Part shown: positions 1-29,762 of the stretch, one piece after another
How positions within the stretch are numbered: the first letter of the stretch is position 1
How the letters are laid out: every line of letters starts with the position of its first letter
IMG/VR virus record: IMGVR_UViG_3300042502_000160
Span: 1-29,762 of that record
Length of the DNA: 29,762 bases
Reading direction: 5' to 3' (one strand)
DNA from: a virus
Program-made: the position numbers and the translations under genes
The notes under the pieces: generated by a model
Database searches by the model: none
Seen by the model: only the letters and a program-made list of their open reading frames with translations
What the model was told of the DNA's origin: nothing

Positions 1-69
1 CAGCATTTACAGGATGAATTAATGGATGCGGTACTTTATATTGAAAAACTAAAACGAATAGGATTATGA
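1..69 (+). CDS. 3' end of an unidentified phage protein (truncated by window start)
   Basis: An open frame enters from the left edge and gives 22 residues (ending ...YIEKLKRIGL) before TGA. The tail is helical and acidic/leucine-rich. It resembles the C-terminal helix of several small phage all-alpha proteins, but too little is visible to name a family. Its stop overlaps the next start in an ATGA junction (66-69), the arrangement used repeatedly in this genome, so it is very probably a real gene in the same operon. Confidence 0.6.
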   Translation, partial: QHLQDELMDAVLYIEKLKRIGL

Positions 70-245
70 TTGAGGATTTAACAAGAAAACATAAACACGT
101 TACATTACCAATTACTAAGGTCATGGAATGGTGGCGAAAAGGGCATACGTCAGAGGGTGCAAAGGGTGGATCATTTAATCTTGATCTTTATTTAAATTAT
201 TGTGTAGCGCGTGAAAATTATGAAAATAGGAAAAAAGTACAATAG
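66..245 (+). CDS. Small hypothetical protein, 59 aa
   Basis: The start ATG overlaps the upstream stop (ATGA), and the frame then runs 59 codons to TAG. The product is basic and soluble-looking, with an aromatic patch (MEWWRKGH, about residues 20-27) and a tyrosine/asparagine-rich C-terminal helix. There is no signal peptide, membrane segment or recognised motif. Its 3' end overlaps the start of the DnaA-like gene by 26 nt. The two tight junctions are the main support for it being a gene. Function unknown. Confidence 0.55.
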   Translation: MIEDLTRKHKHVTLPITKVMEWWRKGHTSEGAKGGSFNLDLYLNYCVARENYENRKKVQ

Positions 246-639
246 ACCAAAGCTAATGGACAGCAACGTCAGAAAAGTAAGGAATGCAGTACGTGTAATC
301 GAAATGTACGGGTTAGCCGGTAAAAGTAGAGTTAGAATAACTGTATATCGCCGTTTCTACATGATGGCTAAACTTCGGCAAATAGGATGCACATTTGAAA
401 TGATTGGCGAACTATTCAATAAAGATCATTCAGCGGTTGTATATGCGGTTAAGAATCACGATTACTTTGTTAAGGTGAACGACTTGCCTTATAAGTTAGC
501 GGTTGAGCCAGTAAAGACTACGTTTAAAATCATGAATCAAGAAGTACAGTTAAACATATACAGCGATGTGTTAAGTTGCTTAGACTTCAACGATTTGCTT
601 TTGATCAAAGAAAAAATACATAACGGGATGTACAATTAA
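220..639 (+). CDS. Stand-alone DnaA domain IV-like DNA-binding protein
   Basis: This 139-residue basic protein carries, at about residues 45-80, a helix-turn-helix matching the C-terminal duplex-DNA-binding domain of DnaA: an arginine-rich lead helix, then TFEMIGELFNKDHSAVVYAV, where the DHSxV core is the DnaA signature that reads DnaA boxes. No AAA+ ATPase domain is present, so it cannot act as an initiator by itself. It more likely binds specific sites in phage or host DNA. A GTG at 211 would add three residues (M-K-I); the ATG at 220 is preferred. The last 50 residues match nothing I recognise. It is followed by a promoter-like box and terminator, so it probably ends a transcription unit. 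Confidence 0.7.
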   Translation: MKIGKKYNRPKLMDSNVRKVRNAVRVIEMYGLAGKSRVRITVYRRFYMMAKLRQIGCTFEMIGELFNKDHSAVVYAVKNHDYFVKVNDLPYKLAVEPVKTTFKIMNQEVQLNIYSDVLSCLDFNDLLLIKEKIHNGMYN

Positions 640-644
640 ATTTG

Positions 645-652
645 TATATTTG
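645..652 (+). promoter_or_regulatory. Candidate Bacteroidota -7 promoter element
   Basis: TATATTTG fits the TAnnTTTG -7 consensus of the Bacteroidota primary sigma factor. It lies just after the stop of the DnaA-like gene. No clear -33 TTTG is seen 19-23 nt upstream, so the call rests on the -7 box and its position. It would start a transcript at about 658, leading into the structured segment and terminator at 653-748. Confidence 0.35.
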
Positions 653-748
653 TAAACGGTTCGGCTTCACATTATAGAACCTAAAGATGTTATTGAACCT
701 CTTAATGAATTTGGACGTGAAGCCCCAAAGGATTTAAGGGGTTTTTTT
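653..748 (+). ncRNA. Candidate structured leader or small RNA
   Basis: No protein is encoded in the gap 640-767. It contains an 8-bp perfect inverted repeat (GGCTTCAC 663-670 with GTGAAGCC 717-724) and an 11-bp near-identical direct repeat (TTATAGAACCT 672-682; TTATTGAACCT 690-700). A GGTTC at 658-662 can pair with the GAACC of either repeat. The right arm of the long stem overlaps the left arm of the terminator at 723-724, so the two folds compete. This suggests either an attenuator for the genes from 768 onward or a discrete RNA of about 90 nt. The fold is read by eye only. Confidence 0.35.
720..748 (+). terminator. Rho-independent terminator candidate
   Basis: CCCC (723-726) pairs with GGGG (738-741). 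The stem extends outward through one G-U and two A-U pairs and inward through AAA/TTT past a two-base bulge. Seven T residues follow (742-748). It sits between the DnaA-like gene and the gene at 768. Confidence 0.55.
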
Positions 749-767
749 ATTTAAAAAATTTAATGTT

Positions 768-965
768 ATGATTTACAAATTTGACAATGCGCATTCAGAA
801 TTAGAGGTTGAACTAAGCAAGGCAGAAGATGACGATTGTTTTGATACAGTTATGTTTTCGGTAAAATACAAGGATGAGTTATTTTGGAAAACTTCATCTT
901 TGAAAAAAGAGGACATTTACCATTTAATTGGAGCATTGCATTTACTACATAAGCAAATGAATTAA
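768..965 (+). CDS. Small hypothetical acidic protein, 65 aa
   Basis: The product is an acidic 65-residue protein with an alternating hydrophobic N-terminal half (residues 12-45, probable beta strands) and a C-terminal helix (about residues 47-63). It has no membrane segment or cysteine motif. It starts just after the terminator hairpin in a T/A-rich leader without a Shine-Dalgarno sequence and is followed 11 nt later by the replisome-organiser gene. That suggests it is the first gene of the replication operon. I do not recognise the family. Confidence 0.6.
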   Translation: MIYKFDNAHSELEVELSKAEDDDCFDTVMFSVKYKDELFWKTSSLKKEDIYHLIGALHLLHKQMN

Positions 966-976
966 TAATAGGTAAA

Positions 977-1552
977 ATGAGAAAAGCATTTAATTTTTAC
1001 CGCAGTTATTATGATGTTGCCATATTGCTTCCTGAATTGGAACGCGCCGAGTTTTTAATGTGCATATGCCATGCTCAATTTACTGGTGAATTAATAGAGC
1101 CAAAACTACCTATTGCAAAACTCGCCTACATTGGTCAATTACATTCAATTAAAAAGCAATTGGAAGGTTATAACTATGGTTTAAAAACACCAAAGAAAAC
1201 TGAACCCTTAAAGGAACCCTTAGAGGGTGCCTATGAGAGTCCCTTAAAGGAACCCTTACCACAAGAGCAAGTACAAGTACAAGAGAAAGAGAAAGAAGAA
1301 TATAATATAGATAGCCGCAAAAAAGATTTTGCTGCATTACTTCAACCTTACATTGAGACGTATGGTCGTGAAATGTTGAACGAATTTTATTTCTACTGGA
1401 CTGAACCTAACCAACGTAAAACCAAAATGAAATACGAAATGGAAAAGACTTGGTCAATTGAACGAAGACTAAACACATGGTCAAAACAAAGTGTTAAATT
1501 CGGAACGGCAGTCAGCAAAGCGGAGAAACCTAAATTTGATCCTTATGGATAA
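977..1552 (+). CDS. Replisome organiser / replication initiation-like protein
   Basis: This 191-residue protein has three parts. The N-terminal domain (residues 1-62, starting MRKAFNFYRSYYD) resembles DUF6291-type phage replication proteins. A low-complexity linker (about 70-105) is rich in E, P, K, Q and contains a duplicated PLKEPL. The C-terminal domain (about 110-185; FYFYWTEPNQ, KMKYEMEKTW, RRLNTW) is the sort found in phage replisome organisers and helicase loaders of Bacteroidota phages. The likely role is to recognise the phage origin and recruit the helicase, whose gene follows with an 8-nt overlap. The linker DNA holds iteron-like repeats, as in lambda O. The family call comes from motif memory. 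Confidence 0.65.
   Translation: MRKAFNFYRSYYDVAILLPELERAEFLMCICHAQFTGELIEPKLPIAKLAYIGQLHSIKKQLEGYNYGLKTPKKTEPLKEPLEGAYESPLKEPLPQEQVQVQEKEKEEYNIDSRKKDFAALLQPYIETYGREMLNEFYFYWTEPNQRKTKMKYEMEKTWSIERRLNTWSKQSVKFGTAVSKAEKPKFDPYG
1205..1315 (+). other. Candidate replication origin: iteron-like repeats plus AT-rich tract inside the initiator gene
   Basis: An 18-bp sequence, CCCTTAAAGGAACCCTTA, occurs perfectly twice (1205-1222 and 1241-1258). Seen finer, CCCTTA appears four times at 1205, 1217, 1241 and 1253, spaced 12, 24 and 12 bp. A small hairpin (ACCCT TAG AGGGT, 1216-1228) overlaps the second copy. A purine-rich stretch (1264-1295) and then a short A/T-only run (around 1299-1311) follow directly. 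Iterons plus an AT-rich unwinding region in the variable linker of the initiator gene is the layout of the lambda and many Gram-positive phage origins. The repeats also encode the PLKEPL linker, so a purely coding origin is possible. Confidence 0.45.
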
Positions 1553-2534
1553 TGGATACGAAATAACCAAAGCAAGTGATGTAATTACAAAACTATCTCA
1601 CTACCGAAACAACTACCATGAAAAAGGAATGTACTTGGGATGGGATAAGTTACACGATCATTATTCGATGCAATTAGGCAATGTTACCGATTGGACTGGT
1701 TACCCTATGAGCGGTAAAACTCAAGTTCTAATGGAGTTACTAATGAACACTTCAATGTGGTATGGATGGAGGCATTTGGTTTACTTTCCGGATGTAGGTA
1801 GTAATGTTGAAATTATTGCTGACCTTATCCATAAAAAAACGGGCAAGAGTTTTAATCCATCTGTAAGCAATGCGATAAGTGACGATGATATTCGCAAAGA
1901 GGTCGATTGGATTACACACCATTTTTTGGTTCTTACACGCAAAGATGTAAAAGCAAAAATGACACCAATGGAGTTTTGGGATATGGCAGTTAGGATCAAA
2001 AACACGGAAGGATTACACACGGCATCAATTGACAGTTGGAAGGATCTTAGCCATCCATACGATAAATTTGGAGGTTATGCGCAATATCTTGAATTCGTTT
2101 TACCTTACAGAAACCAAATCGCTGAGGATAATGATTTACATTTGCACACGATCATTCACCCGAAGCTAACGGAAAAGGAAAACGGCAAACGTAAGCCTCC
2201 GGTTCCATATGATTTAAAAGGAGGCTCTGAATGGTTTAATAGTGGCAAGTGCATGATTACGGTACACCGTGAGGATTTGGATAGCGGTATTGCAGAAATT
2301 TACTTTAACAAGATTAAACCAAGAGCCATTGGTAAGATCGGTAAGATTGATTTACGCTTTGATGTAAACCGATTTCGTTACTTTGACATCGAGGTTGAGG
2401 ATACAATGTTTTTACAGAACCATCACAAGATATTTGCAACACCAAAAAATGCGAAAAAGAATGTTGAAAAAATGGTTTACTTTAACGAACCACAAACAAC
2501 TCTAAACCACATAGTAAAAGATTGCCCATTTTAA
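1545..2534 (+). CDS. Twinkle/T7 gp4-like replicative helicase (RecA-fold ATPase), no primase domain
   Basis: This 329-residue protein starts near the conserved lead-in GMYLGWDKLHDHY (28-40), typical of Twinkle/gp4 helicase domains. It has a Walker A at 52-59 (GYPMSGKT), then GWRHLVYFPD (74-83) corresponding to the 'f.fSPE' segment. A Walker B-like TASIDSWKDL (159-168) has D163 as the metal-binding candidate. The sensor HPK is at 205-207, and a DLKGGSEWFNSG...HR motif (223-242) carries the likely arginine finger. It should unwind the phage fork 5'-3' as a ring. No zinc finger or TOPRIM primase is present. The start at 1545 overlaps the upstream stop; an in-frame start at 1491 would run 62 nt into the upstream gene and is disfavoured. 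Confidence 0.8.
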   Translation: MDNGYEITKASDVITKLSHYRNNYHEKGMYLGWDKLHDHYSMQLGNVTDWTGYPMSGKTQVLMELLMNTSMWYGWRHLVYFPDVGSNVEIIADLIHKKTGKSFNPSVSNAISDDDIRKEVDWITHHFLVLTRKDVKAKMTPMEFWDMAVRIKNTEGLHTASIDSWKDLSHPYDKFGGYAQYLEFVLPYRNQIAEDNDLHLHTIIHPKLTEKENGKRKPPVPYDLKGGSEWFNSGKCMITVHREDLDSGIAEIYFNKIKPRAIGKIGKIDLRFDVNRFRYFDIEVEDTMFLQNHHKIFATPKNAKKNVEKMVYFNEPQTTLNHIVKDCPF

Positions 2535-2545
2535 AAACAAGAATT

Positions 2546-2758
2546 ATGACACCAAAAGAAAAAGCAGAAGCAATAGTAAAAAAGTATAGAAATCCATTTA
2601 ACAGAGATGGATGTATACCGCCAACCGAATATTTATTTTTAAACATGGCAAAACAGTGCGCTTTAATTGCAGTTGATGAGATACTTGACACAGGCGCATT
2701 AGGTAATTTATTAGAAGAATACTATTTGAAAGTTAAAAACGAAATACAAGAGTTATGA
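2546..2758 (+). CDS. Small hypothetical phage protein, 70 aa
   Basis: Starting at ATG 2546 (MTPKEKAEAIVKKY...), the product is a 70-residue mostly helical protein with a charged N-terminal helix, a middle segment PTEYLFLNMAKQCALIAVDE and an acidic C-terminus. Small proteins of this pattern are common in Bacteroidota phages, but I know of no function. An upstream in-frame start at 2522 would lie inside the helicase gene and is less likely. It overlaps the next gene by an ATGA junction (2755-2758). Confidence 0.6.
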   Translation: MTPKEKAEAIVKKYRNPFNRDGCIPPTEYLFLNMAKQCALIAVDEILDTGALGNLLEEYYLKVKNEIQEL

Positions 2759-3054
2759 TTGAAGAATTAGAACACTTACTCGCGCAGACATCAACAAGCG
2801 CAATTATTGGAAGCCTTAAACACGAATTAGATAGGCTAAAATCAGTTGATGAAGAAAAAGCAAAGCCATTTATTGAAGGCTCATCTAAACACTTGGAAAG
2901 CATGAAGCACGTATTATTACATCTGATGATATGCGAAAAGGAAATACGCAACCTTATAAGCCAAAACTACAACTTACACCGTGAAAACATGGAGCTGTCA
3001 AGAAAAGTTGAGCAGTTGGAAAACACGAACACTCATTTAATCAAAGGAATATGA
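2755..3054 (+). CDS. Hypothetical coiled-coil protein, 99 aa
   Basis: The protein is almost entirely helical. From about residue 60 to the C-terminus the spacing of leucine, isoleucine and asparagine fits a heptad coiled coil (MELSRKVEQLENTNTHL), so it probably oligomerises. There is no DNA-binding motif or membrane segment. It is joined to both neighbours by ATGA overlaps, which implies coupled translation with the downstream DNA methyltransferase. Its function cannot be inferred from sequence. Confidence 0.55.
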   Translation: MIEELEHLLAQTSTSAIIGSLKHELDRLKSVDEEKAKPFIEGSSKHLESMKHVLLHLMICEKEIRNLISQNYNLHRENMELSRKVEQLENTNTHLIKGI

Positions 3055-4121
3055 AACATAAATTTAATTATAATTGGACATTAAAAGATGCTGTTTTTAC
3101 TAAAGATAAGGGTAAGGTATTTAGCTGTTTTGCCTGTGGTGGTGGATCAACAATGGGATATAAATTAGCTGGATTTGATGTTATTGGCCACAATGATATT
3201 GATAAAAAAATGATTGAGGTTTATAAAGTAAATCATAATCCAAAATATTCTTTTTTAGAATCAATTACAACTTTTGCCAAAAGAAAAGATTTACCAAAAG
3301 ATTTATACAATTTGGATATTTTAGATGGTTCGCCACCTTGCTCAAGTTTTTCAATGGCCGGCAATCGTGAAAAAGATTGGGGAAAAGAAAAGGTGTTTCG
3401 AGAAGGACAAGCGGAACAAGTTTTGGATACATTATTCTTTGATTTTATTGATCTTGCAAAAGAATTACAACCAAAAGTTGTTGTTGCTGAAAATGTAAAA
3501 GGTTTGCTTTTAGGAAATGCAAAAGAATATGTTAGAAAAATTTACATTGCATTTGATCAAGCTGGATATTATTGCCAACACTTTTTATTGAATGCTTCAA
3601 AAATGGGAGTACCTCAAAGGCGAGAAAGAGTATTTTTTATTTGTTTAAGAAAAGATTTAGCAAATCAGTTTTTACATTGGCAAGATATGTTTACACAAAT
3701 TCCAAAAATTGAAATGGAATTTAACGAAAAAGAAATTTTATTTAAAGAAATTTATGAAAAAAATGCAAAAGGTGAACAATCAATCCCGCCTTCTTATGGT
3801 AATATGTGGGATAAAAAAATAATATCTGAATACTCAATGAGTGATACAACTATGCGTGTTGAAGGAGTTGATAAATTTTTTTCAGTTAAATATCTTCATT
3901 TGAATAAAGTATTAAACACAATTACTGGTAGTGAAAAAAATATGTTATATGATGAAAAAAGAACATTATCTAAAAGCGAATTATGTAAAGGTGGGAGTTA
4001 TCCAAATGATTACAATTTTTTAGATGTAAAATCTGGTTATCTTATTGGAATGAGTGTGCCGCCTGTAATGACCGCACAAATAGCAAGTAATATTTATGAA
4101 CAATGGTTAAGTAAGTTATGA
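3051..4121 (+). CDS. DNA (cytosine-C5) methyltransferase
   Basis: This 356-residue enzyme would transfer a methyl group from S-adenosylmethionine to cytosine C5. Canonical motifs appear in order: motif I FSCFACGGGS (24-33), motif II NDID (48-51), motif IV GSPPCSSFS with catalytic C97, motif VI ENV (147-149), motif VIII QRRER (189-193), motif IX-like RTLSKSELCKGG, and motif X GMSVPP near the C-terminus. The target-recognition domain lies at roughly 200-320; its specificity cannot be read. No restriction endonuclease is adjacent. Base composition is far poorer in G+C than its neighbours (14/60 in the line at 3241), a sign of separate acquisition. ATGA overlaps join it to both flanking genes. 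It may protect phage DNA or supply 5mC to the dioxygenase at 9470. Confidence 0.92.
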   Translation: MKHKFNYNWTLKDAVFTKDKGKVFSCFACGGGSTMGYKLAGFDVIGHNDIDKKMIEVYKVNHNPKYSFLESITTFAKRKDLPKDLYNLDILDGSPPCSSFSMAGNREKDWGKEKVFREGQAEQVLDTLFFDFIDLAKELQPKVVVAENVKGLLLGNAKEYVRKIYIAFDQAGYYCQHFLLNASKMGVPQRRERVFFICLRKDLANQFLHWQDMFTQIPKIEMEFNEKEILFKEIYEKNAKGEQSIPPSYGNMWDKKIISEYSMSDTTMRVEGVDKFFSVKYLHLNKVLNTITGSEKNMLYDEKRTLSKSELCKGGSYPNDYNFLDVKSGYLIGMSVPPVMTAQIASNIYEQWLSKL

Positions 4122-4630
4122 GATGTAAAAACTGCAAAGAAAAATTTGAGCCTTTAAGATTCAACCAAAAGTACTGCATGAACGAGGAGTGTATTCGTGT
4201 TTGGATTGAAACCGAAAAGCAAAAGCAATGGAAGGCTAAAAAAACACGGTTGAAAAAAGAACTAATGTCATTACAGGACTACCTTAAAATAGCGCAACAA
4301 GTATTTAACAAGTACATCCGCGAACGTGACAAAGGAATGAGCTGTATATCATGCGGAAATGAGCCTAAAAAAGCAAACGCTGGACATTATTTTTCACAAG
4401 GCGGTCATTCAAACGTCAGGTTTAACGAAGACAACGTACACTTACAATGTGAACACTGCAATAGTTTTCTCAGCGGTAATTTACTGAACTACCAAATAGG
4501 AATCGAAAAGCGTATAGGCGGTAAACGGTTACTTGCATTGCATGAAATTGCGCATGAAACAAAGAAATGGACTATTGACGAACTAACTGACCTGATCGCA
4601 ACCTACAAAGCCAAGATAAAAAATCTATAA
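4118..4630 (+). CDS. ninG: NinG/Rap-like recombination protein
   Basis: This 170-residue protein matches lambda NinG (Rap). Its N-terminal zinc cluster is C3/C6/C20/C25. A helical region leads to YIRERDKGMSCISCG (66-80, C76/C79). The HNH-like half follows with AGHY (88-91), VRFNEDNVHLQCEHCN (100-115) and SGNL. Rap is known as a nuclease-like factor acting on recombination intermediates such as Holliday junctions. That fits the neighbouring annealing protein and exonuclease genes. It overlaps the methyltransferase by ATGA. Its base composition returns to the genome average, in contrast with the gene before it. Confidence 0.85.
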   Translation: MRCKNCKEKFEPLRFNQKYCMNEECIRVWIETEKQKQWKAKKTRLKKELMSLQDYLKIAQQVFNKYIRERDKGMSCISCGNEPKKANAGHYFSQGGHSNVRFNEDNVHLQCEHCNSFLSGNLLNYQIGIEKRIGGKRLLALHEIAHETKKWTIDELTDLIATYKAKIKNL

Positions 4631-4667
4631 TTTTTTTACTAAAATGTATAACGTATTAAAAATGTTG

Positions 4668-4675
4668 TATATTTG
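4668..4675 (+). promoter_or_regulatory. Candidate Bacteroidota -7 promoter element
   Basis: TATATTTG (TAnnTTTG consensus) stands in the 68-nt gap after ninG, 23 nt before the ATG at 4699. Its immediate context (TTGTATATTTG) resembles that of the box at 645. No confident -33 element is visible. It could drive the recombination genes. Confidence 0.4.
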
Positions 4676-4698
4676 ACAAAACGAAAAACATAAACAGA

Positions 4699-5202
4699 AT
4701 GAAAAGACCAAAAAAAGGAATTGCAGAACGGTACTTGAATGTATTGATCGATATTCATGATTCGTTAAAAAAAGACGAAACAAGCGTTTTAAAAGAAATA
4801 TGCTTAAAGCATAAAGCAAGTAATTCAATAAGCACGGCAATAAGAGAATTACACCTTATTCGTTATTCGATTAATGGTAACCGTTGGATTGCTGAATACC
4901 CTACCTTGCAAATGGCTGAACAAGTACGTGAATTAATCGCAAGTAAAGCACCAAAAAGAACACTTAAACAAGTTCAACCATCATTTGAATGGGAAAAGCC
5001 ACAACCAAAAACCGAAACAGTTGTAAATTACGAATACAAGCCACAACCCGACACAAGCCTTGTAAGCGAGTTTATCGATCACCATGAACAATCACTATTA
5101 CCGCCACCAGTAAAGCGCGTTAAAACGGCTAAAATCGATGTAAAAACGCGTATGTTTCAGTTGCGCATCTTTGGACTTAATTTATTTACAGTAAAATACT
5201 AA
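4699..5202 (+). CDS. Hypothetical protein with possible winged-helix N-terminus, 167 aa
   Basis: The first 70 residues are helical. ICLKHKASNSISTAIREL followed by a short strand-turn-strand (LIRYSINGNRWIAEYP) could form a winged helix; this is inference only. A long proline- and glutamine-rich linker (about 85-145) follows. The protein ends with TRMFQLRIFGLNLFTVKY, an aromatic-hydrophobic tail of a kind I have seen on Bacteroidota phage proteins. It is the first gene after a promoter-like box and lies 4 nt upstream of the annealing protein, so it may regulate or assist recombination. Family not recognised. Confidence 0.55.
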   Translation: MKRPKKGIAERYLNVLIDIHDSLKKDETSVLKEICLKHKASNSISTAIRELHLIRYSINGNRWIAEYPTLQMAEQVRELIASKAPKRTLKQVQPSFEWEKPQPKTETVVNYEYKPQPDTSLVSEFIDHHEQSLLPPPVKRVKTAKIDVKTRMFQLRIFGLNLFTVKY

Positions 5203-5206
5203 AATC

Positions 5207-5776
5207 ATGACACGAAAAAAACAAGAATTAGACGCATTCGAGCAAGTACTTGAGGACAAAAGCCAACGTAATAACATCTATTTTAAGTTATGGAAGGCAA
5301 AACAAGAGATCGGTAAGGTAGTTAAGGGTAACGATAACCCGTTTTTCAAATCAAAATACGCTGATTTAAACAGCATTTTGGAAGCGGTTGAGCCATCACT
5401 ACACAAATACGAATTGATTATATTACAGCCTTGTATTGGTAACATGGTAGAAACACAAATAATCGATTGCGAAACTGGTGATATGGTTACATCTTCATTG
5501 ATACTTCCGGAAATAAGCGATCCCCAAAAACGAATTGCTGCCGTGACGTACTTTCGCAGAGCAAGTTTACAATCACTTTTGAGTCTTCAGGCGATTGATG
5601 ACGATGGCAATGAAGCGCGTAAGGGTGCAGTGGAAAACAAGCCATTAATTAACAATGAAAGATTTCAAAAAGCATTGTCGGCTATTGCAAGAGGTGAGGC
5701 ATCAATCAATGACCTAAAAAACAATTTCACGCTTACCGCTGAACAACAGCATGACCTTAACATGATTGATGTATGA
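5207..5776 (+). CDS. erf: Erf-family single-strand annealing protein
   Basis: This 189-residue protein carries the ERF family core: NPFFKSKYADLNSI at 44-57, the strand region around 68-100, and TYFRRASLQSLLSL with DDDGN at 114-135. Erf proteins form rings on single-stranded DNA and anneal complementary strands in phage recombination. The partner here is probably the 5'-3' exonuclease, whose start overlaps this stop by ATGA (5773-5776). The C-terminal 45 residues are variable. A full-length start at 5207 is supported by the 4-nt gap from the gene before it. Confidence 0.85.
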   Translation: MTRKKQELDAFEQVLEDKSQRNNIYFKLWKAKQEIGKVVKGNDNPFFKSKYADLNSILEAVEPSLHKYELIILQPCIGNMVETQIIDCETGDMVTSSLILPEISDPQKRIAAVTYFRRASLQSLLSLQAIDDDGNEARKGAVENKPLINNERFQKALSAIARGEASINDLKNNFTLTAEQQHDLNMIDV

Positions 5777-6561
5777 ATCCAAAAGTAGTATTATTTGATG
5801 CTGATTCGCTTATTTATCAGGCGATGTATAGAGTGGTAACATTCGGTGAATTACGCGAAATGATCCGTAAAGGTGAAACACGCTTTTCAATTGAGTTGGA
5901 AATCTTACAGCGCGGTTATGATCGCTTTGAAAAGATCGCCTTTGATATACTAAATGAGATTGAAGGCGAATACCAAACATCGGTTGTAAAGTACTTTTTC
6001 ACCAAGTGTAAGCGTAACTTCCGGAAAGATGTTGATCCAACGTACAAAGCCAACCGTAAATCTAACCGATGGGTAAATGAATTGCGATCTTATCTATTGG
6101 ATTATTTAGATGGTTCTTTTGCATCTGATGAATACGAGGCTGATGATCTTATCTATTTTAACACGCAATTGATGAACCAATACGATTACATTATATGTTC
6201 AATTGATAAAGACCTTAAACAAATACCCGGCATTCATTACGATTACTACCAAATGAAGGTAAAGGATGAAAACGGTGAGTATATGGTTGATCAATTTGGA
6301 CAATTCGTAAAGGTGCGCAAAGGGTTTAGATATGTTACGGAATCAGAAGCTGAAATGATGCAGTTTACAATGATGCTAACGGGCGATGTAAGCGACAATG
6401 TGAAAGGCGTACATGGTATAGGTCAAAAGAAAGCAGAAAAGCTGTTACAGGACAAGAATACGTTTGGTAAAGTACGCGCTGTATGTGAGGCTTACAAGAA
6501 CGAATCTGATAATTGGAAGGAACGGATAAGAAACAACAAGAAATTAATGATTTTCCACTAA
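5773..6561 (+). CDS. FEN-type 5'-3' exonuclease
   Basis: This 262-residue nuclease has the acidic residues of flap endonuclease/5' exonuclease enzymes: D9 and D11 (FDADSL), the R/K cluster with YKANR at 91-95, E120/E122/D124/D125 (SDEYEADDL), D145/D147 (SIDKDL), and D205/D208 (TGDVSDN). A helix-hairpin-helix segment VKGVHGIGQKKAEKLL follows at 210-225. It would resect 5' ends to give single strands for the Erf-like protein and may remove RNA primers. It resembles T7 gp6 and PolA N-terminal domains in layout. The coupling with erf argues for a two-protein recombination module. Confidence 0.87.
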   Translation: MNPKVVLFDADSLIYQAMYRVVTFGELREMIRKGETRFSIELEILQRGYDRFEKIAFDILNEIEGEYQTSVVKYFFTKCKRNFRKDVDPTYKANRKSNRWVNELRSYLLDYLDGSFASDEYEADDLIYFNTQLMNQYDYIICSIDKDLKQIPGIHYDYYQMKVKDENGEYMVDQFGQFVKVRKGFRYVTESEAEMMQFTMMLTGDVSDNVKGVHGIGQKKAEKLLQDKNTFGKVRAVCEAYKNESDNWKERIRNNKKLMIFH

Positions 6562-6571
6562 AACACGAACT

Positions 6572-6808
6572 ATGGAACAAGTAAAACAGACAGCAGTAGA
6601 ATTTGCATTTGAAGAATTAAATAAATGGAGAATAGAAAATTTTGGTGAAGGTGCTTTAATTGGAATACCTCAAGAAGTCTTAGATAAAGCCAAACAAATG
6701 GAGAAAGAGCAGATAATGGATGCTTTTAATGATGGCGTAAATGATGAATGTATAGGAGGAAGTAAATTACCAGAACAATACTACAACGAAACCTTTAAAT
6801 CAGAATAA
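6572..6808 (+). CDS. Small hypothetical phage protein, 78 aa
   Basis: This acidic helical protein of 78 residues has a middle segment AKQMEKEQIMDAFNDG and a C-terminal EQYYNETF. Both are patterns I have seen in short proteins of Bacteroidota phages whose function is unknown. There is no membrane or metal-binding motif. Its DNA is A/T-rich compared with the exonuclease gene. The leader AAAACACGAACT has no Shine-Dalgarno sequence. Confidence 0.55.
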   Translation: MEQVKQTAVEFAFEELNKWRIENFGEGALIGIPQEVLDKAKQMEKEQIMDAFNDGVNDECIGGSKLPEQYYNETFKSE

Positions 6809-6834
6809 AATGTAAAGAAATAACTTAACAAATT

Positions 6835-7059
6835 ATGGCAAAAGTAACAATAGAATTTGACACCATTGAAGACAAACACGAAATGGAGATGTGTTTGAAC
6901 GGCATGAAATGGTATTCGTTAGCATGGCAATTTGACCAGTATTTAAGAGGTAGGCTGAAATATGAAGATAATCTACCTGAAGATGCTTACAAGGCACTAG
7001 ATGAGGCAAGGGATAAACTGTACGAGTTACTTCGTGAGGATGGGTTGACGTTTGATTAA
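6835..7059 (+). CDS. Small hypothetical protein, 74 aa
   Basis: The 74-residue acidic protein reads as strand (KVTIEFDTIED), helix (EMEMCLNGMKWYSLAWQFDQYLR), then helix (ALDEARDKLYELLRE). The layout recurs in small phage proteins that I cannot name. It ends directly before the three-way-junction RNA candidate at 7062, whose left arm begins 2 nt after the stop, so the structure may also act as this transcript's 3' end. Confidence 0.55.
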   Translation: MAKVTIEFDTIEDKHEMEMCLNGMKWYSLAWQFDQYLRGRLKYEDNLPEDAYKALDEARDKLYELLREDGLTFD

Positions 7060-7061
7060 CT

Positions 7062-7131
7062 AAGTAGGCAGCAAGTGTTGGGGTGTCACCCAGCAGAGGT
7101 AATAAACAACTACCTTTTGAGTTGCCTACTT
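7062..7131 (+). ncRNA. Candidate structured RNA with three-way junction
   Basis: AAGTAGGCAGC (7062-7072) pairs with GTTGCCTACTT (7121-7131) over 11 bp with one G-U. Two hairpins nest inside it. TGTTGGG/CCCAGCA (7076-7082 with 7089-7095) has loop GTGTCA. AGGTA/TACCT (7097-7101 with 7111-7115) has a 9-nt loop. Three stems meeting at one junction in a non-coding gap is unlikely by chance and looks like a cis-regulatory or small RNA fold. A further pairing, TATACCC (7132-7138) with GGGTGTA (7184-7190), could extend it. No T-tract follows, so it is not a simple terminator. Folding energy was not computed. Confidence 0.45.
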
Positions 7132-7306
7132 TATACCCGATAAGGTAATCAAGTATAGAAAAACGCATAATTTATACCTTTCAGGGTGTAGCATTAAAAA
7201 ACAAGAAAAAACAGTATTTAATTAAGGTTATAGCTTGATAATAAAAAAAAATCATCAGGCTAATCGCCGAAAAACCGATTTAGTAATCAAATAATAACAA
7301 AGTAAA
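7132..7306 (+). other. Rest of the 7060-7306 non-coding gap
   Basis: No open frame of note is seen. The segment is A-rich, with an A9 run (7243-7251) and a hairpin, CTAATCG (7260-7266) with CGATTTAG (7276-7283) with a one-base bulge, about 25 nt before the DUF3127 gene. The hairpin could be an operator or leader structure. No good TAnnTTTG box was found. Confidence 0.4.
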
Positions 7307-7711
7307 ATGGAACAATTAAAAGTAAGTGGACAAGTATTTAAAGTAAGCGAGAAGATCGTGAAATCAGAGAAATTCACATTTAGAAACCTATGGCTAACGC
7401 ATGGCGATAAATACCCTCAGACAATCGAAATACAATTTGTAAATGACAAATGCGCATTATTGGATAGCGTAACACCTGGTGATAAAGTAACTATTGGCAT
7501 TAACTTAGATGGTCGAATATGGAATGGGCAAGATGGGCAAAAGGTATTCAACACAATCAAAGGTTGGTCGATTGAAATGGCTGGACAAGTGAAGCAAGAA
7601 AACACGCAACCATATCAAGAGCGCATGATGGAAAGTACGTCACAAAAGATTGAACGATTAAGAATTTTAGATCAATTAACGAAAGAAGGGGATAACCTTT
7701 TACCATTCTAA
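7307..7711 (+). CDS. DUF3127-like OB-fold, probable single-stranded DNA-binding protein
   Basis: The 134-residue product has the DUF3127 pattern over residues 1-93. A leading strand (LKVSGQVFKV) is followed by KFTFRNLWL, YPQTIEIQFVNDKCALLDSV, the turn GDKV, and a final strand pair where GRIWNG and VFNTIKGWSIE match the family's 'RgreWng..fn.l..w.i'. This family is mostly seen in Bacteroidota and predicted to be an OB-fold. The tail is polar and disordered and ends in GDNLLPF. It is probably the phage's SSB substitute, since no canonical SSB is seen. An acidic/aromatic C-terminal tip is typical of SSBs; here the tip is D-N-L-L-P-F. Confidence 0.7.
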   Translation: MEQLKVSGQVFKVSEKIVKSEKFTFRNLWLTHGDKYPQTIEIQFVNDKCALLDSVTPGDKVTIGINLDGRIWNGQDGQKVFNTIKGWSIEMAGQVKQENTQPYQERMMESTSQKIERLRILDQLTKEGDNLLPF

Positions 7712-7713
7712 GC

Positions 7714-7923
7714 ATGAAAGCAAATGATCTTATTAACATCAATAACAAAGTGCGCCAATTGATCAAAGCGCATTTACAAGCCAATAACATGACCTTAACG
7801 GCTTTTGCTAAGGCTACCGGAATACATCAGGCTCAACTTTGGGTGTACATGAATGAAAAGCAAAAAGGACTTCATACATCAACACTTGAAAAAATAGGTA
7901 ATTATTTAGCGAAAAAAGTTTAA
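7714..7923 (+). CDS. Small XRE/Cro-like HTH DNA-binding protein, 69 aa
   Basis: A Cro/C1-type helix-turn-helix spans about residues 22-66. MTLTAFAKATGIHQAQLWVYMN forms helices 2-3, and STLEKIGNYLAKKV the closing helices. It lies 2 nt after the DUF3127 gene, so the two are cotranscribed. A Cro-like role at one of the palindromes in this genome is plausible but not shown. No divergent repressor gene is visible, so a lysogeny switch cannot be claimed. Confidence 0.75.
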   Translation: MKANDLININNKVRQLIKAHLQANNMTLTAFAKATGIHQAQLWVYMNEKQKGLHTSTLEKIGNYLAKKV

Positions 7924-7932
7924 ATTGCAATT

Positions 7933-8214
7933 ATGATCATGCCGCCGAGCAAAATGGAGATACGTAACTTACTCGCTGATTTCGCGAAAGATGATATGTA
8001 CGTTGTTTTCACGCATGATTATGAAGATTACATTTTAACCGGTTTCAAGATTACAGGGGAAGGTTTGCGCCTTCCTTTGTTGTTAAATTACCTTAGAACC
8101 AATCACATCCCAATACTATCGGTAAAGGCATCACCCGTGCCTCATGAGTGGTACGAAGATGAGTGGATATTGTGGTGGGATATACTGATCATGAAGTACG
8201 GTACGGAAAATTGA
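7933..8214 (+). CDS. Hypothetical protein, 93 aa
   Basis: This 93-residue protein has an alternating hydrophobic central strand region (YVVFTHDYEDYILTGFKI), a leucine-rich helix and an aromatic acidic C-terminus (EWYEDEWILWWDILIM). It is not predicted to cross a membrane because charges interrupt the tryptophans. ATGs at 7933, 7939 and 7954 are all in frame; the first is used because it sits 9 nt after the HTH gene's stop. Family unknown. Confidence 0.5.
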   Translation: MIMPPSKMEIRNLLADFAKDDMYVVFTHDYEDYILTGFKITGEGLRLPLLLNYLRTNHIPILSVKASPVPHEWYEDEWILWWDILIMKYGTEN

Positions 8215-8216
8215 AT

Positions 8217-8224
8217 TATATTTG
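8217..8224 (+). promoter_or_regulatory. Candidate Bacteroidota -7 promoter element
   Basis: TATATTTG again, 2 nt after the stop of the previous gene. Transcription would begin around 8230 and run into the long stem and T-tract at 8253-8313, giving an RNA of about 85 nt. No -33 element is clear. Confidence 0.35.
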
Positions 8225-8252
8225 TCAATAGTTTATGTTTAACGGTTAGGTT

Positions 8253-8313
8253 GAAGGGGGCACATTTGACATTCTACTCTATAAGCACCGCACAGTTAGC
8301 CCCCTTCTTTTTT
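8253..8313 (+). terminator. Terminator with long loop, or 3' end of a small structured RNA
   Basis: GAAGGGGGC (8253-8261) and GCCCCCTTC (8299-8307) form a perfect 9-bp stem with a 37-nt loop, followed by T6 (8308-8313). The flanking GGTT (8249-8252) could also pair with AACC (8314-8317) across the T-tract. The loop is far longer than in ordinary terminators. As at 645-748, a TATATTTG box and an AACGGTT motif (8241-8247; 655-661) precede it, so it may be a second copy of the same type of small RNA. Confidence 0.5.
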
Positions 8314-8332
8314 AACCAAAAACACGCATGAT

Positions 8333-8563
8333 ATGAAAGAAAAATTGAAAGTTGCATTTGGAATTACATTACTACCGTTATTCGCGGCAATGTACTACAT
8401 GGATAAGATAATACTACTATTCTTGCCTCACTTACCACAGGAGAGTGTTCAAAAATGGTTCGGATCGCAAAAAGAAATGGTCAGTAGCACTATAAGAGTT
8501 GTTGCCTTTTGGGGTGCAGTTTGTATTTACTATGTAATTACATGGATCATTGGACTTTTTTAG
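8333..8563 (+). CDS. Small membrane protein with two transmembrane helices (possible holin)
   Basis: The 76-residue product has a positively charged start (MKEKLK) and hydrophobic segments at about 8-35 (FGITLLPLFAAMYYMDKIIL) and 52-75 (IRVVAFWGAVCIYYVITWII), with a short polar loop between them. Size and topology fit a holin, but many phages carry small membrane proteins of other kinds, and no endolysin gene is adjacent or elsewhere in the window. It is the first gene after the hairpin at 8253-8313. The next frame overlaps its 3' end. Confidence 0.6.
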   Translation: MKEKLKVAFGITLLPLFAAMYYMDKIILLFLPHLPQESVQKWFGSQKEMVSSTIRVVAFWGAVCIYYVITWIIGLF

Positions 8564-8774
8564 CACATACGATAAGATTGAGCGCGTTTACTCAACGAAT
8601 TACGACAAATGTATCATTGGCTATTGTCAAAACACGCTAATACCTATCTATTCGGCTAATAAACTAATCAAAGTACTAAGGAAAGAGGAACACTTAGAAC
8701 ATTACGATGCAATTGATTTCATCACTAACCACATGAGGCATGATGATGCTATAATCTGCATTGATTATGAATAA
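8550..8774 (+). CDS. Hypothetical protein, 74 aa (TTG start)
   Basis: The frame opens with TTG at 8550, overlapping the membrane-protein gene by 14 nt; no in-frame ATG lies upstream in a plausible place. The product is a small, mildly acidic alpha/beta protein with two cysteines near residues 20-26 (KCIIGYCQN), a helix NKLIKVLRKEEHLEHYDAID and an ending DDAIICIDYE. No family is recognised. The next small gene's ATG overlaps its 3' end by 8 nt, which supports a continuous operon. The start is uncertain. Confidence 0.5.
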   Translation: MDFFSTYDKIERVYSTNYDKCIIGYCQNTLIPIYSANKLIKVLRKEEHLEHYDAIDFITNHMRHDDAIICIDYE

Positions 8775-8898
8775 GTCAAGAACACGCATAATAGACAAAT
8801 TACATAGGCAACAAAGACGTAAACAACGCGCAACGTGCCAAATAAAGAAATGGATGTACGAAAACACGGCATTCGAAAGATTAAACCCCGAGGAATGA
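8767..8898 (+). CDS. Very small basic protein, 43 aa
   Basis: ATG 8767 opens a 43-codon frame whose TGA forms an ATGA junction with the ParB-like gene (8895-8898), and it overlaps the preceding gene by 8 nt. The first 30 residues are strongly basic (RIIDKLHRQQRRKQRATCQIKK), consistent with nucleic-acid binding, and the rest is neutral to acidic (YENTAFERLNPEE). Gene-end geometry on both sides is the main evidence. The same DNA was an alternative longer N-terminus for the ParB-like protein, which I reject. Confidence 0.5.
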   Translation: MNKSRTRIIDKLHRQQRRKQRATCQIKKWMYENTAFERLNPEE

Positions 8899-9473
8899 AG
8901 ACAGAAAAAGTAAAGATCAGCGAAATACACGCAAACAAGAATAATCCACGAATAATCAAAGACGATAAATTCCGCAAATTGGTTAAGTCAATACAAGACT
9001 TCCCACAAATGCTTGAAATACGCCCTATTGTAGTGGATGAAGATAATATTGTATTGGGCGGAAATATGCGTTTAAAAGCGTGTAAAGAAGCCGGATTAAA
9101 AGAGGTATACATCGTAAAGGCGGATAACCTTACAGAAGAACAGAAACAAGAATTCATAGTAAAAGATAACGTGGGTTTTGGTGAATGGGATTGGGATAGT
9201 TTAGCAAATGAATGGGATGCTGAAAAGTTAGAAGAATGGGGGTTGAATGTTCCCGAATTTTCAGGGGATCTTGATTATTCAATTCTTGACGATGAAGACC
9301 TTGCAGATGATTTATTGGATATGGCTAACGGAGTAAAGAAAGCAATACAAATAGAATTTGAAGCTGAACATTACGAAAGCGCTTATGAACTTGTTAAATT
9401 TTGGAGGGAACGTGAAGCATATGTAGGTGGGATGATAATGGAATATTTGAAAGCTGAAAAAGAAAAGTTATGA
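8895..9473 (+). CDS. ParB/sulfiredoxin-fold (ParB-like nuclease domain) protein
   Basis: From ATG 8895 the 192-residue product begins MKTEKVKISEIHANKNNPR, the classic lead-in of phage ParB N-terminal domains. The box II-like motif GGNMRLKAC follows at 55-63, then a helical region EEQKQEFIVKDN and EWDWDSLANEWD, which in phage proteins follow the ParB domain. The acidic C-terminal third lacks the HTH of chromosomal ParB, so plasmid-style partition is unlikely. Phage ParB-like domains are often linked to DNA methylases or other modification genes. Here the gene is joined by ATGA to a dioxygenase. A start at 8835 would cover the 43-aa gene and is disfavoured. Confidence 0.75.
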   Translation: MKTEKVKISEIHANKNNPRIIKDDKFRKLVKSIQDFPQMLEIRPIVVDEDNIVLGGNMRLKACKEAGLKEVYIVKADNLTEEQKQEFIVKDNVGFGEWDWDSLANEWDAEKLEEWGLNVPEFSGDLDYSILDDEDLADDLLDMANGVKKAIQIEFEAEHYESAYELVKFWREREAYVGGMIMEYLKAEKEKL

Positions 9474-10258
9474 AAAGGATTGATTTAATACAACAAAAAC
9501 ACGAAGTAAAAATTGGTGATATATGCGGTACAATAGAACCCAATATAACTGAAGATTGTATTTTTTATGATAATGACAAGCCAGTAGGATTTTATATTAA
9601 AGATATTTCTAAATATTCAGAAAAAGCGGCAAAATTAGCAGATATTGCAGATAAAGAATTAAGAAGTAAAAACGTTCCTAAAAGCACAATGAAAAGGTCA
9701 AGTGGTTTTGGAGATGGAAACACGGAAAAAGAAGTTTTACAATATTCGACTATTTTAGGCGGTGTACCACCAAAACCACATATGAAAAGACCCTATGCAA
9801 CTATATCAAGTGTTCACGGTGTTAAAACTGCTCAAACGTTTATAAAAGCTATGTTATTATTAGCTTACGAAAGTGAAAAAATAATACAAGAATTAACCCC
9901 TGAAATATACGAAAAGCAAAAACAAATATTTGAAGATAAGGTTGATAAAAAATGGACGTTTGGAAATTTATTTACAAGTTCAATTTCAAATTACAATATA
10001 TCAGCGCCTTTTCATCGAGATGCTGGTAATATAGAAGGTTGTGTAAATGTTATTATAGCTAAAAAACAAAATGCAACTGGAGGGAATACAACGGTTCCTG
10101 ATTACGGTGCTACAATGGATAGCTGCGATAATTCAATGTTAGTTTATCCAGCTTGGAGAAATGTTCATGGGGTTACACCGATTATACCGACACACGAGGG
10201 AGGATATAGAAACTCACTTGTATTCTATCCTTTAAAAGCATTTGTAGGACTTAAATAA
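9470..10258 (+). CDS. 2-oxoglutarate/Fe(II) dioxygenase-like protein, possible TET/JBP-type DNA base oxidase
   Basis: The 262-residue product carries, in its C-terminal third, a dioxygenase double-stranded beta-helix signature. H182-x-D184 (APFHRDAGN) is the metal-binding pair. GGNTTVPDYGATMD (204-217) and a strand SMLVYPAW follow. H233 (NVHGVTP) is the distal metal ligand and R247 (GYRNSLVFYP), 14 residues on, the 2-oxoglutarate ligand. Family knowledge: TET/JBP phage enzymes oxidise 5-methylpyrimidines in DNA with the same H-x-D...H...R order and a 'HG.xPI' segment. The N-terminal half is unassigned. Its DNA is very A/T-rich (14/60 G+C at 9541 against 29/60 at 10321), like the C5-methyltransferase gene. 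Substrate is inference; prolyl- or other 2OG hydroxylases are the alternative. Confidence 0.6.
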   Translation: MKRIDLIQQKHEVKIGDICGTIEPNITEDCIFYDNDKPVGFYIKDISKYSEKAAKLADIADKELRSKNVPKSTMKRSSGFGDGNTEKEVLQYSTILGGVPPKPHMKRPYATISSVHGVKTAQTFIKAMLLLAYESEKIIQELTPEIYEKQKQIFEDKVDKKWTFGNLFTSSISNYNISAPFHRDAGNIEGCVNVIIAKKQNATGGNTTVPDYGATMDSCDNSMLVYPAWRNVHGVTPIIPTHEGGYRNSLVFYPLKAFVGLK

Positions 10259-10275
10259 ACAACGAATAAACAACG
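10254..10275 (+). repeat. Perfect 11-bp tandem repeat before the small terminase gene
   Basis: AATAAACAACG occurs twice back to back across the dioxygenase stop and the leader of the next gene. It may only be an A-rich unstructured translation leader, as is usual before genes in these hosts. Confidence 0.6.
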
Positions 10276-10279
10276 AACA

Positions 10280-10633
10280 ATGGCAGGAAAAGGACAAATA
10301 GAACCACGTTGGCAACAAGGCGAAAGCGGAAACCCGAACGGAAGACCAAAAGGATCAAAAAACCGTAGTACAATAGCGCGGCATTGGTTAGAAGTTAATC
10401 AGAATCTAAAGAATCCATTAACTGGCGAGAATGAAACAATGTCGCAAGAGGATTTGATGACGTTGGCATTGATCAAAAAAGCGCGTGAGGGTGATGTACA
10501 CGCATATAAAGCATTAATGGATAGTGGATACGGTGCGCCTGTTCAGCAAGTAGAGCAGAAACAAACGAATATCGACCTTTCTCACCTTTCCACAGACGAC
10601 ATTGTTAACCTACTCAAAGATGATGAGCAATGA
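10280..10633 (+). CDS. terS: DUF5681-type small terminase subunit candidate
   Basis: The 117-residue protein starts with a glycine/asparagine-rich segment (QGESGNPNGRPKGSKNRS, about 14-31) that defines DUF5681. Helices follow, including a segment EDLMTLALIKKAREGDVHAYKALMD that resembles terminase small-subunit oligomerisation helices. Position directly before the large terminase, with the two frames overlapping, supports a role in recognising phage DNA for packaging. The GRPKGS motif is a typical minor-groove-type DNA contact. The family name is from memory. Confidence 0.7.
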   Translation: MAGKGQIEPRWQQGESGNPNGRPKGSKNRSTIARHWLEVNQNLKNPLTGENETMSQEDLMTLALIKKAREGDVHAYKALMDSGYGAPVQQVEQKQTNIDLSHLSTDDIVNLLKDDEQ

Positions 10634-11984
10634 GCATAAAGAAGCGGCTAAGGAATTACTTCGGCAAGAACTCGCAAGAAGGAGTTTCTATCATTTTTGT
10701 AGGTACTATGATCGCGATTTTGTACACGCGCGACCTTTTGTTAAAGACATTTGCGAGGCTTTTCAGGAGGTTGAGGATAAGAAAATAAAGAGTCTAAGCG
10801 TATCATTACCGCCAAGAGCCGGTAAGTCTTACATCACATCACTATTTTGCGCGTGGACGTTAGGCAAAAACCCTGATAAATCAGTCATGCGCAACGCGTG
10901 TACGGCTACATTATTTCTAAAATTCAGTTACGATGTACGTGCAATATTGAAGGATGAACGCTTTAAACGCGTGTTCCCGGATGTAAGCCTATCAGATGAT
11001 AAAGCCAATTTGCAAGGATGGAACACTAACCAATCAAAGCAAGTAGGTTACTTTGGTGCTGGTGTTGGCGGTACAATCATCGGTTTTGGAGCGAGTAATG
11101 TTGCGATCACGGATGATCTTTATAGAGGCATTGAGGATGCTTTAAGCGACACGGTAAACGATCGGATCATCCAATGGAAGGAATCAACGCATGACTCACG
11201 CTTTGAAACAGGATGCGCACGTATTGACATCGGAACACGTTGGTCGGTTAATGATGTAATTGGTCGAGGTATAAACGAAACCATATACGATAAGAGCATA
11301 ATCGTACCGGCATTAGATGATCAAGGTAACTCATTCTGCGAGGCTGTAATGACAACTGATGAGTACAAGCAAGTACAAAAACGAACTGCAAAAGAAATAT
11401 GGTTAGCCGAATACCAACAGCAACCTATTGACATTGAAGGTCGACTATTCAGTGATTACAAACGCATCAATCAAAAGGAATTTGACGAGTTTATAAGCAC
11501 TAACCAAGTTGAAGGTACACTGGCGTATATCGATGTGAGCGATACGGGAATGGATTACACTGCTATGGCTATCGCCGCAATAGTCAAGAATCAAACGTAC
11601 ATCGTGGATTATGTATTCAACCGAGACAATACCGATCTAACTATACCACAATGCGCCGCGTTACTAAACAAGTGGAACGTATCATATTGCCGTGTTGAAT
11701 CCAATAACATGGGTGCAATGTTTGCGCGTAACTTACAGAACCTAACCAAAACAAAGATCCTTCAGGTTGCCAATACGACAAATAAGATTACACGCATTAT
11801 TATGCAGTCGGCATTCATCAGCCAACGGATGCAATTTGTAGTAAAAGAAGAACAACAATGCCTTACATTTATTGAAAATATGCTCTCATTTAGCAAAGAA
11901 GGCAAGAACAAGCATGACGATGCGCCTGATTGTTTGGCAGGGTTAAGTTTATTTTTGCAATCTATGTTTAAAAATTTATCGTAA
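10620..11984 (+). CDS. terL: Terminase large subunit (packaging ATPase/nuclease)
   Basis: The 454-residue protein has Walker A LPPRAGKS (about 63-70), Walker B NVAITDD (about 160-166) and a C-terminal RNase H-like nuclease domain, with DVSDTG (about 304-309) carrying the first catalytic aspartate and HDDAPDCLAGL (about 432-442) the last. It cuts concatemeric phage DNA and drives it into the prohead through the portal. ATG 10620 (or 10623) is chosen. A TTG at 10602 in the same frame would extend it further into the small-subunit gene. The stop lies inside a TAACTTTG promoter-like box, so portal transcription may begin anew here. Confidence 0.92.
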   Translation: MMSNEHKEAAKELLRQELARRSFYHFCRYYDRDFVHARPFVKDICEAFQEVEDKKIKSLSVSLPPRAGKSYITSLFCAWTLGKNPDKSVMRNACTATLFLKFSYDVRAILKDERFKRVFPDVSLSDDKANLQGWNTNQSKQVGYFGAGVGGTIIGFGASNVAITDDLYRGIEDALSDTVNDRIIQWKESTHDSRFETGCARIDIGTRWSVNDVIGRGINETIYDKSIIVPALDDQGNSFCEAVMTTDEYKQVQKRTAKEIWLAEYQQQPIDIEGRLFSDYKRINQKEFDEFISTNQVEGTLAYIDVSDTGMDYTAMAIAAIVKNQTYIVDYVFNRDNTDLTIPQCAALLNKWNVSYCRVESNNMGAMFARNLQNLTKTKILQVANTTNKITRIIMQSAFISQRMQFVVKEEQQCLTFIENMLSFSKEGKNKHDDAPDCLAGLSLFLQSMFKNLS

Positions 11985-11989
11985 CTTTG
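11982..11989 (+). promoter_or_regulatory. Candidate -7 promoter element before the virion genes
   Basis: TAACTTTG fits TAnnTTTG and overlaps the terminase stop. TTTG at 11954-11957 is a possible -33 box, though the 24-nt spacing is longer than usual. The predicted start near 11996 leaves an 18-nt leader before the portal ATG at 12014. Confidence 0.35.
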
Positions 11990-11996
11990 ATTAAAA

Positions 11997-12014
11997 TCTA
12001 ATCATATGATCAGA
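11997..12014 (+). promoter_or_regulatory. 18-bp near-perfect palindrome at the portal start (operator candidate)
   Basis: TCTAATCATATGATCAGA reads the same on both strands except for one mismatched pair, with a perfect 10-bp core ATCATATGAT. It covers the predicted transcription start and reaches the first base of the portal ATG, so a bound protein would block the late genes. An adjacent GATTA/TAATC repeat (11988-12002) overlaps it. Confidence 0.35.
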
Positions 12015-13447
12015 TGAATCTGAACTTCTGGGAGACTTTTTTCGGTATAGATCAAAACCGACAAGATAGGTACATCAACCAATGGAATAGAATATTCCCC
12101 GTAATGAATCAAATGTGGGGTGTTAAGAACGCCGTATGGATTGATACTAATAACGCGTGGCAGCATTACTTAGATATACCTGAATTACGCGCTGTTATAG
12201 ACAAACGTGCCTCAATGATGGCTTCTAATAAACCAGTGTTATTGGATGCTGATGGTAATGTAGTTGAGAACCATTGGTTCGTTGACCTTACTAAGCAACC
12301 AAATCCAATCCAAAGTTGGTCGGATGTTGTGTATTCATTCAGCGTTAATGATGCGCTTTACTCTAATGCGTTTGGTTACTGTCCAAAGCGATCATTTGAC
12401 ATTAGGAACTTACTCGTTCCATTACCTTCAAATCGTATTCAGTTAGATACATCAGGCAAGACCTTAAAGCAAATGGATGAGGGTGGCATGATCAACCGAT
12501 ACAAGTTCAGATATGATGATGATAAGATAGAGATAATCGAGGTTGAGGACATGATCTATATTACAACGGCTGATGGGATGAATATCCTTAAACCGATTTC
12601 ACGTATAGATTCATTGAAATATCCGTTATCAAACATCAAAGCATCGTATCATAAGCGCAATGTACTACTTGAAAACATAGGTGCAATAGGTATCTTATCA
12701 GCGCAAAAGAGCGACATGGGAGGTGCTATTCCAATGACACCTGAAGAGAAAACAGCCATTCAAAAGGATTGGTACAACCGTTCTAAGGATGAATTATTGA
12801 TCACCGAAAGCCAAGTTAATTGGACACCGATGTCCTATCCAACTAAAGACTTACTACTATTCGAGGAATTGAACGCTGACAAAATGGCTATCATTGACGC
12901 ATACGGAATGAATGTAAACCTATTCAGCAATGAGAAAGGCTCGACATTCAGCAACGTAAAAGATAGCGTTCGCATGGTTTATACAGACACGATCATCCCT
13001 GAAACGCAACAGATGTATGATACAATCGCGCATCAGTTAGGGTTAAAGGAGCAAGGCTATTCGATCAAAGCGGATTTCTCGCACTTACCGGTACTTCAGG
13101 ATGATGAGCAAACCAAAGCATCTGCGGATAAGGTTAAGGCTGAAACGTATAACATCCTTTTACGCGATGGAGTGATTACTCAGGAGCAATACGCAATGGA
13201 TTTCGGTATAGAATTACAACAAGCATCACAACAAGATGCGAAAGCGGCGGCATTGGCACAGGCACAAACAGAATTGAAAGGTACTGTCGGTGGATTAGAT
13301 GGTATTATCAACCTAAACAACGCTGTAACCGCTGGATTAGATCGCAACACGGCTGTAAATATCTTAATCAATTACTATGGTTATGATCCAACAACGGCAA
13401 ACGCGATGGTAACAACAACACAAATTACTCCAAATGAAGGATTATAA
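12014..13447 (+). CDS. Phage portal protein (HK97-type)
   Basis: The 477-residue protein lies between terminase and prohead protease, the standard portal place. It shows portal-family features: an N-terminal region with ELRAVIDKRASMMASNKPV (about 59-77), a middle WTPMSYPTKDLLLFEELN, and NLFSNEKGSTFSNVKDSVR, which matches the 'G...s.yaN.e.a' segment of HK97 portals. A C-terminal A/Q-rich tail follows. It forms the dodecameric ring through which DNA enters and leaves and to which neck proteins attach. No catalytic residues are expected. The gene overlaps the protease gene by 14 nt. Confidence 0.85.
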   Translation: MNLNFWETFFGIDQNRQDRYINQWNRIFPVMNQMWGVKNAVWIDTNNAWQHYLDIPELRAVIDKRASMMASNKPVLLDADGNVVENHWFVDLTKQPNPIQSWSDVVYSFSVNDALYSNAFGYCPKRSFDIRNLLVPLPSNRIQLDTSGKTLKQMDEGGMINRYKFRYDDDKIEIIEVEDMIYITTADGMNILKPISRIDSLKYPLSNIKASYHKRNVLLENIGAIGILSAQKSDMGGAIPMTPEEKTAIQKDWYNRSKDELLITESQVNWTPMSYPTKDLLLFEELNADKMAIIDAYGMNVNLFSNEKGSTFSNVKDSVRMVYTDTIIPETQQMYDTIAHQLGLKEQGYSIKADFSHLPVLQDDEQTKASADKVKAETYNILLRDGVITQEQYAMDFGIELQQASQQDAKAAALAQAQTELKGTVGGLDGIINLNNAVTAGLDRNTAVNILINYYGYDPTTANAMVTTTQITPNEGL

Positions 13448-14189
13448 CCTATACAAAACAAAAGCGGCATCCGATATAAAGGACATGGATAGCGATAAGC
13501 GGCAAGTTGCTGTTTACCTATCAACCTTTGATACAATAGATGCTGATAATGACATGATTAAAAAGGGTGCGTTCGCTAAATCAATACAGGAAAGAGGCGC
13601 ACAAAGCACATCTAATCGTAAAATCGCATTCCTTAGACATCATGATTGGGATTGGCAAATCGGTAAATGGTTAAGCCTTGAAGAGGATGATAAAGGACTG
13701 TTCGCAGTGGGTGAATTAGGTCGATCAACTAAGGGTAATGATGCGTATTTAGACTATGAAGATGGAATAATACGTGAGCATTCAATCGGATTCCAATACA
13801 TGGCTGACAAAATCCGTTGGATTGATGATTCAACTAAAGAGGAAGGCGGATATTGGATGGTTTCAGAGGTGAAATTGTATGAAGGTAGCGCGGTTACCTT
13901 TGGTGCTAACGAACATACCAATGTTGTAGACGTAATGAAGGGTGAGAATCGCGTTGAAGTAGCCGATAAGATCGCAAAAGAAATTGAAGGAGTCATTAAA
14001 GGACTAACCAACGGCAAAGGAACAGATGAAAGGCTGTTCGAATTGGAAATGAAATTAAAGTTTTTGAACGCAAAGTTGCTAACACTTGCCAAAACCGAAC
14101 CGCAGAATGTTAAGCATTTGGATTTAGGTGAGCCGGTTAAAGTGATTGAGGCGTTTGATTGGAATACAGTTATAAACAAGTTAAAGTAA
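13434..14189 (+). CDS. HK97-family prohead protease (S78/U35)
   Basis: The 251-residue protein has the protease core in its first 165 residues. RQVAVYLSTFDTIDADND leads in, H70 (LRHHDW) is the likely catalytic histidine and S117 (REHSIGF) the nucleophile. LYEGSAVTFGAN supplies the third acidic residue (E150 candidate). It cleaves the scaffold-like N-terminus of the capsid protein and itself during prohead maturation. The remaining 85 residues are helical and may be the self-cleaved tail. A separate scaffold gene is not seen, consistent with HK97-type capsids. Confidence 0.87.
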   Translation: MKDYNLYKTKAASDIKDMDSDKRQVAVYLSTFDTIDADNDMIKKGAFAKSIQERGAQSTSNRKIAFLRHHDWDWQIGKWLSLEEDDKGLFAVGELGRSTKGNDAYLDYEDGIIREHSIGFQYMADKIRWIDDSTKEEGGYWMVSEVKLYEGSAVTFGANEHTNVVDVMKGENRVEVADKIAKEIEGVIKGLTNGKGTDERLFELEMKLKFLNAKLLTLAKTEPQNVKHLDLGEPVKVIEAFDWNTVINKLK

Positions 14190-14200
14190 AACAAAAGCAA

Positions 14201-15394
14201 ATGGAAAATTTAACACCTGAGCAAGTAGTTGAGAAAATAAACGGACTACTTGACGAAAAAATGGGCGCAACTGCTACAAAAAGCGAGGTTGAAAGCCTAA
14301 AAACAGACTTGGAAGGCTTCAAATCTCTTGAAGTAAAGAGCCAAGAAATTGAAAAAGCAATCGCAAGAATGGAAGGGCGACTTGAGGCAATGGCTGAGAA
14401 AGCTGTTGAACCGCGTTTTGTACCTAAATCTGTTGCTGATGCAATCGTAAACGCTTATGTATCTAACATCGAAGCAATCAAAGATACTGCTGAAAAGGGC
14501 GGAATGCTTTCTTTGGATGTGAAAAGCACTACAATCAACGCTGATTATGATGGTGTTGTTGCATTGTCTACATTGGAGCCGGGAGTTGACAACATCGCTC
14601 GACCAGTAATCAAAGTTCGTAACGTAGTTAATACGGGTACAACTTCATCTAAGTTCGTTGTTTACATTTCGCAAACAGCTAACACATCTGCATCATGGGT
14701 AACTGAAGGTGAAACAAAACCAACTTCAAACCCAGGTTATGAAGAGGTATCTGTTGAGGTTAAGAAAGTTGCTTCAACTGTTAAGGTATCAAAAGAAATG
14801 TTGGCTGACCTTGCTTTCGTTCGTTCAGAAATCAATGCTGACCTTATGGCTGGACTTGACCAAGCGTTCGAAGATGCACTTATCAATGGTGCTGGTGGTA
14901 CTTCATTAAATGGTTTACTTGGATTCGCTCAACCGTTTGCGGCTGGTACTTTCGCGGGAACTATTCCAGCGGCTAATGTATCTGATGTTATTCGTGTTGC
15001 TAAAGCACAAATTCAAGGTGCTAACTTTGAGCCTACTCACGTATTGTTGCACCCTGAAGATGCAGCTAAAATTGAGTTGACAAAAGCAACTGATGGTGGT
15101 TACACTTACCCAGCGTTTTGGGATCGCAACATGATGTTGGCTGGATTGACTGTTGTTACTTCAACTAACATCGCTCCTGACACGTTCCTTGTTGGTGATA
15201 TGAGCAAATCAAACGTTCGTATTCGTGAAAACATGAACTTACAAGTAGGTTATGTTAATGACGATTTCCAACGTAACATGGTTACTATCTTGGCTGAAAT
15301 GAGAGCAGCGCATTATGTTAAGAACAACCAAGTTGAGGCGTTTGTAACGGGTGATTTCACAACTGCAATCGCAGCGTTAGATTCGGCTGATTAA
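14201..15394 (+). CDS. Major capsid protein (HK97 fold)
   Basis: From ATG 14201 the protein has 397 residues. Residues 1-70 are a charged coiled-coil delta domain (scaffold-like, expected to be cleaved). The HK97-fold part follows with typical segments: STLEPGVDNIARPVIKVRN, SASWVTEGETKPTSNP, VEVKKVASTVKVSKEMLAD, an alanine/glycine-rich LINGAGGTSLNGLLGF and a P-domain-like VLLHPEDAAKIELTKATDG. Codon choice (CGT, AAC, GCT, GGT) differs from the neighbouring genes, as expected for a highly expressed product. A start at 14159 lies inside the protease gene and is rejected. A terminator hairpin follows 8 nt after the stop. Confidence 0.92.
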   Translation: MENLTPEQVVEKINGLLDEKMGATATKSEVESLKTDLEGFKSLEVKSQEIEKAIARMEGRLEAMAEKAVEPRFVPKSVADAIVNAYVSNIEAIKDTAEKGGMLSLDVKSTTINADYDGVVALSTLEPGVDNIARPVIKVRNVVNTGTTSSKFVVYISQTANTSASWVTEGETKPTSNPGYEEVSVEVKKVASTVKVSKEMLADLAFVRSEINADLMAGLDQAFEDALINGAGGTSLNGLLGFAQPFAAGTFAGTIPAANVSDVIRVAKAQIQGANFEPTHVLLHPEDAAKIELTKATDGGYTYPAFWDRNMMLAGLTVVTSTNIAPDTFLVGDMSKSNVRIRENMNLQVGYVNDDFQRNMVTILAEMRAAHYVKNNQVEAFVTGDFTTAIAALDSAD

Positions 15395-15402
15395 ATTTAT
15401 AA

Positions 15403-15435
15403 GGGGGTGAGATAGCCTCATCCCCACTTTTATTT
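15403..15435 (+). terminator. Terminator hairpin after the capsid gene
   Basis: GGGGGTGAG (15403-15411) pairs with CTCATCCCC (15417-15425) over 9 bp (one G-U), loop ATAGC, followed by a T-rich stretch (15428-15435). TTTATTTG at 15429-15436 is one base from the -7 consensus, so a new promoter could lie directly on the terminator. Confidence 0.65.
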
Positions 15436-15440
15436 GCACT

Positions 15441-15743
15441 ATGGAAAAAAAGAAAAGACGTAAAAAAATAGACGTATCGCTCGACACAAAGAATGTAGAC
15501 GTAACATTCACACGTGAGGAAGATGGGGACATCGAAATAACTTTGGACACGCCAAAAGTAGATGCTAAATTCATTAAGAATGAAGAAGGCTTTTCACTTG
15601 ACATTGACGTAAACGATAAAGATTATTACGAGTTCGAAAGCAACGGTAAAAACAAGCACTTGCCAAAAGGCACTGTTTGGAAAATAACCGGCGCAATGCT
15701 TAAACACTTCCTTAAAAACAAGTTCGGTAAACTCAAAAAATAA
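15441..15743 (+). CDS. Small protein with internal beta repeat, 100 aa
   Basis: A lysine-rich start (MEKKKRRKK) is followed by two tandem copies of about 21 residues: SLDTKNVDVTFTREEDGDI (13-31) and TLDTPKVDAKFIKNEEGF (34-51). They share LDT..VD..F...E.G..., so each probably forms a pair of beta strands. The C-terminal third is basic and helical (MLKHFLKNKFGKLKK). It is flanked by the capsid and the neck gene, which suggests a virion or head-accessory role, perhaps decoration, but no family is recognised. Confidence 0.6.
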   Translation: MEKKKRRKKIDVSLDTKNVDVTFTREEDGDIEITLDTPKVDAKFIKNEEGFSLDIDVNDKDYYEFESNGKNKHLPKGTVWKITGAMLKHFLKNKFGKLKK

Positions 15744-15750
15744 GTAACAA

Positions 15751-16527
15751 ATGCTTTTAGATTTAGACGATTTCACGGGTAAATATGAATTGCATACAGG
15801 AATGTATGACCAAGCAAAGCTGTTGGAGTATATTCAGATATATGAAGAGCAGTATTTGATCGATTTGTTCGGTGCATCTTTGTATGATGATTTCATCAAC
15901 GACTTGGATAACAACAATTATCCTGAATCGCCTAACTTTCAAAAGGTATTTGATCCTTTTCATTTGGACAACACTTCTAACGGTTTCCTTACATCATACA
16001 ACACGTATAACAATGTGATAGTATCAAAGGGCATTTTAGATATGCTCAAAGGCTTTATTTACTTTGAATATGTGAAAGATACGGCTAACCAAATCACATC
16101 GCAAGGGCAAAAGATTCCTCAAGGGGAAAACAGCCTAACTGCTACTACTTTGTACAACATGATGTACACGCGATATTGGGAGGCTTTAAAGACGTATAGA
16201 GCCATTCAATGGTACATTTACCGCTATCAATTACAAGCTGGTCAGGTGTTAAATTACGGCGTTTTAAACATTGGTAATAGTTACAATGATGGAATTTATT
16301 TTCCGGTAGGTGGCACAGGCACAGGATTCAAAATCAATTGTTTTTTTGATCCAAGCGGTTCGATAGGTGATATTGCTGTTCTCGATGAGGGTATAAATTA
16401 TTCATCAGGTGATGAAGTAACACTTATTGGAGGTAATAATTCAGCTAAGTTGTTGATTGTAAACGTGGGTAAAGGCGATTATTCAAAATGGAATGGTGTT
16501 GCTAAACAAATGGCTTACTGGTTATGA
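15751..16527 (+). CDS. Head-tail connector-like protein (DUF6712-type) with an inserted beta domain
   Basis: Residues 1-165 are helical in the manner of phage head-completion/connector proteins: DQAKLLEYIQIYEEQYLIDLFG, ILDMLKGFIYFEYVKD, and YTRYWEALKTYRAIQWYI. The C-terminal end YSKWNGVAKQMAYWL returns to that pattern. Between them (about 178-240) sits a glycine-rich segment with GGTGTGFKIN, GSIGDIAVLDEGINYSSGDE and VTLIGGNNSAKLLIV. This is the 'GG.GYs.GD' type of beta repeat found on exposed phage virion proteins. The protein should join the portal ring to the neck. Next gene overlaps by ATGA. Confidence 0.6.
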   Translation: MLLDLDDFTGKYELHTGMYDQAKLLEYIQIYEEQYLIDLFGASLYDDFINDLDNNNYPESPNFQKVFDPFHLDNTSNGFLTSYNTYNNVIVSKGILDMLKGFIYFEYVKDTANQITSQGQKIPQGENSLTATTLYNMMYTRYWEALKTYRAIQWYIYRYQLQAGQVLNYGVLNIGNSYNDGIYFPVGGTGTGFKINCFFDPSGSIGDIAVLDEGINYSSGDEVTLIGGNNSAKLLIVNVGKGDYSKWNGVAKQMAYWL

Positions 16528-17207
16528 TAAACGAAATCACGCAAGAAATAAAGCAATTGTTTGATCAAATCGATCCTGAAATCACAGGCACGTTTGACCA
16601 ACCTACAATGCGCTTTTATACTTGCGATACAAAATGGGCGCGAGTTGGCAAAAACATAAAGGATGATTTAAACAACAACTATCAAATACTTGAAGTTGAG
16701 CCAAATGAATACATCAGAATTAAGCCTGTTGGAGTCATTAACTATCCAACTACATTGATGTATTTAAACGAGCCATTTTGGATTACCGGCACAAAGTTAG
16801 CAACCAATAGCGAATGGAGCAAAGCGGAAAAAAACCTAATGAAGAAAACACCATTGATTTGGTTGTTGGAAGTCATCCGTTTAAGAAGGTTCGGGCGCGA
16901 TAGTGTAATTGAATTCGAGAGCGATTTGCGTTTGTTCTTTTTAGATGAAACGAATGTAGCGCAGTATTACACTGCTGATCACCGCGAGAATGTAGTTTAT
17001 CCTATGGAAAGGTTATGCGATGAGTTTATCAAAGTAGTGGAGGCTAACCGAAATTATCAGACAATTGAAAATTACGACATTATTACGTTCAGCCGATTCG
17101 GTGTAGAGCGCGATAACGGAATGTTTCAGAATGTCTTGGATGCAAATTTAAGTGGGGTTGAGTTGAGAATCACCCTTACGAAGTACAAAGAGAATTGTAA
17201 ATGTTAA
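16524..17207 (+). CDS. Neck / tail-completion protein candidate
   Basis: The 227-residue protein has mixed alpha/beta character and no catalytic motif. It starts by an ATGA overlap with the connector gene and ends 20 nt before the tail tube gene, the slot normally filled by neck, stopper or tail-terminator proteins. Segments such as ENYDIITFSRFGVERDNG and the final ELRITLTKYKENCKC recall proteins at this position in Bacteroidota siphoviruses. Which neck component it is cannot be told. Confidence 0.5.
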   Translation: MINEITQEIKQLFDQIDPEITGTFDQPTMRFYTCDTKWARVGKNIKDDLNNNYQILEVEPNEYIRIKPVGVINYPTTLMYLNEPFWITGTKLATNSEWSKAEKNLMKKTPLIWLLEVIRLRRFGRDSVIEFESDLRLFFLDETNVAQYYTADHRENVVYPMERLCDEFIKVVEANRNYQTIENYDIITFSRFGVERDNGMFQNVLDANLSGVELRITLTKYKENCKC

Positions 17208-17227
17208 ATAATTTAAAGTAAAAAAAA

Positions 17228-18115
17228 ATGGCTTTAGGATGTAATTGTAATGCTGGATTGAGCAACACGGGTAAACCAGGATGTTTGCCTATTCAATCTG
17301 TAACAAGTGGACTAATCATGGTTCCACTTACTGCGGCTGATGGAACCGCTAATTTCATTGATTTAGATGCGGCTTTGCCAACATGGGCAGACCTTATCAA
17401 CGAGGCTGATTCTTCAAAGCGTTGGTTCCCTTTACAAGGATTCGAAAATGTAGAATTGCCAAAGGCTGACACTATCTTCGAAGAGGCTAACAGTGGGCGT
17501 ATGGTATTCATTCGTCAAGGAAAGCGTTCATTCGCTGGTGAATTGTGGAATGAAACACCTACTTTCTATGGTAAATTAAGCAACAATCGTTGTGTTGATT
17601 TCGGTGTTTACATTGTAGACGTTAATGGTAACTTGATCGGTTCTAAAATTGGTGATGGACTTTACCCTATCCCTGTTGATAACCAATCATTCAATCCAAC
17701 GTATATGTTCGCAACTGATACTACTACTTCAAAGGTAATGGTAGCATTCGACTTTGATCGTTTATTTGATGAGTCAACTATGTACATGATCACACCAACT
17801 GAAGCTGGTCAAAACTTCAACGATCTTAACGGATTGTTAGATGTTAATTTCAACAATTCAGTTGTTACTGCTGGTCAGTTAGTTGCTGAATTAGTATTGG
17901 ATTACGGTACTGCATTGAACCCTATCCAATTTACAGGAGCGGTTGCGGGTGATTTTAACATTACTGTTAATGGTGTATCTGCTACATTTACTGGTGTTAA
18001 TGAAATATCAGCTGGAACGTATGATTTCGACTTTTCCGCAACAACTGGTGATGACGTTGTCATCAGCGTGGATAAGGCTGGTTATGATGGTGAAATTTCA
18101 TTCACTGCGGCGTAA
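17228..18115 (+). CDS. Major tail tube protein with C-terminal Ig-like domain
   Basis: The 295-residue protein has an N-terminal cysteine/glycine-rich stretch (ALGCNCNAGLSNTGKPGC) and a beta-rich body (about 20-215) suited to tail-tube hexamers. A C-terminal domain (about 219-295; AGDFNITVNGVSATFTG, GTYDFDFSATTGDDVVISV) reads as an Ig-like/Big fold of the kind displayed outside siphovirus tails. Position before the tape measure, length and capsid-like codon choice (GGT, GCT, AAC, CGT) suggest an abundant virion protein. No tail-sheath gene is seen, so the tail should be non-contractile. The small gene after it starts on the stop (TAATG). Confidence 0.78.
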   Translation: MALGCNCNAGLSNTGKPGCLPIQSVTSGLIMVPLTAADGTANFIDLDAALPTWADLINEADSSKRWFPLQGFENVELPKADTIFEEANSGRMVFIRQGKRSFAGELWNETPTFYGKLSNNRCVDFGVYIVDVNGNLIGSKIGDGLYPIPVDNQSFNPTYMFATDTTTSKVMVAFDFDRLFDESTMYMITPTEAGQNFNDLNGLLDVNFNNSVVTAGQLVAELVLDYGTALNPIQFTGAVAGDFNITVNGVSATFTGVNEISAGTYDFDFSATTGDDVVISVDKAGYDGEISFTAA

Positions 18116-18297
18116 TGAGTTACGTTACTTTTGGCAAGTACAGCATCAATGGCGAATTCATTTTGGAGTCAACATTTGAACAGCTGTGCGATAGGTTTCC
18201 GAATTATCCTAAGAACGTACTTGTAGCGGCTTGGGAATCGGTACACGGAAAGCAAAAAAAGCCAAAGAAGAAACCGAAGACCGATAACGAACAATAG
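18115..18297 (+). CDS. Small hypothetical protein, 60 aa
   Basis: The start shares one base with the tail-tube stop (TAATG). It has a folded-looking first 40 residues (FGKYSINGEFILESTFEQLC, then a helix NVLVAAWESVHG) and a lysine/proline-rich tail (KQKKPKKKPK). Tight coupling with the tail tube suggests a tail-assembly or virion accessory. A terminator follows. No family is recognised. Confidence 0.6.
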   Translation: MSYVTFGKYSINGEFILESTFEQLCDRFPNYPKNVLVAAWESVHGKQKKPKKKPKTDNEQ

Positions 18298-18302
18298 TAA
18301 AG

Positions 18303-18330
18303 AGGGGTGTGAAATATCACCCCTTTTTTT
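18303..18330 (+). terminator. Terminator closing the capsid/tail-tube block
   Basis: AGGGGTG (18303-18309) pairs perfectly with CACCCCT (18318-18324), loop TGAAATAT, followed directly by a run of T to 18330. This is the clearest intrinsic terminator in the window. Confidence 0.8.
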
Positions 18331-18333
18331 GCT

Positions 18334-18341
18334 TAACTTTG
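18334..18341 (+). promoter_or_regulatory. Candidate -7 promoter element
   Basis: TAACTTTG (TAnnTTTG), identical to the box at 11982, follows the terminator. Its predicted start, about 18347, falls on the first ATG of the next gene (18346), which favours the in-frame ATG at 18358 or a start by readthrough. TATGTTTG at 18344-18351 also fits the consensus. No -33 box is seen. Confidence 0.35.
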
Positions 18342-18345
18342 ATAT

Positions 18346-18816
18346 ATGTTTGATCTCATGAATACTCGCATAGGTGATTTGCTAAACAAAGCGACACGTA
18401 TCACATTTGCGGATGTATGGAAAGAGGTATTTAGGGATGAACAATTCAAAACAGAAATACTTGATTGGATCAGATGGGATCAATTATATAATGAAGGGGT
18501 TGATGAATTTGGGCAAATTATAGGCACTTATTCACGGGCAACAGAAATGTTCAACCCTGAAAAATTAGAAGGAACACCATTCACTTTATACGACACGGGA
18601 GAATTTTACAATTCAATGATGATTGAAGTATTTAATGATTACATTGAGATCAACGGTGATGGTTTAAAGGTGGATGAATTTGGACAAACAACAGACCTAT
18701 TTCAAGAATATGGTTACGAAATTATTGGACTTACTGACGAAAGCAAAGAGAAATTGGCGCAAGAACTCATTGATCGATTTAACTACGAATATAAGCGACT
18801 ATTATCAATCAATTGA
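18346..18816 (+). CDS. Tail-completion / HK97 gp10-like protein candidate
   Basis: The 156-residue acidic protein contains TLYDTGEFYNSMMIEV (about 84-99) and LFQEYGYEIIGLTDESKEKL (about 117-136). They recall the 'L..TG.L..S' and 'YG..I.GLs.e' segments of tail-completion and virion-morphogenesis proteins of the HK97 gp10 type. The location between tail tube and tape measure fits tail or neck assembly. Start choice: ATG 18346 gives MFDLMNTRIGD; ATG 18358 (M5) fits the promoter position better. Confidence 0.5.
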   Translation: MFDLMNTRIGDLLNKATRITFADVWKEVFRDEQFKTEILDWIRWDQLYNEGVDEFGQIIGTYSRATEMFNPEKLEGTPFTLYDTGEFYNSMMIEVFNDYIEINGDGLKVDEFGQTTDLFQEYGYEIIGLTDESKEKLAQELIDRFNYEYKRLLSIN

Positions 18817-18820
18817 TGAT

Positions 18821-19234
18821 ATGCCTTTATATAACTGGATTAAATGCACTGAAGGGGATTTAACGCACGTTAGAAAGACAAAAGAAGGCAACGCGAAAGA
18901 TGACATTGAGGCATGGACAAAGGTACATGATTCGTATATTGATGAGTTCGGATTGAGCGAAGTGTATAAAAAAATGCTGGATGCAATGCGTAAAAAGGCA
19001 TTGATTGAATTGGATTATGTAATTACCGGTGATCGGTTTAAGTTAACCGAAGCTCAAATACAAGCCGCGAAACTGCAATCAATGATGGCAAACGGCGGCA
19101 ATGGAATGACAATTGAGCAGACGTTAATTTATATAAGCAAATGGATTGGTCAATGGATCAACCCTAAACAAATAACGGCACGTGAATATTTTAATTTGTT
19201 AAAGGAGTATGGCAAAGCAAATAAAGGCAACTGA
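18821..19234 (+). CDS. Tail assembly chaperone candidate
   Basis: From ATG 18821 the product has 137 residues and is largely helical: MPLYNWIKCTEGDLTHVRK, then AWTKVHDSYIDEFGLSEVYKK, LIELDYVITGDRFKLTEAQ and a C-terminal helix. It ends 26 nt inside the tape-measure gene. Small helical proteins directly before and overlapping the tape measure are generally tail-assembly chaperones. No frameshift site was found, unlike the lambda G/GT pair. The frame is open upstream to 18674, but that part lies within the preceding gene and is not used. Confidence 0.5.
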   Translation: MPLYNWIKCTEGDLTHVRKTKEGNAKDDIEAWTKVHDSYIDEFGLSEVYKKMLDAMRKKALIELDYVITGDRFKLTEAQIQAAKLQSMMANGGNGMTIEQTLIYISKWIGQWINPKQITAREYFNLLKEYGKANKGN

Positions 19235-22200
19235 TATATTTGAAAGCGAAGATATATTTCGCGGTATAAGACAATCAGCAGAACAAGCAATTGATACGCT
19301 TGGTAAGTTTAAAACCGAACTTAAACAAACGGCTGACGAGTTAAAAAAGACTATTGGCGGCGCAACTGTTGGCGATACCAAATCCATTAACGAATTAATT
19401 GCGGCTACACAAAAGGCAAATCAAGTAAAAGAACAAACGGTAAAGATTGATCAGGAACAGGAAAAATTACGCAAATTATCCATTCAATCCGAACGTGAGG
19501 AAATCAAATTAAAGAAAGATCAACAGGCGGCATTAGATCGCGAGGCAAAAGCGCGTGAGAAAGTTGCAAGAGAAACCGCTAAACAAAACAGCGCATATAG
19601 TCAAGAATCAGCCAAATTAAACGAACTTCGGAAGCGTTACAAGGATTTAGCTGTACAGAACAAAGAAAACACGGCAGAGGCAAGGAATTTGCTTACACAA
19701 ATCACCGCGTTAGATGGTAAACTAAAGCAAATTGATGCTACGGTTGGACAACACCAAAGAAATGTAGGTAATTATCAACAAGCACTTGGTAGATTAAGCG
19801 GGTTTTTAGGTCAATTTGGGGTTGCATTTGGTATAGGAACAATCGTACAAGGTGCTACACGTTCGGTAATTGAATTTGATCAGGCGATTGCTGACCTTGT
19901 TTCGATTACGGGTGCGGGAGGTCAGGACTTAGAATTTTTCAAAGAACAGGCGTTAACATTAGGCAAGGAGGTTGAAGGTGGTGCAAGTGCTGTAATTGAG
20001 GCTTATAAGTTGATTGGATCGGCTAAACCTGAATTATTAGAGAATGCAGAGGCTTTAAATGCTGTAACTGAATCGGCAATAACATTGAGTCAAGCGTCAG
20101 GAATGGCATTACCTGAAGCAGCAACAGCGTTAACGGATGCAATGAATCAATTTGGCGCACCGGCTGAAGAGGCAAGTCGTTTCATAGATGCGTTGGCTAA
20201 TGGTGCATTATTTGGAGCGGCTGAAATTCCACAAGTAACAGAGGCATTACTCAAATTTGGTGCTGTTGCCAATACGGCTAACGTATCATTGGAGGAATCA
20301 ACAGGATTGATTGAGGCACTTGCTGAAAAAGGATTGAAAGGAGCGGAAGCGGGTACGGCATTACGAAATGTGATGTTAAAATTATCCGCTCCGGATGCTT
20401 TGCCAAAAGAGGCACAGGATAGATTGGAGGCGTTAGGCATTTCTTTTGCTGATTTACAAGATACATCAAAGCCGTTTTCCGAGCGTTTAGAGGCATTAAA
20501 ACCATTGCTTAATGATAATGCGGCATTGGTTAAAGTATTCGGTACAGAAAACGCTGTTGCGGCAACTAATTTGATTGCCAATACAGATAGGATTGCAGAT
20601 CTCACCGAAAAGATGTACACGCAAGGAACAGCAAGTAAACAAGCCGAAGATCGTACACAAACATTAGCACACGCATTAACGCAATTACGCGGTGCATGGG
20701 AAGAGGTGATACTTGGATTCATGAATGGATCAGGTGCATCGCAAGTATTGGTTCAGGGAATACAATTTTTAGCGGCTAATTTAGGCACAATCATTTCAAT
20801 AGTAGGTAAGTTGGTTGTTGCATGGGGAGCATATAAAGCACTTCAGGTATCATTGCAAGTTATTGAAAAAGCAAGAGCGTTTTCATTTGCTGAATTCGGC
20901 AAACAATTAGCGGCTCAGATACCAATGACACGAGCATATAGATTGGAACAAGTAAACGCGGCAAGAGCGGCGCAACAAGCGGGTGAATCAGCAAAAACGG
21001 CTGGTAATGCAATGAGTGCTGTTCCGTGGATGGTTATATTGGGTTTACTTATTGAGGTTGCAACTGCATTTTATGACATCGCAAGTGGTGCAAATGCAGC
21101 GGCTGAAGCACAAGCAAGGTTAGATAAAACGGTTGAAGGTTCGCAGCAAAAAGCGGCTGAAAGAGTAAGTAAAAGACAAGAAGATTTGCAAAAAGAAATA
21201 GCAGCACAACAACGATTGCGTAATGAAAATAAAATAACTGAAGACCAATTCTTAAAACGTAAGCAATACGCAATTAATCTAACGCAAAAGGAAATACAAG
21301 AAGATATAAAAGCCGTTAATAAACGAAAAATTGCAAATGCCGAACGAATCAAAGTATTGGAAAAGGATATTAAGAACGCTGAAGAAATGATAAGACTTGA
21401 GCCTAAAACGGCTGGTATGTACAATCAACAAATTTCATCAAATACAGATCAAATTGCACAATTAAAGGCAAATATTGCTGGAGCAAATGAAAAAATAAAA
21501 GAATATCGCAAAGAATTAAATACTACAACAGAAAGCCAAAAGGATGCAACAAGCGAAGTTATTGCCAATAGTGTTGCGCAAGAAGATAACACAAAAAAAA
21601 TAAATGCCAAAATACCAAAGCAAAAGGAACAAAAAATAACAGTTGAGGCAATTGCGGCGGCATTTAGAAAACAGCGTGAGGAATTAACACTATTAAATGA
21701 AGTTGAAAGGCTTTCAATGAATCCTGAAGATGTAAAAGCCAAGATGCTATTGGATGAACAACGCGCTGTTGGTGCGGCTGATATATCTGTTTTAGAGGCT
21801 GAAATTGCGCTTAAAAGATTGGAAGGTACAAAAGATACCAAAGCACTTGCAAAAGCTGAAGAGGATTTACGCAAAGCGCGTGAGGCGCAAATACTTGCAC
21901 AACTTAAACTTGATCTTGCCCAAACAGATGATGTTAACGAACAAGATAGATTACGAAAAGAGGCTGAACTAAAAATACTAAACTTAGGGAAAAAAGAAGT
22001 TGAAATAGTAAAAATGACAGCCGAACAACGTAATGAATGGGTTAAGTTCGCAACAGATTATTTTATCCAAAAATCAAATGAACGCATTGCACAACTTGAC
22101 AAAGAAATAGCGGCAGCAGAAAAGCAACAAGATACACTTAGAGAATTAGCCGCAAATGGCAATATAAACGCGCGTGAGTCACTTGCAGAAAACCAGCGTA

Positions 22201-22769
22201 TAATTGATGAGGCTAACCGCAAAAAGGAGCAACAGGAGCGCCGTAAACAAATGATCGAGTTGGTAAGTGGTGTTTATCAAACATACAACCAAAAGGTCGC
22301 TGCAAACGCCGAGAATCCACTAATGGAAACGATACGCGACACGGTGCTATTGCAACAATTCGCCAATACATTACTTGGGAATATGCCAACGTTCTTTGAT
22401 GGTACAGAAAACACGGGTAAACATGGCGAGGGTGTTGATGGTAAAGGTGGGTTTCATGCGATCCTTCATCCTAATGAGCGCGTTGTACCTAAATCACTGA
22501 ACGAAAAGATTGGTTCTTTAAGTAATGAACAATTGGCTAAGGTCGCACAAGAATACCAAAACGGTAAATTGATCACAGGCACACAACCAATGAGCGCAAT
22601 TGACTTATCTTTGTTGGTAAATAAGATGGATGAGTTAACGCATACGATTAGAAATAAGCCTGAAACCAATATTGAGTTAGGTGAAATCACATCGAGCGTT
22701 ATGGAGATCGTAAAAACGACCAAACAAGGCAATACATTGAAGACTAACCGATTCAAAATCCGTAAATAA
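19209..22769 (+). CDS. Tail tape measure protein
   Basis: The 1186-residue protein is the longest in the window. Residues 1-170 are coiled coil rich in K, E and Q. Residues about 215-505 form the conserved TP901-type tape-measure core (SVIEFDQAIADLVSITG, LSQASGMALPEAATALTDA, LRGAWEEVILGFMNG). Hydrophobic segments at about 520-540 and 602-622 could insert into the host membrane. A long coiled coil follows, then a glycine-rich C-terminal motif (FFDGTENTGKHGEG, HPNERVVPKSL) common to Bacteroidota tape measures. It sets tail length; at the usual ~1.5 Å per residue, about 180 nm is inferred. Stop and next start share a base (TAATG). Confidence 0.9.
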   Translation: MAKQIKATDIFESEDIFRGIRQSAEQAIDTLGKFKTELKQTADELKKTIGGATVGDTKSINELIAATQKANQVKEQTVKIDQEQEKLRKLSIQSEREEIKLKKDQQAALDREAKAREKVARETAKQNSAYSQESAKLNELRKRYKDLAVQNKENTAEARNLLTQITALDGKLKQIDATVGQHQRNVGNYQQALGRLSGFLGQFGVAFGIGTIVQGATRSVIEFDQAIADLVSITGAGGQDLEFFKEQALTLGKEVEGGASAVIEAYKLIGSAKPELLENAEALNAVTESAITLSQASGMALPEAATALTDAMNQFGAPAEEASRFIDALANGALFGAAEIPQVTEALLKFGAVANTANVSLEESTGLIEALAEKGLKGAEAGTALRNVMLKLSAPDALPKEAQDRLEALGISFADLQDTSKPFSERLEALKPLLNDNAALVKVFGTENAVAATNLIANTDRIADLTEKMYTQGTASKQAEDRTQTLAHALTQLRGAWEEVILGFMNGSGASQVLVQGIQFLAANLGTIISIVGKLVVAWGAYKALQVSLQVIEKARAFSFAEFGKQLAAQIPMTRAYRLEQVNAARAAQQAGESAKTAGNAMSAVPWMVILGLLIEVATAFYDIASGANAAAEAQARLDKTVEGSQQKAAERVSKRQEDLQKEIAAQQRLRNENKITEDQFLKRKQYAINLTQKEIQEDIKAVNKRKIANAERIKVLEKDIKNAEEMIRLEPKTAGMYNQQISSNTDQIAQLKANIAGANEKIKEYRKELNTTTESQKDATSEVIANSVAQEDNTKKINAKIPKQKEQKITVEAIAAAFRKQREELTLLNEVERLSMNPEDVKAKMLLDEQRAVGAADISVLEAEIALKRLEGTKDTKALAKAEEDLRKAREAQILAQLKLDLAQTDDVNEQDRLRKEAELKILNLGKKEVEIVKMTAEQRNEWVKFATDYFIQKSNERIAQLDKEIAAAEKQQDTLRELAANGNINARESLAENQRIIDEANRKKEQQERRKQMIELVSGVYQTYNQKVAANAENPLMETIRDTVLLQQFANTLLGNMPTFFDGTENTGKHGEGVDGKGGFHAILHPNERVVPKSLNEKIGSLSNEQLAKVAQEYQNGKLITGTQPMSAIDLSLLVNKMDELTHTIRNKPETNIELGEITSSVMEIVKTTKQGNTLKTNRFKIRK

Positions 22770-24490
22770 TGCGCCATTTCTTAAATGATATAGAGATTTC
22801 ACCGCGTAATCGCGATTCAATTGGTGTTGTATCGGACTTTACAGGCAACCCGGAAGTACTTTCGTTGAATATTGACACGTTACAATTACCGCGTGAGGCA
22901 TATCAGATAGTAAAGGATCACATCGCAACTATTGGAGTGTTCGAGGGCATACCTTACCGCGTTCAAATGAGTTCAAATATCAGCTTGGACTACTATGTTG
23001 ATTTAACTGATCCGGCTAACACGTTTAGATTGTACGATTGTGAGGTGAAAATCAAAAGAAGATTGGCGTTAGATTCCTTTATGGACAATGCGAACGGTAC
23101 TACCTTTGAATTAATGCTGAAAAAAGGCGTTGATTTTGATAGGTTTCTTGTTCCATACATCATCGTAAAAGATAACCAAGCTGAACTTGCAATAACTTTG
23201 GGTATTTCTTTGTATGTAATGACTAAAGAATTGATACAAGCCGTATCTGATTTGTCTACAATGATTGCAGATGGTGTGCAAGGATCAACACCAAATCCAG
23301 GTGTTCCGCCTTCATTCCCTTTGGGTGCATTAATAGCCTACATTCTAAAGATAGCCGCGCAAGTTATTTACATTGCCGCGTTGACTGTTGCGTTGGTTGA
23401 CCTTACTACGCAACTATTCGCTTTGATATTTCCGCCAGTTCGCAATTTAAGAGCGGCAAAGATTCAAGAATTGATGAAAAAAGGATGCGAATACTTGGGT
23501 TACACATTCGAATCAACATTGTTTGATCAATATCCTAACTATACAATCCTTCCTGTACCGCTTATTCCAAACAGAAAAAGTTACTTTGATTTCCTTCCTG
23601 AAGAACTTACACAACCGTTCAATAAAGGCGTTCCTTCAGCAAGTGATACTGTTAGTACATTAGGTTCGTTATTTACTACGTGTGAACAGATGTTCAACGG
23701 TAAAACCATTGTTTACAACGGGCAAGTTAGATTTGAAAGAAGGGATTACGGGCAAAATCAGGTTAACTTACAACTTCAACCAGCGTTAACTATACAACCT
23801 GATCGAGATGATCAATTTAGTTATAACGTAGATGACATTTGGAAGCGTTACTATATCCACTATTCGTTAGATCAGAGCGATTCGCATACGTTGGATGAGA
23901 TATACGACTACGCACAAGCTGAATATTCAACAGAGCCTACTAACATAGTTAATTATGACCTTGTTTCGATTAAAGGATTGAATGAGGTTGATATACCTTT
24001 TGCACTTGGTCAGCGTAAAGCAAAGTTAAATTGGCTTGAAAAGTTAGCCAAAACATTCTTTGAATTAGCGGATGAGGCAACAGCAATATTTGGTGGTGGT
24101 ACTAACTTTGCCGCAAAGATTGATGGGCGAGTTGGCGTATTAGTGATTAGTCAGAACGTGTTTACGGTAACAAAATTACTCTATACATCAGGCGGTAGAC
24201 AGCAACAAAACTTCATGAATTATGTGAGTGCTGGATCGCTTTGGAATAAATATCACTACATCGAACAGATCGCTTTGAACGACTATATCATCAAAACAGA
24301 TGCAAGGGTGCGGATTAAAGCATCGGATTTCGTAACTTTGTTGGATAACAACTACGTTGAAATTGATGGAGTTAGTTGTGAGATTCTAAGGTTAGAGTGG
24401 ATTGATGAGAAAACACAGGCTGTTATAACCTACAAAGAGCCTAACAACTACGCTGATGGAAGGGTTTACACGTTAACAATTAATGATTAA
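22769..24490 (+). CDS. Distal tail protein with a central hydrophobic segment
   Basis: The 573-residue protein comes directly after the tape measure, where distal-tail/baseplate hub proteins lie. Its N-terminal 130 residues are beta-rich (NPEVLSLNIDTLQLPREAY). A strongly hydrophobic stretch at about 185-222 (LGALIAYILKIAAQVIYIAA, VALVDLTTQLFALIF) has room for one or two membrane-spanning helices and precedes FPPVRNLRAAKIQELMKKGC. The C-terminal half is again beta-rich. I recall proteins of this layout in Bacteroidota prophages but no assigned role. It may contribute to DNA passage through the inner membrane. Confidence 0.6.
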   Translation: MRHFLNDIEISPRNRDSIGVVSDFTGNPEVLSLNIDTLQLPREAYQIVKDHIATIGVFEGIPYRVQMSSNISLDYYVDLTDPANTFRLYDCEVKIKRRLALDSFMDNANGTTFELMLKKGVDFDRFLVPYIIVKDNQAELAITLGISLYVMTKELIQAVSDLSTMIADGVQGSTPNPGVPPSFPLGALIAYILKIAAQVIYIAALTVALVDLTTQLFALIFPPVRNLRAAKIQELMKKGCEYLGYTFESTLFDQYPNYTILPVPLIPNRKSYFDFLPEELTQPFNKGVPSASDTVSTLGSLFTTCEQMFNGKTIVYNGQVRFERRDYGQNQVNLQLQPALTIQPDRDDQFSYNVDDIWKRYYIHYSLDQSDSHTLDEIYDYAQAEYSTEPTNIVNYDLVSIKGLNEVDIPFALGQRKAKLNWLEKLAKTFFELADEATAIFGGGTNFAAKIDGRVGVLVISQNVFTVTKLLYTSGGRQQQNFMNYVSAGSLWNKYHYIEQIALNDYIIKTDARVRIKASDFVTLLDNNYVEIDGVSCEILRLEWIDEKTQAVITYKEPNNYADGRVYTLTIND

Positions 24491-24708
24491 TGGAAAACAC
24501 AAAAGAGATAGTTAAGCAAGTAAAAAAGAACCTGGATAAATTGCTCAAGCAAAATGATCAGATTCTAAGCAATTTGCCTGATGAACACAAAGCAAAAGTA
24601 TTACCTATTCAATTGGACATTCAAGCCGTAATGAGAGCCGCCAAAAGTGGTGACATGAATAAAATAACAGAAATTTCGAAGCGATATGCCGATACAAATA
24701 ACATCTAA
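24490..24708 (+). CDS. Small helical hypothetical protein, 72 aa
   Basis: The start overlaps the preceding stop by one base (TAATG) and the 3' end overlaps the next gene by 23 nt. The protein is lysine-rich and helical (EIVKQVKKNLDKLLKQNDQI, then DIQAVMRAAKSGDMNKITEI), with no membrane segment. Its place in the tail module and its coupling on both sides suggest a tail or assembly factor. Family unknown. Confidence 0.6.
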   Translation: MENTKEIVKQVKKNLDKLLKQNDQILSNLPDEHKAKVLPIQLDIQAVMRAAKSGDMNKITEISKRYADTNNI

Positions 24709-26956
24709 AACTTACACTGATATATTCGGTAATTCACTTGGATTTTTTCAGGCAAACGCGGGTGATCAAGTTACGCTTGAATTAGAGATTCAATCATCAA
24801 TCAGGCTATCCTCGCAACAATCACCTTTTCAATTAAATTTATCTGTTTATCCGTATGAGATTACATCACCTTCGCTTAGTTGGGTTGAGGAAGGATTTAG
24901 GTTGGGTGATGATATTATTATCAGTATTTGGGATCCATATTCACCAACCGCATTAACTGATTATCCGGCTGAAATAATGTACATTGATGATAACGTAATT
25001 GGCGTTAACACGTTGTTAGGTTGGTATAACGTAACGGATCAACAATACGCAACCATACACGTTACCGGTAGAGATCGCGACACGTTAGATGTATTGTTAA
25101 ATCAGGTGCTAAATAGCACTGCCGGTACAGAATTTTCGTTAATAGATGGTGAGGTTACGCGTTTCAAGTTTACAGGGATCAATAGTATAACGCCATCTAC
25201 TACATTAACGGGTGTTCAAACGGGGTTGCAATCAGGACAATTTGAGGCAACATCAACACTTAGAAGATTAACCAATCCTAATGCCTATGAACGCGCGTAT
25301 GAATTAACAATCAACTTTATTCAATCGGGTATTTACTCATCCACATGGTTTGAAACATCTAATTGTCTTAAATCATTTGTCAAATTAGAGTGGGCATCAC
25401 TTGCAAATGAGCCGTTTGGAAAGACAATAAAAGTTTTTAATGATGCGGCTGATACTGGTTGGTTTGATCAGGCATATAACACGCAAGTTGCAAACGCAAC
25501 GCTTGTTCAAGGTATCGACTATTTAGATTATCAATATCCAACCACAGGAGAATTTGTAGTTGATTCAGCATCTAATGATTATGGCTTTGGATCGGCTTAT
25601 ATTTCGATTGATACAACGTATTATAAGAACAGACCTTTTGATCAAAGCCAAATTACAATGGCTATTCCATCAACGGAGTTTACAGTTGGCGTTCCTGTAT
25701 CATCAGAGTTAAATGAATTTGGTGCTGGTTACACATTGCAAATAAACAGCGTTACAACGGTTGGAACGGTTCGAACGGTGAACTATACATTTACTCCTAA
25801 TGCCGCCTTTAATACGTTCTTTGATGGCTTAGAATTAGGCAATAGAAACTTTTATGTATGGGCAAAATGGGGAACAGTAAACCTACTTTTATTTAGTGGT
25901 GAACTTGAAACAACACCGCCAATTGGGGGCGCGTTAACGCCTGTACGGGTTGATTTCTTTGATCATTCAGAGCAATTAACTGAAGCAATAAACAACGATC
26001 CTAATTGCACGGGTAACATTGAGGATGATTTTGGCTTTAGCGGGATTTTTAGACTTGAGGAAGGCGAACAATACGAAAGCATGACAGCGCGTATTGAGGC
26101 GCACAATTCTGTAACGAATGAGTCATTCACATTGAATCAGGTGTTCTTTGATTTTACAAGTGTTCCCTTTAATGGAACGCAACACCTTTTGAATTTAACT
26201 ATTCCGGTACAAAGCCAATTACCAACGACATCGGTTAAACGTGATGCGTCTTTGTTCCTATTACCTTCCGCTGATATAACGGGCGAGTATGGGATCAATT
26301 TGTATTTTCCTTTCCTTTATCGATGGGAATATTGGCTACCACAGAATAATGCAGATGCTGATTTCTATCCTAATGATCAAACAAAGAACTGGTATCCGTA
26401 TGATTCAACGGGCGATTGGTCAGTTCGATTGTACGTTCAGTTAATCAAAGGTGGACTTGCTTACATTTACGATAATAACGTAACTATAAACAACTATGAT
26501 TCTGATCCTGAAATTGATCAGGAAATTGAATTATACCGCCTATCAACAGGGCAAAATGTTCAGGTAGTAATTGATGGAGAACAACATCGAATTGTTGCAA
26601 CGCACACATTAACTGATGGCACGGGATGGAATCCATTGGAAACATGGGGAATGATAACCGTAGAACCTACTGAATCATCACCGCGTTACATAGTGTCAAC
26701 GGTTGTGCCGTATGATTATAATCCAAGTAATCCACTTAGTCCAATATCGGGCGCATTGGTTAACATAACTTATCCATCGGTAAATGTGGCGGTAATGGAG
26801 TGTTACTTTGATCCAACAATTATGGACTTGAGTAATGGCGTAAAATTCACAACCAAAATCAAAGGATGTGCAAGTGAAGAAAGTTTAGTAAACAAAGCAA
26901 CCACTGACAATGTAACAAAGGTTACAACATGGGGTGAAACAAAACAAATAGCATAA
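24686..26956 (+). CDS. Large beta-rich tail/baseplate protein
   Basis: The 756-residue protein is almost wholly beta strand, with many T, S, N, Y and few charges, typical of baseplate or tail-tip proteins. The first 160 residues (NAGDQVTLELEIQSSIRLSS, IIISIWDPYSP) look like a folded domain. Repeated short motifs such as FNDAADTGWFDQAYN and FDHSEQLTEAINNDPNC punctuate the rest, and WNPLETWGMITVEP lies near the C-terminus. No enzymatic residues or lectin motif could be assigned. It follows the distal tail protein and precedes fibre-like genes, so it probably sits at the tail tip. Confidence 0.55.
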   Translation: MPIQITSKTYTDIFGNSLGFFQANAGDQVTLELEIQSSIRLSSQQSPFQLNLSVYPYEITSPSLSWVEEGFRLGDDIIISIWDPYSPTALTDYPAEIMYIDDNVIGVNTLLGWYNVTDQQYATIHVTGRDRDTLDVLLNQVLNSTAGTEFSLIDGEVTRFKFTGINSITPSTTLTGVQTGLQSGQFEATSTLRRLTNPNAYERAYELTINFIQSGIYSSTWFETSNCLKSFVKLEWASLANEPFGKTIKVFNDAADTGWFDQAYNTQVANATLVQGIDYLDYQYPTTGEFVVDSASNDYGFGSAYISIDTTYYKNRPFDQSQITMAIPSTEFTVGVPVSSELNEFGAGYTLQINSVTTVGTVRTVNYTFTPNAAFNTFFDGLELGNRNFYVWAKWGTVNLLLFSGELETTPPIGGALTPVRVDFFDHSEQLTEAINNDPNCTGNIEDDFGFSGIFRLEEGEQYESMTARIEAHNSVTNESFTLNQVFFDFTSVPFNGTQHLLNLTIPVQSQLPTTSVKRDASLFLLPSADITGEYGINLYFPFLYRWEYWLPQNNADADFYPNDQTKNWYPYDSTGDWSVRLYVQLIKGGLAYIYDNNVTINNYDSDPEIDQEIELYRLSTGQNVQVVIDGEQHRIVATHTLTDGTGWNPLETWGMITVEPTESSPRYIVSTVVPYDYNPSNPLSPISGALVNITYPSVNVAVMECYFDPTIMDLSNGVKFTTKIKGCASEESLVNKATTDNVTKVTTWGETKQIA

Positions 26957-26958
26957 TT

Positions 26959-27609
26959 ATGGGAATCAAAATCAATCAATATCCAACAGAAAGCACAACC
27001 TTCAACAGTGAGGATTATTACGACATTGACGCGTATGTATCGCCTGGTGTTTATGAATCAAAGAAGCAAAAAGGTAACGTATTTTTAAATCAGTTTTCGC
27101 GAGGGTTATTTGCGCAAACGGGTAATTCAACACCAGTTACTGCAACAACAACTGCGGCAACAATAATAGATGGTGGTGTTGGTACGTTAACTGTACCGGC
27201 TGGAGCGTTTCAAGTAGGTGATTCATTTCGCGTTGATTTAGGTGGGTTGATCACGGCAAAGAACAATGATACATTGACTATCACTTTGCGAAGTGGTGCG
27301 GTTATATTAGCGACATCACCGGCAATGGTTATGCCGACAATTTCAACACCACAAGTTTGGCACATGGCGGTAAATTTCACTGTTCGCGCAATTGGTGCGG
27401 CTGGAACTGCTCAATTGGTTACACTTGCACAATTCCACATTTTAAAAGTGGCATCAGGAACGCAAGAAGGATTTGCTTGGAATCAAGTAAACAACACAAC
27501 ATTCAGTACAACAACATCCAACACTTTGGATATTCAAGCGCAATGGAGTTCAAACAGTGCATTAAATTCTATTTATTCGGATATTTGCGTATTAAATAAG
27601 ATATACTAA
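26959..27609 (+). CDS. Tail appendage / virion beta-sandwich protein candidate
   Basis: The 216-residue protein starts with MGIKINQYPTESTTFNSEDYYDIDAY, a segment that resembles the N-terminal attachment part of Bacteroidota phage fibre proteins. Its body is beta-rich and low in charge (ATTTAATIIDGGVGTLTVPA, DTLTITLRSGAVILAT, SNTLDIQAQWSS), like a jelly-roll or receptor-binding head. It lacks the NVDNTSDLNKP repeats of the fibre at 29034. A role in host attachment is inferred from position and composition. Confidence 0.5.
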   Translation: MGIKINQYPTESTTFNSEDYYDIDAYVSPGVYESKKQKGNVFLNQFSRGLFAQTGNSTPVTATTTAATIIDGGVGTLTVPAGAFQVGDSFRVDLGGLITAKNNDTLTITLRSGAVILATSPAMVMPTISTPQVWHMAVNFTVRAIGAAGTAQLVTLAQFHILKVASGTQEGFAWNQVNNTTFSTTTSNTLDIQAQWSSNSALNSIYSDICVLNKIY

Positions 27610-27610
27610 T

Positions 27611-29041
27611 ATGTGTGATTGCATAAATATTACGTTCCAATTAGCTGGTTCAGATGTTACACAAACCATTCAAGCCAACGCAAACGGTACATTTGGTGGT
27701 TTCAACACGTATGAATTCACCTTTGATGGGGTTACCTATTCCATTTGGAATGATGGCTCTTGGGAGGTTTCAACAGATGGTGTTGAAGGTGTTGAATTAG
27801 TTACCTTTTGGGAGTCATCTGCTGAATGTCCAACCGCATCAATGCCTGATTGGGTTGATGAGGGTTACTTTGATACGTTTATAACTGCGCCATGTAGCTA
27901 TTGTACGTGTGTTAGAGTTGAATGGACAGATGAAGATGGAACGCAGTATTTTAGTGCAAATATAGCCGGTATATTAAACGGATATTATTACTATTCATTC
28001 ATATACCTTGCGAATAATTATTTTATTTCATACAGTGAAGAGGATTCATGTTGGTATCTAACACAGGATAGCACTGGAGGTGAGAAATTTGCGCGTTTAA
28101 TACTTGACAGTCCTTGTCCATTATCGGCGGCTTGGGAATCTATTTTTATAGGCGTTACAATAGTTACTCGACAATGTGTATGTTCATTCCGCGAGGATCG
28201 TATTTTTCGGCAGTATGAAGTGGTTAAATTACCTGATACTTTCGTTGAGCAAAATCGCGGATTAAAAGATTGCTGTTGTTCTTACTATGTACTTGGATCA
28301 CCTGATCAAGAAACATGGAAAAAAGATCAAACAAGCGCATGGATTAAACTTTCAGGACTTGGTGATACTTACGAATTCGAACTGTTAAAAAATGGATTAC
28401 CAACCACATACATTTGCCCTAACTATTCGTTCATAAATGAGCCAAATGCGTTCTATACAACTGTTGAATGGTCGGATGTTCTTGCATCTGATGGTGTTGG
28501 ATGCTATACATTAAAGGTTCGTTTCATCATTTCAGGCGTTGAGGGCGAGTTTATATGGGGTAAATATGATCTAAAGCCTTACACTATACAAAACGCTCTT
28601 AAAACGGCTCGAATTAAGGCTATTTTTAACGGGTATCATGAGGTTGATCAGATAGATTTCACCGCATCGAATGTTGAAAGCACACATAGGTTCTTTGGTT
28701 ACATTGGAAATCGCCAACCGAACACTGAAATTGATAACATTATTTACGATAATCGCGAAATGAAGCGCGTGATACGTGAGAATCTGAACGATTACGAGAT
28801 AATTACAGAGCCATCTGATGAATGTATTATAAGACCAATGGTTGAATTGTACCTTTTGAGTGAAAATCAGTTGTTTATTTCGGATTATAATGCTCACAAT
28901 CACAGTTACAGATACTTGGATTTGCCGGTAATCGTATCTGAAAGCGCACAAATCGAGTATAAAGACCTATCACGCAAGGCAACATTAACGTGTAAAGTAA
29001 GCGACAAGTTTAAATCAAATAGAACGTATTATAATGGATAA
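27611..29041 (+). CDS. Tail protein with tandem cysteine-bearing beta domains
   Basis: The 476-residue protein opens with two related domains of about 80 residues, at 2-81 and 98-176. Each starts with C-x-C (CDCINITF; CTCVRVEW), has a Y.F..... Y.I strand pair, a tryptophan strand (GSWEVSTDG; SCWYLTQDS) and ends with a CP...W motif (SAECPTASMPDW; DSPCPLSAAW). A further C-x-C at 189-191 (CVCSFRED) begins the remainder, and CCC near 225 begins a region with SAWIKLSGLGDTYEFELLKNG. It is probably a tail tip or adhesin protein. Cysteines suggest metal binding or disulfides. Function not established. Confidence 0.6.
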   Translation: MCDCINITFQLAGSDVTQTIQANANGTFGGFNTYEFTFDGVTYSIWNDGSWEVSTDGVEGVELVTFWESSAECPTASMPDWVDEGYFDTFITAPCSYCTCVRVEWTDEDGTQYFSANIAGILNGYYYYSFIYLANNYFISYSEEDSCWYLTQDSTGGEKFARLILDSPCPLSAAWESIFIGVTIVTRQCVCSFREDRIFRQYEVVKLPDTFVEQNRGLKDCCCSYYVLGSPDQETWKKDQTSAWIKLSGLGDTYEFELLKNGLPTTYICPNYSFINEPNAFYTTVEWSDVLASDGVGCYTLKVRFIISGVEGEFIWGKYDLKPYTIQNALKTARIKAIFNGYHEVDQIDFTASNVESTHRFFGYIGNRQPNTEIDNIIYDNREMKRVIRENLNDYEIITEPSDECIIRPMVELYLLSENQLFISDYNAHNHSYRYLDLPVIVSESAQIEYKDLSRKATLTCKVSDKFKSNRTYYNG

Positions 29042-29762
29042 GATTTACCTAAAAGACAACTACATAGTAACCGAACTTAGCGGAGTTACCGCCGTGTTCC
29101 CAAAAAACTATTCAAGTTACAGCGAAAATGCGTCAGGGTTTTATATCAATAGTACATTTCCCGTAAATAATCAAAGGGCGGTATATATAGATTTCACGCG
29201 TGTTGCATCAGTATATAACGAAGCCGGTACAACTGCCTATACTATCGCTACATTACGATCTTTTTTACTTACTAACACGGGTTTTAAGTCACCCTCGGGA
29301 GGCAGCGGGGGTGTTTGGGGTTCGATAACAGGCACGTTATCATCACAAACAGATTTACAATCAGCGTTAGACGCAAAGCAAGACGATTTAGTAAGCGGTA
29401 CAAACATCAAAACACTTGAAGGACAAAGCCTTTTGGGTGCTGGTAATATTGATTTAACAAAATCAGATGTCGGACTTTCTAATGTTGACAATACGAGCGA
29501 CTTAAACAAACCAATTTCAACTGCAACACAAACGGCTTTAAACGCAAAAGAAGACACAATAACGGCTGGTACAACGTCACAATATTACAGAGGTGATAAG
29601 ACGTTTCAGACGTTAGATAAAACTGCGGTAGGTTTAGGAAATGTAGACAATACAAGCGATTTAAATAAACCAATTAGCACACTTACGCAAACGGCATTGA
29701 ATGCCAAACAAAATACGCTCACTTTAACTACAACAGGCACAAGTGGAGCGGCTACGTTAGTA
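29034..29762 (+). CDS. Tail fibre protein, 3' end beyond the window
   Basis: The frame starts at ATG 29034, overlaps the previous stop by 8 nt and remains open to the window edge (243 codons visible). After a folded N-terminal domain of about 85 residues comes GGSGGVWGSITGTLSSQTDL, then the NIKTLEGQSLLGAGNI motif known from phage fibres. Two copies of a 34-residue repeat with NVDNTSDLNKPIS (K143-I176 and K196-L229) follow. Such repeats form trimeric fibre shafts. The receptor-binding tip would lie downstream, outside the window. Confidence 0.85.
   Translation, partial: MDKIYLKDNYIVTELSGVTAVFPKNYSSYSENASGFYINSTFPVNNQRAVYIDFTRVASVYNEAGTTAYTIATLRSFLLTNTGFKSPSGGSGGVWGSITGTLSSQTDLQSALDAKQDDLVSGTNIKTLEGQSLLGAGNIDLTKSDVGLSNVDNTSDLNKPISTATQTALNAKEDTITAGTTSQYYRGDKTFQTLDKTAVGLGNVDNTSDLNKPISTLTQTALNAKQNTLTLTTTGTSGAATLV
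29460..29720 (+). repeat. Coding repeats of the tail fibre shaft
   Basis: Two 102-nt units (29460-29561 and 29619-29720, period 159 nt) encode nearly identical 34-residue segments centred on GLsNVDNTSDLNKPIS. Third-codon positions have diverged (for example GACTTAAAC against GATTTAAAT), so the protein is conserved more than the DNA, which points to selection on the fibre shaft and not to a recent duplication. Confidence 0.8.

Follow-up and report, generated by a model that had tools for sequence, protein, structure and literature searches.

Repeats spaced one helical turn apart in the initiator gene of this phage are very likely docking sites for the protein that the gene encodes; the gene therefore probably contains the phage's own replication origin. 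The window analyzed here is the whole viral contig of 29,762 bp. In it, the 12-bp-phased repeats are very likely origin iterons, that is, double-stranded sites for the DUF6291-like N-domain of the same gene's protein. This is probably a lambda-type arrangement in a different, so far undescribed protein family. The features involved are:

977-1552, + strand: initiator (replisome-organiser-like) gene, 191 aa, with N-domain (residues 1-67), linker (70-110) and C-domain (111-175)
1205-1264, + strand: candidate iteron array of five 12-bp units, CCCTTAAAGGAA twice, CCCTTAGAGGGT, CCCTTACCACAA and a degenerate third unit, GCCTATGAGAGT
1205-1222, + strand: first copy of the perfect 18-bp repeat CCCTTAAAGGAACCCTTA
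1241-1258, + strand: second copy of the perfect 18-bp repeat CCCTTAAAGGAACCCTTA
1263-1302, + strand: purine tract CAAGTACAAGAGAAAGAGAAAGAAG, 85% purine, the maximum over 40 bp for the + strand
1290-1314, + strand: low-stability A/T-rich stretch, candidate unwinding element
1545-2534, + strand: replicative helicase-like ATPase gene, next in the replication module, assigned to phrog_5482 with weaker matches to DnaB-like and primase/helicase families

The original prediction had described a perfect 18-bp direct repeat, resolvable into four CCCTTA units with 12/24/12-bp spacing, in the linker of the initiator-like gene. The two copies of CCCTTAAAGGAACCCTTA are present as described, in frame and 36 bp apart, and CCCTTA starts at 1205, 1217, 1241 and 1253 bear out the spacing; the array, however, reads as five 12-bp units and not as four hexamers, with the register CCCTTAAAGGAA, CCCTTAGAGGGT, GCCTATGAGAGT (degenerate), CCCTTAAAGGAA, CCCTTACCACAA. 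TRF reports a single 12-bp array at 1202-1258 (4.8 copies). No 300-bp slice of the window holds a direct repeat longer than these 18 bp, the runner-up being 13 bp, and the CCCTTAAAGGAACCCTTA pattern is absent elsewhere in the 29.8-kb contig, even allowing two mismatches. When the peptide was kept fixed and codons were redrawn from genome usage, a repeat of this length was reached in 70 of 20,000 trials. In the CCCTTA units, CCC encodes each of the four prolines; elsewhere in the window it makes up 3.8% of proline codons. In exact form, the CCCTTA iterons occur only in the window and in four near-identical contigs (phages L003-L006). The sister arrays of L118 and L021 share the 36-bp spacing and layout of the window array, and base identity to them (29/60) shows no excess over the mean of 27.5 under synonymous resampling.

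The purine-rich stretch that had been predicted to follow the repeats is found at 1263-1302, and the short A/T-only run as AATATAATATA at 1299-1309. The 25-mer starting at 1290 ranks in the least stable 0.3% of the window. By stability and by purine rank, an easily unwound tract adjoins the iterons. Among relatives, the 40-bp purine maximum of the surrounding slice (up to 5.5 kb) falls within the tract for 30 of 39 genes, and the codons of the tract are skewed: glutamate is GAG in 56% of cases vs 16% elsewhere, lysine AAA in 99% vs 73%, and glycine GGG in 75% vs 9%. Across the family, this strong codon bias keeps the tract purine-rich. A sharper AT-rich element across relatives was weakly enriched (25/39 genes at 5% or less vs a null of 44%). 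The conserved partner element beside the iterons is the purine tract; AT-richness is strong in the window and weak in the relatives.

The repeats and purine tract together encode linker residues 70-110, which the AlphaFold2 model predicts to be disordered between two folded domains, matching the linker position originally claimed. Residues 9-67 of the N-domain are modelled confidently as all-helical (pLDDT about 95), and the C-domain (111-175) is also helical. The C-domain belongs to phrog_19415; a C-domain of this type is also found in Riemerella phage CRP5, in a gene directly 5' of the annotated replicative helicase. The N-domain scores 14.3-16.4 bits against Pfam DUF6291 (PF19808), under the gathering cut-off of 27.2, and 25 of the 26 relatives aligned with it match this family (best E 8e-15). 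Because its own score falls below the cut-off while aligned relatives match, the window N-domain is named DUF6291-like only. Foldseek on the AlphaFold2 model gave no clear fold match (best E 3.0, unrelated proteins), VIA-align returned unrelated proteins (best Z 3.9), and the A1 profile searched against PDB sequences matched only three-helix segments of protein A and designed proteins. Since the model has no clear fold match, DNA binding by the N-domain draws no support from structure. In the open-licence literature, no paper was found on DUF6291 and none on origins in such phages.

The relatives, collected by scanning viral contigs twice and genome contigs once, comprise 75 distinct genes with the N-domain, window included. 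Their linkers are rich in AGGGGGT/ACCCCCT words, followed by (GAGAAA)n and then by C-domains of many unrelated kinds. Across the 75 genes, GGGGGT encodes 112 of the 118 Gly-Gly pairs in linkers, where codon usage elsewhere would predict about 4%; of 43 Pro-Pro pairs, 35 are written CCCCCT. Successive GGGGGT words lie 12 bp (58 times) or 24 bp (twice) apart and at no other distance; CCCCCT words are spaced by 12, 24 or 36 bp. At a lag of 12, third codon positions match in 52% of cases vs 36% (maximum 40%) under synonymous resampling. Words are also shared between linkers in opposite orientation: 502 ordered pairs have common 9-mers, vs a mean of 117 and a maximum of 168 under peptide-preserving nulls. 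As an example, the reverse complement of TCGGTAGGGGGT, which encodes SVGG in L047, is ACCCCCTACCGA, and L071 and L048 read the latter as part of PPTE. The linker is conserved as DNA, not as peptide, across the 75 relatives. The original prediction had suggested conservation of DNA repeats in the linker and had proposed their 12-bp phasing among relatives as a check; the near-fixed codons, lag-12 matches, word spacing and opposite-orientation 9-mers bear this out.

The tandem form of the word is confined to linkers. Among 29 phage contigs (about 0.9 Mb), 18 contain RGGGGGTN5RGGGGGT, with 29 occurrences in all; each is in a linker and lies 215-242 bp from the initiator start when positions are compared with locus coordinates. 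Single words number 26 outside vs 39 inside linkers (602 kb). As single words also occur outside linkers, the phased array is the specific feature.

Further arrays are found in more distant systems. The host of Nitratiruptor phage NrS-4 (L177, LC545445.1) belongs to a different bacterial phylum. The N-domain of this phage shares about 40% identity, and its linker carries AGGGGGT/ACCCCCT words and a purine tract. It also contains a non-coding 12-bp-phased array at 14144-14186, composed of the units CCGAAGGGGGTC, AAGAAGGGGGTT, ATGATACCCCTT and GCCAAGGGGGTG, immediately in front of the initiator start codon at 14192. A search of viral contigs for NrS-4-type N-domains yielded one weak match. In Riemerella phage CRP5 (L176, OQ268095.1), where the window C-domain lies behind a different N-domain, the linker (935-1120 of the locus) repeats a 12-bp unit of TGATACNGTT type about sixteen times with little variation and shows 48-bp higher-order repetition, an array that differs in sequence from that of the window. 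More distant DUF6291 genes from bacterial genomes carry different repeats at the corresponding position, and in two of three these clearly exceed the codon null. Several unrelated initiators that occupy this locus in related phages carry 11-bp linker repeats (L164, L174), which are therefore out of frame; others there (L159, L160, L171) show no repeat excess.

If the array is read by the N-domain, the two are expected to change together, as the original prediction proposed. Here, a Mantel test relates distances between linker DNAs to those between N-domains with r 0.52 (p 0.0004; r 0.41 when the outlier L008 is left out), vs r 0.11 (p 0.03) for the C-terminal family. Linker DNA tracks the N-domain far more than the swapped C-domain. 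Two loci illustrate this pattern: L007 and L008 combine the window C-domain with other N-domains and other linker DNA. Almost all phages examined share one helicase family.

These data bear on other explanations of the repeats. The protein could use the repeats as operators to repress or otherwise regulate its own operon, with replication starting elsewhere. The position of the non-coding NrS-4 array at the start of the initiator gene, a natural place for autoregulation, suggests autoregulation as well as origin use in that phage. The array in the window family instead lies about 230 bp inside the gene and is coupled to a conserved purine tract, 73 of the 75 genes have no such words in the 400 bp upstream, and the protein is paired with a helicase gene, all of which make a purely regulatory role unlikely. 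Regulation and origin use may both occur. A different possibility would be that the conserved linker DNA is a recombination joint for swapping N- and C-domains, as C-domains are swapped behind similar linkers and swaps are frequent at this locus. Homology alone would suffice for such a joint, however, and strict 12-bp phasing, orientation flips, N-domain covariation and a non-coding array before the NrS-4 gene would be left unexplained, so that this explanation is very unlikely.

The repeats might also serve the protein, as a Gly/Pro-rich flexible spacer arising from repeat slippage. The peptide is indeed repetitive as well (EPLKEPL and GGSV arrays) and the linker is predicted to be disordered; against this stand the near-fixed codon choice contrary to usage, the unrelated peptides encoded by opposite-orientation copies and the out-of-frame 11-bp repeats of other initiators. 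A peptide-level explanation does not cover the NrS-4 array, which is non-coding, and a spacer function for the repeats is extremely unlikely. Finally, the window's exact unit has no independent relative, as would be the case for a chance repeat or an artefact in the window alone. Chance or artefact is barely credible for an 18-bp repeat with rare codons located exactly where relatives carry arrays.

For the preferred reading as origin iterons, a mechanism can be outlined. From the computed features, namely the repeats, phasing, DNA-level conservation, both orientations, linker-only tandem arrays, N-domain covariation and the NrS-4 non-coding copy, we infer N-domain binding, strand opening, helicase recruitment and replication start. 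Initiator copies would load onto 1205-1264, where several could line up on one helix face, 12 bp being about one turn. The loaded initiator may then distort or open the adjoining purine/AT-rich stretch (1263-1314), and the phage helicase from the next gene would be recruited via the exchangeable C-terminal domain. The origin would sit in a flexible, dispensable linker of its own initiator. The use of both orientations suggests that each unit is recognised either as a nearly symmetric site or as one that is placed independently.

GC skew was examined in five complete relatives that have terminal repeats; it follows transcription and coding strand, its extremes are scattered, and it does not mark the place of the array. 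DnaA boxes were considered as an alternative origin and rejected, with 33 one-mismatch matches in the window, below the chance mean of 49.6, and no cluster.

Comparison with known systems places this layout near that of phage lambda. The lambda origin has four iterons in one orientation and an AT-rich tract, whereas here a 12-bp unit occurs in both orientations and in 3-6 or more copies beside a conserved purine tract; the lambda iteron is longer than 12 bp. In lambda O/ori-lambda and the lambdoids, the origin likewise lies in the middle of the initiator gene, the iterons precede a tract that opens easily, additional iterons make the protein longer, and a helicase-delivering function is encoded next door (PMC7466680). 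The lambda O/ori arrangement originally proposed is supported for the origin-type layout. As for the protein, the N-domain is predicted to be all-helical and is DUF6291-like, not recognisably lambda O, and no O-family match was found for the window protein in Pfam, PHROGs or NCBIfam. No sequence relation between lambda O and this N-domain was found, and no separate P-like loader was identified here.

Lactococcal replisome organisers of the TP901-1 type are likewise phage-encoded origin-binding proteins that organise helicase loading, and in SPP1 and TP901-1-type phages the origin lies within or adjoins the organiser gene. A similar role is filled by SPP1 G38P, the replisome organiser acting at oriL (PMC5615212). 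The protein families and iteron sequences of both types differ from those found here, and SPP1 has a separate loader, G39P. In iteron plasmids, autoregulation proceeds through related sites; their origins lie outside the rep gene and their initiators are winged-helix Rep proteins, both unlike the present system. The likeness is in phased iterons that are bound by the initiator (RepE, Pi, TrfA) beside an opening element (PMC4980987).

The region upstream of the initiator gene shows features of its own. A structured RNA of about 95 nt lies at 656-748 (A4; L006:2566-2659, L008:2891-2981 and others), with a Bacteroidota-type promoter motif, TATATTTG, and a terminator-like 3' hairpin. The segment 641-757 is conserved between otherwise diverged phages. 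An alignment of 25 copies shows 8 bp of pairing between the loop of a first hairpin and the loop region of the terminator-like hairpin that follows. Of the alignment cells in this kissing/pseudoknot helix, 97% are paired; 6 of its 8 pairs have changed on both sides, and 0 of 500 shuffles scored as high in covariation over the entire structure. When copies were picked solely by sequence, the two loops of a copy matched over 8 nt or more in 22 of 23 (15 distinct words), vs 57 of 506 cross pairs. Rfam has no match to the RNA, and a BLAST search of 50,697 phage records found none either. In 12 of 20 contigs a model of the RNA is found once, immediately upstream of the initiator gene, and a pattern scan also places the RNA upstream of unrelated initiators of several families. 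Between the window (653-965) and G001 (L119:16325-16760), phages otherwise about 94% identical, the RNA and a 65-aa ORF (768-965) are exchanged, and identity resumes at the initiator. By this comparison, RNA and ORF appear to form a fast-swapping cassette.

Further upstream, just before the replication operon, a gene at 211-639 encodes a protein of 142 aa that has the DNA-binding domain of DnaA (Bac_DnaA_C, E 1.9e-7) and lacks an ATPase part; the protein had no match in the phage collection. In a gene of the late region, a 9-bp unit, AACGGTTCG, forms a short tandem array at 25756-25779.

A broader proposal is offered tentatively, at somewhat less than even probability. DUF6291 may be an unrecognised phage origin-binding domain, present in phages from Bacteroidota to Campylobacterota, that recognises 12-bp-phased iterons in either orientation next to a purine tract, all within the gene that encodes it, the replication operon being further controlled by an undescribed kissing-loop RNA and a fast-swapping small ORF immediately upstream. 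Pfam assigns no function to DUF6291 (PF19808); if true, the origin binding suggested here would give this domain of unknown function a role. It would also provide an origin-finding rule for many uncultured freshwater phages, namely codon-defying 11- or 12-bp repeats in an initiator linker. The linker would be a coding sequence with codons dictated by a putative DNA-binding array, such that one DNA site can be written as SVGG or PPTE. N-domains, iterons and helicase-facing C-domains would swap as modules, and origin-recognition specificity would therefore be directly testable with natural variants.

Follow-up and report, generated by a model that had tools for sequence, protein, structure and literature searches.

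Enzymes of the TET/JBP family act on 5-methylpyrimidines, and phage members reportedly oxidise 5-methylcytosine (5mC) made by phage C5-cytosine methyltransferases (C5-MTases) that occur alongside them. The dioxygenase described here has the Tet_JBP domain, the H-x-D...H...R residues and the fold in common with NgTET1, TET2, CcTet and the phage TETs, but belongs to a phage family of about 260 aa that is tied to ParB and the terminase and finds no sequence match among solved structures. The Prochlorococcus phages MED4-184, MED4-117 and P-HS2 have the order ParB - FkbM - TET - small ORF - TerL and a TET 54% identical to ours; unlike our phage, they have an FkbM methyltransferase between ParB and TET, and the genomes of MED4-184 and MED4-117 contain no C5-MTase. 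In the Rhodococcus phage Tonitrus, a five-gene set has been described as a thymine hypermodification system (PMC11955845). This set lies at the left end, ahead of the terminase, and combines ParB-like and TET-like genes with an amino-acid:DNA transferase and a kinase (profile matches: ADDT 81.6 bits, Ploopntkinase3 170.6 bits). The placing of ParB, TET and terminase resembles that in our locus, but the TETs are only 25% identical and the window has neither kinase nor transferase. Phages also carry fusions of ParB_N with DNA methyltransferases, whereas in our phage the ParB protein is unfused and TET is encoded by a gene of its own. For the cytosine enzyme of this phage, the nearest relative of solved structure is SpCmoX (PDB 8YF3), a DNA cytosine C5-carboxymethyltransferase (PMC12783734).

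We analysed a viral stretch of 29,762 nucleotides (the window; IMG/VR record IMGVR_UViG_3300042502_000160), whose relevant features are collected in Table 1. An earlier note had read the C5 enzyme and the dioxygenase as a pair acquired together. Its coordinates, strand and reading frames for both genes are correct. The ATGA joins it saw hold on both sides of the C5-MTase gene and between TET and the upstream ParB gene; downstream, TET is separated from TerS by a gap. Our preferred reading, to which we give a probability of about 0.58, is that the two genes are independent: TET is part of a cassette, ParB_N - (tailoring enzymes) - TET - TerS, that is mobile and lies beside the terminase, and it most likely converts thymine to 5-hydroxymethyluracil (5hmU), and the C5 enzyme is a separate matter.

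Table 1. Features of the locus, with positions in the window
Feature	Position	Strand	Evidence or remark
99-aa ORF	2755..3054	+	stop overlaps MTase start (ATGA)
C5-cytosine DNA methyltransferase-type enzyme, CmoX-like subfamily	3051..4121	+	PF00145, 167.9 bits
NinG/Rap recombination endonuclease	4118..4630	+	PF05766, 145.9 bits
ParB_N-domain protein, directly upstream of TET	8835..9473	+	PF02195, 28.3 bits (cut-off 26.3)
Exchanged segment (ParB tail, TET, TerS start)	9245..10328	+	blastn breakpoints against sister phage
TET/JBP 2OG-Fe(II) dioxygenase	9470..10258	+	PF12851 (Tet_JBP), 41.2 bits (curated cut-off 34.9)
Small protein at terminase small subunit (TerS) position (DUF5681)	10280..10633	+	PF18932, 58 bits; precedes TerL in relatives
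Terminase large subunit (TerL)	10602..11984	+	PF22530, 35.6 bits; PF17289, 27.3 bits

The assignment of the dioxygenase to TET/JBP is borne out by profile and fold alike. The H-x-D...H...R order proposed from the letters corresponds to residues that are invariant in a 39-sequence alignment, namely the Fe ligands H182, D184 and H233 and the 2OG residue R247 (N187 is also invariant); the Fe/2OG residues are present in the isolate homologues too. Sequence searches of the PDB, with TET singly and as a profile, gave no usable match and only the fold search succeeded: with an AlphaFold2 model (pLDDT 87.5), the best Foldseek matches in the PDB were TET2 (E 7e-12), CcTet, CMD1 and NgTET1, with FTO/AlkB next. 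The label 'queuine tRNA-ribosyltransferase' given to these TETs (PHROG 6059, RefSeq) is a misannotation, contradicted by the Tet_JBP profile and the fold. No close relative turned up when bacterial and archaeal genomes were scanned. The enzyme probably oxidises bases in the phage's own DNA. At the base-contact position, D+3, every homologue has Asn, which does not discriminate between C and T; Asn187 lies where TET2 has its base-contact Asn and fits cytosine as well as thymine.

Both genes had been said to look foreign, and this is upheld by their composition and by comparison with a sister phage. The G+C counts made by eye (14, 14 and 29 in the 60-base lines at 3241, 9541 and 10321) were exact. 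GC3 is 0.160 for the MTase (z = -4.05) and 0.171 for TET (z = -3.82), measured against the 26 other ORFs that are at least about 100 aa long (mean 0.353, SD 0.048, minimum 0.280). Low GC as a trait of the TET family was ruled out, with a mean difference of 0.00 between TET and its own contig in 45 relatives. The sister phage, whose DNA is 87-97% identical over most of its length, lacks both genes. Its 99-aa ORF (L301:1559-1858) leads directly into NinG, and in place of the exchanged segment it has 924 bp with an N6_N4_Mtase (PF01555, 75.1 bits), the ParB part of whose fusion is 96% identical to residues 1-136 of our ParB_N protein. Both stretches are missing or replaced, at two junctions about 5 kb apart with a backbone conserved at about 92% between them. 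Because the sister phage lacks the two genes at separate junctions, MTase and TET are probably recent gains that came in two events, and not as the functional pair that had been suggested.

The genomic surroundings of TET point to another companion, the adjoining ParB_N protein, which the earlier note did not mention and which is most likely the partner of TET. ParB lies upstream of TET in 79 of 83 loci, with 0-4 genes between (the remaining loci are truncated), and the order ParB_N - (tailoring enzymes) - TET - TerS - TerL is conserved in cyano- and actinophage isolates, among them Prochlorococcus MED4-184 and MED4-117, Mycobacterium KayaCho, Microbacterium MementoMori and Gordonia CaiB; Tonitrus is similar. 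The tailoring genes are FkbM, a TAGT glycosyltransferase, or an amino-acid:DNA transferase (ADDT, PF18724, 68 bits) with GATase and kinase. Kinase and amino-acid:DNA transferase (aGPT-PPlase type) occur together in the cassettes of about 15 relatives and in Tonitrus. On the TET tree we count 19 tailoring changes, where 4 is the minimum. In our window, tblastn and further searches found no tailoring enzyme, kinase and amino-acid:DNA transferase included, and the statement that it lacks a glycosyltransferase is equally confirmed.

We propose that, once the phage DNA has been replicated, TET hydroxylates a 5-methylpyrimidine in it, for the family most likely thymine, which gives 5hmU. Some relatives would then decorate 5hmU by O-methylation, glycosylation, or kinase action plus amino-acid:DNA transfer. 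Since our phage has the bare ParB-TET pair only, 5hmU itself would be its product. Since ParB_N is the unchanging member of a slot whose enzyme varies, its role is probably to position or load that enzyme. The modification may serve to evade restriction or to mark DNA for packaging. For the family as a whole, thymine makes the more economical substrate; the ADDT, GATase and kinase of the cassettes are of the thymidine-hypermodification type and count in its favour. Synthesis of hmU at the nucleotide level was dropped, as neither 23 TET records nor the window gave a match to the dUMP hydroxymethylase/thymidylate synthase family (PF00303).

The main competitor is the model of the earlier note, in which the C5 enzyme of this phage makes 5mC and TET takes it to 5hmC or further, rendering the DNA restriction-resistant. 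Both enzymes are in one phage as probably recent gains of similarly low GC3, the 5mC oxidation reported for phage TETs that co-occur with phage C5-MTases (Burke et al. 2021, cited in PMC10273834) counts for it, and one TET clade (L043/L047/L050/L053/L054) likewise has a C5-MTase, about 1 kb upstream of TET. Yet the two genes entered at separate sites, and the MTases near TETs in our phage and in that clade are of different subfamilies. Co-occurrence is also rare both ways: a C5-MTase is present in 10 of 136 other TET records, and TET in one of 49 records of MTase relatives. Among records of at least 20 kb, C5-MTases accompany 1/37 TET phages (ours left out) compared with 4/17 non-TET ParB phages (Fisher p 0.03, opposite to pairing), and all eight isolate genomes with TET lack one. 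TET occurs without the MTase in L074 (TerL 66% identical to ours), both sequenced Prochlorococcus phages and actinophages, and the MTase without TET in L108, L099, L121 and 48 of the 49 records. Each gene is found in relatives without the other, which refutes a conserved pair on the earlier note's own terms; MTase and TET are most likely two independent DNA-modification genes, and we regard the 5mC route in this phage as unlikely, if by no means negligible. A quite improbable variant lets TET act on 5mC that host methyltransferases have introduced into the phage DNA, or remove host methylation, so that no phage methyltransferase is necessary. This would account for the absence of a phage C5-MTase from most relatives and agrees with the family's use of 5-methylpyrimidines. 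However, the ParB-TET order is kept across cyanobacterial, actinobacterial and unknown hosts, so suitable host 5mC would be required everywhere, and the kinase and amino-acid transferase enzymes linked to TET belong to thymidine pathways. As counterpoints to thymine, C5-MTases lie near TET in our phage and in the clade above, hosts could provide 5mC, and the TAGT and FkbM enzymes could work on either 5hmU or 5hmC (in PHROG, the TAGT relative is described as a glucosyl-HMC transferase).

The other gene encodes a C5-cytosine-type enzyme, as had been recognised from its letters, with motifs IV (PPCSSFS at 95), VI (ENVKG at 147), VIII (QRRER at 189) and X (GMSVPP at 333). Its closest PDB relative is CmoX (156 bits, over nearly the whole protein), followed by HaeIII (77 bits). 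With CmoX it shares the SPPC motif (here with Cys97), found in 82/82 relatives, and many CmoX contigs hold ParBc genes. It differs at Met334 in GMSVPP, which aligns with CmoX Arg350 and HhaI Asn304. One could suppose that the enzyme is no methyltransferase and, unrelated to TET, resembles CmoX in using a SAM derivative as donor of a different group; CmoX being the nearest solved relative and the replacement of the canonical Asn by Met, seen in 81/82 relatives, speak for it. We nevertheless hold this to be distinctly improbable: the Arg with which CmoX binds the carboxyl group of Cx-SAM is missing, the window has no match to a CmoA-family gene, and a Met beside the methyl group could simply suit SAM. 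In our preferred reading, the enzyme would be an orphan of a CmoX-like subfamily, unconnected with TET, whose gene was inserted ahead of NinG, a common downstream neighbour of this family.

In related phages, the slot beside the terminase is taken by C5-MTases, ParB-fused N6/N4-MTases, Mom, TGT-like or glycosyltransferase proteins. We tentatively suggest, as a possibility somewhat against the odds, that ParB_N acts as a general adaptor to which various DNA-modification enzymes can be coupled in turn (TET, C5-MTase, N6/N4-MTase, Mom, TGT-like, glycosyltransferase, ABC-GNAT), and that these are swapped by recombination at the conserved ParB_N and TerS ends. Whatever the chemistry, ParB would bring it to the phage DNA in time with packaging, and with TET in the slot a phage would perform the JBP reaction, the enzymatic hydroxylation of thymine in DNA. 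If true, this would be a phage plug-in site where a single small ParB protein works with six or more base chemistries, and new DNA modifications could be discovered by reading the genes between ParB and terminase. Phages would then also have thymine hydroxylation of the JBP type, with a bearing on the origin of TET/JBP, and phage isolates of Prochlorococcus, Mycobacterium, Microbacterium and Gordonia exist for direct testing.

The earlier note took two genes of the window (29,762 bases, an IMG/VR virus record), a C5-cytosine methyltransferase and a TET/JBP-like dioxygenase (TET), to be a functional pair acquired together. Both identifications held. The methyltransferase-type gene is complete (PF00145, 167.9 bits). 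The 262-residue TET scores 41.2 bits against Pfam Tet_JBP in a profile search (curated cut-off 34.9), its metal and 2-oxoglutarate residues H182, D184, H233 and R247 are invariant in an alignment of 39 relatives, and its AlphaFold2 model (mean pLDDT 87.5) places TET2 (E 7e-12), CcTet, CMD1 and NgTET1 above all other dioxygenases in fold matching. The low G+C content of both genes was also borne out: GC3 is 0.160 in the methyltransferase and 0.171 in TET, whereas the other 26 window ORFs that reach about 100 aa average 0.353 (SD 0.048) and never fall below 0.280. Since TET GC matches contig GC in 45 relatives, this bias is local to the window phage. Phage TET/JBP proteins are labelled 'queuine tRNA-ribosyltransferase' in RefSeq and PHROGs (PHROG 6059; NC_022061, NC_047987, NC_020847), which is contradicted by Pfam and fold, both Tet_JBP. 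In Synechococcus phage S-CBWM1, a 478-aa TET-like protein carries the annotation SNF2 DNA repair protein; downstream of it lie genes of nucleotide-sugar type (phosphatase, thymidylyltransferase).

Coordinates of the genes and alignment breaks discussed
Feature	Record or locus	Positions	Strand
C5 enzyme	window	3051-4121	+
NinG	window	4118-4630	
ParB_N protein	window	8835-9473	
TET	window	9470-10258	+
TerS-position ORF	window	10280-10633	
TerL	window	10602-11984	
Breaks at the two genes	window against G176	2979-4114; 9245-10328	
Minor breaks	window against G176	757-977; 6812-7257; 13121-13433; 16230-16473	
Tape-measure break	window against G176	19775-22010	
C5 enzymes, NinG-adjacent and in ParB slot	L108	9737-10786; 3748-4845	
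Tet_JBP match	L154 (G126)	14482-14886	-
301-aa protein	L034	4158-5063	
TET-like protein	L214 (S-CBWM1)	3729-5165	

The pairing itself fared differently. A sister phage (G176; 35,037 bp, in pieces L300 and L301) aligns, circularly permuted, with nearly the whole window at mostly 87-97% DNA identity. Besides a tape-measure region and minor breaks that are small or lie in variable genes, two breaks match the two genes. Opposite the methyltransferase, G176 has only 72 bp, a 99-aa ORF leads straight into NinG, and a profile search of the record gave no PF00145 match. Opposite TET, 924 bp complete a ParB_N-N6_N4_Mtase fusion (PF01555, 75.1 bits); ParB residues 1-136 are 96% identical between the two phages, with no similarity beyond. 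The sister phage is without both genes, in keeping with their foreign look; joint entry is opposed by two separate entry sites with about 92% identical backbone between them. The second event looks like the swap of one modification enzyme for another, and because GC3 is outlying in both genes, we infer gain in the window phage rather than loss in G176.

Co-occurrence in related phages, the check proposed in the earlier note, also spoke against a pair. Of 136 further virus or phage records that carry a TET of the family, 10 have a C5 methyltransferase; conversely, TET occurs in 1 of 49 records of methyltransferase relatives. Many of these records are fragments, so that absence from a single contig is weak evidence; absence from the eight sequenced isolate genomes with TET, where the methyltransferase is likewise missing, is not. 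Among records of at least 20 kb, 1/37 with TET carry the methyltransferase, as against 4/17 non-TET ParB relatives carrying it outside the slot between ParB_N and TerS (Fisher p 0.03, a rough comparison of unequal samples). One relative (L074, TerL 66% identical) has TET and a 100-aa ORF leading to NinG with no methyltransferase between; another (L108, TerL 67%) has a methyltransferase before NinG and a second of the same subfamily in the slot, and no TET was found in it; a third (L099) has the methyltransferase and a shortened ParB directly 5' of TerS. Apart from the window's own phage, the sole methyltransferase-set record with a Tet_JBP match (45.9 bits) is that of L154 (43,516 bp). In place of the pair reading we put a ParB-TET module that occupies an exchangeable slot for modification enzymes, and a CmoX-like C5 enzyme independent of it.

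The closest PDB relative of the C5 enzyme is 8YF3 (156 bits, double the M.HaeIII score). This is CmoX, a phage enzyme that transfers a carboxymethyl group from Cx-SAM onto cytosine and has Arg where Asn is usual (PMC12783734). The SPPC motif is common to both, but the window enzyme has Met at the Arg position, as do 81 of 82 relatives. Because of this Met, and because the window contains no CmoA-family match, the enzyme is judged CmoX-like but outside CmoX proper, and methylation would be the default guess for its activity. The same combination, SPPC kept and an invariant Met in place of the Cx-SAM-binding Arg of CmoX, marks the subfamily (also L084-L163, L108 and L216-L258); HhaI has Asn there.

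TET loci share the order ParB_N, zero to four genes, TET, a small terminase-position ORF and TerL; ParB is present in 79 of 83, the remainder being cut off. Three kinds of insert lie between ParB_N and TET: the gene of an FkbM methyltransferase, that of a TET-associated glycosyltransferase (PF20691), and a transferase set in which a GATase and a P-loop kinase accompany the amino-acid:DNA transferase (PF18724), at times joined by a GNAT. None of these accompanies 20 of the 58 distinct TETs; 17 come with FkbM, 11 with the transferase set and nine with the glycosyltransferase. Mapped onto the TET tree, the kind of insert changes 19 times, against a minimum of 4. The L034 protein between ParB and TET, without a match in Pfam or PHROG, is possibly a further tailoring enzyme. 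Gene order is identical in isolates of Prochlorococcus (MED4-184, MED4-117), Mycobacterium (KayaCho), Microbacterium (MementoMori) and Gordonia (CaiB), and similar in Rhodococcus Tonitrus; isolate TETs are 25-54% identical to the window's. Phages with unrelated TerL and portal (L003-L008) share ParB-TET-TerS with the window at mostly 73-95% identity, so this part moves as a module.

ParBc domains are frequently fused to DNA methyltransferases, for a purpose unknown (PMC12783734). Across the 80 best matches to the L108 ParB, a sample whose proportions are not general, the slot is taken by a ParB-fused DPPY amino-methyltransferase (38), a C5 methyltransferase (12), a Mom-type protein (7; PF25680 up to 179.6 bits), TET (3), a TGT-like protein (3; PHROG 887) or an ABC-ATPase-GNAT fusion (3); the rest are glycosyltransferases, other methyltransferases, other fusions and contig ends. 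The TGT-like proteins (L253, L269, L256) are short and possibly insert 7-deazaguanine into DNA. The fusion of an ABC-type ATPase with a GNAT acetyltransferase (L228, L233, L236; PHROG 11143) is a candidate new DNA-modifying enzyme. We found no published description of this shared slot in the mainly open-access papers searched.

The established reaction of TET/JBP enzymes is oxidation of 5-methylpyrimidines in nucleic acid. Because most phages of this TET family are without their own C5 methyltransferase, no dUMP hydroxymethylase was found in any TET record tested, and several carry enzymes known to decorate 5hmU in DNA, the simplest substrate would be thymine in DNA, a reading also given by the Tonitrus annotators (PMC11955845). 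As the earlier note had stated, no tailoring enzyme was found in the window, so plain 5hmU would be the expected product; 5mC made by the C5 enzyme could be an additional substrate in this phage. ParB_N, as the constant part of the slot, is proposed as an adaptor that would bring the slot enzyme to DNA. Since the module adjoins the terminase, its position suggests that TET may act late, post-replicatively, and possibly in connection with packaging.
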